DNA of 64,000 bases from Flectonema sp. DT1601 (taxonomy: Eukaryota > Euglenozoa > Diplonemea > Diplonemida > Diplonemidae), in contig OZ025801.1 in the NCBI GenBank assembly GCA_964019425.1, forward strand, positions 62,001-126,000. The letters are read 5' to 3'. Position 1 is the stretch's first letter. Each line of letters begins with the position of its first letter. Positions 1 to 64,000 of the stretch are shown piece by piece. Below the pieces are notes generated by a model. It ran no database searches and was not told the DNA's origin. It saw only the letters and a list, made by a program, of their open reading frames with translations. A program made the translations under genes and the position numbers.

Positions 1-241
1 TATTTCTTGGGAGTTTCATGGGGCAACCCACCAGGAAAAAATTTACAGAAAAGTTTTATTTAGCAGCTGGGGCTGGGTCTTAGCTTTAACGTTAACGCAG
101 GAGCGGCGAAAATTACACCTTTCGGGGAAGAAAGCCAAAAAAAAAAAAAATATATTAAATATTTTTACGTAAAAATAAGAAACACGGTAAGTCTTTGTAC
201 ATTTTCTTCTGCTTGGCAAACAGAGGTGCACGGACAATAAA

Positions 242-356
242 AAAACCCCAAAGGAAGAAAATTCTTCCTAAGGGGTTAGCTAAATATTCCAAGCAAGCTC
301 GGATGTTGAGACTGTACCAATAAAGTACAGAAACTGTAGCTTTAGAATCGTTGGTT
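242..356 (-). ncRNA. Spliced-leader (SL) RNA, unit 1
   Basis: Donor RNA for trans-splicing, which places the 39-nt leader on mRNA 5' ends. The exon is 356 down to 318: it begins AACCAACGATTC and ends CAGTTTCTGTACTTTATTG. The intron part starts GTACAG. It holds a small hairpin (CCGAGC/GCTTGG), an A/T-rich single strand AATATTTAG that could serve as the Sm site, and a terminal hairpin at 244-277 (AACCCC/GGGGTT and AGGAAGAA/TTCTTCCT arms) followed by seven Ts. From memory the exon nearly equals the diplonemid leader; its CAGTTTCTGTACT core is shared with trypanosomes. The 3' end is placed by the hairpin and is good to a few nt. Confidence 0.93.
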
Positions 357-464
357 AACCTTAAAAAGTAGTTACCCCAGGTGATTAGAAATTACGTGGC
401 TTTTAGAACTACCAGCCAGTACTAACAGAAATGCTTGCTTGCGGGTAGGGAAGTAAGGGAAAAA

Positions 465-583
465 GCCTGCAAGCACCCGGGGTTCCCACGTGATCACTCA
501 CCGCAGTACTAACCAGGCCTGCTGGTGCTTAACTTCCCAAATCGGGCGGGATGGGGTGCATTCACCAGAGTATGGCCGCAGGC
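465..583 (-). rRNA. 5S ribosomal RNA, unit 1
   Basis: Transcribed leftwards from 583. The RNA starts GCCTGCGGCCATAC and ends GGGTGCTTGCAGGC, so its ends pair as helix I. It contains the 5S internal control region elements AAGTTAAGCACC and GCCTGGTTAGTACT. Its 119-nt length is normal for eukaryotic 5S. A TTTTT run right after the 3' end is the RNA polymerase III terminator. Confidence 0.97.
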
Positions 584-844
584 AATAGCAGATTTTTTTA
601 TTTTATTTCTTGGGAGTTTCATGGGGCAACCCACCAGGAAAAAATTTACAGAAAAGTTTTATTTAGCAGCTGGGGCTGGGTCTTAGCTTTAACGTTAACG
701 CAGGAGCGGCGAAAATTACACCTTTCGGGGAAGAAAGCCAAAAAAAAAAAAAATATATTAAATATTTTTACGTAAAAATAAGAAACACGGTAAGTCTTTG
801 TACATTTTCTTCTGCTTGGCAAACAGAGGTGCACGGACAATAAA

Positions 845-959
845 AAAACCCCAAAGGAAGAAAATTCTTCCTAAGGGGTTAGCTAAATATTCCAAGCAAG
901 CTCGGATGTTGAGACTGTACCAATAAAGTACAGAAACTGTAGCTTTAGAATCGTTGGTT
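845..959 (-). ncRNA. SL RNA, unit 2
   Basis: Copy 2; exon 921-959. Confidence 0.92.
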
Positions 960-1067
960 AACCTTAAAAAGTAGTTACCCCAGGTGATTAGAAATTACGT
1001 GGCTTTTAGAACTACCAGCCAGTACTAACAGAAATGCTTGCTTGCGGGTAGGGAAGTAAGGGAAAAA

Positions 1068-1186
1068 GCCTGCAAGCACCCGGGGTTCCCACGTGATCAC
1101 TCACCGCAGTACTAACCAGGCCTGCTGGTGCTTAACTTCCCAAATCGGGCGGGATGGGGTGCATTCACCAGAGTATGGCCGCAGGC
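1068..1186 (-). rRNA. 5S ribosomal RNA, unit 2
   Basis: Copy 2, 603 bp from copy 1. Confidence 0.96.
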
Positions 1187-1446
1187 AATAGCAGATTTTT
1201 TTATTTTATTTCTTGGGAGTTTCATGGGGCAACCCACCAGGAAAAAATTTACAGAAAAGTTTTATTTAGCAGCTGGGGCTGGGTCTTAGCTTTAACGTTA
1301 ACGCAGGAGCGGCGAAAATTACACCTTTCGGGGAAGAAAGCCAAAAAAAAAAAAATATATTAAATATTTTTACGTAAAAATAAGAAACACGGTAAGTCTT
1401 TGTACATTTTCTTCTGCTTGGCAAACAGAGGTGCACGGACAATAAA

Positions 1447-1561
1447 AAAACCCCAAAGGAAGAAAATTCTTCCTAAGGGGTTAGCTAAATATTCCAAGCA
1501 AGCTCGGATGTTGAGACTGTACCAATAAAGTACAGAAACTGTAGCTTTAGAATCGTTGGTT
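1447..1561 (-). ncRNA. SL RNA, unit 3
   Basis: Copy 3; exon 1523-1561. Confidence 0.92.
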
Positions 1562-1669
1562 AACCTTAAAAAGTAGTTACCCCAGGTGATTAGAAATTAC
1601 GTGGCTTTTAGAACTACCAGCCAGTACTAACAGAAATGCTTGCTTGCGGGTAGGGAAGTAAGGGAAAAA

Positions 1670-1788
1670 GCCTGCAAGCACCCGGGGTTCCCACGTGATC
1701 ACTCACCGCAGTACTAACCAGGCCTGCTGGTGCTTAACTTCCCAAATCGGGCGGGATGGGGTGCATTCACCAGAGTATGGCCGCAGGC
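1670..1788 (-). rRNA. 5S ribosomal RNA, unit 3
   Basis: Copy 3; the spacer on its right lacks one G near 1876. Confidence 0.96.
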
Positions 1789-2048
1789 AATAGCAGATTT
1801 TTTTATTTTATTTCTTGGGAGTTTCATGGGGCAACCCACCAGGAAAAAATTTACAGAAAAGTTTTATTTAGCAGCTGGGCTGGGTCTTAGCTTTAACGTT
1901 AACGCAGGAGCGGCGAAAATTACACCTTTCGGGGAAGAAAGCCAAAAAAAAAAAAAATATATTAAATATTTTTACGTAAAAATAAGAAACACGGTAAGTC
2001 TTTGTACATTTTCTTCTGCTTGGCAAACAGAGGTGCACGGACAATAAA

Positions 2049-2163
2049 AAAACCCCAAAGGAAGAAAATTCTTCCTAAGGGGTTAGCTAAATATTCCAAG
2101 CAAGCTCGGATGTTGAGACTGTACCAATAAAGTACAGAAACTGTAGCTTTAGAATCGTTGGTT
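2049..2163 (-). ncRNA. SL RNA, unit 4
   Basis: Copy 4; exon 2125-2163. Confidence 0.92.
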
Positions 2164-2271
2164 AACCTTAAAAAGTAGTTACCCCAGGTGATTAGAAATT
2201 ACGTGGCTTTTAGAACTACCAGCCAGTACTAACAGAAATGCTTGCTTGCGGGTAGGGAAGTAAGGGAAAAA

Positions 2272-2390
2272 GCCTGCAAGCACCCGGGGTTCCCACGTGA
2301 TCACTCACCGCAGTACTAACCAGGCCTGCTGGTGCTTAACTTCCCAAATCGGGCGGGATGGGGTGCATTCACCAGAGTATGGCCGCAGGC
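2272..2390 (-). rRNA. 5S ribosomal RNA, unit 4
   Basis: Copy 4. Confidence 0.96.
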
Positions 2391-2651
2391 AATAGCAGAT
2401 TTTTTTATTTTATTTCTTGGGAGTTTCATGGGGCAACCCACCAGGAAAAAATTTACAGAAAAGTTTTATTTAGCAGCTGGGGCTGGGTCTTAGCTTTAAC
2501 GTTAACGCAGGAGCGGCGAAAATTACACCTTTCGGGGAAGAAAGCCAAAAAAAAAAAAAATATATTAAATATTTTTACGTAAAAATAAGAAACACGGTAA
2601 GTCTTTGTACATTTTCTTCTGCTTGGCAAACAGAGGTGCACGGACAATAAA

Positions 2652-2768
2652 AAAACCCCAAAGGAAGAAAATTCTTCCTAAGGGGTTAGCTAAATATTCC
2701 AAGCAAGCTCGCGGATGTTGAGACTGTACCAATAAAGTACAGAAACTGTAGCTTTAGAATCGTTGGTT
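2652..2768 (-). ncRNA. SL RNA, unit 5 (2-nt insertion)
   Basis: Copy 5; exon 2730-2768. A GC insertion lies in the intron part near 2711, by the small hairpin, making this the only variant SL RNA seen in the array. Confidence 0.9.
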
Positions 2769-2876
2769 AACCTTAAAAAGTAGTTACCCCAGGTGATTAG
2801 AAATTACGTGGCTTTTAGAACTACCAGCCAGTACTAACAGAAATGCTTGCTTGCGGGTAGGGAAGTAAGGGAAAAA

Positions 2877-2995
2877 GCCTGCAAGCACCCGGGGTTCCCA
2901 CGTGATCACTCACCGCAGTACTAACCAGGCCTGCTGGTGCTTAACTTCCCAAATCGGGCGGGATGGGGTGCATTCACCAGAGTATGGCCGCAGGC
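2877..2995 (-). rRNA. 5S ribosomal RNA, unit 5
   Basis: Copy 5; its unit carries the 2-nt insertion in the SL gene. Confidence 0.96.
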
Positions 2996-3256
2996 AATAG
3001 CAGATTTTTTTATTTTATTTCTTGGGAGTTTCATGGGGCAACCCACCAGGAAAAAATTTACAGAAAAGTTTTATTTAGCAGCTGGGGCTGGGTCTTAGCT
3101 TTAACGTTAACGCAGGAGCGGCGAAAATTACACCTTTCGGGGAAGAAAGCCAAAAAAAAAAAAAATATATTAAATATTTTTACGTAAAAATAAGAAACAC
3201 GGTAAGTCTTTGTACATTTTCTTCTGCTTGGCAAACAGAGGTGCACGGACAATAAA

Positions 3257-3371
3257 AAAACCCCAAAGGAAGAAAATTCTTCCTAAGGGGTTAGCTAAAT
3301 ATTCCAAGCAAGCTCGGATGTTGAGACTGTACCAATAAAGTACAGAAACTGTAGCTTTAGAATCGTTGGTT
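3257..3371 (-). ncRNA. SL RNA, unit 6
   Basis: Copy 6; exon 3333-3371. Confidence 0.92.
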
Positions 3372-3479
3372 AACCTTAAAAAGTAGTTACCCCAGGTGAT
3401 TAGAAATTACGTGGCTTTTAGAACTACCAGCCAGTACTAACAGAAATGCTTGCTTGCGGGTAGGGAAGTAAGGGAAAAA

Positions 3480-3598
3480 GCCTGCAAGCACCCGGGGTTC
3501 CCACGTGATCACTCACCGCAGTACTAACCAGGCCTGCTGGTGCTTAACTTCCCAAATCGGGCGGGATGGGGTGCATTCACCAGAGTATGGCCGCAGGC
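3480..3598 (-). rRNA. 5S ribosomal RNA, unit 6
   Basis: Copy 6. Confidence 0.96.
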
Positions 3599-3859
3599 AA
3601 TAGCAGATTTTTTTATTTTATTTCTTGGGAGTTTCATGGGGCAACCCACCAGGAAAAAATTTACAGAAAAGTTTTATTTAGCAGCTGGGGCTGGGTCTTA
3701 GCTTTAACGTTAACGCAGGAGCGGCGAAAATTACACCTTTCGGGGAAGAAAGCCAAAAAAAAAAAAAATATATTAAATATTTTTACGTAAAAATAAGAAA
3801 CACGGTAAGTCTTTGTACATTTTCTTCTGCTTGGCAAACAGAGGTGCACGGACAATAAA

Positions 3860-3974
3860 AAAACCCCAAAGGAAGAAAATTCTTCCTAAGGGGTTAGCTA
3901 AATATTCCAAGCAAGCTCGGATGTTGAGACTGTACCAATAAAGTACAGAAACTGTAGCTTTAGAATCGTTGGTT
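3860..3974 (-). ncRNA. SL RNA, unit 7
   Basis: Copy 7; exon 3936-3974. Confidence 0.92.
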
Positions 3975-4082
3975 AACCTTAAAAAGTAGTTACCCCAGGT
4001 GATTAGAAATTACGTGGCTTTTAGAACTACCAGCCAGTACTAACAGAAATGCTTGCTTGCGGGTAGGGAAGTAAGGGAAAAA

Positions 4083-4201
4083 GCCTGCAAGCACCCGGGG
4101 TTCCCACGTGATCACTCACCGCAGTACTAACCAGGCCTGCTGGTGCTTAACTTCCCAAATCGGGCGGGATGGGGTGCATTCACCAGAGTATGGCCGCAGG
4201 C
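4083..4201 (-). rRNA. 5S ribosomal RNA, unit 7
   Basis: Copy 7. Confidence 0.96.
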
Positions 4202-4462
4202 AATAGCAGATTTTTTTATTTTATTTCTTGGGAGTTTCATGGGGCAACCCACCAGGAAAAAATTTACAGAAAAGTTTTATTTAGCAGCTGGGGCTGGGTC
4301 TTAGCTTTAACGTTAACGCAGGAGCGGCGAAAATTACACCTTTCGGGGAAGAAAGCCAAAAAAAAAAAAAATATATTAAATATTTTTACGTAAAAATAAG
4401 AAACACGGTAAGTCTTTGTACATTTTCTTCTGCTTGGCAAACAGAGGTGCACGGACAATAAA

Positions 4463-4577
4463 AAAACCCCAAAGGAAGAAAATTCTTCCTAAGGGGTTAG
4501 CTAAATATTCCAAGCAAGCTCGGATGTTGAGACTGTACCAATAAAGTACAGAAACTGTAGCTTTAGAATCGTTGGTT
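4463..4577 (-). ncRNA. SL RNA, unit 8
   Basis: Copy 8; exon 4539-4577. Confidence 0.92.
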
Positions 4578-4686
4578 AACCTTAAAAAGTAGTTACCCCA
4601 GGTGATTAGAAATTACGTGGCTTTTAGAACTACCAGCCAGTACTAACAGAAATGCTTGCTTGCGGGTAGAGGAAGTAAGGGAAAAA

Positions 4687-4805
4687 GCCTGCAAGCACCC
4701 GGGGTTCCCACGTGATCACTCACCGCAGTACTAACCAGGCCTGCTGGTGCTTAACTTCCCAAATCGGGCGGGATGGGGTGCATTCACCAGAGTATGGCCG
4801 CAGGC
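4687..4805 (-). rRNA. 5S ribosomal RNA, unit 8
   Basis: Copy 8; one extra A near 4669 lies between it and its SL gene. Confidence 0.96.
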
Positions 4806-5066
4806 AATAGCAGATTTTTTTATTTTATTTCTTGGGAGTTTCATGGGGCAACCCACCAGGAAAAAATTTACAGAAAAGTTTTATTTAGCAGCTGGGGCTG
4901 GGTCTTAGCTTTAACGTTAACGCAGGAGCGGCGAAAATTACACCTTTCGGGGAAGAAAGCCAAAAAAAAAAAAAATATATTAAATATTTTTACGTAAAAA
5001 TAAGAAACACGGTAAGTCTTTGTACATTTTCTTCTGCTTGGCAAACAGAGGTGCACGGACAATAAA

Positions 5067-5181
5067 AAAACCCCAAAGGAAGAAAATTCTTCCTAAGGGG
5101 TTAGCTAAATATTCCAAGCAAGCTCGGATGTTGAGACTGTACCAATAAAGTACAGAAACTGTAGCTTTAGAATCGTTGGTT
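5067..5181 (-). ncRNA. SL RNA, unit 9
   Basis: Copy 9; exon 5143-5181. Confidence 0.92.
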
Positions 5182-5289
5182 AACCTTAAAAAGTAGTTAC
5201 CCCAGGTGATTAGAAATTACGTGGCTTTTAGAACTACCAGCCAGTACTAACAGAAATGCTTGCTTGCGGGTAGGGAAGTAAGGGAAAAA

Positions 5290-5408
5290 GCCTGCAAGCA
5301 CCCGGGGTTCCCACGTGATCACTCACCGCAGTACTAACCAGGCCTGCTGGTGCTTAACTTCCCAAATCGGGCGGGATGGGGTGCATTCACCAGAGTATGG
5401 CCGCAGGC
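5290..5408 (-). rRNA. 5S ribosomal RNA, unit 9
   Basis: Copy 9. Confidence 0.96.
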
Positions 5409-5669
5409 AATAGCAGATTTTTTTATTTTATTTCTTGGGAGTTTCATGGGGCAACCCACCAGGAAAAAATTTACAGAAAAGTTTTATTTAGCAGCTGGGG
5501 CTGGGTCTTAGCTTTAACGTTAACGCAGGAGCGGCGAAAATTACACCTTTCGGGGAAGAAAGCCAAAAAAAAAAAAAATATATTAAATATTTTTACGTAA
5601 AAATAAGAAACACGGTAAGTCTTTGTACATTTTCTTCTGCTTGGCAAACAGAGGTGCACGGACAATAAA

Positions 5670-5784
5670 AAAACCCCAAAGGAAGAAAATTCTTCCTAAG
5701 GGGTTAGCTAAATATTCCAAGCAAGCTCGGATGTTGAGACTGTACCAATAAAGTACAGAAACTGTAGCTTTAGAATCGTTGGTT
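5670..5784 (-). ncRNA. SL RNA, unit 10
   Basis: Copy 10; exon 5746-5784. Confidence 0.92.
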
Positions 5785-5892
5785 AACCTTAAAAAGTAGT
5801 TACCCCAGGTGATTAGAAATTACGTGGCTTTTAGAACTACCAGCCAGTACTAACAGAAATGCTTGCTTGCGGGTAGGGAAGTAAGGGAAAAA

Positions 5893-6011
5893 GCCTGCAA
5901 GCACCCGGGGTTCCCACGTGATCACTCACCGCAGTACTAACCAGGCCTGCTGGTGCTTAACTTCCCAAATCGGGCGGGATGGGGTGCATTCACCAGAGTA
6001 TGGCCGCAGGC
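5893..6011 (-). rRNA. 5S ribosomal RNA, unit 10
   Basis: Copy 10. Confidence 0.96.
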
Positions 6012-6272
6012 AATAGCAGATTTTTTTATTTTATTTCTTGGGAGTTTCATGGGGCAACCCACCAGGAAAAAATTTACAGAAAAGTTTTATTTAGCAGCTG
6101 GGGCTGGGTCTTAGCTTTAACGTTAACGCAGGAGCGGCGAAAATTACACCTTTCGGGGAAGAAAGCCAAAAAAAAAAAAAATATATTAAATATTTTTACG
6201 TAAAAATAAGAAACACGGTAAGTCTTTGTACATTTTCTTCTGCTTGGCAAACAGAGGTGCACGGACAATAAA

Positions 6273-6387
6273 AAAACCCCAAAGGAAGAAAATTCTTCCT
6301 AAGGGGTTAGCTAAATATTCCAAGCAAGCTCGGATGTTGAGACTGTACCAATAAAGTACAGAAACTGTAGCTTTAGAATCGTTGGTT
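6273..6387 (-). ncRNA. SL RNA, unit 11
   Basis: Copy 11; exon 6349-6387. Confidence 0.92.
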
Positions 6388-6495
6388 AACCTTAAAAAGT
6401 AGTTACCCCAGGTGATTAGAAATTACGTGGCTTTTAGAACTACCAGCCAGTACTAACAGAAATGCTTGCTTGCGGGTAGGGAAGTAAGGGAAAAA

Positions 6496-6614
6496 GCCTG
6501 CAAGCACCCGGGGTTCCCACGTGATCACTCACCGCAGTACTAACCAGGCCTGCTGGTGCTTAACTTCCCAAATCGGGCGGGATGGGGTGCATTCACCAGA
6601 GTATGGCCGCAGGC
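6496..6614 (-). rRNA. 5S ribosomal RNA, unit 11
   Basis: Copy 11. Confidence 0.96.
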
Positions 6615-6875
6615 AATAGCAGATTTTTTTATTTTATTTCTTGGGAGTTTCATGGGGCAACCCACCAGGAAAAAATTTACAGAAAAGTTTTATTTAGCAG
6701 CTGGGGCTGGGTCTTAGCTTTAACGTTAACGCAGGAGCGGCGAAAATTACACCTTTCGGGGAAGAAAGCCAAAAAAAAAAAAAATATATTAAATATTTTT
6801 ACGTAAAAATAAGAAACACGGTAAGTCTTTGTACATTTTCTTCTGCTTGGCAAACAGAGGTGCACGGACAATAAA

Positions 6876-6990
6876 AAAACCCCAAAGGAAGAAAATTCTT
6901 CCTAAGGGGTTAGCTAAATATTCCAAGCAAGCTCGGATGTTGAGACTGTACCAATAAAGTACAGAAACTGTAGCTTTAGAATCGTTGGTT
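6876..6990 (-). ncRNA. SL RNA, unit 12
   Basis: Copy 12; exon 6952-6990. Confidence 0.92.
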
Positions 6991-7098
6991 AACCTTAAAA
7001 AGTAGTTACCCCAGGTGATTAGAAATTACGTGGCTTTTAGAACTACCAGCCAGTACTAACAGAAATGCTTGCTTGCGGGTAGGGAAGTAAGGGAAAAA

Positions 7099-7217
7099 GC
7101 CTGCAAGCACCCGGGGTTCCCACGTGATCACTCACCGCAGTACTAACCAGGCCTGCTGGTGCTTAACTTCCCAAATCGGGCGGGATGGGGTGCATTCACC
7201 AGAGTATGGCCGCAGGC
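7099..7217 (-). rRNA. 5S ribosomal RNA, unit 12
   Basis: Copy 12; a 2-nt deletion near 7317 lies in the spacer to its right. Confidence 0.96.
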
Positions 7218-7476
7218 AATAGCAGATTTTTTTATTTTATTTCTTGGGAGTTTCATGGGGCAACCCACCAGGAAAAAATTTACAGAAAAGTTTTATTTAG
7301 CAGCTGGGGCTGGGTCTGCTTTAACGTTAACGCAGGAGCGGCGAAAATTACACCTTTCGGGGAAGAAAGCCAAAAAAAAAAAAAATATATTAAATATTTT
7401 TACGTAAAAATAAGAAACACGGTAAGTCTTTGTACATTTTCTTCTGCTTGGCAAACAGAGGTGCACGGACAATAAA

Positions 7477-7591
7477 AAAACCCCAAAGGAAGAAAATTCT
7501 TCCTAAGGGGTTAGCTAAATATTCCAAGCAAGCTCGGATGTTGAGACTGTACCAATAAAGTACAGAAACTGTAGCTTTAGAATCGTTGGTT
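7477..7591 (-). ncRNA. SL RNA, unit 13
   Basis: Copy 13; exon 7553-7591. Confidence 0.92.
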
Positions 7592-7699
7592 AACCTTAAA
7601 AAGTAGTTACCCCAGGTGATTAGAAATTACGTGGCTTTTAGAACTACCAGCCAGTACTAACAGAAATGCTTGCTTGCGGGTAGGGAAGTAAGGGAAAAA

Positions 7700-7818
7700 G
7701 CCTGCAAGCACCCGGGGTTCCCACGTGATCACTCACCGCAGTACTAACCAGGCCTGCTGGTGCTTAACTTCCCAAATCGGGCGGGATGGGGTGCATTCAC
7801 CAGAGTATGGCCGCAGGC
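7700..7818 (-). rRNA. 5S ribosomal RNA, unit 13
   Basis: Copy 13; the A/TA run near 7987 to its right is altered. Confidence 0.96.
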
Positions 7819-8080
7819 AATAGCAGATTTTTTTATTTTATTTCTTGGGAGTTTCATGGGGCAACCCACCAGGAAAAAATTTACAGAAAAGTTTTATTTA
7901 GCAGCTGGGGCTGGGTCTTAGCTTTAACGTTAACGCAGGAGCGGCGAAAATTACACCTTTCGGGGAAGAAAGCCAAAAAAAAAAAAATATATATTAAATA
8001 TTTTTACGTAAAAATAAGAAACACGGTAAGTCTTTGTACATTTTCTTCTGCTTGGCAAACAGAGGTGCACGGACAATAAA

Positions 8081-8195
8081 AAAACCCCAAAGGAAGAAAA
8101 TTCTTCCTAAGGGGTTAGCTAAATATTCCAAGCAAGCTCGGATGTTGAGACTGTACCAATAAAGTACAGAAACTGTAGCTTTAGAATCGTTGGTT
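8081..8195 (-). ncRNA. SL RNA, unit 14
   Basis: Copy 14; exon 8157-8195. Confidence 0.92.
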
Positions 8196-8303
8196 AACCT
8201 TAAAAAGTAGTTACCCCAGGTGATTAGAAATTACGTGGCTTTTAGAACTACCAGCCAGTACTAACAGAAATGCTTGCTTGCGGGTAGGGAAGTAAGGGAA
8301 AAA

Positions 8304-8422
8304 GCCTGCAAGCACCCGGGGTTCCCACGTGATCACTCACCGCAGTACTAACCAGGCCTGCTGGTGCTTAACTTCCCAAATCGGGCGGGATGGGGTGCAT
8401 TCACCAGAGTATGGCCGCAGGC
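8304..8422 (-). rRNA. 5S ribosomal RNA, unit 14
   Basis: Copy 14. Confidence 0.96.
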
Positions 8423-8683
8423 AATAGCAGATTTTTTTATTTTATTTCTTGGGAGTTTCATGGGGCAACCCACCAGGAAAAAATTTACAGAAAAGTTTTA
8501 TTTAGCAGCTGGGGCTGGGTCTTAGCTTTAACGTTAACGCAGGAGCGGCGAAAATTACACCTTTCGGGGAAGAAAGCCAAAAAAAAAAAAAATATATTAA
8601 ATATTTTTACGTAAAAATAAGAAACACGGTAAGTCTTTGTACATTTTCTTCTGCTTGGCAAACAGAGGTGCACGGACAATAAA

Positions 8684-8798
8684 AAAACCCCAAAGGAAGA
8701 AAATTCTTCCTAAGGGGTTAGCTAAATATTCCAAGCAAGCTCGGATGTTGAGACTGTACCAATAAAGTACAGAAACTGTAGCTTTAGAATCGTTGGTT
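8684..8798 (-). ncRNA. SL RNA, unit 15
   Basis: Copy 15; exon 8760-8798. Confidence 0.92.
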
Positions 8799-8906
8799 AA
8801 CCTTAAAAAGTAGTTACCCCAGGTGATTAGAAATTACGTGGCTTTTAGAACTACCAGCCAGTACTAACAGAAATGCTTGCTTGCGGGTAGGGAAGTAAGG
8901 GAAAAA

Positions 8907-9025
8907 GCCTGCAAGCACCCGGGGTTCCCACGTGATCACTCACCGCAGTACTAACCAGGCCTGCTGGTGCTTAACTTCCCAAATCGGGCGGGATGGGGTG
9001 CATTCACCAGAGTATGGCCGCAGGC
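8907..9025 (-). rRNA. 5S ribosomal RNA, unit 15
   Basis: Copy 15. Confidence 0.96.
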
Positions 9026-9286
9026 AATAGCAGATTTTTTTATTTTATTTCTTGGGAGTTTCATGGGGCAACCCACCAGGAAAAAATTTACAGAAAAGTT
9101 TTATTTAGCAGCTGGGGCTGGGTCTTAGCTTTAACGTTAACGCAGGAGCGGCGAAAATTACACCTTTCGGGGAAGAAAGCCAAAAAAAAAAAAAATATAT
9201 TAAATATTTTTACGTAAAAATAAGAAACACGGTAAGTCTTTGTACATTTTCTTCTGCTTGGCAAACAGAGGTGCACGGACAATAAA

Positions 9287-9401
9287 AAAACCCCAAAGGA
9301 AGAAAATTCTTCCTAAGGGGTTAGCTAAATATTCCAAGCAAGCTCGGATGTTGAGACTGTACCAATAAAGTACAGAAACTGTAGCTTTAGAATCGTTGGT
9401 T
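9287..9401 (-). ncRNA. SL RNA, unit 16
   Basis: Copy 16; exon 9363-9401. Confidence 0.92.
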
Positions 9402-9509
9402 AACCTTAAAAAGTAGTTACCCCAGGTGATTAGAAATTACGTGGCTTTTAGAACTACCAGCCAGTACTAACAGAAATGCTTGCTTGCGGGTAGGGAAGTA
9501 AGGGAAAAA

Positions 9510-9628
9510 GCCTGCAAGCACCCGGGGTTCCCACGTGATCACTCACCGCAGTACTAACCAGGCCTGCTGGTGCTTAACTTCCCAAATCGGGCGGGATGGG
9601 GTGCATTCACCAGAGTATGGCCGCAGGC
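9510..9628 (-). rRNA. 5S ribosomal RNA, unit 16
   Basis: Copy 16. Confidence 0.96.
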
Positions 9629-9889
9629 AATAGCAGATTTTTTTATTTTATTTCTTGGGAGTTTCATGGGGCAACCCACCAGGAAAAAATTTACAGAAAA
9701 GTTTTATTTAGCAGCTGGGGCTGGGTCTTAGCTTTAACGTTAACGCAGGAGCGGCGAAAATTACACCTTTCGGGGAAGAAAGCCAAAAAAAAAAAAAATA
9801 TATTAAATATTTTTACGTAAAAATAAGAAACACGGTAAGTCTTTGTACATTTTCTTCTGCTTGGCAAACAGAGGTGCACGGACAATAAA

Positions 9890-10004
9890 AAAACCCCAAA
9901 GGAAGAAAATTCTTCCTAAGGGGTTAGCTAAATATTCCAAGCAAGCTCGGATGTTGAGACTGTACCAATAAAGTACAGAAACTGTAGCTTTAGAATCGTT
10001 GGTT
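9890..10004 (-). ncRNA. SL RNA, unit 17
   Basis: Copy 17; exon 9966-10004. Confidence 0.92.
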
Positions 10005-10112
10005 AACCTTAAAAAGTAGTTACCCCAGGTGATTAGAAATTACGTGGCTTTTAGAACTACCAGCCAGTACTAACAGAAATGCTTGCTTGCGGGTAGGGAA
10101 GTAAGGGAAAAA

Positions 10113-10231
10113 GCCTGCAAGCACCCGGGGTTCCCACGTGATCACTCACCGCAGTACTAACCAGGCCTGCTGGTGCTTAACTTCCCAAATCGGGCGGGAT
10201 GGGGTGCATTCACCAGAGTATGGCCGCAGGC
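10113..10231 (-). rRNA. 5S ribosomal RNA, unit 17
   Basis: Copy 17. Confidence 0.96.
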
Positions 10232-10492
10232 AATAGCAGATTTTTTTATTTTATTTCTTGGGAGTTTCATGGGGCAACCCACCAGGAAAAAATTTACAGA
10301 AAAGTTTTATTTAGCAGCTGGGGCTGGGTCTTAGCTTTAACGTTAACGCAGGAGCGGCGAAAATTACACCTTTCGGGGAAGAAAGCCAAAAAAAAAAAAA
10401 ATATATTAAATATTTTTACGTAAAAATAAGAAACACGGTAAGTCTTTGTACATTTTCTTCTGCTTGGCAAACAGAGGTGCACGGACAATAAA

Positions 10493-10607
10493 AAAACCCC
10501 AAAGGAAGAAAATTCTTCCTAAGGGGTTAGCTAAATATTCCAAGCAAGCTCGGATGTTGAGACTGTACCAATAAAGTACAGAAACTGTAGCTTTAGAATC
10601 GTTGGTT
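10493..10607 (-). ncRNA. SL RNA, unit 18
   Basis: Copy 18; exon 10569-10607. Confidence 0.92.
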
Positions 10608-10715
10608 AACCTTAAAAAGTAGTTACCCCAGGTGATTAGAAATTACGTGGCTTTTAGAACTACCAGCCAGTACTAACAGAAATGCTTGCTTGCGGGTAGG
10701 GAAGTAAGGGAAAAA

Positions 10716-10834
10716 GCCTGCAAGCACCCGGGGTTCCCACGTGATCACTCACCGCAGTACTAACCAGGCCTGCTGGTGCTTAACTTCCCAAATCGGGCGG
10801 GATGGGGTGCATTCACCAGAGTATGGCCGCAGGC
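10716..10834 (-). rRNA. 5S ribosomal RNA, unit 18
   Basis: Copy 18. Confidence 0.96.
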
Positions 10835-11095
10835 AATAGCAGATTTTTTTATTTTATTTCTTGGGAGTTTCATGGGGCAACCCACCAGGAAAAAATTTAC
10901 AGAAAAGTTTTATTTAGCAGCTGGGGCTGGGTCTTAGCTTTAACGTTAACGCAGGAGCGGCGAAAATTACACCTTTCGGGGAAGAAAGCCAAAAAAAAAA
11001 AAAATATATTAAATATTTTTACGTAAAAATAAGAAACACGGTAAGTCTTTGTACATTTTCTTCTGCTTGGCAAACAGAGGTGCACGGACAATAAA

Positions 11096-11210
11096 AAAAC
11101 CCCAAAGGAAGAAAATTCTTCCTAAGGGGTTAGCTAAATATTCCAAGCAAGCTCGGATGTTGAGACTGTACCAATAAAGTACAGAAACTGTAGCTTTAGA
11201 ATCGTTGGTT
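11096..11210 (-). ncRNA. SL RNA, unit 19
   Basis: Copy 19; exon 11172-11210. Confidence 0.92.
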
Positions 11211-11318
11211 AACCTTAAAAAGTAGTTACCCCAGGTGATTAGAAATTACGTGGCTTTTAGAACTACCAGCCAGTACTAACAGAAATGCTTGCTTGCGGGT
11301 AGGGAAGTAAGGGAAAAA

Positions 11319-11437
11319 GCCTGCAAGCACCCGGGGTTCCCACGTGATCACTCACCGCAGTACTAACCAGGCCTGCTGGTGCTTAACTTCCCAAATCGGG
11401 CGGGATGGGGTGCATTCACCAGAGTATGGCCGCAGGC
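11319..11437 (-). rRNA. 5S ribosomal RNA, unit 19
   Basis: Copy 19. Confidence 0.96.
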
Positions 11438-11698
11438 AATAGCAGATTTTTTTATTTTATTTCTTGGGAGTTTCATGGGGCAACCCACCAGGAAAAAATT
11501 TACAGAAAAGTTTTATTTAGCAGCTGGGGCTGGGTCTTAGCTTTAACGTTAACGCAGGAGCGGCGAAAATTACACCTTTCGGGGAAGAAAGCCAAAAAAA
11601 AAAAAAATATATTAAATATTTTTACGTAAAAATAAGAAACACGGTAAGTCTTTGTACATTTTCTTCTGCTTGGCAAACAGAGGTGCACGGACAATAAA

Positions 11699-11813
11699 AA
11701 AACCCCAAAGGAAGAAAATTCTTCCTAAGGGGTTAGCTAAATATTCCAAGCAAGCTCGGATGTTGAGACTGTACCAATAAAGTACAGAAACTGTAGCTTT
11801 AGAATCGTTGGTT
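11699..11813 (-). ncRNA. SL RNA, unit 20
   Basis: Copy 20; exon 11775-11813. Confidence 0.92.
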
Positions 11814-11921
11814 AACCTTAAAAAGTAGTTACCCCAGGTGATTAGAAATTACGTGGCTTTTAGAACTACCAGCCAGTACTAACAGAAATGCTTGCTTGCG
11901 GGTAGGGAAGTAAGGGAAAAA

Positions 11922-12040
11922 GCCTGCAAGCACCCGGGGTTCCCACGTGATCACTCACCGCAGTACTAACCAGGCCTGCTGGTGCTTAACTTCCCAAATC
12001 GGGCGGGATGGGGTGCATTCACCAGAGTATGGCCGCAGGC
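11922..12040 (-). rRNA. 5S ribosomal RNA, unit 20
   Basis: Copy 20. Confidence 0.96.
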
Positions 12041-12301
12041 AATAGCAGATTTTTTTATTTTATTTCTTGGGAGTTTCATGGGGCAACCCACCAGGAAAAA
12101 ATTTACAGAAAAGTTTTATTTAGCAGCTGGGGCTGGGTCTTAGCTTTAACGTTAACGCAGGAGCGGCGAAAATTACACCTTTCGGGGAAGAAAGCCAAAA
12201 AAAAAAAAAATATATTAAATATTTTTACGTAAAAATAAGAAACACGGTAAGTCTTTGTACATTTTCTTCTGCTTGGCAAACAGAGGTGCACGGACAATAA
12301 A

Positions 12302-12416
12302 AAAACCCCAAAGGAAGAAAATTCTTCCTAAGGGGTTAGCTAAATATTCCAAGCAAGCTCGGATGTTGAGACTGTACCAATAAAGTACAGAAACTGTAGC
12401 TTTAGAATCGTTGGTT
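12302..12416 (-). ncRNA. SL RNA, unit 21
   Basis: Copy 21; exon 12378-12416. Confidence 0.92.
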
Positions 12417-12524
12417 AACCTTAAAAAGTAGTTACCCCAGGTGATTAGAAATTACGTGGCTTTTAGAACTACCAGCCAGTACTAACAGAAATGCTTGCTT
12501 GCGGGTAGGGAAGTAAGGGAAAAA

Positions 12525-12643
12525 GCCTGCAAGCACCCGGGGTTCCCACGTGATCACTCACCGCAGTACTAACCAGGCCTGCTGGTGCTTAACTTCCCAA
12601 ATCGGGCGGGATGGGGTGCATTCACCAGAGTATGGCCGCAGGC
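12525..12643 (-). rRNA. 5S ribosomal RNA, unit 21
   Basis: Copy 21. Confidence 0.96.
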
Positions 12644-12904
12644 AATAGCAGATTTTTTTATTTTATTTCTTGGGAGTTTCATGGGGCAACCCACCAGGAA
12701 AAAATTTACAGAAAAGTTTTATTTAGCAGCTGGGGCTGGGTCTTAGCTTTAACGTTAACGCAGGAGCGGCGAAAATTACACCTTTCGGGGAAGAAAGCCA
12801 AAAAAAAAAAAAATATATTAAATATTTTTACGTAAAAATAAGAAACACGGTAAGTCTTTGTACATTTTCTTCTGCTTGGCAAACAGAGGTGCACGGACAA
12901 TAAA

Positions 12905-13019
12905 AAAACCCCAAAGGAAGAAAATTCTTCCTAAGGGGTTAGCTAAATATTCCAAGCAAGCTCGGATGTTGAGACTGTACCAATAAAGTACAGAAACTGT
13001 AGCTTTAGAATCGTTGGTT
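12905..13019 (-). ncRNA. SL RNA, unit 22
   Basis: Copy 22; exon 12981-13019. Confidence 0.92.
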
Positions 13020-13127
13020 AACCTTAAAAAGTAGTTACCCCAGGTGATTAGAAATTACGTGGCTTTTAGAACTACCAGCCAGTACTAACAGAAATGCTTG
13101 CTTGCGGGTAGGGAAGTAAGGGAAAAA

Positions 13128-13246
13128 GCCTGCAAGCACCCGGGGTTCCCACGTGATCACTCACCGCAGTACTAACCAGGCCTGCTGGTGCTTAACTTCC
13201 CAAATCGGGCGGGATGGGGTGCATTCACCAGAGTATGGCCGCAGGC
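13128..13246 (-). rRNA. 5S ribosomal RNA, unit 22
   Basis: Copy 22. Confidence 0.96.
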
Positions 13247-13507
13247 AATAGCAGATTTTTTTATTTTATTTCTTGGGAGTTTCATGGGGCAACCCACCAG
13301 GAAAAAATTTACAGAAAAGTTTTATTTAGCAGCTGGGGCTGGGTCTTAGCTTTAACGTTAACGCAGGAGCGGCGAAAATTACACCTTTCGGGGAAGAAAG
13401 CCAAAAAAAAAAAAAATATATTAAATATTTTTACGTAAAAATAAGAAACACGGTAAGTCTTTGTACATTTTCTTCTGCTTGGCAAACAGAGGTGCACGGA
13501 CAATAAA

Positions 13508-13622
13508 AAAACCCCAAAGGAAGAAAATTCTTCCTAAGGGGTTAGCTAAATATTCCAAGCAAGCTCGGATGTTGAGACTGTACCAATAAAGTACAGAAAC
13601 TGTAGCTTTAGAATCGTTGGTT
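13508..13622 (-). ncRNA. SL RNA, unit 23
   Basis: Copy 23; exon 13584-13622. Confidence 0.92.
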
Positions 13623-13730
13623 AACCTTAAAAAGTAGTTACCCCAGGTGATTAGAAATTACGTGGCTTTTAGAACTACCAGCCAGTACTAACAGAAATGC
13701 TTGCTTGCGGGTAGGGAAGTAAGGGAAAAA

Positions 13731-13849
13731 GCCTGCAAGCACCCGGGGTTCCCACGTGATCACTCACCGCAGTACTAACCAGGCCTGCTGGTGCTTAACT
13801 TCCCAAATCGGGCGGGATGGGGTGCATTCACCAGAGTATGGCCGCAGGC
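13731..13849 (-). rRNA. 5S ribosomal RNA, unit 23
   Basis: Copy 23. Confidence 0.96.
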
Positions 13850-14110
13850 AATAGCAGATTTTTTTATTTTATTTCTTGGGAGTTTCATGGGGCAACCCAC
13901 CAGGAAAAAATTTACAGAAAAGTTTTATTTAGCAGCTGGGGCTGGGTCTTAGCTTTAACGTTAACGCAGGAGCGGCGAAAATTACACCTTTCGGGGAAGA
14001 AAGCCAAAAAAAAAAAAAATATATTAAATATTTTTACGTAAAAATAAGAAACACGGTAAGTCTTTGTACATTTTCTTCTGCTTGGCAAACAGAGGTGCAC
14101 GGACAATAAA

Positions 14111-14225
14111 AAAACCCCAAAGGAAGAAAATTCTTCCTAAGGGGTTAGCTAAATATTCCAAGCAAGCTCGGATGTTGAGACTGTACCAATAAAGTACAGA
14201 AACTGTAGCTTTAGAATCGTTGGTT
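14111..14225 (-). ncRNA. SL RNA, unit 24
   Basis: Copy 24; exon 14187-14225. Confidence 0.92.
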
Positions 14226-14333
14226 AACCTTAAAAAGTAGTTACCCCAGGTGATTAGAAATTACGTGGCTTTTAGAACTACCAGCCAGTACTAACAGAAA
14301 TGCTTGCTTGCGGGTAGGGAAGTAAGGGAAAAA

Positions 14334-14452
14334 GCCTGCAAGCACCCGGGGTTCCCACGTGATCACTCACCGCAGTACTAACCAGGCCTGCTGGTGCTTA
14401 ACTTCCCAAATCGGGCGGGATGGGGTGCATTCACCAGAGTATGGCCGCAGGC
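14334..14452 (-). rRNA. 5S ribosomal RNA, unit 24
   Basis: Copy 24. Confidence 0.96.
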
Positions 14453-14713
14453 AATAGCAGATTTTTTTATTTTATTTCTTGGGAGTTTCATGGGGCAACC
14501 CACCAGGAAAAAATTTACAGAAAAGTTTTATTTAGCAGCTGGGGCTGGGTCTTAGCTTTAACGTTAACGCAGGAGCGGCGAAAATTACACCTTTCGGGGA
14601 AGAAAGCCAAAAAAAAAAAAAATATATTAAATATTTTTACGTAAAAATAAGAAACACGGTAAGTCTTTGTACATTTTCTTCTGCTTGGCAAACAGAGGTG
14701 CACGGACAATAAA

Positions 14714-14828
14714 AAAACCCCAAAGGAAGAAAATTCTTCCTAAGGGGTTAGCTAAATATTCCAAGCAAGCTCGGATGTTGAGACTGTACCAATAAAGTAC
14801 AGAAACTGTAGCTTTAGAATCGTTGGTT
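14714..14828 (-). ncRNA. SL RNA, unit 25 (last)
   Basis: Last copy; exon 14790-14828. Confidence 0.92.
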
Positions 14829-14936
14829 AACCTTAAAAAGTAGTTACCCCAGGTGATTAGAAATTACGTGGCTTTTAGAACTACCAGCCAGTACTAACAG
14901 AAATGCTTGCTTGCGGGTAGGGAAGTAAGGGAAAAA

Positions 14937-15055
14937 GCCTGCAAGCACCCGGGGTTCCCACGTGATCACTCACCGCAGTACTAACCAGGCCTGCTGGTGC
15001 TTAACTTCCCAAATCGGGCGGGATGGGGTGCATTCACCAGAGTATGGCCGCAGGC
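14937..15055 (-). rRNA. 5S ribosomal RNA, unit 25 (last)
   Basis: Last copy; its 5' flank runs only about 145 bp before the array ends. Confidence 0.96.
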
Positions 15056-15193
15056 AATAGCAGATTTTTTTATTTTATTTCTTGGGAGTTTCATGGGGCA
15101 ACCCACCAGGAAAAAATTTACAGAAAAGTTTTATTTAGCAGCTGGGGCTGGGTCTTAGCTTTAACGTTAACGCAGGAGCGGCGAAAATTACAC

Positions 15194-15219
15194 CTTTCGG
15201 GGGCCTCCGCCCCCGAAAG
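15194..15219. repeat. GC hairpin at the array boundary
   Basis: Perfect 11-bp inverted repeat CTTTCGGGGGC/GCCCCCGAAAG with a 4-nt loop CTCC. The left arm is array sequence (CTTTCGGGG occurs in every unit) and the right arm begins the unique flank, so array similarity ends inside this hairpin. Confidence 0.8.
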
Positions 15220-16668
15220 CTGGAAATTTTCGTAAAGGGTATGGCCTTCCTTCCCACCACCTACGTATTCACCACAACTTGGATGCTGTTCTGCACTTGC
15301 CCGCAAGGTCTGCATTGCTGAATGAGGGAATAGGGACAAAGGAAGGAGAATTTACTTGAAAACCTGCACAAGAACTTGGGAATTGTTCCCAGGTTGACTA
15401 CAGAATTGTTTATCGAAAGGCAGTGAATGTTGAAGATGTGCAGAAGGAAAGAAGTGAGAGCAGAGAAGAAACAAAAGGTAGAACCCTGAATGTCAAAATT
15501 CTATTTACAAAAATTTCGTGTCATTTAGTGTCGTTACTGACACGTTCATTCTCCAATTATTTTTCGTCGCTTTACTTATCCAATGATGGGGAACGGTAGC
15601 TGCCTCTTCGGAGGTTAGGGTCCTTTCGGACTCGTGGCTTTTCCGATTCCAGCGACAAACGGGCTTCAGCTCGTGACCCCTCGTTTGGAGACACCAGTCA
15701 GGTGGGGAGTTTGGCTGGGACGGCATGTCTGTTACACATTAACGCAGGTGTCCTAAGGCAAGCTCAGTGAGAACAAAAATCTCACGTAGAGCATAAGGGT
15801 AAAAGCTTGTGAGGGAGCCTTTCCACATGTGGTAAGAACTCCTTATTACAAACATAACTAGGATGGCAATTGTACACTCCCTTGCTGTGCTAACAAGGCC
15901 TACATTACTTACTGTGCCCCCTGGAGGAGAACACAATGTAAGAAACGGTACTGCCCTGTAACAACTCACAGGAAGGCACAATCAGAAGCTGGAGCCACCA
16001 ACACATTCTGGGTAAGGGCACCGTTGTTGCCCTTAAACATTTGACAGACTGTTCCTATTTAATATTTTATGATAATTATAATGGATAGGGGTATGTGATT
16101 CTCAGTGATATCCATCACAGCATTGGTGACAGTGCCATTGCTTTCTGATGAGATTTGTTTGAAGTTATTGTGTTTTCTTATCAGTTTCACTCAACAGATG
16201 GATTGATAAGTTAGACAGAATTACTATTCCAATATCCTGAATCCTCCAACACCTCTCTTGGCATGTTTAACTCTTTCCTCTGGTTGTGATTGCAAGCAGC
16301 CCATATTATAATAACTTTGATGAAAGCAATAAATGTAAATGTTCAACACAAAACAACAACAGTTAAAGATTGCGATAAGTATCGACAACAGACCCTACAA
16401 TGTTTAAATTATTAGAAGGTGTTGCCACTATTACAGTTCAAAGATTCATTCAAAGACTTCATTACTTTTCGATAACTATTTTGCTTAATGCGATCGCTTT
16501 GGTCGTCTTACAGAAATCGAGAGGAGGAAAAATTCACGCAATTAATATCGTTATTTCAAATACAAAAGGCTGACGTCCATTGTCCCAAAGGTACAAGAAT
16601 GTACCTTGAGTAGAGAAGCTGCTCTTTGAGGAATCCTTCTGAGACCAGTGAGAGCAGCAGAGGAAGAA
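15220..16668. other. Array-to-gene spacer
   Basis: No gene recognised. It holds the minus-strand copy of the dispersed 150-bp repeat (15565-15722). The remainder is mixed-composition sequence that probably includes the 3' UTR of the hydrolase gene. Confidence 0.5.
15565..15722 (-). repeat. Dispersed ~150-bp repeat, copy 1
   Basis: Reverse complement of 48353-48510 with well over 90% identity by eye, including TGACTGGTGTCTCCAAACGA and CATTGGATAAGTAAAGCGAC. The mobile family is not identified. Short open frames in both copies come from this sharing and are not read as genes. Confidence 0.75.
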
Positions 16669-17610
16669 CTACTGAAGCAGACTTCTCATGAAAGGTTCGA
16701 TGGTTGTGTTAACCAGCCAATTGTAGCCACTTCCAGGACAGTGCGGACAGAAGCAATTTGTTTGGTTAAAACACGAGCTTTGAGGGATTGGTCCGCACTC
16801 CTTACTGATGGGTGTGTGTAAGTCTACTACTTGAATACCTCTCACAGACATAATTGAGGAGGCCTGTTTGTTGAGGTAGCGAACATTGAAGTCAGAGTTT
16901 AGATTGCAAACCATCGGAGTGGTGAGAGCGAATACAATTTTCGTTGCGGACGGCAGGGAAGCTTTCAGGGAGTCTGCAATCTGACTTAGCTGGTTAGGGT
17001 ACACTGAAGTATTTCCCTGCTGGCCAGGGATTGTTGAATTTCCAAGTGGTCCATCATGAAGACCGAAATTAAACATCAAAACATCCGGAGAGATGGGAAC
17101 ACCACTCGAGCTGTGAATGAAATATTTCAAACACTTCAGACCGTAAGCTGTTTCTTCAGCTCCACCGTCACCTCCCCAAGGGGTGTGCTGTACAAACGCA
17201 ATGTCTGAAATCTTTTGAGCTAAGATGGGAGTATATCCAATACTGACACTGTCTCCCAAGACAACAACATTTTTTAAAGTTTTACTTGGAGGGGATTGTG
17301 GTCCTGGTTTACAAACAGAGTCGGCCATGGTGAGGTTCACTCCGTCTTTAAAGCAGTCGCTCACTTGTGAAAATCCACCCCCTCCTCTTGAGACACAACT
17401 ACTCCCCTCTGGGCAACAAACATATTTATTATTTGGACAGCACACTGCATTCTTAAATGGGCAACACCCCATCAAAGACCCCGAGAATGGAGATGAACAG
17501 CAGGTCCCATCAGCATCACAACGAGTACTTCCAAAGGGATCGGAACTGTTGACGCACACGTTTGGCCAATAAGAGGATCCGATCACAGCTGAGCAGACAA
17601 CGGAAAGCAT
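16669..17610 (-). CDS. Secreted granulin-domain / SGNH (GDSL) hydrolase fusion
   Basis: A 313-aa single exon. A short hydrophobic start (MLSVVCSAVIGSS) may be a signal peptide. Residues ~30-75 form a granulin-like cysteine knot with CC pairs (GTCC, GCCPFKNAVCC, YVCCPEGSSC). From ~110 an SGNH hydrolase domain follows: block I VVVLGDSVSIGYTP with the Ser nucleophile, a Gly-rich block II (GGDGGAEET), block III NFGLHD, and late His candidates (VVDLHTP, CPHCPGSGYNWL). It probably hydrolyses esters outside the cell or in a vacuole; the substrate is unknown. Many Cys and N-glycosylation motifs (NSS, NLT, NST, NTS, NQT) support secretion. An AG acceptor lies about 20 nt before the ATG. It is the last gene of the minus-strand cluster before the 5S/SL array. 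Confidence 0.8.
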   Translation of the reverse strand: MLSVVCSAVIGSSYWPNVCVNSSDPFGSTRCDADGTCCSSPFSGSLMGCCPFKNAVCCPNNKYVCCPEGSSCVSRGGGGFSQVSDCFKDGVNLTMADSVCKPGPQSPPSKTLKNVVVLGDSVSIGYTPILAQKISDIAFVQHTPWGGDGGAEETAYGLKCLKYFIHSSSGVPISPDVLMFNFGLHDGPLGNSTIPGQQGNTSVYPNQLSQIADSLKASLPSATKIVFALTTPMVCNLNSDFNVRYLNKQASSIMSVRGIQVVDLHTPISKECGPIPQSSCFNQTNCFCPHCPGSGYNWLVNTTIEPFMRSLLQ

Positions 17611-17628
17611 TTTATATTTCTACTTTGC

Positions 17629-17631
17629 CTG
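17629..17631 (-). promoter_or_regulatory. Putative SL trans-splice acceptor, hydrolase gene
   Basis: On the minus strand TTCTTCATATCTCAG precedes the start codon by 18 nt. The pyrimidine-rich tract plus CAG and the short 5' UTR fit an SL acceptor; unproven without cDNA. Confidence 0.5.
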
Positions 17632-18272
17632 AGATATGAAGAAAGTTAACAACTATTCTACACATTGACTGTGACGACTTTTCTGTTGGAATACAACTTC
17701 TGTTGTAAGTTGGCATCATATTGTATTGATATCTGCAAGACAGAGAAAAACAAAATGACCGCCTTTCAGAACAAGTTAGAATTGCTGTTCAGCAATAAGG
17801 AAGTAAAGTCGCAAAAAGAATGTCGGCAGTTTGCATCTTCCTAATTCCTTTTTTTTCCATCGCCCTCTTCAAATCAATGTCCTCACCTGCTTGCTAACAG
17901 GCAGCTCAGAGTGCTGCTGTGCACGTTGCGGCTCGTCAATAAGCCAAAAAGAAATTAAAGTATGCGATCCCTGTAGGGGGGTACACGAGCGCACTGTAAG
18001 CAAGCAGGAAAAAAAGCGACACACGCTATTGTTTTTTCGTTTTTCGTTTTTTTTTTTTTTTTTTTTCATTCTTCATTCTTCATAGCTGAACACCAAACGA
18101 CAGAACTTTTGATTTCCTAACTGCAACGACACTCCGGGTGACGACACTCTAGTCACCATTTCTCAAACCATTCAATCAAATCATTTCAAAACGAAATGAA
18201 GAAGTCAACCACTTACTGTGATTAGGGCAAGTTTGTATGTCATGGGAGGGGAAGGTCAGCAATGTGTTGTTA
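17632..18272. other. Intergenic spacer
   Basis: Between the hydrolase and the GlyRS stop. It includes a T-run near 18045-18066 and no recognised gene. It likely holds the GlyRS 3' UTR and the pyrimidine tract for the next acceptor. Confidence 0.5.
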
Positions 18273-20400
18273 CTATTCTTTTACTTCAAACTTCACAAGT
18301 GCCTGCTCCCAGGTCATCCTGTCCTGGCAGAGGTCGCAGAGAATAGTTGCGGCATCGTCGACGGAGATGAAGACCTGTTTTATATTTTAAAGTTACAGAA
18401 GTATTCTTCAAGTGTACACTAATAGACTGCTAATAGACTGCTCTGTTTAGAACACGAGTCAGGTGTTCAGAAGATGAATAACTAACTTACCTGTTTTGTG
18501 CTGTCTCTCTCTCTGAGGGTTACCTTGCCAGCGGATTCAGTGGTTTGGTCGATAGTGAGATTGAATGGAATACCAATCTCATCAGATCTCGCGTACTTCT
18601 TACCAATCTTCTGAGAACCGTCGTCAACCTTGTAACTGATTCCCATGCTGGAGAACTGACTTCTCCATTTGGCGATCAGTTCCTGGCAGTACTTCTCCTG
18701 TTTTATTATTTAAGTTAAGTTCATATAGTTGGAGGGGACAAGCAACACTTGTGGAAGATTCGCTGGCACACAGGGGGAGAATAAAAATAATAAATTAGCG
18801 AAATAGAAAAGACTGCAAAGACACATACTCTGAACACTGTTGGAGATAATGGAAGAATGCTGACCTTGTATGGAGCAATTCTGGCAGGGAGGGCAAAACC
18901 AGCACGTTTTTCGTTTTTGCTGTCCTCCTCAGCGGATTTCCTTACAAAGTAAGTCTGCTCCAAAAGAGTGTAAATCAATCGACCGACTCCAAAGGATGGT
19001 TCGATCACATTTGGGATGTAGTTGCGACCTTCAATCTTCTTGTCCTTCATGGCGAACTGAACCATCGCACGTTCAATTGAGTAGCTGACTTCACCAACAG
19101 CAATACTGACAGCACCGTCGTTGAGCTTCTGGTCCAGTGCGAGAGCTTCTGCTTCTGGTAGCTGGTTGAGGAAGGCGAGGACGGCAGGGGCGTCTTTTTT
19201 GAAAGTTTTGTTCACGAGACCCTTTTTAATGTCTCTGTCAAGTTGGTTGACGATCTTTGGCTCTGGGAACTTCTCGTAGGCAACGAAGTCCGTGTTTCTC
19301 GCCTTACCGTGACACTCCAAGTCGTAGCAACTTCTGTCAGCAAGACCAACACACTCGACCCATCCAAAGCTGGAGAGACACTCCGCGTCCCAACAGTCGG
19401 ATGCGTAGTGAGCCATTTCAGTAGAGCGATGCTGTCTGAATCTGAGGTACTTCATTCCAATCATTTGTGTGAACATCATCGTTCTGCCCATAAAGTATCC
19501 AAGAGTCTCGTTATCGATAATTCCCTTCGAGACAGCGTCACCCAAAGTCATTTTAATTGGGTCCTTGCCATCTTCCTGGAGATCCTTTGGCCACAGCCAG
19601 GCCTCAACAGAAGCTACCTGAGCGAATTTAACGCAGTCCTTGTCGTCAGGGTTGACGAAATGTTCGATCTCTGCCAAAGTGAACTCTCTCACTCTGAGGA
19701 GATTGTTTCGCGGAGCGATTTCGTTTCTGAAGGCGCTACCGATGGCTGCACCAGCAAACGGCATGTTGCCGGCGTTGAACTCCAACAGTCTCTTGAAGTT
19801 CAACAGAATTCCCTGCGCGAGTTCTGGTCGGAGGTATCCCAAACGATCACCAGCTGGTCCAATTGGAGTTGGGAACATTAAATTGAAATCTTTCGGTTCA
19901 CCAAATGAATTACCCTGCGGGGACTTCACTTCAAACTTACTCAAAGCAGCTTTGAACTCTGGGATGGACATACCGTCAGCAGTAATTATTAATTTCTTAA
20001 TATCGGCACGCTGCTCATCTGTCAGTTTAGCTTTCTTGTCTGCGAGTTTCTTCTCACCCCACTCCTCGAGGTACTTATCAACTCTGAAGAGGTCACCAGT
20101 TGCGGAGTCCTGGACCATAACATCAGTAAACTTTTGAGTGTGACCTGACACCTTAAATACTTCTTCAGGAGTCATGCAGGTGGTGTCAACTTCTAACATG
20201 TTCTCTTCGATGACGAAGTGTTGTCTCCAAAGGTTAATAAAGTTTGCCTTCACTTGGCACCCAACTGGACCAAAGTCATACAGACCACCGACACCACCGT
20301 AGCAGTCAAATCCAAGACCGTAAAGGAAACGTCTCTTGCAGGTGTCCTCAAAGTCTGCTCTCTTGAAGGCGGGCAGCTTGTCTGGAAGGGTTTCCGTCAT
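18273..20400 (-). CDS. GARS: Glycyl-tRNA synthetase (eukaryotic alpha2 class II), three exons
   Basis: Charges tRNA-Gly. Exons are 20400-18829, 18697-18491 and 18374-18273, giving 626 aa; both introns (131 and 116 bp) are phase 0, with donors GTATGT and GTAAGT and acceptors AAAACAG. Class II motif 1 lies near GPVGCQVKANFINLW. Motif 2 is FRNEIAPR...REFTLAEIEHF. Motif 3 is IEPSFGVGRLIYTLLE. Exons 2-3 encode the C-terminal anticodon-binding domain (KYCQELIAKW...EIGIPFNLTID...) ending KFEVKE. There is no WHEP domain and no obvious mitochondrial presequence; the start MTETLPDKLPAFKRADFEDT leads directly into the catalytic fold. Exon 1 read alone runs past the donor into an artificial tail. Confidence 0.95.
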
Positions 20401-20425
20401 TTTGTATCTCTCTTGTTGTTGATGG

Positions 20426-20428
20426 CTG
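20426..20428 (-). promoter_or_regulatory. Putative SL trans-splice acceptor, GlyRS gene
   Basis: Minus-strand TTACTAATCAG lies about 25 nt before the ATG. The 481-aa gene has the same TTACTAATCAG at its likely acceptor. A second AG (CAACAAG) lies closer to the ATG, so the exact site is uncertain. Confidence 0.45.
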
Positions 20429-20699
20429 ATTAGTAATGTAAAGTGAGATGTTTTGTTTATTCAAAATAATTCTTTAATACGAAACAAAAAAAATAAATAA
20501 CATCAAATAAATCACAACGGAGTCAGGTACAGTATTTCAATTTCTTTAATTATTTTACATTCTTTTATTTTATTGTTCTTCTTCAAAACCCCACATCGGG
20601 AAGAGTGTTACGACAAGGCAGTCTATTCCTCTCTGAGTCTGTCTTCAGGAAGGTTACGATTGAAGAAAGAATTAAATATCATCTGTAGTAAGGCGGTAA
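20429..20699. other. Short intergenic spacer
   Basis: AT-rich, with runs of T on the minus strand; no gene seen. Confidence 0.4.
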
Positions 20700-21170
20700 T
20701 TATCCCTCCTTACACTTGACAACTGCTGGCTGGTTGCAATTGATGACATCACCTCGTAGTATGATCTGAGTAATGGTAGTGAGGTATTCTCACGTACCAG
20801 TTGGACACTCGAGGATCAGTTCTCTGAGTGCGATAATTAAATGAGTTCCCAGCTGTTGAGGAGTTGCTTCTTCCTGACATCTTCGACAGAGCGTGTCAGT
20901 TAACATTCCGACCCACCGCCTACCGATTGCAGCTCCAGTGCTGTTCTCAACGAGGTTTGCGGTCTGCGAATTTGATTTTTTCTGCAGCTGCTCCAAGTGA
21001 GTAACTTTCTCAAGGATTTCTTCCCTCTGACTTTCTAACTCTTGTTTGAGATAAGAAATCTCACGTATTGCTCTCTCTCTTAACGCGTCATCATCTTCTC
21101 TGTCGGGTAGCTCACCAGATGATGCGCCCTGTTCGATGTCTTCGGATTGGTTACTTTGATTTGTACCCAT
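20700..21170 (-). CDS. Small coiled-coil protein, possibly N-myristoylated (unknown function)
   Basis: The ATG at 21170 starts MGTNQSNQSEDIEQ, an MGxxxS-type N-terminus compatible with myristoylation. Residues ~30-68 form a charged coiled coil (ISYLKQELESQREEILEKV). A C-terminal segment (GRRWVGMLTDTLCRRCQEE...LIIALRELILECPT) resembles nothing I know. Unspliced, the frame stops at 20790 (126 aa). A donor (CTG|GTACGTGAG, at 20797) and an acceptor (ACCAGCCAG, at 20726) would remove a 72-bp intron and end the protein AVVKCKEG at 20700. That size matches local introns, but it is a prediction. Confidence 0.55.
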
Positions 21171-21184
21171 CTTTGTGTTTGTGT

Positions 21185-21187
21185 CTG
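21185..21187 (-). promoter_or_regulatory. Putative SL trans-splice acceptor, 126-aa gene
   Basis: Minus-strand TTTAGTTTTTATCTTCAG sits 14 nt before the ATG; a strong pyrimidine tract. Confidence 0.55.
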
Positions 21188-22016
21188 AAGATAAAAACTA
21201 AATGCAATGAAAGACACAAAAAACTGCTTCTTGAAGTCTTTCTCATCTCCGGCTGCATAGCACTCGCTGCTAAGGAAATAAAATTCTAAACCAGAAATGA
21301 ACTTAATTTGTTGGTTTCCTCCGAGCATTCCAAACCGTCCTCAAGGCTGCCTACAAAATAGGAAAAGGATTGCAGCCAAACGAGTCCAGCGGGTGAATAT
21401 CGAGTACGGGTAACACTTAATTAATAACACAACAAAAACAAAATGAAAGAAGAAAGCCATTCATTGCTCGTGTTCATTCACAGGGTGAGATAATTGTTTG
21501 ATTTTATAAAACACAAACTAAATCATAATAACATAGTAACCCAAACATTCTTCTTATCTCTCATCATCAGTTATGATGTAGGAGTGAGCTGGTCAACTAT
21601 TGACTCCTCTCTTGAGGGTAGGGTGTCAGTATTCATAAGAGGAATTCTTTTTTTTTTTTTTTTGCGTACGACGGAACCGAACTAAATCTGCAAAGAGTGC
21701 AGGAGATTTTATATTCTCTCTCAAGGAAGGAATCGATACGTTTCTCACAAAAATAAATAACTACATAAATCTTTTGCAAAGGCGGTTGTAAGAAGAAGAC
21801 TCCCTCTGTCGGTATTCACAAACGATGAGATTATTAAAATCTCAACCACCACATGCAGTAGTTGACTAATTATCATCATAATCATCATAATAATAATTAA
21901 TATAACAATGCAGACCTGATGTGGATTTCAGTCACTGAGAGGATGCCTCCACTCACAACTCACAAAAAGAGTATTTAAAGATGTTAACTTTGAAGTCACA
22001 ACTAGAGTGGAGTACT
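21188..22016. other. Intergenic spacer
   Basis: AT-rich; a 20-nt T-run near 21650 and an ATC/ATA-rich stretch near 21865-21905. No gene recognised. Confidence 0.4.
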
Positions 22017-22568
22017 TTACGAAGATGTCATTTGCATGGCGAGTTGTCTCGTTAGATCTTTTTGTGATTCTATCTCAGCCTTCAGGCTGTCGATTGTATT
22101 TTGTAACATTCCCTTCTCCGTTACAAAGCTGTCAGACTTGGCGGCAGAGAGAGCCTTCTGTTTGCTGTGTTCGAGTTCTCGAATGTGAAGAGCAGCCTCA
22201 ACATCATCGAGGATCTCTTGTTGATATTGTTGAAGTCTTGATTCACGAGAAGCGAGAGGTTCTCTGGTGACGATCGATTTTAATTCATCGAAGTCACTCT
22301 TGTCGAGTACGACGCCAGGGAATTCAGACTCACGTTGAAATTGTTGGATAGCTGATTCCTTGTCGGTGGCGAGCTCTCTTTCGAAATCAAGTTTTTGTTT
22401 TTTGAGTTGGTCCTCCCCTTCTGTTTTATTGATTTCGTTGTCAACCTTTTGATCTTCCACAGACCGCATCGATTCAACAGCTCTGAGGATCTCATCGACA
22501 CTCTGAGAGATATCTTCAGTTGTAGTGAAGACTTCTTCGTCAATAGTTGTATTTGAGGGACGGAACAT
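22017..22568 (-). CDS. Coiled-coil protein, 183 aa, unknown function
   Basis: Starts MFRPSNTTIDEEVFTTTEDI and is strongly helical throughout: residues ~20-95 and ~110-180 are rich in E, K, Q and L (QLKKQKLDFERELATDKESA; QQYQQEILDDVEAALHIREL). It ends MQMTSS. No known domain recognised. Cytosolic or cytoskeletal by composition. An acceptor-like TTTCACAG lies 18 nt upstream. It sits in the same-strand cluster between two other coiled-coil genes. Confidence 0.65.
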   Translation of the reverse strand: MFRPSNTTIDEEVFTTTEDISQSVDEILRAVESMRSVEDQKVDNEINKTEGEDQLKKQKLDFERELATDKESAIQQFQRESEFPGVVLDKSDFDELKSIVTREPLASRESRLQQYQQEILDDVEAALHIRELEHSKQKALSAAKSDSFVTEKGMLQNTIDSLKAEIESQKDLTRQLAMQMTSS

Positions 22569-22586
22569 CTTATGAAGAAATGACGT

Positions 22587-22589
22587 CTG
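22587..22589 (-). promoter_or_regulatory. Putative SL trans-splice acceptor, 183-aa gene
   Basis: Minus-strand TTTATCTTCTTTCACAG, 18 nt before the ATG. Confidence 0.55.
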
Positions 22590-24388
22590 TGAAAGAAGAT
22601 AAACACATCACTCACTTCCTTTAATGTGGTGGAGTCTGACTGTTGTTGAATTGAAGAATATAAATATTTACATCACCCAAGTCAGTCTTAATAATCACGT
22701 CGTACAATATGTTGCAAAGAAGAGAGAAAAAAAACAACAACAAAAGATCTTAACTTTTTTTTTTTCCCCTCTCTAATCTCTTTCTTGCATTTGTCCTTTG
22801 AGCACCCATGACAAAGAAGAAAGAGAAAAAAGGACAACCACAACGCATACTTCTTCTTCTTCTTCTTTTTTTTTTTTTTGTTTGCTTGAAATAAAGCAGG
22901 CAGATATCTACATCTGACAAGCAGAACTAAAGAGAGTGTGAGTAATTCCATACATGTGTTGCCTGATTAGTTAACCTTACATGTGACTGCTGTGATACTC
23001 CAACACAACACCAATCACAGAGAGGGGACTAATAAACAGCTCTTGAGATGTGTTGAAAAAATACTTTTTTTTTTTTTTTTTTGTTGAATTATTGCTACTC
23101 TAGAAGAAAATTCTAAATTACTACTTTTTTTTTTTTTTTTTTTTCTTTCTAATCTAAACAGAGATACAAACATACACAAAAAACTATAAATTATATATCC
23201 GGGAAGGATACTTGCAGGTCTTTGGGAAGGGAAGGGGAAGATGTGTTTTTAACATTTGTCCACATAACGAAACGGAAGAAAATCAACAACCTGGTGATTA
23301 GTTGTGTAGTAATGATCGTACCCTTTGAATATAGCGTAGGATTATTGGTGGCAGTGAATTTCTTTTCACCAGGAAAACCAGTCAGGTAACAATTTCTTTT
23401 TTTTTTTTTTGCTGTCAAAACATCTGCGAGGGCCATTATAACTCAACAAGTGTGCCCACCGTAGAGCTGCAGTGCTTTAAGGAACATTTCTTTTTTATAA
23501 ACCCCCGAAGGTACGCATCTTACACAACACACACACACAATTAGAATTAATTACGACAAAACAATCAGGAAGAAAAGAGTGCTCATTCCACAACAGGATT
23601 GGGATAGGAGAAGAAAACTAAAGTAAACCAACGATGTGATGACATCATCTAAGAGGGTGCTGACAAAAGACAACTTGAAAATACTTGCTTGTGCACTTAA
23701 TCGCTATATATCGGTTTTGCAATAATAAAAGAATGAGAGGTTAACAGGAGGTCAGGTTCACATAATTATTTGATACTTTTTGCTGCTCCTTATTGACCAA
23801 ACTCGGGGAACTTTTAAAAAAAAAAAGCTGAAAATCTTGCCAACAAAGACAACAACCTTACTTAGAGAGAAGTGCGAGAAGTGCAAAAACATCAAAAGAA
23901 AACGGTGGCGGTGGTGGATTAATAATTTGAGAAAAGGGAAATAACTACACTACTGGTCCCTATGAAGAGAAAGCGAATTTGACTCAAATCGATTCAGAAA
24001 CAGGGAGGGGGGTGAAACTTTGACAATGTAAAAACAGTAACAACTTTAGGAATTAAAAACAAACGTTAATATCAAAGTACTTGACTGTAGGAACAGGGGG
24101 GGGAAATCGCCTTTATTCATTCTACGAAAATAAAAAGAAAGAAAGCAGAACCAGTTTGCTCTAAATATTGCTGTCGGGTTAGGACCGTGAAAGAGGACAA
24201 TATGTAGTATTATATAATAACTTCTCCTTACTTTCACATTATCGATTCCTCCATCGGTGTGGGGAATGGTCAGTCAACTTAGACACCAGTCGCAGTTAAA
24301 GAGTTCCTTTTTTTTTGCTTCCGACGTTTTCGATTAATTAAATAATAAATTCCCTCCTTCCGTTGTTGGAATTCCTGAGTGAGAAGAA
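22590..24388. other. Long AT-rich spacer with homopolymer T runs
   Basis: Several T runs on the plus strand (near 22755, 22870, 23065, 23125, 23400) and a short CA run near 23530. No convincing coding potential; probably the 3' UTR of the large coiled-coil gene and a processing region. Confidence 0.5.
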
Positions 24389-27300
24389 TTATGAAATACT
24401 TCGATTGTTGTTATTCATCATTCTCGACACAGATTGAGTTACAATAGAAACCACGTCTACCGACTGCGATCTCTGTGATTTCACAAATCTCGGAGATGGA
24501 GATGGCTGTGCGGAGTTCCTCTTTCCTGTTGGAGTACTACAACGAGTTGAAGACCTTCCAGCAGGTCCTCCAATAGACGGAGAACCTTTCCTAACTTTTG
24601 ATAATGTTCTAAAAGCAGTAGTTGTAGAATGTTGTAATCTCGGAGTGTGTGTCGCAGGATTCCCGAGATGGACTTCAACAGTTTGAATTCCTTCGCGACG
24701 TTTCTTTGAAGGAATGCCGCAGGCTGACTTCAAATCTTTAACTTCACAAAGAGAATCAACAGAACCAGTAGAGACCTCTCTGGTAGTACTAACGTTATCG
24801 AGGATTGTCTTGTCTTTCATCATCAACTTCTCTCCCAGGCGGTCCATTTCACTTGAGATTCTGGTCGTTGTTTGCGCCACCTCACTCAATGGCGCTCCAA
24901 CAATTGATTGACTTGAGTTTTTCGGTTTTCCTTTTGGTTCCCAAGTTTCAATTAGTTTTTTTGGAGTGCCATAAGCGATATCCAGAGAGGTGTTGAACCT
25001 GTTGGGATGGTTTATTAGGAATACAAAGTCTACTAACAGACTAACAGTTTATTAATATAAATTCCATACCAAGAACAAGGTGTTTCAAGAGGGAGAGGAA
25101 CTGGCGCGCCATCAACTACAGTCGTCTCAATGTCATCAACAGAAGGTATGGAAGGAGGTTGAGGTGGAGGTGCCTCACTCCCGCAGGGTATTTCTATTTC
25201 ATAATCACACATTGGACTCGGACATGCCGGGCCAGACATCTCCATCTCCATGGAAGGTACCTGTTTTATTATTTTATACGGATCCCCAACAATATGATTC
25301 GTGTCACTTACAGAAAAAGATAAACATACCGGAGGTAGAAACGGTGTGTGTGGTTTGTCTACAGCTCCCTCAATAGGAGGATGATAGCTCGTGATGGGAC
25401 CATTAAACCCATTCAGACCGTGAAGGACGTCATATCTCTCAAGATCTCGATGAGTGCTGAGAGGGACAACATCAAATATCGATCCGGTTGGGGACGGAAC
25501 TGCATTTAGTAACGCTGCGTGTTGAGCGAGAGCTTGCATTGGGTCTACAGGAAGCGGGGGAGGTATTGCAGCAATAGGAAGCGGGGGAGGAATTGATGCC
25601 TCGCGTACGTGAAGAACCGACTCTCGAACGTCGAGATCTCTCTGACGTCTATCTAGTTGTTCTTGCATTCCAACAGTTTTCTCGTAAAGTCTCCTCGCAG
25701 CTTCCAATACGAGATCCGTGTCACTTCTCGCTTCAGATAGAATCCGACTTGTCTCTTGAATGGCGGTGTTGGTTTCTAATTTCTGTTGCGCGGCTTTTTT
25801 TGACAGCTCTTCAGCTGCGAGGTCTGCTTTCAGTTGAGTGAGCTCTCGAAGTGTGTCGGACTCACGTTGTTTGACTACTTCACCCCAAGCAATCCATTCC
25901 ATCTCTTGTCCTTTTACTTTCATTGCCAAAGACTCCAACTGTCGTTCCTTTTCCGCGAGAGCGAGACGCTCCCTGTCGAGGTACTCCTGATTCTGGGCTG
26001 CAGCACGTTTGTCTTCACCGTCGCGAGATTGGTGGAGGCGATCTTCAGCCGACTGGAGTGCAGCCTCGCGTTTTGTGAGGGTGGCAATCCATCTCTCGAT
26101 AGCAACCTTCCGTTTTTCGAGTGACTTCTCTCTTTCCTGAAGGTTGTGTTCTATGGCGCCGACACGCTGAAGCTCTGCCTGGAGGAGTGACTCGTGTTGC
26201 TGAAGAACCTTCTCGCGGTCACCTGAGGCCTCACCGGCATCGAGTCTGCGCTGAAGTTCCACGCAGCGGACCTCAGAGTTCGTAGCCCGTGCTATGGCTT
26301 CGTTAAGACGTTGGGCGGAGTCGGCAAGTTGTTGTTGTAAATTATTGTCCTCACCAACACCTCGTTGGTGTACTCTTTGGTCCCACTCTCTAGACATTTT
26401 CTCTCGCTCTTCGATGCGAGCCTGTAGCACCGCTAGTTTCGCATCCCTGTCGTGAAGTTTCGCCTCTTTGTCGTGAAGCTGATCTTTTAGTTGTTGAATC
26501 CTTGATCGCTGATCTTCACCATCACCTAATGCTCTCTTTCTTTTGTTGTCAAGTTCGTCTTCTCGTTGGTGCAGATCGAACTCCAGCTGCTTTAGTTTTC
26601 TGTGCTGCGCTTCTATCTGACTATCTCTATCAGATAATATATCTTCCTGTCGTCTTATTTGCTCTTCTCGCGATCGAACAATGTCTTCTCTATCGCGTAA
26701 ACCCGACTCCCGTTCGCGTAACTTTTCTTCGCGGGAGTTGAGGTCTTCTTCGCGTTTTGAAAGATTCGAGAGGTGCCGGTTCGCATCATTCATTTGGAGC
26801 ATTCGGTTCTGCAGGTCGCGATCACGGGACATGAGATCTTCTTCCCGTGACCCGAGAAGGGCAGCACGGTCGGCTATTTCCTTCTCTCGCGATGCGAAGT
26901 CCTCTTCCCTGGAAGCCAACTGCGCTAACTTGTCGTTGAAATCCCTTTCCTGTTGGGAGGAGTGTCCAAACATCTGTTTCGCTTCTTGCTCAAGAGTAGT
27001 AATTCGAAGCTGATGCTCTGCGAGAGTTCGCTCCCCCTCAGACAGCTTCCGCTCCCTCTCAGAAAGGTTCCGCTCCCTCTCAGAAAGGTTTTTCTGGTCC
27101 TGTTCGAGTTTCTGGTGTTGGGAATCCAAGTGCTTCATATTTTCTTCTTTCATAGAAAGTAGTTTTTCTCGATCGTGGATTTGCTTCGCAAAAAGTTCTC
27201 TCTCTGTCGCCATCTTTGCCTCCGCTGCCGCCAGGTCGGTGATCTTCTGAGCGAGTTCACGTTCTCTGTCGTAAGTTTCGAATTGATACTTCTCAGGGCG

Positions 27301-28623
27301 GGTGAGCTGCTCTCTTCTGAAGTCCTCGCGTTGTAGGTCGAGTTCGCGAAGTGCTGCCGCGAGTTTTCTTTCATTTGACTGAAGAGAGAATTCTCTCTCA
27401 GAAACATCCTCCAGTTTAATTGTTATCTTCCTCCAGTAGCGGAGGATGATATCAGTTCGAGAGTTTACTTCAAGTTCTTGAATGTTAATACGCTGATCTG
27501 ATTCTTGAGATCTGAAAGCGTGTCTGGCGCGAGTATCAGTTGATGCCTGTTCTCTCGCCCCCATCGCAGCTTCCCTGGCCATAAGCTGATCATTTTCATT
27601 ATTAACACTTGAGATGGTACTTTCAACTTCGATGTCCTTTTTATGTTTTATCTTTGTCGTCGTGAGTTCTCGAAGTAGTATCCGACCTTCCCTATCGCGA
27701 GCATCTTCGTCAATTTGACGGCGGAGGTCTGCATCACTTCTGAATTGACGAAGAGATTCCTCCCATCCGCGAAGCTCAGCCTCCTTTCTAATGAGAGACT
27801 CTTCTCTGTCTCTGTGAACGAAATCCATCGACTGCTGTGAAGCTGATCTCGCTGTTGGAAACTGTTGTTGATTATGTAAGGCTGATTCTAGTCTGCGGAG
27901 AGCCAGTTCTCGTCTGTTGAGTTCATCTTCCTTTTCTGATGACTTCTTTGGATCCGAAGCCATTCTTGTCATTCGAGAAAACTCCTGTTCGCGTTCCATG
28001 AGATCCCGTTCGCGTTCTCTCAAACTCTGTAGAGCTCTTTCATCAGGCAGGGATTGTAGAGAATGTTGGAGGTGGTGGAGATGAGCTTCTCTATCAGCAA
28101 GTTGGCGCTCTTTTTCAGAAATTGCAGCTTCGCGATTTTTCGTTTCTCTGACAGTCGTAACGGGCTCGTGAAGTTGATTAGCAACAGAAATGCGAGAAGT
28201 TGATGTTTCGAGGACGGGATCATCGCGTTCATCAGGCAAGTCGAGTGGACTAGAAAATTCCGGGATGACTCTGGCGTGTCTCGGTGGGGAGTAGTGAACT
28301 GCCCGCTGACGATTTCTTCCACTTTGGTGAGGAACTACTTCAATATCATCAAATGTCTCAGTGCTGGCCATACTGGGAGTTGGTGTAGGTCCAGCATTTG
28401 TGATAGATAACATTACTTGACTGTAGGCTGTCCAATCAACAAAGTCTCCTCCACCCATCGCTTTCCAAATACCACTTACAACTTCTTCCTGTCCACTTAA
28501 TCCCAACTCTTTTAATATACTTCGTAATCCACTCAAGTCGAGAACGATATTGTCTGCACTACTCTCGAAACCATACCTCTCAAATGCCCTCCAAAGCAGC
28601 TCTTTGTGACCACCTGGAGTCAT
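24389..28623 (-). CDS. Large coiled-coil cytoskeletal-type protein, ~1,364 aa, three exons
   Basis: Exons 28623-25330, 25260-25070 and 24998-24389. The introns are 69 bp (GTATGTTT...AAAACAG, in frame so it can be missed) and 71 bp (GTATGG...CCAACAG). The N-terminus (residues ~1-80, RAFERYGFESSADNIVLDL) is globular and EF-hand-like in spacing, without clear Ca-binding loops. Residues ~150-970 are an almost unbroken coiled coil in which RE/RD recurs, as in LSEREKLSE-type and LxxREEDLxSRE steps, like rootletin or centrosomal proteins. A Pro-rich segment (PPPLPIAAIPPPLPVDP) and a Ser/Thr/Arg-rich basic tail end NNNNRSIS. Likely flagellar or cytoskeletal; no orthologue named. Further in-frame introns are possible. 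Confidence 0.75.
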
Positions 28624-30157
28624 GTCATGTGCCGTGGGCGGGCTTGTTGTGTTGTAATACCCTTCCCTGTGTGAATAATATTGTTGATGGTCTCTATTAC
28701 TTGATGGCTGTTTAAGTGAACCTCCCGCGGGACGGATAATTAAATTAAATTCCTGTCGAAACTTAATTAGAATTAATTAGACGCATCTTATCTCAATTAT
28801 ATTTTTTATCGATTTTCGTCAACCTGCACCAACCAAAAAAAAGAACCACCCCAGATTCCTTTTTTTTTTCTTAACAATTCTGTTTATGTAGCTCGCAAAA
28901 CACGACACGGTGCCGTGAGTAAAGGAAAAAAAAAAAGGGAAGGGAAATGAAGGAGAAATTAAAAAAAAAAGAGGGGAAAAAAAAAGGTGGGACTGATATA
29001 CTACGGATGTGAGTGACAAGCCCAACACGTCAATTAACAAGCACTCGCCCAGATTCACAGAGCAGAGGCAATCACGTAAATCGAACAACAGTTCCCGTTG
29101 GGAATTCAACAACTTTCAAGAGGAGGAGGGCGAGGAGGGTGAAAACGATATTTTATATAATTTTTTTTTTAAAAACTTTTTTCGCGGAGAGCATCAAAGA
29201 AAGAAAAAAGACAGCGCAAGGAGGAATAAGTAAAATGGGATTCATTATTTATTTATTTTTATTTGCGTGGGAGGGTATACATTACAAGAGGCGCGCATTG
29301 GCATAGACAGGATCGGAGCTACAAGACTACTGCTCAAAATCTTTTCCTCTGGTAGAAGAAGAGGATTTTTTAGAGTGTTAGTCCTTTTCCGCTTTCCTTT
29401 TTTTAAATTTTATTCTGTTAAGCTCCTTGACGCTGTAAAGAAAACTAAAAAGGGGGGAAGGGCAGGGGAAAATACCCCTCCAAGCGCACAAAAAATATGC
29501 GTCAGACGCAGGGTGCCACCATTCAAGAAAGAACAGTGGATGCCCACAAATAAGAGGTTATTATGACTTCTGCCTAATTTTATTTTTTTTCTTTCTGCAT
29601 TTTTTGTCGCTTGCAAAGGGGTGGAAGCGGGAAAGGATACTGCGAGAAGGGAACCCTGCGCCAGTCAAGTCTGCTTCTGTGTCTTTGTACCGTCCAGACA
29701 GGGAGGGGTACCCCCTTTGCGACATCGAGGACAGATAGACTTAAGAAACTACACTTTGTTTGCCAGCGCAGGGGGGGAACTACAAGGGGAGAGATTTCCT
29801 CTTTTCTTTTTTCTTTTTTTTTTTCTTTTCTTTTTTTTTCCCCCACCCCGATCGCTTGCTCTGCGAAACCGAAATAAAAAAGGAACTTTTCTTTTTGTAC
29901 TTTCGTTTTTTTTTTTTTTTTTTTTGACACTAAGGATTAAAGTGAAAGAACTCAGCAACATAATAACACTAACAATAAAAGGCAGTAATTGCCGCTCCTA
30001 ATGGCATTCGAAGGGTCGCCTGAAGGCTGCAACAGTTAACGCAAACGAAATAAATTAACAAACAGCGTGACGGCTAAGTATTGTTACTCTTTATCTCACT
30101 CTTTTTCTTCTTTTTTCTTTTATTTCCCTTCTTTAGCCTCGATAAACTGAAGTCGAC
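28624..30157. other. Intergenic region with purine/pyrimidine tracts
   Basis: Contains A-runs and G/A-rich stretches (28850-29000), T/C-rich tracts (29800-29850, 29905-29925) and no gene I can support. It likely includes the 5' flank of the coiled-coil gene and the 3' UTR of the 481-aa gene. Confidence 0.45.
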
Positions 30158-31603
30158 CTACATGTCTGGTGGGTTTTCTGGAACGATGGACGGTGGAGTG
30201 GCTGGCTGGTCGAACAGTTTTTGGATTGGTGTGCCGGTCTTACCGGTAGCACAGCATTCGTCCATCTCGTGCCTGTGTCCACGCTTTGCAGAGCTGAATC
30301 CCGCGTAGGAACTGCATCTTGGAGATACGTGAGCGGAACGTGGAGCAACACTGCTGTATCCCTGACGGTCAAGAGTGGTAACAGTTCCTCCTGACATATC
30401 GTGACGGTGCTTTCTCTTACCTTCGTTTAGTTTTTCAAGAGAAATAGTTCTGTCCGGGTTCTCAGCTGCCTCCGCTGCTGCACGGCGGCTTTCTTTGCAG
30501 CTGTCAGCCTGGTGACGGTGCTTTCTCTTTGACACTTGGTAGTCCTCATTGCTCATGCACTGGTGCTGTCCACTTGGGGAAGACGTAAATGACATGTTCT
30601 TCGAGTGCTTCTTCTTTTCATTAGCCATTGTTCTACAAGACTTGGCCATGTTAGTCTCTGGAGGAGGGGAGTTGTAACCGGCTTCACCTCTACGAGGAGA
30701 CTGCGCTTCCATAGTGTAGTGATGGTTGGCCTTCTTTTTTGAGAACTCAACATTTGAGACTAACTGAGAATCGGTATCACGTGGTGCTGGTGGCTCAGGT
30801 CTGCTGACCCAACCGTCGATGTCTCTGCTGTGGATAGATTTTTGTCTGCTGAAACGCTTTACACTGAGAGGCTGACCATTCTCAGCATCCCTTTCAACGA
30901 TAATTTCAGGTCCCTTTGGGACGCACTCATCCATTTCGTGACGGTGAGCTGCCTTGTCACGTCTAAATGCTTCAGCTGAATGGCACCTTGGAATTGAGTC
31001 CTCACCTCCATTGTAAATGGTGTCAATAGTCTTACCTCCATCAATCTGATGTCTGTGAAGCATCTTATCGTGACGGAATCTTTCAGCACTGCAGTGTACG
31101 GTTGGCTCAGCAGGAGAGCTCGCCAAAGCCTGTCTCTGAGGTGAGCAGCCATCTAATTCAGCCTTGTGCTTACTCTTGTCAACGGAGAACAATTCATTTG
31201 ACTGGTAAGGGTTTGGTCCTCCTGCCTCTCCAGCAGCAGCGTGTGACGCAGGGAACATTGGAGTCAAGTGTTCGACCTTCTCATGAGCGAATTCTCTGCA
31301 TGATTTATGATATGGAGGTCCAGCCATATTAGAGTGGTTGTGACCGTACATGGTCTCCTGAGGAGATGGTTCTTGTGACAGACGCTCTCTTCTTGGGGTG
31401 CTCAAGATATCAGTTGTGTGTCTCTTTTTGTCATGTTCTAATCCGAGGTGAGACACTCGGTCACTCATTGGAGTAACTGATCCAGCAGCTTGTGTCCTTG
31501 CGGCCATTGATGCAGAAGGAGCCGCGTCTCTTGGAGTGTTCATCGTGTAGGTGTGCAATTTCTTCGCACGTGCGAGCTCCTGAGCGCTGGTAAAAGTGGC
31601 CAT
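30158..31603 (-). CDS. Repeat protein, 481 aa, with about twelve K..H(R)H motifs; unknown function
   Basis: Single exon from ATG 31603 to a stop at 30158. About twelve copies of an ~18-residue motif, aromatic/hydrophobic-x3-K-x2-H-x3-hydrophobic, spaced ~30-50 residues: for example AERFRHDKMLHRHQIDG, AEAFRRDKAAHRHEMDEC, NEDYQVSKRKHRHQADSC and FSSAKRGHRHEMDEC. Linkers are Ser/Pro/Gly-rich and look disordered. Short basic-His helices on disordered linkers suggest repeated docking to a periodic partner such as microtubules; this is inference. High-quality codon structure and a clean 5' acceptor argue that it is a real gene. Confidence 0.75.
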   Translation of the reverse strand: MATFTSAQELARAKKLHTYTMNTPRDAAPSASMAARTQAAGSVTPMSDRVSHLGLEHDKKRHTTDILSTPRRERLSQEPSPQETMYGHNHSNMAGPPYHKSCREFAHEKVEHLTPMFPASHAAAGEAGGPNPYQSNELFSVDKSKHKAELDGCSPQRQALASSPAEPTVHCSAERFRHDKMLHRHQIDGGKTIDTIYNGGEDSIPRCHSAEAFRRDKAAHRHEMDECVPKGPEIIVERDAENGQPLSVKRFSRQKSIHSRDIDGWVSRPEPPAPRDTDSQLVSNVEFSKKKANHHYTMEAQSPRRGEAGYNSPPPETNMAKSCRTMANEKKKHSKNMSFTSSPSGQHQCMSNEDYQVSKRKHRHQADSCKESRRAAAEAAENPDRTISLEKLNEGKRKHRHDMSGGTVTTLDRQGYSSVAPRSAHVSPRCSSYAGFSSAKRGHRHEMDECCATGKTGTPIQKLFDQPATPPSIVPENPPDM

Positions 31604-31621
31604 ATTGTTGAGAAGAAAATC

Positions 31622-31624
31622 CTG
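31622..31624 (-). promoter_or_regulatory. Putative SL trans-splice acceptor, 481-aa gene
   Basis: Minus-strand TTTACTAATCAG, 18 nt before the ATG. TACTAAT resembles a branch-point motif fused to the acceptor. Confidence 0.5.
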
Positions 31625-32012
31625 ATTAGTAAATTATTTATTATTACTATTACTCTAACAAACTTATTAAATATTTCAGAGCGGCGCTGAATCTAATTGG
31701 AAAACGGACACATCCTAGAACGAAGAAAAAAGAGAGGGAACAAAAGACCAAATGTCACAGCCAAACAGCCCAAGGACTCACCATGTTAAAAGCAGATGAA
31801 TAATAAAAGAATATGTTAAAGCCCAGAATGTCTTTTTTCGTTGAGAGAAAACGAAAAAAACATATAAATTTAACGAGAGAAACCCCCCACGCAAATCGCA
31901 TGCAAATATAAAGAACAAAAGGAACAGAATTGTGCAGCAATAATGGCGGAAGCTATATGTGTCAAAAGTCTAATGTCACGGATGTTCGACAACTGAGTCA
32001 AAATCATAACCC

Positions 32013-32046
<34 letters not shown>

Positions 32047-32399
32047 TACTTCGAACGAATCCAACTGAAGCAACCACACCACACCAGGAGGTGTGTTCAT
32101 TTTATTACATATTTGTGTGGCAATGAAAAAACAAAGTGAGAACTAAAAACTGAAATGGAGTTAGGAGACTTATTTAGTTGAATTTGCTAAGCTAATAATA
32201 TAGTAGCGGTAAACAATTAATTTGTTAAGTTACTTGCGGGTTGCATTGCGAAAATAAACCGCAGTACCTTCAGGAAGAATTCTGTACAAAGGACGAATCG
32301 TGGATCCATCCATTGATGTGATAATATTTTTCATTTTGCTCCAAGTCGCAGTTGAAGTACTTCGGATGTCCTGGTCCCTTTAAAGTTTGAAAATGTCAT
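31625..32399. other. Spacer with CAG repeat
   Basis: No gene recognised. A (CAG)n tract of about 10-11 copies lies near 32013-32044. This is the left edge of the accessory region. Confidence 0.5.
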
Positions 32400-33345
32400 A
32401 CAAATTACTATTCCACTTTCCAGCACCTGGGTACTGCTGATCATTGCCATGAGAGGTTGAATAGTCTTAGTAGTTGCTCGAGGAAAGCTTTTGGAAGTTG
32501 TTTTAACATCGAGTTCCAGATGTAGTCAGGTCCAGGTGCCTTCTTTGGTTTTTGAAATTTGTCGTTCCAGTTCAGGCATTCCAAATTCCACCGAGTTATC
32601 ATCAGGTATTCCTTGTAAGGTTGGTTCACCGTCTTCGAATTTGAATTGGTCAGCGTATGTTTTGGTGAAAATCTGTTGCAGGTCGGTTAATTCCTTCTCA
32701 CCGTCGACTATCTTAGTAATTGAATGGTCCATCATTCTACCTTCCAGTTGTTTAACTTTTCTAAAGGCCCATCTGTCTTATCAGAGTCAGTCTCTGCCAT
32801 TAAATCTTCTGAATCCCTCACAGCGAAGGTACTACTTAACTTGTTGTTGTAGCCTGGGATGGCCCTTCTTACTGCTCTCAGAATCTCATTGTTGATCTTG
32901 GAAGCTAGTTTCTGCACATTCTTAATTCTTTCTAATTTGGGCGCTGCCCTTTCCAACAATATTTTATAATAATTCCAATCGGCACATTGTCACTTCCATT
33001 TCCATGTCCCAGAACTCTCATATGAATATTTCTTGATTATAATATCTTCGATTATCAGTTTGAGTGGCAGGTGATCGCTGTCCCATCCCTTCATGAGTTA
33101 GTTAAATTGGATTAGATTGAAGTACTACTGGTAATATCTCAGTTTGGTCATGTGAGATGTCGGGTGTTTTAATATTATCGTATTTAGATCATTTCTGACC
33201 AGATTGGCGGTGTTCTCTCTTCTGTAGATTTAATAGCCATCGATGGTGAAATGGTTTTCTTTAGATAACTACGTTTCCTGCAGTAGTACTACTTCAGGCT
33301 TTTCTTCTTTCAGTGCCCAGTTCAATCGAAAGTTTGGTTAAAAGA
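32400..33345 (-). mobile_element. Decayed ingi-like LINE fragment (endonuclease to RT start)
   Basis: Minus-strand pieces match the domain order of the intact LINE at 36.5-43.9 kb. Near 33300 LNWALKEEKPEVVLLQET corresponds to the endonuclease QET motif. Near 33090 GWDSDHLPLKL corresponds to the SDH motif. At ~32735-32450 there is pre-RT sequence and KKAPGPDYIWNSMLKQL, the RT region 1 KAPGPDGIHG equivalent. Frames are broken repeatedly and sequence between motifs is missing. It is a different, older subfamily than the intact copy. Confidence 0.7.
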
Positions 33346-33569
33346 AGTTTTCTTAATAAAAATTTATTTTTAATTTTCTTTTATTCATAGACTGAAGTGC
33401 CCTACAATTTGGAGGCCCGTAGGGCGCTTTTAATATAAATATTATTTTGGAGGGCGCTTTTTTTACCTTTTTTATTACTATAAGACAGCCGAAATTGACG
33501 GAGACTTACACCGACGCACAAGTATTTTGACACAGAAGCCCAAAAAAAAAACCTTTGTTGACATGCTTG
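33346..33569. other. AT-rich spacer
   Basis: No feature beyond A/T runs. Confidence 0.4.
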
Positions 33570-34325
33570 GCAGTCAATAAAGGTATAAAAAAAAAAGGTA
33601 GGGTTGCAACAGCATCCGGGTACAACCGAGAGGGTGTGAGCGTTCGAGCGTGTATGGTGCCGCTACAGGAGCGGGATACAGTGGAACACGAGCAAAGAAT
33701 AATGAATAATGGAGAGGGGACGGGAGAGGTTTGCGATCACTGTTTTAAATGACAGCAGCATATGAGGGTCCTAAAATCACACCAGCATTACCTGTGGGAT
33801 GTGATAGCGGGTTTATGGCTGAATCAATCAATGAGAAATCTCAATTAAACAAAACTCAACCAATCACATGTGAACACTGCGACTCACAACGGTATTGCAG
33901 CTTAGAATGTAAGCAGTCAGCTTGGAACTGTTTTGTGTGGACCGAAATTTCTATCAGACTACGTGGACACAGCTGCTGACGTATCCTCATTGAAGAAAAT
34001 AAAGCAAAGGATACAACGTTAACAGATACAGTTATAAAGATGCTTCTCACATACAAATCATCTGAGTCTACCTTTGCTTCAGCACATATTGATAATTTAG
34101 TATCCGGCGGCATGGTTCGCCTATTTATCAGGACAACTTACGACCCTAAGTTTGCAATAGGATTTCGAAGCCAGCAGAGGACTTCCGGAAAGAAATCAAC
34201 AATGAGCTTCTGGAGCCTGCTGCAATCCCTGAAACTGAAACCCATTTCAGAGAACGATGCATCCCAGATCTACAAGGAGCCGACCCAACTATTTGTTGTG
34301 GCTGGTCTTCACAGTACCTTGTGAG
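33570..34325 (+). pseudogene. MYND zinc-finger (SMYD-like) gene relic
   Basis: Three plus-strand frames carry successive pieces of one protein. 33570-33752 ends EVCDHCFK. 33749-33979 holds CEHCDSQRYCSLECKQSAWNCF, the C-x2-C...YCS.EC..SAW signature of a MYND finger, preceded by the first C-x2-C pair. ~33982-34325 (RILIEENKAKDTTLTDTVIKM...) resembles the helical part after MYND in SMYD-type proteins. At least two frame changes separate the pieces and no SET motif is visible, so I read it as a dead copy. Introns could explain one break, but no good splice pair was seen. No upstream SL tag was found. Confidence 0.5.
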
Positions 34326-35337
34326 AGAAAAAAAGAAGTTTACTGGTGGCAAGTAAACTGATGTCCCGGAGACACATTTGATCGGACGAACCGGAGAAAA
34401 GGCAGGGGTGTCAAAGCGAGCTCAGCATTATATAAAATTCACCACCAAAAGAGAGTGAAAAAAGAAAGGCAAACAAGAAGTGAAAAACAACAATGAACAA
34501 AGAAGGCGGTTGCACCAGTGTAACCAGAAAAAAAAAGTTCGGGCTGTTCAAGTGGTGCTCATTCGGTTACCTATAGCTAGTGGTACTTGACCACTAGCTA
34601 TAGATAACCGAATGAGCTTCGTGTGTCCAATTTCAAGGATGCGTGACCATTATTTCATTTCCATTGCTGCTCTTCTGACGTCCTCAGGCGGAGCCTACCA
34701 AATGTTTCCCGTGTTTTCCAATTGTCAGACTTAAATCAAAAGAAAGTATAAAGAAAGAAGTTTTTTTTTTTTTTTTTTTTGAGGGAGGTGAGAGGCAAGT
34801 ATGGCAGGAGAGCAAACCCTCGGAACCAGCGATCCTTATGTTACATGAGTGTGCGCTAAAAAGATAAACTGCAACACAAGTTTTGGGCCGGTTTTCTAGT
34901 TCCTACCATATCTGTCGCCGAAGCGAAGAAAAGAAAAAAGAAAAAAATATATTTGTGGTTGTGTTTGCGCTGATGGTTGCATTCCCACTTCCAGCGTGCT
35001 TTTTTTTTTTCTTACATTTACATACAGTTTACATACAGCTCTGTCTTCCTTTTCACTCCTCTTTTTTTCATTTTTCTTTTCACATGTTTGCTTCTTTACA
35101 TTTTTTACAAGTTCACTTCTTTACATTTAATTATTTCCGTTCATTCACTTTCCGTTTCATGCTTCTCACATGGCATCGTTTTTCGATCGCGATCCCGTGA
35201 TTTCCTTTTCCTCTTCTCTTTCCCACGCCGCGATCTCTCCAACAATCTGCAGCATTCAGCGTAGTCACACTTCGGGGTCCGTTTTCCCCAGCCATATTAC
35301 ACTAATCACTCTATTCAAAGGGTTGTCTTTTTTCAAC
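34326..35337. other. Spacer with palindrome and T-rich stretch
   Basis: Apart from the palindrome at 34557-34617 and homopolymer T/A runs (34760-34780, 34995-35200) nothing is recognised. Confidence 0.4.
34557..34617. repeat. Long palindrome, 27-bp arms, 7-nt loop
   Basis: Left arm 34557-34583 and right arm 34591-34617 are inverted repeats with one mismatch; loop TACTTGA. Arms begin GCTCATTCGGTTA and end CTATAGCTAGTGG on the left. It could be a solitary fold-back element. Confidence 0.85.
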
Positions 35338-35680
35338 CTAAAAAATACCACCCCTTCCTGATACACTCAGGAATGTCCTTTGATGTTCTTCCTTTATTTT
35401 TATCAAGATAGAAAAAAATTTGATTTTGGGGAGACTTCCATTTGTCTCTACTTCAGAAACATCTGGTCGAAACATGCCCAGGATCCTACTGTTATAATCC
35501 AAAGAGGTATAAACTCTATGGAACACTGTTTTTAGTTCACTATTTTCATTCAAAAATTCTTCAGCGCTAACGTTAGCTTCAGCTAGTGCTTTTCCTGTAG
35601 TTTCAGCAATAACAACGATTCCATCGGATACATTCCAGTCAGCCATTTTGTGTTGTGTATGTCAATAAAGTACAGAAAGT
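35338..35680 (-). pseudogene. SL-tagged processed retrocopy of an mRNA (102-aa frame)
   Basis: Reading the minus strand, AAAGCTAC then TTTCTGTACTTTATTG (35680 down to 35661) is the 3' two-thirds of the SL exon, short by two bases relative to the array. It is followed by ACATACACAACACAAA and an ATG at 35646 (MADWNVSDGIVVIAETTG... to ...VSGRGGIF, 102 aa). SL sequence lies in genomic DNA next to a gene only after reverse transcription of a trans-spliced mRNA. The encoded protein is not recognised. The frame is open, so it might be expressed as a retrogene. Confidence 0.7.
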
Positions 35681-36392
35681 AGCTTTAATTTGATGTATTT
35701 TTCTCTCAAGGTTTCTATACACCAATTCGCATATAAATAATACATGATGTGCTGTCGCCTTTCCAAGTTTACAGAAAAAGCACAGCTCGTTCAGTCCTTT
35801 GATTATCAGAGATCTGCAATGTCCCACTCTAAAGCGTGACATTAGTACTTCCTCTGGTCGTGTTAGAGCTTCTATGTACGGAGGGTGTCTTACCTCTCCT
35901 GGTCCAATCCAGTTCTCCCGTTTTCTCCGCTTGTGGAACGTCATCAATGTTCATGTCAAGTTGAGTGGGCAGTTGTTTAATAATAACATCTTCGTGAGGT
36001 GGATCTTCCTTCAGGCCTGCAGCGAATTTCGCCAGTTGGTCCGCTACTTCGTTGTACCGCACGTTTCTGTGTGCCGGTACATACTGCATGTTGACTTGGA
36101 TTCCCTTCTTCTCCAATTTCATTGCCAACTTCCAGATCTTTTTGTTCATTGGGGACCTTTGTTTATATGGCCCTTGTTCCAATGCCTGCATGACTGACAT
36201 CGAATCAGTCAACAGGTGCGTCGTTGTTGTTAGAGATTCATGTTCATCCTCCGCCACCTGAACTAAATTTTCCAACGCCAGTTTCACTGCAATCTGCTCG
36301 GTCCTATAAGAGGAACCCGCTACTGGTATTTTATATCCAAGTAGACGCATCTTGCTTTCGTTAACCATGACCACAGCGAGTCTGTCTGTATC
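35681..36392 (-). mobile_element. LINE 3' fragment: RNase H and zinc finger
   Basis: Minus-strand sequence resembles the end of the intact LINE ORF2. RNase H begins near FDTDRLAVVMVN and has SYRTEQIAVKLAL, LLTDSMSVMQAL and YVPAHRNVRYNEVADQLAK. After a frame change, FRVGHCRSL...CFFCKLGKATAHHVLFIC is the C-x2-C-x8-H-x4-C finger that aligns with CPFC...RHLMFNC in the intact element. It ends directly at the SL sequence at 35680, so the two form one chimera. Confidence 0.75.
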
Positions 36393-36544
36393 GAAAAGAA
36401 CAAAAACAAAGAGTCTGGAAGCACATATGAGTGTAACTCAATTTAAAAAAAAAGTTATAAAAGTTTTATAAAAAAAGTTAAATAAAAAAAGTTTTTTTTA
36501 TTTATTAAATAAAAAAAAAGTTTCTTTTGGCGGGACCACACAAA

Positions 36545-39500
36545 ATGCCTCCACGCGGCGGTCTCGGACGGCAGAGACCGACTAAATTTTGCAACCAGAT
36601 GGGAGGAGAAATACTCTCACGGAAGGAAAGGAACCAGAAAGCACACACAGAGAACGGGAACGGTAAGAAAGACAGGAAGACGAGCGTAGATACGAAGGAA
36701 CGAGACGAGTTGAGGGAGAGACTCGCACGGGATGGCCTAAGAAGGCTGGATCGGGACGAAGACAGGAAGAAGGACGAGAAGGTCCTCAAGAAAAAACAGG
36801 CAGAGCAGGAAGAAGAGAAGAACGAACTGCTGCAACAACAAGAGCTCCTCTGCAAACAACAGAGTGAGCTAGAAGTTAACTTCCAGAAGAAACAGGAAGA
36901 ATTATTCCAAAAGCAACAACAGCTTGAGGAAGTACTGACTAACCATCAACAGCAGCAACTTGTCAACCAGAAACAACTGGACCATCAACAGCAACAAAAC
37001 CAGGAACATCTGCATCAACAACAGAAGGCTCTTACTCAGTACGAAGATGAACTCTGTCTGAAGCAACAACAGCAAGAACAGCAACTTAGCCATCAAGTCA
37101 AAAAGCAGCAGGAAATTCAACAGCAGCAGCAACAGCAACTTGATCAACAAGTCCAACAACAGCAGGATAAGCATATACAACAGCAACAACAACTTGAGCA
37201 TCAAGTCCAACAACAACATCAAAACCAACAACATAGCCAAGAGTTGTTAAACCAACAACAACAAGAACTGCTACAATATAAAGCAGACCTACAACAGAAG
37301 CAGGAACAAATCCTGATCCAACAACAGCAGCTCGAACAGCAGCACAGCAAGGAGAAGGCTGTCGAGGATGAGTCTCTCCGAAGAAGAAGATGCCAACTCG
37401 AAGAAGACCAACGCCAACAACAACAAGAACAGTCCAGGATTCAACAGAATCTGCAACTGCAACAGGTTAGCCTGGAGGAAAAACAGCAGCTGCTTCAACA
37501 TCAACTGAATGTGGAGTTGGAAAAGGGCAAACTGGACCAGCAGCAACAACAACAGAGACGGGAAGAAATCAAAAAGCAGGAAGATGACCTTGAGCATCAA
37601 CGACTCCAACTACAACGCCAGCAGGAGGACGAGATGGAGAAGGGTAGGAAGGAACTCCAGTGTCTCAGGAACAAGCTAGACATGGAGTTCGAACAACAGA
37701 AGCTGCGTAGCCATCAACTCCAACAACAACAAGAAAAGGAGAAGGAACAAGGGAGGAAGGAACTGCTCCAACTTCAACGGGAGCTTGGAAAGGAGTTCGA
37801 ACAACAGCAACAAGAAGACCAGAAGTCAAAGCTAGATCTGGAACTTCAAGAAGGAAAACTGCGACAACAGCAACAGAAGCTCCAACTCCAACAAAGCAGC
37901 CTCCGTCAGCAAACGCATGCAGTAAGCCAACCTCCGGTTTACTACATGCAGCACCAGCCTTATGCACCGATGCATCAAAGGCAACCGTACCCGCCGGTAC
38001 TTCCGCAACAACAGGGAATTGAACAACTCCGACTGGAGCTCCAGAAAGAGAGAGAAGAGAAGGGTGAGCTGAGGAAGTTGCTCATGGAACTCCAGACTCA
38101 GCTGAAAGAACTGAGACAGGAGTTGGCCTCATCGAGAGCGCAGAGAAGCGAAGAAGTGAATGAGGTCGTAGTAGCCCCGAGCCAACCACCACTGGGAATT
38201 GCCAACTTAGTGAACGGTCTGACCTACTCTCGCTCCTACGGCCTCACCACTGATGAGTCAAAGGTTAGATCAGCTGTACAGAGGAACTGCACATCCGAGT
38301 GGGAATCACTGGAAAAGAAAGCGACGCAGTCGATGAAAGCTGTTGAAAAAGCCAGACGTCTCTGGGAGAAAACCAACAAGAAGGAGAGGGAAGTGTTGAA
38401 CTCCTGGAGCCTGAGGGAAGTTGATTGGAACATTCCGGTCACGAAGTTTGAGGAGGTATCGAAAGGGAATCAAGGAGTAGCCCTTGCGACGCCTTCGGAG
38501 GCAAGAGATCTTCTGGGGATGAAGCCGGAGGTTCCTGCATGGAAAACGTGCAGCGTGGTAACGCTGGACCAAGTGAATGGACAAGGAAGAAGGGAGCACG
38601 TGCTATTATCGAGCAAGGATGGAAACAAGGTACATCGCATCTTCATTCATGACCTGGGTGAGGCTGCTCTACCAAAGGGTAAGCGGGGTATTAAATCGGT
38701 GAAGGCAATAGTGACCGCTCCTAAAAGAAGGTGGAAGGATGATAAGTGGCTTGAGTTAGCGAGTAAGCCTGAGCACCTCATCACAAAAGAAATGAAGGAC
38801 ACACCCGGCTTCATGGAAGCGTACAACTTCAGGGTAACGAAGAGTACGGTGTCGGCTGTCATCCGACTGAGGAAATCCGGGGCGGTGGAACTGCTAAGAA
38901 CTTCCGGCAAAGATGGGAGGTTCTTGTGGATCCAAGACGAAGGGGAGGCTCCGAAGGATACAGTTATTTGGCTTCAGGACGAGTGCTCTTTGAAGGAGGC
39001 AGTTGAACACTCTGATTCCTTGGAATCGTTGGGATTAGTCGAAAACCCTAAAGGTTTTGGTATCAGAGTTTCACCGGAGCTGGAAGATGTAACCAGGGAA
39101 AAACTGGGAATCCCTGCAAAGCTCCCTGAATTAGAAATCTCGGGAATTCCGTTAGATGTACTTCCCCGTGAAGCGGTAGCGCTGCTGGCGAAGGATGGGT
39201 GGCATGTGAGAGCAACCGTGGATGGAGTAAGGACTGGATACAGATGGATGAGGGTGCGTGCTGAAGTGCCGGATGACGACACGGTATTAATCGACGGTAG
39301 GGCATGTACGGTTGAGGTAGTTCAAAGACAAGATCGTAAGAAGCGCCAAGCTGCCAGAGAGGTGGATGTGAAGGAGAAAACTCAGCCAACGTCAACTGCG
39401 GAGAGCACACCGGAAAAAGGCCTTACTCCGCCGGAGAAGAGACGTGATCCAACAGAGGGGGAGGCCTCTAATCGTTGCTACTTGCGAGCAGAATTCTTAT

Positions 39501-39709
39501 CCTTTCATGGTAAGGGGAAGGGGAAGAGACTCTGGCGGGAAGCGGGTGTGAAGATTGAGGAGAGGAAAGGAGCCTTGAAGGAAGTAGGTCCTGTAGAGCA
39601 GGTTGTGACAAAGAAAACTGTGAAGAAGTCGACAGCTGAACAGGATACGATGGAACGAAGGATGGATCGTTTAGAGATGCTGATGACGAGATTCTTGGAA
39701 GGTAAATGA
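36545..39709 (+). CDS. LINE ORF1: Q-rich coiled-coil protein
   Basis: 1,054 aa from ATG 36545 (MPPRGGLGRQRPTKF). The frame is open further upstream, but only from a TTG. The N-terminus is basic. Residues ~85-480 are an extreme Gln-rich coiled coil (runs such as HQQQQLVNQKQLDHQQQQ). Residues ~500-560 are a further heptad helix (LELQKEREEKGELRKLL). The C-terminal half contains what look like repeated beta-rich modules (VNGQGRREHVLLSSKDGNK; SAVIRLRKSGAVELLRTSGK; WHVRATVDGVRTGYRW) and ends in a helix MERRMDRLEMLMTRFLEGK. By analogy with LINE ORF1 it should bind the element RNA and multimerise; no RRM or finger was recognised. It stops at TGA 39707-39709, in frame with ORF2. Confidence 0.85.
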   Translation: MPPRGGLGRQRPTKFCNQMGGEILSRKERNQKAHTENGNGKKDRKTSVDTKERDELRERLARDGLRRLDRDEDRKKDEKVLKKKQAEQEEEKNELLQQQELLCKQQSELEVNFQKKQEELFQKQQQLEEVLTNHQQQQLVNQKQLDHQQQQNQEHLHQQQKALTQYEDELCLKQQQQEQQLSHQVKKQQEIQQQQQQQLDQQVQQQQDKHIQQQQQLEHQVQQQHQNQQHSQELLNQQQQELLQYKADLQQKQEQILIQQQQLEQQHSKEKAVEDESLRRRRCQLEEDQRQQQQEQSRIQQNLQLQQVSLEEKQQLLQHQLNVELEKGKLDQQQQQQRREEIKKQEDDLEHQRLQLQRQQEDEMEKGRKELQCLRNKLDMEFEQQKLRSHQLQQQQEKEKEQGRKELLQLQRELGKEFEQQQQEDQKSKLDLELQEGKLRQQQQKLQLQQSSLRQQTHAVSQPPVYYMQHQPYAPMHQRQPYPPVLPQQQGIEQLRLELQKEREEKGELRKLLMELQTQLKELRQELASSRAQRSEEVNEVVVAPSQPPLGIANLVNGLTYSRSYGLTTDESKVRSAVQRNCTSEWESLEKKATQSMKAVEKARRLWEKTNKKEREVLNSWSLREVDWNIPVTKFEEVSKGNQGVALATPSEARDLLGMKPEVPAWKTCSVVTLDQVNGQGRREHVLLSSKDGNKVHRIFIHDLGEAALPKGKRGIKSVKAIVTAPKRRWKDDKWLELASKPEHLITKEMKDTPGFMEAYNFRVTKSTVSAVIRLRKSGAVELLRTSGKDGRFLWIQDEGEAPKDTVIWLQDECSLKEAVEHSDSLESLGLVENPKGFGIRVSPELEDVTREKLGIPAKLPELEISGIPLDVLPREAVALLAKDGWHVRATVDGVRTGYRWMRVRAEVPDDDTVLIDGRACTVEVVQRQDRKKRQAAREVDVKEKTQPTSTAESTPEKGLTPPEKRRDPTEGEASNRCYLRAEFLSFHGKGKGKRLWREAGVKIEERKGALKEVGPVEQVVTKKTVKKSTAEQDTMERRMDRLEMLMTRFLEGK

Positions 39710-39712
39710 CGG
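39707..39712 (+). promoter_or_regulatory. Candidate UGA-CGG stop-codon read-through site
   Basis: The only stop between ORF1 and ORF2, both in the same frame, is TGA followed by CGG. UGA-CGG is an established leaky context in plant RNA viruses such as tobraviruses, usually aided by 3' RNA structure. Function here is inferred. Confidence 0.55.
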
Positions 39713-42700
39713 CACGTAGATGGAAGGAACTGGGCTGAGACTCGAAGACGTCTCTTGCTGATAGCAGGGGACGTTGAACGAAACCCAGGGCCGAATAGGA
39801 GAAAGGATGGTCCCTCTTGCAAACTAAATGTAATCAGTTGGAATTGTCGCACCATCTCGAACAAAATGGAGTTCATTGGACACATCCTGAGTAAGCTTGA
39901 CCCCGACGTACTTTGCCTTCAGGAGACTTCTTGCAGGATGGCATTGTTTCATTGGAACTACGTTTGCTACAGGAGGGATAGGCCAGGAAGGGGAGGTGGC
40001 CTGATCACTTTAATAAAACGAGGAATTCAACATGATTGCTTTGATATCTCCATACCGTCGATGAGAGGAACCGTCGAGTCGATGGGTGTCAGAATTAACG
40101 AAGACGTAAGTATTCTCAACATCTACTCCCCACCGAGCTCGAGGATTAATTTTGAACTATTCTCCCTTAAACGTGTTGGCAAGTTCATTCTCGCTGGTGA
40201 CTTCAACGCACACCATAGGTACTGGTCCAAGAAAACCGACGTAAAAGGCTGTGACCTTCTCAACTGGACAGGGCAAGAGGACCTCCTGATTGCGAACCCG
40301 CCAGGTCTAGCGACACTGCCGAGACATGGGACCTCGCCCGATCTGATCCTGCACCACGAGGAGATTCAACTGCTTAACTTTGAGCTGGTAGGTGAAGGAA
40401 TTGAGCACGGTTCGGATCATACACCACTCTCTGCTACCTTCGATACGCTCTCACCCCTTGAGCCTTCGGGCAACCACGCGACGAAGAGATCGGTCTGGGA
40501 CTTCAATACAGCTGATTGGTACTCATATGAACATGAACTAGACTACAGGTTTGGAAAGGTAAACAACTCTGCGAGCGTTGGGAGAAGAGCAGTAACGTTC
40601 AACAGAATCGTTCTTGGAGTAGCGAAGAGGTACGTTAGGAGAAGGCTTCGGATCAAAGGGAAGAGAAGAAGAATGTGGAACGCTTCCACCCCAGATACCA
40701 AGCGTGCGAAGGGAAAATTTATCGCTGAACGGCTAGCAAAAGGTGAAGGCTTTGCATATGCGTTCAAAAAGATAAAGGACCTTGAGACGGATGAAGGACG
40801 TGAAATTCACATTCCGGAGTTTGACGAGAACCAACTACCTGCGAAGTTCTTGGAACAATTTGTCAAGACCCCGACAAAACGTAAACTAGGACCTCCGAAT
40901 ACGAAGAGCAGCGACTTCGCCAAAATCGGAGGGAATCTAACAATGACTGAACTGAAGCGAGCCATCAAGAAGGTAAGGCCCGGGAAAGCACCAGGTCCAG
41001 ATGGAATCCATGGGATAATGTTGAAGAACTTATCGGTGATAGGAATGGATTTCCTCCTGGCGTTATTCAATGAATCGTGGCTAACGTCAAAGGTACCGAG
41101 GATCTGGAAGGAGGGTCTTATCAAGCCAGTTTACAAACCAGGTAAGCCAAAAGATAAGATCGCAAGTTTCAGACCGATCACGTTGACCTCGGTGGTGGGT
41201 AAAGTACTTGAAAGAGTGATTTATGATAGGTTGATGTATTGGCTTACCCAGAACAATGCCCTGTCGTCTATCCAGGCGGGTTTTAGAAGAGGAAGGAATA
41301 CGTGTGAGCAGATTTCAATGTTAGTCAACGCTCTTCATGAGGCCAGTGAAAAGAACAAGAGCTCTGTTCTGCTGTCGTTCGACTTCACGGAAGCATTTGA
41401 TAGAATTAATCATGAGAAACTGATCAAGAAGATGAAGAACATGAGTATTCCCTCCCCGTTCATTGCATGGGTAGTTGACTTCCTGAAGGGCAGGCAGGCA
41501 AGGGTGAGTGCGAATGGCAACCTTAGCTCCTACAGAACGGTAACGAGGGGGGTTCCTCAAGGTTCGATTATCGGTCCGCTGCTATACCTGATTTATGTTG
41601 ATGACCTGGCGAAGTTGTTGGAAAAGACTGGCTCAGTTTCGGCTCTTTATGCAGATGACACCGCTTGTGTAGTCTCTGATAAGGACGTTAATTTAACCAA
41701 TAAGAAAGCGCAATGGATCCTTGGACTTGTGGATAGCTGGTGCAAAACCAATGACATGGCACTGTCCGTCTCTAAGACATGTGGTATGCCTGTGCGCTGC
41801 CCAAAGGATATCTACTGGAGACTGGGCTTCCCCAGGACTGCAAAGGATAATTATTACGTTGTAAGCAGGGGAGATCTGGCTAAGATGATCAGACCGAACG
41901 AGTTTGGAAGGCCAATTCTGGGTAGTGGAGAAACCATTCTCAAGGTGGATGATACCGAAGTTGCTAATACGAAGGACCTGCTTGCAATTTTCCCTGATGG
42001 ATCAAGTAAGCTGAGAGTAAAGTTGTTAACCGCAGTACTGATGCCGATGGTAGACAGCGTTAAATACCTGGGGGTGCACATTGATGGTGATTTATCTTAT
42101 GGAACACAGGTCGGAAAGATGCTGGATGAGACCAGGAAGGGTCTTGCACTCCTGGGGAAACTAAAACAGTATGATTTTGATTTTAAGACGCTGTGCATGG
42201 TCAAGAACCTGTACATACTTTCAAGGCTGTCATATGGGCTGGAGAGCTTCGGTCCTTTCCTATCTGAGGGTCAGATTGATCTTGTGGACTTGAATCTGAA
42301 GAAGATTGCGAGAAGGATAACGGGTTGCAGCATCTACACCAGGTCTCTCCCACTGCTCTTGGAGGCGAACATGCTCCCGATGAAGTTGATAATAGAAAAA
42401 CAGGCCAGAACTGCTCTGTTTAGGTATCGATCGCTGAAGTGGGTACGTTCGACGAACCGAATAGCGAAAGGATTCTGGAGTTCTAAGTTGCCGCAGGAAG
42501 ATTGTAACATCGCCCTCCAAGGAATAGTTCAACCTGACAGCATCGAACCTTGGGCGGATGTACCAAATCTAGAGATATCCTGTGGGTATGGTCATAACAA
42601 GACCGGTGATGCAGATGTGGATAGGAACAAATTTGAGGAATACTGCAGGGACCTAGTCCCTTGCAACTCGGCTATATATGTGGACGGCTCACATGATCCT

Positions 42701-43597
42701 GCTAACTACACTGCGGGTGCGGCAGCAGTACAGGTCTCACCAACTGAGAGAACGATGTCGTCAAGACTTGTAGCTACTGAAAGCAGCTACAAGGCTGAAC
42801 AAGTAACACTCAAACTGCTGATGAGAGAAATTGGCAAAGCTGACTCGATCTTGGGTCCCAGGTCAGGTATTACCAGAATCTTCAGTGACTCGAAATCCAA
42901 CCTGGAGGAACTCAATGGAGGGATTGTTGCCCAGAGGAAGTTGAACTCTCTGTTAATACTGGAAAGCATTAGGGATCTGAAGACACAGGTGCATCTCCAG
43001 TTTATCCCGGCCCATGTGGGGATTGAACCACACGATAAGGCTGATAAGCTGGCCAAAGAAGTCTCGAAGGATGCCGAAAGTAAACCGGTCTCAACGACCA
43101 TGGATTTCTTCGCCCACAAATCAAGGGTAGCGAGGGAGTCTCACAGGAAGTTGATAGGAAAGATGATGGAAGCCTCCGAGAAGGCAAAGCCTCCAATGAA
43201 ACGGGTGATGCTCAGACAGTATCTGGAGGCGACCGGAGGATTGAGAACTGCTAGATATCCGAAAGACATGCTGAGGGCTTCGGAAGTAAGAATTGCACAA
43301 TTCAGAACGGGTTCACACCCCTTGCTGAGAGACAAAGGCGTACAACTGAAGTGCCCTTTTTGTAAACGGACGGACTCATCACCTAGACACTTGATGTTTA
43401 ACTGCATGAACTCTGCTCTGGTACGCATCAGAAATGGAACAATTGGATCTGTCATGGAAGAAGCGAAGATTTCAAAGAAGGAACACAGCCTGCTATTTAT
43501 GTTCGCTACGAGGAACTTACATTCCCTCGCTGGCTTCATATGGCATTTAGAACAATGGACGGCAACAAGCTGTTATCAGAAGTTACTATCTTTTTAG
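39710..43597 (+). CDS. LINE ORF2: 2A - endonuclease - RT - RNase H - zinc finger
   Basis: Open from just after the ORF1 stop to TAG 43597 (1,295 codons). Order: 2A peptide (residues ~5-28); AP endonuclease (NVISWNCR, CLQETS, NIYSPPSS, ILAGDFNAHH, HGSDHTPLS); RT (KAPGPDGIHG, GVPQGSIIGPLLYLIYVDDL, LYADDTACVVS, KYLGVHIDGDL); RNase H (AIYVDGSHD, SYKAEQVTLKL, RIFSDSKSNL, FIPAHVGIEPHDKADKLAK); C-x2-C...H...C finger (CPFCKRTDSSPRHLMFNC). The first in-frame ATG (39866) lies beyond the essential ISWNC motif, so translation must start upstream, most simply by read-through of the ORF1 TGA. All catalytic motifs look intact. Confidence 0.85.
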   Translation, partial: RHVDGRNWAETRRRLLLIAGDVERNPGPNRRKDGPSCKLNVISWNCRTISNKMEFIGHILSKLDPDVLCLQETSCRMALFHWNYVCYRRDRPGRGGGLITLIKRGIQHDCFDISIPSMRGTVESMGVRINEDVSILNIYSPPSSRINFELFSLKRVGKFILAGDFNAHHRYWSKKTDVKGCDLLNWTGQEDLLIANPPGLATLPRHGTSPDLILHHEEIQLLNFELVGEGIEHGSDHTPLSATFDTLSPLEPSGNHATKRSVWDFNTADWYSYEHELDYRFGKVNNSASVGRRAVTFNRIVLGVAKRYVRRRLRIKGKRRRMWNASTPDTKRAKGKFIAERLAKGEGFAYAFKKIKDLETDEGREIHIPEFDENQLPAKFLEQFVKTPTKRKLGPPNTKSSDFAKIGGNLTMTELKRAIKKVRPGKAPGPDGIHGIMLKNLSVIGMDFLLALFNESWLTSKVPRIWKEGLIKPVYKPGKPKDKIASFRPITLTSVVGKVLERVIYDRLMYWLTQNNALSSIQAGFRRGRNTCEQISMLVNALHEASEKNKSSVLLSFDFTEAFDRINHEKLIKKMKNMSIPSPFIAWVVDFLKGRQARVSANGNLSSYRTVTRGVPQGSIIGPLLYLIYVDDLAKLLEKTGSVSALYADDTACVVSDKDVNLTNKKAQWILGLVDSWCKTNDMALSVSKTCGMPVRCPKDIYWRLGFPRTAKDNYYVVSRGDLAKMIRPNEFGRPILGSGETILKVDDTEVANTKDLLAIFPDGSSKLRVKLLTAVLMPMVDSVKYLGVHIDGDLSYGTQVGKMLDETRKGLALLGKLKQYDFDFKTLCMVKNLYILSRLSYGLESFGPFLSEGQIDLVDLNLKKIARRITGCSIYTRSLPLLLEANMLPMKLIIEKQARTALFRYRSLKWVRSTNRIAKGFWSSKLPQEDCNIALQGIVQPDSIEPWADVPNLEISCGYGHNKTGDADVDRNKFEEYCRDLVPCNSAIYVDGSHDPANYTAGAAAVQVSPTERTMSSRLVATESSYKAEQVTLKLLMREIGKADSILGPRSGITRIFSDSKSNLEELNGGIVAQRKLNSLLILESIRDLKTQVHLQFIPAHVGIEPHDKADKLAKEVSKDAESKPVSTTMDFFAHKSRVARESHRKLIGKMMEASEKAKPPMKRVMLRQYLEATGGLRTARYPKDMLRASEVRIAQFRTGSHPLLRDKGVQLKCPFCKRTDSSPRHLMFNCMNSALVRIRNGTIGSVMEEAKISKKEHSLLFMFATRNLHSLAGFIWHLEQWTATSCYQKLLSF
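39722..39793 (+). other. 2A ribosome-skipping peptide coding sequence
   Basis: Encodes RRRLLLIAGDVERNPGP, matching the 2A consensus D-x-E-x-N-P-G|P with the usual hydrophobic/basic upstream part. Separation would occur between Gly (39788-39790) and Pro (39791-39793), 26-27 codons after the UGA. 2A sequences are known in L1Tc/ingi and in some CR1/L2 LINEs. Confidence 0.85.
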
Positions 43598-43906
43598 TAT
43601 ATCATACTCATACATCACTCCTAATTCATCTCCTAATAACTCTCTGAGGACATCCGTAGAGCTTCATAGCTCGCAGGTAACCCAGTGGTCTTTGGCCACC
43701 GTCTCCGTATTGATCATTCGCTTTGTACTTACAGTGTCGTGAGCTTCCTATCCGGGGAAGTCCTCCAACGGACTCACAACAGTTGCACTCGTTGTTGCTT
43801 ATTTAATTAGTTAAAAAATAAGAAGAGCGAGTATGCTCAGAAAGAATAAAAACAAAGTAGAAAGACAGGGGGGATGTGACTAAATAAAAATAAATAAATT
43901 TTGGCA

Positions 43907-43989
43907 CCTCTCGTAGCTCAATTGGTAGAGCGCGCGACTGTAGAATAACTGATATCGCGCGGTCGCTGGTTCGATTCCGGCCGAGAGGA
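43907..43989 (+). tRNA. tRNA-Tyr (GTA) with 10-nt intron, copy 1
   Basis: Full cloverleaf: acceptor CCTCTCG/CGAGAGG, D arm TAGCTCAATTGGTAGAGC, anticodon stem CGCGA/TCGCG with CTGTAG, T arm GCTGGTTCGATTCCGGC, discriminator A. The intron AATAACTGAT (43944-43953) follows position 37, the usual site. Euglenozoan tRNA-Tyr genes are known to carry a short intron. It directly follows the LINE 3' end. Confidence 0.95.
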
Positions 43990-44123
43990 TTTTTACATTT
44001 GTATTGAAGTTAACAGTTTGCTGTCTAAATCTTTTTATTTAGGCAAATGCAAAGAAAAGTTCTTAATAAATTTAAGATAAAATGGATGTGTGTAAAAAAG
44101 AACAAAATGCAAAAATTTTGGAA

Positions 44124-44206
44124 CCTCTCGTAGCTCAATTGGTAGAGCGCGCGACTGTAGAACCACTGATATCGCGCGGTCGCTGGTTCGATTCCGGCCG
44201 AGAGGA
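44124..44206 (+). tRNA. tRNA-Tyr (GTA) with 10-nt intron, copy 2
   Basis: Mature part identical to copy 1. The intron is AACCACTGAT (44161-44170), differing at positions 3-4. A TTTTT terminator follows (ATTTTTAAG). The preceding 14 nt resemble those of copy 1 (ATTTTGGMA), indicating segmental duplication. Confidence 0.95.
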
Positions 44207-45081
44207 TTTTTAAGCAATTTGAACCTGTACACCAAATTCTTTTTCATTCTTTTACCGCAGTGGGTTAAGTTTCCAGGTGAGATTTGGACTGTTGGCTTTT
44301 GGAACCTCAAAATACCCCAAAATGGCCTAAAATACCAAACATACTTGTGCTAAAAGCTAACCCGCAAACCAAAGCTAAGCTAAGCTTTTTAGCTTTTTTT
44401 GAAAAAAAAAGCTTTTTAGCTTTTTTTGAAAACAAAACTTTTTTTGGGAAAACCTCTAATCCAGACAACTCTATACAAAAAAAGTGCCTTGTGGCCTGTA
44501 GTTAAAAAATACACCACCTAGAATCAACTGCCAATTTAAGGCAGACTTTTTTTTTCCCTGAAAAATGTGTTTTAAATCTCCTCACAATTTTTTCTAAACA
44601 AACATGCCTGCTTCTGATGGGAGACACTTTTGGGACACGTGACAAGTTCACAAGAGTTTTTCTCAGATTATTTTGGATGTTCTTGCACCAAGTGTCTCTT
44701 TTTCAAGCTGTTTTTGAGCTGTACAAGCACCCACTGAAGGGATGTAAGCACCTTGTTGACAACATTGTGGTGGCCCAAACGAAGATGCATCAATTGTTGT
44801 ATGCAAAAATGACTTCCAGGGATGAAGCTGGACGGAAGAGATAGAGGGGATATATGGCGCAGGCACTCTCTGGAACGCAGACGCTTAATGGCCCCAAAAG
44901 ATGTACCCTGACTGAACGAATGTGGTGTGTGATTCAAAGGAGGCTTGTTGTTTATGATCGGAAAATCTTCGTGCCAAAGAGCCATCGGGGGGGCAGGATT
45001 GTAACTCCACCACCTTTGCCAGGATAACCTTCACCACAGCAACAGTCCGTACCTGACAGCACAAAAACCTCGTACTGCAAC
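44207..45081. other. Repeat-rich spacer
   Basis: 44265-44303 matches (reversed) the terminal repeat of the hairpin-rich element family. 44388-44440 is a short AGCTTTTT/GAAAAA tandem. No gene recognised. Confidence 0.45.
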
Positions 45082-45167
45082 TGGAAATATTACTGTGCAG
45101 AAAAAACCGCACTAATTTCCAAATCTGCAAAAACCCGCACTAATTTTTCCACGCAGTAATATTTCCA
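45082..45167. repeat. 86-bp fold-back with 16-bp terminal inverted repeats
   Basis: Begins TGGAAATATTACTGTG and ends CGCAGTAATATTTCCA, inverted with one mismatch. It contains repeated CGCACTAATTT motifs. MITE-like in form; no target duplication defined. Confidence 0.6.
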
Positions 45168-45359
45168 CCGCACTAATATTTCTGCTCAGAATCGATTTTT
45201 TTCCAGCTGCATTTTTCTGCTGGTATTTTCTCCCAACTGTCGCTCTTGTTGGACAAATTAGACGAAGGTCCTTGCGCTCAGTTAAATTTGGAAAGTGGTC
45301 CCGTCTTTCCCTTGACGGTGAATGAGAGAGACGTATCAACTCGAACCGATTTTCGCAGC

Positions 45360-45530
45360 AGGGTTGGCAAGAAGAAGCTGACATTTTTACAGCAATACCT
45401 ATTCGCCGTGTTGAACATGCTCGCTACCTGGGTGTGCTGATTGACGATAGACTGACATTCGAACCCCAGCTGAATAAGGTGACTAGCACTATGAAACGGG
45501 GAATTGGTCTCTTGCTGATGACGTTCACGG
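45360..45530 (+). mobile_element. LINE reverse-transcriptase fragment
   Basis: A plus-strand frame reads ARYLGVLIDDRLTFEPQLNKV, matching the RT segment KYLGVHIDGDLSYGTQ of the intact LINE. Only this portion is recognisable. Confidence 0.65.
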
Positions 45531-45655
45531 TGACTCCACCCCCTTGTAATTCTCTTTTTCCTTACTTTCACATCACTTTGTTTATTTAGTTTTTTAGCTT
45601 ATTTATTATTTATTGTTCGTTTTTGTTTGTATTATTTTATTGATATGTTTATGTT

Positions 45656-46389
45656 TCTGCTAAGTGTTTCTCACTTAGAATTTTATTTTTATGTTCGTTT
45701 TCTATCCCTTCTCCTATCCCTTTTGTTCAAAAAAAGCGGGAGGAAATTCTCTCATTCATGCTAAGATGCACTCTGAACTTTGATTTTTTGATCTGAGTGT
45801 GAGGGAATGACCTGTTAGTGCATTGGGCATAAGCCAGAGGGGCGAGTATTCTACCATGGTTGAAATACTCTGGCAACTGATCTTCAATTTTATGTTGTTT
45901 GTTAGCTGCTGGTGTATCTTGATCATGTGTTGATACTTGCATTTTTTTTATTTGTAATCTTTCACTACAATCATTCTTGCCTATATCTTCTATCACAATT
46001 CTCTTTCTGTTCTGGTCTGTTACTTCATTTGTCTTGTTTAACTTCAGTTACATCCATTTTACTTTTTATTGTTTCCCATCTACTTTTTATTTTCTATTAG
46101 TTCTGGTCAGAAACCCCTGGGCAGCAAGAAGGAAAGCAGTTTAGTACTTCTGGGTGTTTGGCATCACCCCCCATAGTGAGCAAGTACAACAGGTAGCATT
46201 GGTAGTCTGTTGATCCTGAGTGATCCCAGCTACAGTTTTGTTTTTCTTTCTTTTTTTTAGAAGAAGATCAGGACATCCTAGCACTGCTGGATAGTTGCTG
46301 AATGCAGGGCCTGCCTGTGGCATTATAATAACAGGCTAAGTCATTTGTAGTTCATAGTTTACCTTTGATTTTATAACTTCACATAGGTA
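45656..46389 (+). repeat. Hairpin-rich element E, copy 1 (partial)
   Basis: Same sequence as the right part of the solitary copy at 51931-53379 with an internal deletion near 45830. It ends at 46374-46400 in a palindrome (AACTTCACATAG-GTA-CTATGTGAAGTT) that joins it head to head to the next copy, making a large inverted repeat. No plausible gene. Confidence 0.75.
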
Positions 46390-48081
46390 CTATGTGAAGT
46401 TATTGCCTGCATTCAGCAACTATCCAGCAGTGCTTGGAAGTCCTGATCTTCTTCTAAAAAAAAAGAAAGAAAAACAAAACTGTAGCTGGGATCACTCAGG
46501 ATCAACAGACTACCAATGCTACCTGTTGTACTTGCTCACTATGGGGGGTGATGCCAAACACCCAGAAGTACTAAACTGCTTTCCTTCTTGCTGCCCAGGG
46601 GTTTCTGACCAGAACTAATAGAAAATAAAAACAGATGGGAAACAATAAAAAGTAAAATGAATATAACTGAAGTTAAACAAGAATGTTGGTCCTAGACAAG
46701 ACCTTAAACTGACTAACCGGTCTTAATTTTAACTAAGTGTTAACCTAGTTTCTAATATGAAATCTTTTTTCTTTTTGAACAAAATGTAATTATTAATGTA
46801 AAAAAATGAAGAAACAGACCAGAACAGATAGAGAATAAAAAGAAAAGATAATTGCAAGAGTTATTGTAGTAAAAGATTACAAATAAAAAAAAATGCAAGT
46901 ATCAACACATGATCAAGATACACCAGCAGCTAACAAACAACATAAAATTGAAGATCAGTTGCCAGAGTATTTCAACCATGGTAGAATACTCGCCCCTCTG
47001 GCAGGGATTATCCCAGACTTGTCCTTTAATTTAGTTGGACACCATGGCTTACAACCCTTCCAGAGGGAAGCACCATTATGACTTCTATTTTTTTTCTTCA
47101 AGAAAATCATAAGGTGGGAACAAAGAAAAATGCTAAGAGGAACCCCCTATTAACACCTAAGACATCTTAACTGCAGCCCAGCTTATGCCCAATGCACTAA
47201 CAGGTCATTCCCTCACACTCAGATCAAAAAATCAAAGTTCAGAGTGCATCTTAGCATGAATGAGAGAAATTTCTCATCGCTTTTTTTGAACAAAAGGGAT
47301 AGAAGAGGGGATAGAAAACGAACATAACAATAAAATTCTAAGTGAGAAACACTTAGCAGCTTTTAAGGAGCTGAAAAGCAAAAAAAAATCTAAGTGAGAA
47401 ACACTTAGTAGAAACAATTCGTAGCTAATTAAGCTGAAAATAAAAAAATAAAAAATTTCTAAGTGAGAAATACTTAGCAACTTTTAGAACAAATATTTCA
47501 GTAAATAACCTGTAATGATTAAACCATTACAGGTTTGATGCCAAAACTGACAAAGAATGAGTTAAGTTACCAGGTGAGATTTGGACAGTTAGCTTTTGGC
47601 TAAGGCCCTCCCTGAAGAGCAAGAACAAAAAAACTACTCACACCTGAAGAAAACATACACAAAGAACACACTGTAAGCTGTGTGTGTATTTTGTGTTTGT
47701 CACAACAGGAGAGAAAAGAAAGAATGTCAAGGTTGGTCACCTTGCCTATCAACGCACAACATTGGTGGTCTCTACTAGACCCTGAGTGATCCCACTGGAT
47801 CTCTCATCGTTCATAGTACCTATGTGAAGTTATAAAATCAAAGGTAAACTATGAACTACAAATGACTTAGCCTGTTATTATAATGCCACAGGCAGGCCTT
47901 GCATTCAGCAACTATCCAGCAGTGCTTGGATGTCCTGATCTTCTTCTAAAAAAAAAGAAAGAAAAACAAAACTGTAGCTGGGATCACTCAGGATCAACAG
48001 ACTACCAATGCTACCTGTTGTACTTGCTCACTATGGGGGGTGATGCCAAACACCCAGAAGTACTAAACTGCTTTCCGGTCG
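46390..48081 (-). repeat. Hairpin-rich element E, copies 2-3 in tandem, inverted
   Basis: Minus-strand orientation relative to copy 1. The segment ending AAACTGCTTTCC recurs about 1,490 bp apart (46584 and 48076). One terminal-repeat block (CCAGGTGAGATTTGGAC.. near 47570-47630) lies between, so this is more than one unit in tandem. Contains CTAAGTGTTTCTCACTTAG-type hairpins. Confidence 0.75.
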
Positions 48082-48352
48082 AGTTGAGACATATTCCCGT
48101 TGCAATAAATCACCAAGACCCCTCCCGTGTGATCGATCACTTTAAAATGTTACTGTGCAGTTCACCAGTGAGACTAAGACCTCCAACCAAAATTCACCAG
48201 ACTTCAAGTTCCAAATTAGGTAATTTTTGTCAGGCATATTCGAACCATCGACAACAGAAATTCTCACGTTAGTAAAAGCCTTTAGAAATGTGGCTTAACG
48301 ATCCTCATCATCGATTTAGGTTCGTGACTCGGAAGCCTTCGTCATGTGGCCC
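48082..48352. other. Spacer
   Basis: No feature recognised. Confidence 0.35.
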
Positions 48353-48510
48353 TCCTCCCAGCCAAACTCCCAACATGACTGGTGTCTCCAAACGAGGGGT
48401 CGAGCCGAAGCCCGTTTGTCGCCGGAATCGGAAAAGCCACGAGTCCGAAAGGACCCTAACCTCCGAAGAGGCAGCTGCCGTTCCCCCATCATTGGATAAG
48501 TAAAGCGACG
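48353..48510 (+). repeat. Dispersed ~150-bp repeat, copy 2
   Basis: Partner of 15565-15722. Confidence 0.75.
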
Positions 48511-48680
48511 ATAAGAGTAGTGGTATTTCATTGTTGGTAAACCTCCCACCTATAACTACACCCGACTAAAGTCAAAAACGCTGACAGTTTCAAGTCCGTT
48601 CCCTTGACTGCTGTTCGCCAGAGAGTAGGTAGGGGCAGAAGGAATCTCATTGGTCCATTCATGCGCGTCTTTAATTAGAA

Positions 48681-48712
<32 letters not shown>

Positions 48713-48770
48713 CAGTTGCAAATTTGTTTTTACAGGTTGGACTTTGTACGGGACAGGCGGGCTTTTATTA

Positions 48771-48847
48771 GGGGCTCCCCCCCCCTTGGGGGGGGTTGGG
48801 GGGGGGGGCTTGCGTCCCGCCAAGAATTTGGCGGACGCAAGCCCCCC
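48771..48847. repeat. C/G-run hairpin cluster
   Basis: A C-run, TT and G-run hairpin (48776-48795) is followed by a G-run and a second inverted repeat, 48803-48823 with 48828-48847 (GGGGGGCTTGCGTC.../...GACGCAAGCCCCCC). Four or more long G runs make G-quadruplex formation likely. Confidence 0.75.
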
Positions 48848-49045
48848 TTGCACTCTTCCCAGCTTAGTAGGCTAAAAAACAAAAAACCCGCCGCAAGCCA
48901 ATTTTTTGGGTCAAGTTCGAGTCCTGGTGGACAACTTTTTTTTGTAGGGAGTTGGCGATTTCGCAAACTATTTTTGTTGAATTAGAGGTTTTCCCTTATT
49001 ATTTTAAAGAAAAAACAATCAGTTTAGCATCTTGACCATGACGGA

Positions 49046-49259
49046 GAATTTCGATAAGGTGGGAAGTAACGGACTGGGAGCTTTTGGCTCCTGCCCTATT
49101 CCCGATGTAAACTTTCTTTTTATTTTTTATTTTTTTTAACAGGCCCAAAAGGGCGACAATGATGGTTGCTGACCAAGGAATAATATTCAAATGAATTTTC
49201 GTTTCAAAGAAACGAACAGAATTAAGAGAGAGGCAGAGAAAAAAAAAAAAAAAAAAAAG
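49046..49259 (+). mobile_element. Short retroposon R, copy 1, with poly-A tail
   Basis: Starts GAATTTCGATAAGGTGGGAA and contains CGGACTGGGAGCTTTTGGCT. The 3' tail (AATAATATTCAAATGAATTT...GAGAGGCAGAG) is followed by about 19 A. The same tail ends the tRNA-like SINE at 60.0 kb, so R behaves as a SINE with a shared LINE-type 3' end. Preceded by one satellite-unit start (CAATCAGTTTAGC at 49018). Confidence 0.65.
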
Positions 49260-49260
49260 A

Positions 49261-49288
49261 AACCAACGATTCTAAAGCTAGTTTCTGT
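49261..49288 (+). other. Genomic copy of the SL exon, 5' part
   Basis: Plus strand: AACCAACGATTCTAAAGCTA then GTTTCTGT. This equals the first 30 nt of the array SL exon less two bases (CA). It lies directly after the poly-A tail of retroposon R and is cut off at CTGT by the element starting at 49289. Confidence 0.8.
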
Positions 49289-49469
49289 TAAATATATTTC
49301 AGTAATTTGCAGCATCCCAAAGCACCGTTTCACCAAGCATCGAATTTTTCGATGCGTTCCCATAATGTAAATCCAACATTATGATTATTAGTTTCTTAAT
49401 ACCAATTCTTAATTCACACCCATTTATCAGATTTCGAACCCCGTTTCGCGCATACCTTTTTAACGAATT

Positions 49470-49977
49470 TTAAATTGATGCCTCGCTCCAAGGGTGGGGC
49501 GGGGTTATTGTTTGGGAATCTGGAGAATTGGAAATCCTGGGAGGGGCATGGCCATATGGTGAGAGTCGCCACATTAACATTCTTGAAGCTGATGCTCTGG
49601 CCAGGACTCTGGATGGAATCAGCCATGCTGACCACCTGGACATCTGGGTAGACAATACCTCGGTATGTGGAGCATTCAGGAAAAGAATGTGTGTAAGATC
49701 GCATGATTTGAACTTTTTTGTTATAAAAGCAGTGGAGAGAATTTTGTTTTTTAAGTGTTCTTTTTCTTTAAAATGGGTGAGTACGAAGTACAACCCAGCA
49801 GATATTCCATCTAGGGAAGCAATATCTTCGGCTACCAGGCAGAAGGTAGAACTTGCGCTGGGGGAATTCTTTAACTCGCGGCGGGGTGGTGGAGCCGGCA
49901 ACCCAACGAACAGAACTGGGACCGGCAGCGGCGTCCAGCCCATCCATGGCGGACCCACCACAACCCCAACGCGGTGA
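49470..49977 (+). pseudogene. Fossil retroelement RNase H fragment
   Basis: RNase H-type motifs IDASLQGWGGV, INILEADALA, LDIWVDNTSV and KWVSTKYNPADIPSR are typical of DIRS/Ty3-like retroelements. No adjoining RT, protease or recombinase was seen, so it is an isolated broken remnant of unclear age. Confidence 0.65.
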
Positions 49978-50230
49978 CCTACTTGCATGGGTAGTCCACC
50001 AAGTTGACCATTGTTTAGTTTATTGATATCACCGAGTGATTTGTTTCTCATGTTTCCTTTCTTCCAAACAGGTGCCCAAAGGATGCAAGATAATTACTGT
50101 TAAATATATTTCAGTAATTTGCAGCATCCCAAAGCACCGTTTCACCAAGCATCGAATTTTTCGATGCGTTCCCATAATGTAAATCCAACATTATGATTAT
50201 TAGTTTCTTAATACCAATTCTTAATTCACA

Positions 50231-50420
50231 GAATTCGATAGAGTGGGAAGTAACGGACTGGGAGCTTTTGGCTCCTGCCCTATTCCCGATGTAAACTTTC
50301 TTTTTATTTTTTTTTTTTTAACAGGCCCAGAGGGCGACAATGACTGTTGCTGACCAAGGAATAATATTCAAATGAATTTTCGTTTCAAAGAAACGAACAG
50401 AATTAAGAGAGAGGCAGAGA

Positions 50421-50453
<33 letters not shown>

Positions 50454-50480
50454 AAAAAAAAAAAAAAAATATGAAGAGGA
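50231..50480 (+). mobile_element. Short retroposon R, copy 2, with A-rich tail
   Basis: Same body and tail as R copy 1, extending further to GAAGAGGAAATAATCAAACATG within A runs, as in the SINE at 60.0 kb. It lies inside the second retroelement-derived segment. Confidence 0.65.
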
Positions 50481-50784
50481 AATAATCAAACATGAAAAAA
50501 ATAAAAAAAAAAAAATAAAATATAAATAAAAAACGTTGTATGAAAAAGGAAAAAAAAGAAGAAAAAAAAAAAAAAAGACCAGAAAAGGAAAGAGAAAATG
50601 AAAAGGTATAATATTATTGTGGGGATATGAGGATAGCAGGGAGATGCTCTTTTTTTTTTTTTTTTTTTTATTTATTATTTAAAAAAAAGGAAACAATCAG
50701 TTTAGCGTCTCGATCGGGACGGAAAATAGAAATTTAATCGACATAGTCGATCGATAGAAAAAAAAACAATGATAACATTGTTTA

Positions 50785-50819
<35 letters not shown>

Positions 50820-51930
50820 CTTTTAATTATTTTAAAGAAAAAACAATCAGTTTAGCGTCTTGACCAGGACGGAAAATAGAAAGTGATCGACATAGTCGAT
50901 CGATAAAAAAACAATGATAACATTGTTTATTCTTTTTTTTTTTTTTTTAAATTCTTTTTATTTATTTTTTAAAGAAAAAAAAAACGGAAAATAAAAATTA
51001 GTCGACAAAGTCGAACGATAAAAAAAAAACAATGATAACATTGTTTATTCTTTTTTTTTTTTGTTTTTTTTTTGTATTCTTTTTTATTAATTTTGAAAAA
51101 AAACAATCAGTTTAGCGTCTTGACCAGGACGGAAAATAGAAAGTAATCGACATAGTCGATCGATAAAAAAACAATGATAACATTGTTTAATCTTTTTTTT
51201 TTTTTTAAATTCTTTTTATTTATTTTTTAAAGAAAAAAAACGGAAAATAGAAATTAGTCGACAAAGTCGAACGGTAAAAAAACAATGATAACATTGTTTA
51301 TTCTTTTTTTTTATTTTTTTTATATTTTTTTTAATTAATTTTGAAAAAAAAAACAATCAGTTTAGCGTCTTGACCAGGACGGAAAATAGAAAGCGATCGA
51401 CATAGTCGATCGATAAGAAAACAATGATAATATTGTTTATTCTTTTTTTTTTATTTTAAATTCTTTTTATTTATTTTTTAAAGAAAAAAAAAACGGAAAA
51501 TAGAAATTAGTCGACAAAGTCGAACGATAAAAAAAAAACAATGATAACATTGTTTATTCTTTTTTTTGTATTTTTTTTATATTCTTTTTTATTAATTTTG
51601 AAAAAAAAATAAAAAACAATCAGTTTAGCGTCTTGACCAGGACGGAAAATAGAAAGTAATCGACATAGTCGATCGATAAAAAAAACAATGATAACATTGT
51701 TTATTCTTTTTTTTTTTTTTTTTTTTAAATTCTTTTTATTTATTTTTTAAAAAGAAAAAAAAAACGGAAAATAGAAATTAGTCAACAAAGTCGAACGATT
51801 AAAAAAAAAACAATGATAACATTGTTTATTCTTTTTTTTTTATTTTTTTTAAATTCTTTTTTATTAATTTTGAAAAAAAAACAATCAGTTTAGCGTCTTG
51901 ACCAGGACGGAAAATAGAAAGTGATCGACA
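50481..51930 (+). repeat. AT-rich satellite array, ~250-260 bp higher-order unit
   Basis: Two alternating half-units. Half A carries CAGTTTAGCGTCTTGACCAG, GACGGAAAATAG and ATCGACATAGTCGATCGAT. Half B carries CGGAAAATAGAAATTAGTCG and ACAAAGTCGAACGAT. Each half ends ACAATGATAACATTGT (itself an inverted repeat) and a T run. CAGTTTAGCGTC starts lie near 50698, 50848, 51108, 51358, 51622 and 51886. 50481-50690 is mainly A runs. Confidence 0.85.
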
Positions 51931-53379
51931 TTGCTCTTCAGGGAGGGCCTTAGCCAAAAGCTAACAGTCCAAATCTCACCTGGAAATTCAACTCAGTCCT
52001 TGTCAGTTTTGGCATCAAACTTGTAATGGTTTAATCATTACAGGTTATTTACTGAAATATTTGTTCTAAAAGTTGCTAAGTATTTCTCACTTAGAAATTT
52101 TTTATTTTTTTATTTTCAGCTTAATTAGCTACAAATTGTTTCTACTAAGTGTTTCTCACTTAGATTTTTTTTTTTGCTTTTCAGCTCCTTAAAAGCTGCT
52201 AAGTGTTTCTGCTAAGTGTTTCTCACTTAGAATTTTATTGTTATGTTCGTTTTCTATCCCTTCTCCTATCCCTTTTGTTCAAAATAAGCGGGAGGAAATT
52301 CTCTCATTCACGCTAAGATGCACTCTGAACTTTGATTTTTTGATCTGAGTGTGAGGGAATGACCTGTTAGTGCATTGGGCATAGGCTGGGCTGCAGTTTA
52401 GATGTCTTAGGTGTTAATAGGGGGTTCCTCTTAGCATTTTTCTTTGTTCCCACCTTATGATTTTCTTGAAGAAAAAAAATAGAAGTCATAATGGTGCTTC
52501 CCTCTGGAAGGGTTGTAAGCCATGGTGTCCAACTAGATTAAAGGACAAGTCTGGGATAATCCCTGCCAGAGGGGCGAGTATTCTACCATGGTTGAAATAC
52601 TCTGGCAACTGATCTTCAATTTTATGTTGTTTGTTAGCTGCTGGTGTAATTAAATCATGTGTTGATACTTGCATTTGTTTATTTGTTATCTTTTACTACA
52701 ATAACGCTTGCCTATATCTTTTCTTTTTATTCCCTATCTGTTCTGATCTGTTACTTCATTTGTCTTGTTTAACTTCAGTTATATGCATTTTACTTTTTAT
52801 TGTTTCCCATCTACTTTTTATTTTCTATTAGTTCTGGTCAGAAACTCCTGGGCAGCAAGAAGGAAAGTAGTTAAGTACTTCTGGGTGTTTGGCATCACCC
52901 CCCATAGTGAGCAAGTACAACAGGTAGCATTGGTAGTCTGTTGATCCTGAGTGATCCCAGCTACAGTTTTGTTTTTCTTTCTTTTTTTTAGAAGAAGATC
53001 AGGACATCCAAGCACTGCTGGATAGTTGCTGAATGCAGGGCCTGCCTGTGGCATTATAATAACAGGCTAAGTCATTTGTAGTTCATAGTTTACCTTTGAT
53101 TTTATAACTTCACACAGGGTACTATGAACGATGAGAGATCCAGTGGGATCACTCAGGGTCTAGTAGAGACCACCAATGTTGTGCGTTGATAGGCAAGGTG
53201 ACCAACCTTGACATTCTTTCTTTTCTCTCCTGTTGTGACAAACACAAAATACACACACAGCTTACAGTGTGTTCTTTGTGTATGTTTTCTTCAGGTGTGA
53301 GTAGTTTTTTTGTTCTTGCTCTTCAGGGAGGGCCTTAGCCAAAAGCTAACAGTCCAAATCTCACCTGGAAATTCAACTC
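51931..53379 (+). repeat. Hairpin-rich element E, solitary full copy with direct terminal repeats
   Basis: A 64-bp direct repeat (TTGCTCTTCAGGGAGGGCCT... to ...CACCTGGAAATTCAACTC) lies at 51931-51994 and 53316-53379. The element interrupts a satellite unit at GATCGACAT. Internally, three or four CTAAGTNTTTCTCACTTAG hairpins lie in 52075-52235, and a stretch near 52560-52610 shows GCCAGAGG...CCTCTGGC-type symmetry. No coding potential. Form suggests a non-autonomous element; family unknown. Confidence 0.75.
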
Positions 53380-54017
53380 CGTCGATCGATAAAAAAACAA
53401 TGATAACATTGTTTATTCTTTTTTTTTATTTTAAATTCTTTTTATTTATTTTTTAAAGAAAAAAAAAGGAAAATAGAAATTAGTCGACAAAGTCGAACGA
53501 TGAAAAAAAACAATGATAACATTGTTTATTCTTTTTTTTATTTTTTTTTTTTATTCTTTTTTATTAATTTTGAAAAAAAAAAACAATCAGTTTAGCGTCT
53601 TGACCAGGACGGAAAATAGAAAGTAATCGACATAGTCGATCGATAAGAAAACAATGATAACATTGTTTATTCTTTTTTTTTTTATTTTAAATTCTTTTTA
53701 TTTATTTTTTAAAGAAAAAAACTGAAAATAGAAATTAGTCGACAAAGTCGAACGATAAAAAAAACAATGATAACATTGTTTATTCTTTTTTTATTTTTTT
53801 TTATATTCTTTTTTATTAATTTTGAAAAAAAAAAAACAATCAGTTTAGCGTCTTGACCAGGACGGAGAATAGAAAGTAATCGACATAGTCGATCGATAAA
53901 AAAAACAATGATAACATTGTTTATTCTTTTTTTTTTATTTTAAAATCTTTTTATTTATTTTTTAAAGAAAAAAACTGAAAATAGAAATTAGTCGACAAAG
54001 TCGAACGATAAAAAAAA
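53380..54017 (+). repeat. AT-rich satellite array, right part
   Basis: Continuation of the 50.7-51.9 kb array after element E, with unit starts near 53588 and 53840. Confidence 0.85.
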
Positions 54018-54098
54018 AAGTTTATTGATATCACCGAGTGATTTGTTTCTCATGTTTCCTTTCTTCCAAACAGGTGCCCAAAGGATGCAAGATAATTA

Positions 54099-54111
54099 CT
54101 GTACTTTATTG
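54099..54111 (+). other. Genomic copy of the SL exon, 3' end
   Basis: CTGTACTTTATTG equals the last 13 nt of the SL exon. It abuts TTTTTTCCCATCCC, the point where the two sibling units instead have CCCCTCCCCCAG, an acceptor AG. Confidence 0.7.
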
Positions 54112-54703
54112 TTTTTTCCCATCCCATTCAGTGGCGTAAATTGCGCGGCTTCGTCAAGAAACCAAGCGGATTTTCACTCCTTTTACAAAAAAAATCGGCG
54201 GCCGCAAGTGTACGCGTCAGTGCGTGACTTGCGCTTCTTGCGTCTTCGCAAGGAAAAAGAGAGATTAAGAGTAGGAGTGTAGGTCGAAGTTGAATTGCAG
54301 TTTAGGCCCTGTTTACTTTCTCCTTTCCCCTCCCCCAGTTTTTTCCCATCCCATTCAGTGGCGTAAATTGCGCGGCTTCGTCAAGAAACCAAGCGGATTT
54401 TCACTCCTTTTACAAAAAAAATCGGCGGCCGCAAGTGTACGCGTCAGTGCGTGACTTGCGCTTCTTGCGTCTTCGCAAGGAAAAAGAGAGATTAAGAGTA
54501 GGAGTGTAGGTCGAAGTTGAATTGCAGTTTAGGCCCTGTTTACTTTCTCCTTTCCCCTCCCCCAGTTTTTTCCCATCCCATTCAGTGGCGTAAATTGCGC
54601 GGCTTCGTCAAGAAACCAAGCGGATTTTCACTCCTTTTACAAAAAAAATCGGCGGCCGCAAGTGTACGCGTCAGTGCGTGACTTGCGCTTCTTGCGTCTT
54701 CGA
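54112..54703 (+). repeat. 227-bp tandem repeat, 2.6 units
   Basis: Units start at 54112, 54339 and 54566 (TTTTTTCCCATCCCATTCAG), nearly identical. Units end in TTTCTCCTTTCCCCTCCCCCAG, a strong splice-acceptor-like tract. The third is interrupted at CTTGCGTCTTCG by minisatellite expansion. No supported coding frame. Confidence 0.85.
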
Positions 54704-55735
54704 AGTCTTCGAAGTCTTCGAAGTCGCAGAAGTCGCAGAAGTCGCAGAAGTCGCAGAAGTCGCAGAAGTCGCAGAAGTCGCAGAAGTCGCAGAAGTCGCA
54801 GAAGTCGCAGAAGTCGCAGAAGTCGCAGAAGTCGCAGAAGTCGCAGAAGTCGCAGAAGTCGCAGAAGTCGCAGAAGTCGCAGAAGTCGCAGAAGTCGCAG
54901 AAGTCGCAGAAGTCGCAGAAGTCGCAGAAGTCGCAGAAGTCGCAGAAGTCGCAGAAGTCGCAGAAGTCGCAGAAGTCGCAGAAGTCGCAGAAGTCGCAGA
55001 AGTCGCAGAAGTCGCAGAAGTCGCAGAAGTCGCAGAAGTCGCAGAAGTCGCAGAAGTCGCAGAAGTCGCAGAAGTCGCAGAAGTCGCAGAAGTCGCAGAA
55101 GTCGCAGAAGTCGCAGAAGTCGCAGAAGTCGCAGAAGTCGCAGAAGTCGCAGAAGTCGCAGAAGTCGCAGAAGTCGCAGAAGTCGCAGAAGTCGCAGAAG
55201 TCGCAGAAGTCGCAGAAGTCGCAGAAGTCGCAGAAGTCGCAGAAGTCGCAGAAGTCGCAGAAGTCGCAGAAGTCGCAGAAGTCGCAGAAGTCGCAGAAGT
55301 CGCAGAAGTCGCAGAAGTCGCAGAAGTCGCAGAAGTCGCAGAAGTCGCAGAAGTCGCAGAAGTCGCAGAAGTCGCAGAAGTCGCAGAAGTCGCAGAAGTC
55401 GCAGAAGTCGCAGAAGTCGCAGAAGTCGCAGAAGTCGCAGAAGTCGCAGAAGTCGCAGAAGTCGCAGAAGTCGCAGAAGTCGCAGAAGTCGCAGAAGTCG
55501 CAGAAGTCGCAGAAGTCGCAGAAGTCGCAGAAGTCGCAGAAGTCGCAGAAGTCGCAGAAGTCGCAGAAGTCGCAGAAGTCGCAGAAGTCGCAGAAGTCGC
55601 AGAAGTCGCAGAAGTCGCAGAAGTCGCAGAAGTCGCAGAAGTCGCAGAAGTCGCAGAAGTCGCAGAAGTCGCAGAAGTCGCAGAAGTCGCAGAAGTCGCA
55701 GAAGTCGCAGAAGTCGCAGAAGTCGCAGAAGTCGC
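54704..55735. repeat. 9-bp minisatellite (GAAGTCGCA)n, about 113 copies
   Basis: Preceded by three 9-bp CTTCGAAGT variants, then a near-perfect GAAGTCGCA run. It grows out of the third 227-bp unit. All six frames are open, giving long meaningless frames; the minus frame reads DFC repeats from an upstream ATG at 55814. Confidence 0.95.
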
Positions 55736-55857
55736 CCCCAAACCCCCTTACATTTACTTTTTTCCACTCTATTTTGTATCTCGGCTCCATTCCATCGCCG
55801 GAAAAATCAGCCACACCGGGGATTGAACTGGTGCCTGTAAATCACTTTTTAAAAAAG

Positions 55858-55890
<33 letters not shown>

Positions 55891-55903
55891 TTAATTAAAT
55901 AAA

Positions 55904-58679
55904 GGAGAATTCTCCGTTGCCTACATAAAAAAAAGTTTTTTCTCCGTTGCCTGTCACCTTAACTTTTTTTTCTCCGTTGCCTGCACCCAAAAAGTTTTTT
56001 CGCTGTTGTGAACAACTCTTTTTTTTTTTTCTCTGTTGGGTACCAGCACTTTTTTTTTTTCTCTAAAAAAAAATTTTTTTTCTGGAAAAAAAAAAAAAAA
56101 AAAAAAAAAGAAAAAAGAAATAAGAAAAAAAATCAGAGGTAGAATCTTCACATCTTCTCACATTCTTGACAGTGTTTCCTTGTTAGACGAAAAGTTTTAT
56201 AAAGCAAGAATAGAAAACACTATAAATGAATCAGATGATGACCTTGCATCGAAAAATATTAAAGCTCATCAGATGATGAACTTGAATCACACTTCTTTCT
56301 CTTTCCGGATATCCGGTTTCTCCTAGTCGATGTATCGACAGTCTTCTTGGGGGCCGACTTCTTCGCTGATTTCTTGGGGGCCGACTTCTTGGGGGCCGAT
56401 TTCTTAGGGGCTGACTTCTTAGGGGCTGACTTCTTCGGGGCCGACTTCTCGTGTAAGGGGTTTTTACACGTAGTCTTATTGTGGCCCACCTTACCACAAC
56501 GACTACACAAGTTCTTTCCCTCCCCTTTGGAAGGAATCCTCTTCGTGGGGGCACCCTTCGTTGTTGGCGGTAACAGTTCAGTCTTCGCCGACTGAAACTG
56601 ATACAGCCCAACTGGCCGTACTGGGTCGTCATACGCCTTTCGTAAGGCTCCCAAACGAAAGCAGGTCGCTACGCCGTCGCTCGTAGTGCCACTTCTGCAC
56701 AATGCTGACAATGCTGTTAAGCATCCCCAACACATTCTTGTCCCTGGCTGAAGAGATAACATTGTTAAACCCTTCAGCCAGGTTGTTCGTACTTTGATTG
56801 TACGTCCTAGAGCGGATTGCACCGCGAGCCCAAGTCTCAGGCTCCTTTTCATCCAGGTATTCGTGGAGTACTTCAAGCTCGTTCTCCCCCGCAGACTCAC
56901 CAAGAGCATCAAACATGGGTAGGAACCTGTATGAAGGTGCCGTACACAGATGTTTGAACCTACCAAACATCTCCTTGCTGAACTTGGCCTTGATGTTTCG
57001 ACCCATGTGTTGTGTGCATTTGAGGGCAATCACATCGTTGTAATCCCCACGAAGCACCGACAGTAGGCCCTTGTCCTGATCGGCCATAAGGCCAAACCCT
57101 TCGCCCAAAAACTCCGGAACCTTCACCGCCGACTCCAGCTTCCCAAGGAAGTACTTCCACCCTTCGGCGTCTTCATTGCCTATCAAGGCGAAACCCACAG
57201 GGAGTTGACTTCCCAGTGGGTCCATTGCAACAAATGTAAGCAATGTCCCCAAGTAATGTGCTCGTAAGAAGCACCCATCAACAACCCCAAATCCCCCCGG
57301 ACATGCACCTACACCCTCCAGCGATGCCCCCAAAGCAAGGAAAAAGGACTTAAACCTTCCACCCTCTTCTTTTATGTCCCACTGGGTACCGGGGTTTTGT
57401 TCCGCCAGTGAGGTGAACCAGGCCTGTAACCAGGCAAATCCCTCATGGGGGTCACCATTGATCTCTTTATCGGCCTCTCCGAGGGCCCGGTATACAGTAT
57501 CCTTCCCTACTGTTATGCCGCAAGACTTTAAGTCTTGTACAAGGTGGGACTTTTTATATTTTGTACCCAACTCCTTGTATTTTGCCAGGGAAAGGTAGGC
57601 TATTGTGGTCTTGAGCCCGTACACCCTCCCCTCCCCAGGGTTGCAAGCGTCCATATGCCGCAGCTGTGACACCGTCACAGTTCTCTCTTCACAACTCCCT
57701 GTAGCGCACACCCTCCACTCACATGAGTCGGATGTGCAATGGAACGATATCTGGTTCTCACGCTTTTGTCTGCTAAACCTCCTTCCAGTGGAGCAGCAGG
57801 CGAGGGTGACGCTTGCCAGGAGTGCACTCTTGCTAGGGAAGACACGTCCCAGGGTTGGTGTCGGAACATTGAACACCGGCACGTTTATGGTCGGGACAGG
57901 TGTAACAGTATCCTCAGATGCGATCACAGGTGCAGTCTGCGGGGAGTCCATGTTTCCAGGCATTTGGTAGTAGGTAGGTGTTGAGTAGTTATTATCTGGA
58001 AACGTAGAGTAAAAAAACAAACAAACTATCAAGTGGACCTAGGTCCAGAACAGCAAGAAAAAAATGAGAATCCTAAAACCACTACCAAAATTTATTTTCA
58101 GCCACAAAGTTTCCATGAACACCCTCTCACCTTAAGCGCACACGGATGTTGAGATAACGTTTGTACGATGTTCATCTGGCTTGACGAGATTAGCAAAGAC
58201 AAGTACTCACGGAAAGGTTGGGTTGTTCGTCAGGTCTTGATAGTGTTCTCAGCCTCTGGGAGTTTTACTACAAGTGCATGCAAAGAACGGTATGTGTGCA
58301 GGGCTGGGTCACCTTACAGAGAACTGTTGTCCTCTTACACGTCATTCCAACCGAATTTCAAGGCCAAGACACCTGCGAGTTACAGACAGCCTGGTCGCAA
58401 GCGACACTCCTGTTTCTGACCGGGTTATCAGGGTATCTAACTCATGCAAGCATGAGAGCTTTTTTAAGGCTACCTTAAATTATCAAGAGCGCAGTACTGC
58501 CCGAAGGGTTCCCGCGTGTCAAGATGCATTTGCGTGTACTGAGCAGAAGTTCCAGAAGGAAGATTACTTTTATCATTTCCCAAGTCATCACATCCTTAAC
58601 CGTTTGTGTTATTAGCTTTCAATCAATCCATCAGATGAGTGTATGGTATCTAACTAACTAACCAGGTAGACAGGTGCAC

Positions 58680-58710
<31 letters not shown>

Positions 58711-58933
58711 AAAAGGGAAAAAAGGTCAAGTGACACACAACAGAGAAAAATAAATATAGGTGGCACACAACAGCGAAAAATAAATATAGGTGGCACACAA
58801 CAGCGAAAAAAAAGTTTAGGTGGCACACAACAGCGAAAAAAAAAAAGAAAAAAAAACACAACGGAGAAAAATTCTTTTAGGTGGACTACAACGGAGAAAA
58901 ATAAAGTTTTGGGGTAGCAACGGAGAATTTTCC
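55904..58933 (-). mobile_element. Mutator-like DNA transposon (MULE), 3,030 bp, with 9-bp target duplication
   Basis: TTAAATAAA directly flanks both ends (55895-55903 and 58934-58942), the 9-bp duplication typical of MULEs. Terminal inverted repeats begin GGAGAATTCTCCGTTGC on the left and GGAAAATTCTCCGTTGC (reversed) on the right. Both ends carry spaced copies of TCTCCGTTG / CGCTGTTG in A/T-rich spacers (left 55904-56060, right 58700-58930), probably transposase sites. It encodes a MULE transposase on the minus strand. 58033-58680 shows no gene. Confidence 0.9.
56284..57963 (-). CDS. MULE transposase with CCHC knuckle and KSAPK tail (one frame change)
   Basis: Cut-and-paste transposase. ATG at 57963 (MPGNMDSPQTAP). 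N-terminal DNA-binding region with a C...C...H...C pattern (FHCTSDSCEWRVCATG...RHMDACNPG). DDE core: VVDGCFLRAHY (first D), LMADQDKGLLSVLRG (second D), TYNQSTNNLAEGFNN (E). This frame stops at 56629. The adjacent frame, entered near 56640, continues with a CCHC zinc knuckle (CSRCGKVGHNKTTC) and about seven KSAPK repeats to a Ser/Asp-rich end, DSSSSSDEL. The switch is one frameshift, either a mutation or programmed slippage. A 3' acceptor-like TTTCCAG precedes the ATG. Confidence 0.8.
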
Positions 58934-58942
58934 TTAAATAAA

Positions 58943-59070
58943 TAACCACGAGTTCTCTTAGAATACGTTTCATCTTTTAGAAACCCCATATCTCCTACTG
59001 TTTCATTAGTTTCATTTATTCCCTCCCCAGCCCCACTTAGAAAACTTTGTTACCCATCTGCCTTTGGCTT

Positions 59071-59101
<31 letters not shown>

Positions 59102-60030
59102 GGGTACCTGTCGCGCAAGGGGCACTATAGACTCCGGCGCCATAAACCACTTGTATAGTTTCCTTATCTCTCCCCGTATGTTAATCAACCCCTGTAGAAT
59201 GTTACTGCCAATCAGTTTACTCTCCCTGTCAATACTCCTCTCCCTGCTTTCCTCTCATTGTACACCCACAGATCCACCGCACCACAACTCTTCTAATCAG
59301 CCATCTACATGCTGCATCAACAAACAAGGCCACGGGTTAAATATTATACCGCAACCGTGGATTCTCTCGGCGGAAGGGGTACCGGGCAGTCCTGGTACGT
59401 TCATGGAATTTCGATAAAGTGGGAAGTAACGGACTGGGAGCTTTTGGCTCCTGCCCTATTCCCGATGTAAACTTTCTTTTTATTTTTATTTTTTTTAACA
59501 GGCCCAAAGGGCGACAATGATGGTTGCTGACCAAGGAATGACCATCTTCATCCATTTTGTATTGTTAAACTAATTAAGACAAAATTAAGAATTAAACTAC
59601 TTAGAATAAGTGATTAAACATATGAAACTGACGTCGGGGTGATGTTACATCTTCAAGAGGTCGTTTAGACAAAACTTTGAAACGCACCGAGGCAAGAGCG
59701 GTGCAACAAGCCAAATAAACAAGCAAACAATTCGCGAACCTCAAGAAGAAACACCCAGGGTGGGTTGGGTGGGAAAAAGTTTAAAGTTTTAAGTAAATAA
59801 GCAAAATTTGCTAAGGAAAGGAATATAATGTTAAATGTTTAGCGAATAGATAAACAAACGGCTTCCAGAGCACAGAGCAAATCATCGCAACAGAGCCGTT
59901 CAGTCCAAGCATTGCACAGAACCCGAAGTATTAAGTTCAGAGTGCATTTTAGTTAAGGGAGGGATATTTTTCTTTCCGTTCCGATAGGAGCGGGAAGAGA
60001 GAATGTAATAAAAGATTTTCGACGTACCAG
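58943..60030. other. Spacer with retroposon R fragment
   Basis: An A run (59077-59101) and R copy 3 (59406-59538) are recognised; otherwise nothing. 59640-60000 has a mixed composition without coding signal. Confidence 0.5.
59406..59538 (+). mobile_element. Short retroposon R, copy 3 (tail missing)
   Basis: Body identical in pattern to copies 1 and 2 (CGGACTGGGAGCTTTTGGCT...CTGACCAAGGAAT), ending before the shared tail. Confidence 0.65.
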
Positions 60031-60261
60031 AGCAGGCATAGCCGAGTGGTTATGGTCGTCGACTATAAATCGCTTGGGTAGCCGTGGTCACGGGTTCAAT
60101 TCTCGGTCACGGCAGATTTTTCGCGTTTTTCCTTCAGGAAACTGAAGGACTAAAAAGACACAGAAATGGACTCAGTGATCATTCCCTGAGTAAACTGAGA
60201 GAATAATATTCAAATGAATTTTCGTTTCAAAGAAACGAACAGAATTAAGAGAGAGGCAGAG

Positions 60262-60293
<32 letters not shown>

Positions 60294-60345
60294 GAAAAAA
60301 AAAAAAAAAAATGAAGAGGAAATAATCAAACATGAAAAAAAAAAA
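60031..60345 (+). mobile_element. tRNA-derived SINE (tRNA-like head, shared tail, A runs)
   Basis: A-box TAGCCGAGTGG (60039-60049) and a B-box-like GGTTCAATTCT (60093-60103) are spaced as in a class II tRNA, but acceptor arms do not pair and the anticodon loop is poor, so it is a tRNA relic. A TTTTT run and a CCTTCAG-GAAA-CTGAAGG hairpin follow, then the tail AATAATATTCAAATGAATTT... shared with retroposon R and long A runs. Confidence 0.6.
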
Positions 60346-60360
60346 AAAATATATATATTA

Positions 60361-62166
60361 GTCATTCCAAAAATAACCGGCCGCGAAAACCAGTTTTGCT
60401 TCGAGCAGCCGTTGGTCAAAAATGCGTCCATTTTCGAGATTTTTTACGAGGTGGAAAGGTTCGGCCCCAATCTCTCATTTTACGCGGTGGGATTATTTTT
60501 TTTTCACTTTTTTTACTGACCGTTAGAACCCGACAGGTGCGTTATGGGTACTAAGAGAATGTCACTGTCGGCACGGAAAAGTTAATCCTGTTGCTGCATT
60601 TAATTTTTTTCTGGAAAAAAAAGGGAAATGCATCAGAGATTGGCATTTTTTCTCGTAACTACACTTATTATTCCCTTAAGCACCAGCTTAAACTTCTCTC
60701 AATGAAGTGTCACACATGCCACGAGATGCCAGCTGAGTGCTCCTCAGACAACTACAACTGCACCTCGCACGCTAACGCGAAAAGACGGAATCCGAAGTTC
60801 AACAAGCTTCTTGAGCCACCCTGCCGTGACTTCGCGGTAGTCTTGAAATCCCCGGCGTATGCTCCTCTGCAACGCTTGCTACCAGCGAGCAAAAAGGCTG
60901 ACTAGTGATCCGCATTACGCATCCGTCAGTATCCCTGCAGAGCCGATCAATCCGGAACCGCGCTCCGATATTTTTGAACGCGTGAAAGAATCAGTTCCTG
61001 CTGTCCGTTCTCAGTTTTTGAGACTCTGTCTCACGCTAGGCTACACTGATAGCCAGATTAATGCCCATGTCAGGGATTCTTCAATGCGTAAGCAGCTACA
61101 GAGGCTGGAACAGCACGATCCCTCCCAATCAGTAAAGCACGCCCTGAGTCAAACCGCGTGGTCCTCAGCAAAGACTACATAACCGGCGAGACAAGTAAAG
61201 AGACAGTCCTCTATGTAAGAGAACCATACCTTGCCTTGTGGAGTGCCTTCTGCAGAACTCACACAGCTATCTCATATGCTCAGTTTTGTGACAAAAGGCC
61301 TGCTCATGTCAAATCTTGTCCGAATAACCCTCGATGCCGTTGCAGGTGGCACATGCAAATTGCACTTATCCTTCCTGCTTATATGAGACTTGTGGGCCTG
61401 AGAAGATTTCAGCTAACCCGCTTGAGTGACCTACCACTCATACTATGTCGAGACCCGTCTTACAACTGCTTCTTTGGCCACTGCAACCAATGCAGGCCGT
61501 TGAACTTATTCTATCCCAAGGCGTTAAAATCCTGCTGGCTGCTTTGTACCGATTGATGAAGATGATCCAAATGTGGGGGTTGGTGCGAGCCAACTTTCAC
61601 CTGCTACCAACACTGAGAGTGAGTCTATTTCAGAAACAACTGAACTCACCTGTGAGTCTTCTACTGTCTCTTGCTCTGTTAGTGAATCTAGTTCTAGTTC
61701 CAGTTTCAGATCGCTGCGTTCAACTAGTTCTATTATCGGTTCATTGCCGGTAGGAAAACGAAGAAAGCCAGTAAAAGTTGCCAAAAGAGCTAAGCCTAAT
61801 CAAAAATAAAAATAGGTTAAGTGTAGTGTAAGATGTACAAGGTACTGTTTTGCTTCGAGCAGCCTTTGTAACTGTTTCAGAGTAAAACATCCGACCAGGT
61901 ACGGCCGGATATAGAACCATATACCGATCTTTCATTTTAGCACCCGGGGCGGCCGATTAGACATCAACAGTTCCATTATTCAAAATTTTCACCACACAAA
62001 AATGTCGCAATTTTTTTGAATTTTAGCTGCATTTTTTTGAATCGCAGCGGGAATGAAATCAGCGGTGCAAAAGCGATTAAAATAGGTATTCGGTTTTAAG
62101 TTTTACTCCCTATTTTCACCCATGAAATACTGGAACCCTAAAATGGACGGTTATTTTTGGAATGAC
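60361..62166 (+). mobile_element. TA-flanked DNA transposon with decayed zinc-finger gene
   Basis: Inverted ends GTCATTCCAAAAATAACCG (60361 and, reversed, 62166) are bounded by TA on both sides, as in Tc1/mariner-type insertion. GTTTTGCTTCGAGCAGCC recurs near both ends (60393 and 61849). Internal frames belong to one damaged gene. Confidence 0.7.
60700..61809 (+). pseudogene. Transposon-borne zinc-finger protein, frame-disrupted
   Basis: Successive plus-strand frames give KCHTCHEMPAECSSDNYNC (CxxC start), then MLLCNACYQRAKRL (second CxxC), RDSSMRKQLQRLEQHDP, then CPNNPRCRCRWHMQ and SYNCFFGHCNQC, and finally an acidic/Ser tail (SESSSSSSFRSLRS) ending in a basic KRRKPVKVAKRAKPNQK. Cys motifs of this sort occur in transposon-encoded proteins of invertebrates and protists; no named family and no catalytic triad recognised. 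About three frame changes. Confidence 0.5.
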
Positions 62167-62173
62167 TAATATA

Positions 62174-62951
62174 TCAGTCATTCCTTTTTTTTGCGAACAA
62201 ATTCTGGACACTGAAAAAAAATTTCAAAAAAAAATTGTAAAAATTTCGATCGAAGCGGCATTTTAATGCGCTGCATCGTTGGGTTCATTTCCGTCCGAAA
62301 TCGGGAGGTTGGCATCACATACTTGTCTCCCGAATTGAGAAAAGAGATTTTGCGGTTTACTAAATCAGCTCAGCCGTGGACAAGTACCAAAACTAAAAAT
62401 TAATCGAAGGGTCTAATTTTACACTGCTGGCCCAGCGGGATCCAGAGAAAAAATAATCGAGCAAAAATATATTAAAGAGTACTAAGCATGTGCCGGTGAG
62501 GCAGATTGTTACTACCTGTCTTTTTGGACCTACTTTGATACTTAATGATCATTATCACCACCACAGATGCAACATTTTCCTTACATAATTGCTACTAGGT
62601 TGATTTGTTAGTAAAAAGGTGCATATCTCTTGAGTGCGGGAGAAGGGGGAAAAAATAGTAAAAAAAAAAAAATTAGGGGTGTTTTTTACTCAGATTTTCT
62701 CGATCTTTCCATTCCAGGTCTGGGATTAATATTTATCATTGAGTAGTACCAAGGAAATTTTGCAAAGAGACGTTTATCTCTTTTTAGCAGCACTTACCAT
62801 GTTTAAAAGTATATCCCTATGCCTAATTTTACAGATCGCACCCTCCCCGATTCCAAAAAATAAAAAATCGAGCAAAAGTAACATATCGTGTAACCTTGCT
62901 CAGGCGGTGAGAAAAAGGTGTTTTTTGTTCGCAAAAAAAAGGAATGGCTGA
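62174..62951. mobile_element. TA-flanked MITE-like element
   Basis: Inverted ends TCAGTCATTCCTTTTTTTTG and (reversed) TCAGCCATTCCTTTTTTTTG continue into GCGAACAAA. TA lies on both sides. No coding potential in 778 bp. The AGTCATTCC terminus is shared with the neighbour ending at 62166. Confidence 0.7.
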
Positions 62952-64000
62952 TATATATAAATAAAAAAACAAAGAGCGGCGTCCCAACTGACCGCACAGA
63001 CTCGACCACAGAAACCCGAAGGATAAGTAGTTCCCGGTGCCATGGGATGCTCGCGCCATACCCAGCGGTCAATGGACCGTGGACTTCGGTTCAATTGCGC
63101 TCAGCACGCGGATGGATAGATGTTCCGGGCTTTCTGCAGGTAGTCTTGTGGCTGTTGGCCCCTCTTCTCAACTGTGGCGGAAGCTCTGCACCACTACAAT
63201 TCTCGAATAACAGCTCTCACTTGGGACCGGAGACACTCGTACACCATTACAGAACGCTGCCCCCGTACACACATGGCTCAGAACCGCCGACAGGGCATCC
63301 GATACCACCTACAGCGGACACGCCACATGATTGGACGCCGGGCCCACAGTGGCAAACAATCTGGAGAACGACACCGGAAGGAATGATACACCCGTCGGAG
63401 CCACCCCTTCATCACGAGATGAGGGCCTTGACGACCAGACCGAGTCACCGCGTGAACCGGAAACGGGTCAAGAGATGGGAACGATGGCTGCGGAAGCTCT
63501 CGAGGGAACGCCAGACGAGACCCAAGCCGAAGAAACCACGGTATGCGGGCCTCGAGACTTCGCAGGAGGTGCTGACACTCCGGAATGCCCGCCGTGCTGA
63601 CGCTCCGGAGTGTCCGCCGAACCCACTACGAGCCTCACAACTCCACTACACAAAGCCGGAGAGCCGAGAGAGCTCGAACCAGTGCCGGCGCAGGCCCCGT
63701 TACCGACCACGACTTGTTAAAAGAAAACAGGTAACTTTACATGAGCATCGGCTCGAACGGCTCTGGCGAAGCGAGTGAACGAGTCTGATTGCTGAGTATT
63801 GTATTCTGTTTTCTTGTTCTTTTTTTAATTTATTTCAAACAGGGCAACAGGGGGAAAGTTTGGTTTGTATCCCCTGGGTGTTTAGCGTCACCTGTTGAGG
63901 TGTAATGTATTCTGTTTACTTCTATCCCTTTGTTTTTTTTTTTTTTTTTTTTATTTCAAACAGGACAGCAGGGGGAAAGTTTGTTTCGTACCCCCCGGGT
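62952..64000 (+). other. GC-rich segment with overlapping open frames and duplicated 3' motif
   Basis: 62980-63780 is far richer in GC than its surroundings. Several plus-strand frames are open: one long Arg/Pro-rich frame to 63778, and an acidic one 63331-63600 (DDQTESPREPETGQE). None matches a family I know. A 22-23 bp imperfect tandem (TGACACTCCGGAATGCCCGC / TGACGCTCCGGAGTGTCCGC) lies at 63573-63622. After 63790, a ~109-bp block with TATTTCAAACAGG then CAGGGGGAAAGTTTG occurs twice. Possibly part of a retroelement continuing to the right. Confidence 0.35.

Follow-up and report, generated by a model that had tools for sequence, protein, structure and literature searches.

An in-frame UGA and a 2A motif between the two ORFs of diplonemid LINEs: a candidate two-step route to ORF2 protein

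How two-ORF LINEs obtain small amounts of ORF2 protein is a long-standing question that has received several unrelated answers. The element described here, located in a 64,000-nt stretch of DNA (“the window”, i.e., the whole stretch analyzed), raises the question anew: its ORF2 follows ORF1 in the same frame after a single TGA, and no in-frame ATG lies between the TGA and the 2A. How, then, could ORF2 be translated? We consider it very probable that a leaky UGA sets the amount of ORF2 and that a 2A sequence separates the ORF2 protein from what precedes it. Here, we describe the element, the conservation of its ORF1/ORF2 joint, the competing explanations, and the relation of this arrangement to known systems.

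The element and its ORF1/ORF2 joint

The element is an APE-type non-LTR retrotransposon (LINE), with an endonuclease, a reverse transcriptase, a 7-bp duplication, a simple 3′ tail, and dispersed copies (at least 41 DNA matches). The ORF2 frame spans 39710–43597, ends in TAG, and matches the Pfam families RVT_1 (PF00078, 1.5e-37), Exo_endo_phos_2 (PF14529, 1e-12), and Exo_endo_phos (PF03372, 1e-11); a match to RNase_H is weak (8.4e-4) and lies under the curated Pfam cut-off. ORF1 has a glutamine-rich N-terminal half, and a Pfam search with its protein returned no match. It is a member of a database cluster of 23 sequences (P0121), and a search for other species recovered this cluster alone. The sequence of the 3′ end is the same in all six other copies retrieved (L082, L084, L086, L088, L090, and L092). 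The 5′ edge is shared with two (L081 and L091) of the six other copies whose 5′ region was retrieved, and the remaining four pieces carry no element sequence at that place. Beside the insertion of copy L091, ARAGORN found no tRNA.

Table 1. Features of the element copy in the window
Feature	Positions	Strand	Remarks
Left target-site duplication, TTTTGGC	36525..36531	+	Same letters as 43899-43905
Element 5′ end, GGGACCACACAAA	36532..36544	+	13 nt upstream of the ORF1 ATG
ORF1	36545..39709	+	1054 codons plus TGA; last codons AAA TGA
Putative leaky stop, TGA-CGG	39707..39712	+	TGA at 39707-39709; AAN TGA C at 102/102 in-frame sites
Linker, 20 codons	39710..39769	+	Would be translated solely upon readthrough
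Predicted 13-bp RNA hairpin	39747..39775	+	
2A (StopGo) motif, GDVERNPGP	39767..39793	+	Expected break: Gly 39788-39790 / Pro 39791-39793
Predicted post-2A ORF2 product	39791..43597	+	Endonuclease, reverse transcriptase, weak RNase H match
3′ UTR	43598..43898	+	TAAA-like tail at end
Right target-site duplication, TTTTGGC	43899..43905	+	tRNA gene begins one base further on

A first-pass annotation had described the two ORFs as sharing a frame with a lone TGA, followed by CGG, between them, and the region 36545–43597 does translate with a single internal stop. The same annotation held that ORF2 has no usable ATG ahead of its endonuclease motif; three ATGs occur in 39710–39860, every one of them in another frame. 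A 2A (StopGo) sequence has the consensus D(V/I)ExNPGP and acts once an in-frame nascent chain has been made ahead of it. The window copy matches this consensus and has upstream coding sequence in the same frame. While the 2A motif is as first described, its reported distance of 26 codons from the stop is not: 20 codons separate the TGA from the D of the 2A core, and the larger figure is closer to the distance from TGA to NPGP.

Conservation and coding selection across genomic copies

A DNA pattern for the 2A has 137 matches in the genome, with none for a reversed-pattern control. Of these sites, all from this one genome, 105 were read in search of intact copies that would contradict the arrangement by having a sense codon, a different stop, or a changed frame at the joint; the outcome did not contradict it. 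An in-frame TGA-C was present at 102 of the 105, across eight family groups. The three exceptional sites are decayed: (i) L014/L040 has a one-base insertion near the 2A and retains TGA-CGG; (ii) L113 has an out-of-frame linker and retains TGA-CTT; (iii) L039 is a decayed copy with TGG at the expected position of the TGA.

The base following the TGA is C at every in-frame site, and the base after that can be any of the four letters. The codon after the TGA is CTA (33 sites), CTT (32), CGG (17), CCG (13), CAT (6), or CTC (1), and the codon preceding it is AAC (48), AAG (24), AAA (17), or AAT (13). CGG or CTA follows the stop at 50 sites (families A, C, D, and D2); the other 52 (families B, E, G, and H) have TGA-C with neither codon. 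Linker length ranges from 17 to 48 codons over the families, and only eight of the 102 linkers contain an in-frame ATG, at three different positions. One database protein, P0005, suggested an ORF2 that starts at an ATG, with Met before the 2A. We rejected this start as an annotation effect, because the codon is GTG in 14 of the 15 in-frame family E copies and ATG in one. A relative in EukProt, P0004, has Met directly before its 2A; therefore, some relatives may begin ORF2 at AUG.

Codon changes in the linker support protein-level selection in the ORF2 frame within the group formed by families A, B, G, and H. Between G and H, there are eight synonymous changes and one nonsynonymous change. Over the last 18 codons, pN/pS ranges from 0.05 to 0.16 for the six pairs among these families; the A-B value is 0.12, and rises to 0.25 over all 20 codons. 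The other two frames, examined for four pairs (G-H, B-G, A-B, and A-G), show no comparable bias. The D-D2 linker appears weakly constrained, with a pN/pS of 0.68 against 0.74 in frame +1, and distant family pairs give values of 0.37–0.87, which are saturated.

RNA structure 3′ of the stop differs between families. Compared with a synonymous-codon null, hairpin pairing is elevated in A (13/13 pairs, P 0.0002) and G (12, P 0.01), marginal in B (11, P 0.07), and no higher than the null in families C, D, D2, E, and H. Folding energy is conspicuous in family A and, for one of the three lengths used, in family B. A universal 3′ RNA stimulator is rejected: no structure is common to the eight families.

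Proposed expression of ORF2 and the alternatives

The in-frame TGA-C and the protein-level selection on the A/B/G/H linkers support readthrough followed by 2A release. Translation of the element RNA would begin at the ORF1 ATG, and the majority of ribosomes would halt at the UGA, yielding ORF1 protein. A minority would read UGA-C as sense and continue through the linker. At the 2A, ORF1 with a short 2A tail would be released, and translation would continue into ORF2 protein, with proline first. The leakiness of the stop would then set the ratio of the two proteins in the cell. TGA-CTAG and TGA-CGG, which occur at 33 and 17 of the 102 sites, are described as leaky contexts (PMC4132726, PMC11166343). 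Against the mechanism, CCG, CTT, CTC, and CAT after the UGA are outside the contexts typically named (CGG and CUA). The weak constraint on the D-D2 linker, the lack of a 3′ structure common to all families, the Met ahead of the 2A in P0004, the TGG in the decayed copy L039, and the use of TGA at just one of nine readable host gene ends also weigh against it.

Alternatively, UGA might be decoded efficiently as sense and yield a single ORF1-2A-ORF2 polyprotein; a change in the host code, selenocysteine, RNA editing, or a suppressor tRNA could each bring this about. The frame is unbroken, and the 2A would divide such a polyprotein as in other LINEs, but host genes make this improbable. TGA occurs within conserved domains in none of 20 TCP-1 matches, none of 42 histone matches, and 5 of 65 HSP70 matches; all five come from one array on contig C13 and probably mark an exon edge. 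Of two host histone genes whose proteins end identically, one terminates with TAA and the other with TGA. TGA ends one (L135) of nine readable host genes, the others ending in TAG (L129, L130, L151, and L152) or TAA (L131, L132, L133, and L134); further pieces retrieved for this count broke off short of the stop codon or entered introns. We therefore reject reassignment of TGA in the host on the evidence of the three domains and the histone stop. The element itself uses 32 TGG codons in ORF1 and ORF2, with TGA solely at the joint. Regarding selenocysteine, Rfam matches in 39400–43950, taken up to an E of 5, included no SECIS.

We think it distinctly unlikely that ORF2 is instead translated from its own trans-spliced mRNA, initiating at a non-AUG codon just before the 2A. 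The 5S array of the window contains 25 copies of a string that we take to be a spliced-leader-like RNA, and trans-splicing is common to all Euglenozoa (PMC10161547). However, the longest pyrimidine run between 120 nt before the stop and the 2A is 4–7 nt in the eight family representatives; no in-frame ATG is conserved; synonymous change between G and H is seen already at the second or third codon past the TGA (the first codon being CTT or CAT); and the constant in-frame TGA-C is left unexplained.

Excision of the TGA by a small, frame-keeping intron is very improbable. Frame-keeping GT..AG pairs exist in all eight representatives (2–9 per family), but such pairs are expected by chance. Splicing is disfavored because no splice signal is common to the families and because A/B/G/H show codon-level selection right after the TGA, unlike an excised stretch. 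Equally remote is a SART1-like (UAAUG) model, in which ribosomes terminate at the end of ORF1 and then reinitiate: the window copy does have an ATG overlapping the stop (AAATGACGG), but it is outside the ORF2 frame, and other families lack it because AAT, AAC, or AAG precedes their TGA.

Module exchange and comparison with known systems

In family C, one ORF1 type is joined to the ORF2 of the other group, and in family B, an unrelated polymerase lies downstream of the same ORF1, TGA-C, and 2A. A distant relation between ORF1 types I and II is possible, given a profile comparison with an E of 0.001 and a probability of 22 percent. Judging from these sequences, the elements have exchanged ORF1 and ORF2 modules at this joint, and its survival of the exchange speaks for the proposed route. 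We lean toward the view that AAN-UGA-C, the linker, and the 2A form a portable two-step recoding cassette, such that different LINE lineages could recombine their ORF1 and polymerase modules and still make two separate proteins at a set ratio; on this view, the cassette is the standard expression route of 2A-bearing LINE families in this diplonemid genome.

If readthrough and 2A release do operate together, they add a further answer to the ORF2 question, with dose (the leaky stop) and separation (the 2A) contained within ~90 bases of the window copy. They would also offer a reason why ORF1 and ORF2 can be swapped between LINE lineages without loss of expression. Diplonemids are abundant marine protists whose translation has been little studied, and the mechanism predicts functional UGA readthrough in them.

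LINEs, 2A sequences, and readthrough of UGA have each been described before. The first-pass annotation had called readthrough plus 2A between ORFs a nonstandard arrangement; in agreement, searches of the open literature, including diplonemid-directed ones, found no report of a LINE combining the two. In L1Tc and ingi, the 2A is near the N-terminus of a single ORF, and we know of no stop codon preceding it. These trypanosome elements resemble ours in being euglenozoan LINEs with a 2A in frame with their proteins (PMC4981915, PMC5972666). In sea urchin and further animals, LINE proteins likewise carry a 2A-like sequence toward their N-terminus, which, unlike here, doubles as a signal sequence (PMC4981915); the accessible text of that paper does not use the words readthrough or read-through.

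The Type II UGA readthrough seen in RNA viruses (PMC11166343) and mammalian UGA-CUAG readthrough (PMC4132726) share with the present joint CGG or CUA after the UGA (here at 50 of the 102 sites), an in-frame coding extension, and the lack of a conserved AUG. Many Type II cases have a 3′ stem-loop. In contrast to these systems, the joint described here has no common 3′ stem-loop, and its extension leads to a 2A, from which a separate protein is expected. Cardioviruses also place two recoding events side by side (PMC5009743), but there StopGo comes first and a frameshift leads to early termination, whereas here readthrough would come first and the 2A would split the product. Lastly, in SART1 (PMC5972666), as proposed for this element, ORF2 is made from the mRNA that encodes ORF1 by an uncommon mode of translation; SART1 reinitiates at an overlapping AUG, while the diplonemid element, with no such AUG in the ORF2 frame, would read through its stop and release ORF2 at the 2A.

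The ORF1/ORF2 junction across the genome

In the window copy of the LINE, a single TGA joins the two ORFs, followed by CGG, 20 codons, and then DVERNPGP. The ORF2 product has endonuclease and reverse transcriptase domains and a weak RNase H match. No ATG occurs in the ORF2 frame from the TGA to position 39860, in line with the first-pass annotation, which saw no usable ATG ahead of the ORF2 endonuclease motif.

A DNA search of the genome assembly (89.5 Mb, 92 contigs) with the junction region matched at least 41 places, and the 2A pattern gave 137 matches (reversed pattern, 0). We read 105 of the 137 2A sites, i.e., the 100 listed for the 2A pattern and five others from the junction search, not counting four loci that duplicate a site already included (L021, L040, L045, and L052). 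Rather than a sense codon, another stop, or another frame, which the first-pass annotation had named as evidence against its reading if found in intact copies, an in-frame TGA followed by C lies upstream of the 2A at 102 of the 105 sites. The three exceptions are L014, with a one-base insertion near the 2A, and L113, with an out-of-frame linker, where TGA-CGG and TGA-CTT, respectively, are still there, and L039, which is decayed, with TGG at the stop position.

TGA-CGG had been expected to be conserved among copies; this held for TGA-C at all 102 sites but for CGG itself at only 17, the other codons after TGA being CTA (33, always followed by G), CTT (32), CCG (13), CAT (6), and CTC (1). The preceding codon is AAC (48 sites), AAG (24), AAA (17), or AAT (13). 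From TGA to the 2A core there are 20 codons (29 sites), 28 (27), 18 (24), 48 (15), 17 (6), or 19 (1). An in-frame ATG is present in the linker at eight of the 102 sites (L015, L047, L056, L074, L075, L078, L079, and L125); these ATGs occupy three different places, five of them three codons ahead of the 2A core. At 41 sites, the frame runs open for 400 codons or more on each side, up to the edge of the fetched piece; among the others are broken copies and 34 pieces whose length does not allow a decision. Because many copies within one family are nearly identical, the 102 sites represent far fewer independent events, and the eight family groups (A, B, C, D, D2, E, G, and H) are the better count. 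The TGA-C/linker/2A arrangement is real and, among the 2A-bearing LINEs read here, general.

Predicted translation of the linker

Linker codons were compared pairwise between families using Nei-Gojobori counts. Between G and H, all 18 codons after the TGA show eight synonymous changes and one nonsynonymous change (pN/pS 0.05). Values are 0.15 for B-G and A-G, 0.16 for A-H, 0.14 for B-H, and 0.12 (last 18 codons) or 0.25 (20 codons) for A-B. In the other two frames of G-H, B-G, A-B, and A-G, changes are mostly nonsynonymous, with pN/pS >1 or zero synonymous change. The signal is weak in D-D2, at 0.68 for the 28 codons against 0.74 in frame +1. All other pairs (0.37–0.87) count for little because synonymous divergence is high. 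The low in-frame pN/pS thus indicates that the A/B/G/H linker is translated in the frame of ORF2, starting almost directly after the TGA. For want of a usable AUG, ribosomes would have to reach it through the TGA.

In host genes, the conserved domains of TCP-1 (20 matches) and histones (42 matches) contain no internal TGA, and those of HSP70 contain one in 5 of 65 matches (63 of 88 HSP70 candidates scored). These five come from a single array on contig C13, where the TGA is probably at an exon edge. Two histone genes, which we take to be H3-like, have an identical protein end, L134 stopping at TAA and L135 at TGA; seven other readable host gene ends are TAA or TAG.

The search for RNA structure 3′ of the TGA, proposed in the first-pass annotation, was positive in some families only. 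Folding energy is low in family A (z −2.2 to −2.7, three lengths) and, at 150 bases only, in family B (z −2.3), with nothing below z −1.5 in the other families. Against a synonymous-codon null, a 13-bp hairpin across the 2A start stands out for A and G (P 0.0002 and 0.01, respectively) and is marginal for B (0.07); it may help readthrough in some families. As a general stimulator it was rejected, being no better than the null in C, D, D2, E, and H.

On comparative sequence evidence, the arrangement is best explained by a predicted route in which UGA readthrough would come first and 2A release afterwards.

Module exchange and genomic surroundings

ORFs were compared using one representative per family over the fetched parts, which for C to H are partial ORFs. 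ORF1 is of type I in A, B, G, and H (35–74 percent identity) and type II in C, D, D2, and E (32–75 percent); the types have no BLAST match to each other at E 0.001 and a weak profile match. ORF2 of A, C, G, and H forms one group (68–92 percent) and that of D, D2, and E another (63–94 percent), with 41–44 percent between them. Since the groupings differ, in family C an ORF1 of type II stands before an ORF2 of the A/G/H group. Family B (L029/L153) has a type I ORF1 (60–61 percent to G and H), TGA-C, a 2A, and a G/H-like linker. Its ORF2 contains an RVT_1 domain, and the first 480 residues have no significant match to other families. The family B polymerase has 66 database relatives, many from D. 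papillatum, whose proteins are the first organism-named ones; the source database names several after R2 or jockey. Because five of the 66 carry NPGP near the N-terminus (four as GD(V/I)HPNPGP), the exchange may have taken place at a 2A common to both parents.

The window LINE is ~7.4 kb long and flanked by a 7-bp duplication. Its 5′ edge, GGGACCACACAAA, immediately precedes the ORF1 ATG and recurs in two of six other copies with ends fetched, the remaining four pieces being without element sequence there; the 3′ end, with its TAAA-like tail, is the same in all six. The right-hand duplication stops one base short of a tRNA gene (43899-43907), and another copy (L081/L082) lies inside a 5S unit. 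A preference for Pol III genes is possible, such a position being found at two of the seven copies looked at. The RNase H ORF directly 5′ of the LINE is probably a remnant of another retroelement. The loop of both tRNAs would also be compatible with Tyr(GTA) plus intron. Long ORFs overlapping on both strands suggest a low-complexity or repetitive stretch.

Features of the window
Feature	Position	Strand	Remarks
Tandem 5S rRNA units	449-15220	-	25 units, ~603 bp each; 5S rRNA gene and spliced-leader-like string
Inverted repeat pair	15588-15720, 48356-48486
LSU rRNA fragment	15713-15832
RNase H-domain ORF	35829-36374	-
Duplication TTTTGGC	36525-36531, 43899-43905		flanks LINE
ORF1	36545-39709	+	LINE
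ORF2	ends 43597	+	LINE, frame shared with ORF1
tRNA gene	43907-43989		intron; ARAGORN: Ile(gat)
tRNA gene	44124-44206		intron; ARAGORN: Ile(gat)
Nested inverted repeats	45657-53379		arms up to 389 nt
Overlapping long ORFs	54582-55840	both	several, at one place

Comparison with known systems

A 37-base string, presumably a diplonemid spliced leader, occurs 25 times in the window, on the minus strand like the 5S rRNA genes. According to PMC10161547, Diplonema papillatum has 5S rRNA and spliced-leader RNA in one tandem unit and 28S gene pieces dispersed across its genome; the window resembles it in both the shared unit and the LSU fragment. Together with the D. papillatum relatives of the family B polymerase, this makes a diplonemid the most likely host.

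As described in PMC11166343, the usual type II readthrough context is UGA followed by CGG or CUA, and evidence for ilarvirus readthrough included a coding extension behind UGA-C without a conserved AUG. In four mammalian genes, readthrough is driven by UGA-CUAG, with UGA-CUA alone giving 1.5 percent (PMC4132726). Families C, D, and D2 (TGA-CTAG) and A (TGA-CGG) match these contexts, whereas B, E, G, and H keep UGA-C only.

No description of a LINE with readthrough and then 2A was found in the accessible literature searched, mostly open papers. The word “readthrough” is absent from the main text of the 2026 StopGo paper and from the 2A signal-sequence paper (PMC4981915). The nearest precedent found for two adjacent recoding steps is cardiovirus StopGo with frameshifting (PMC5009743).
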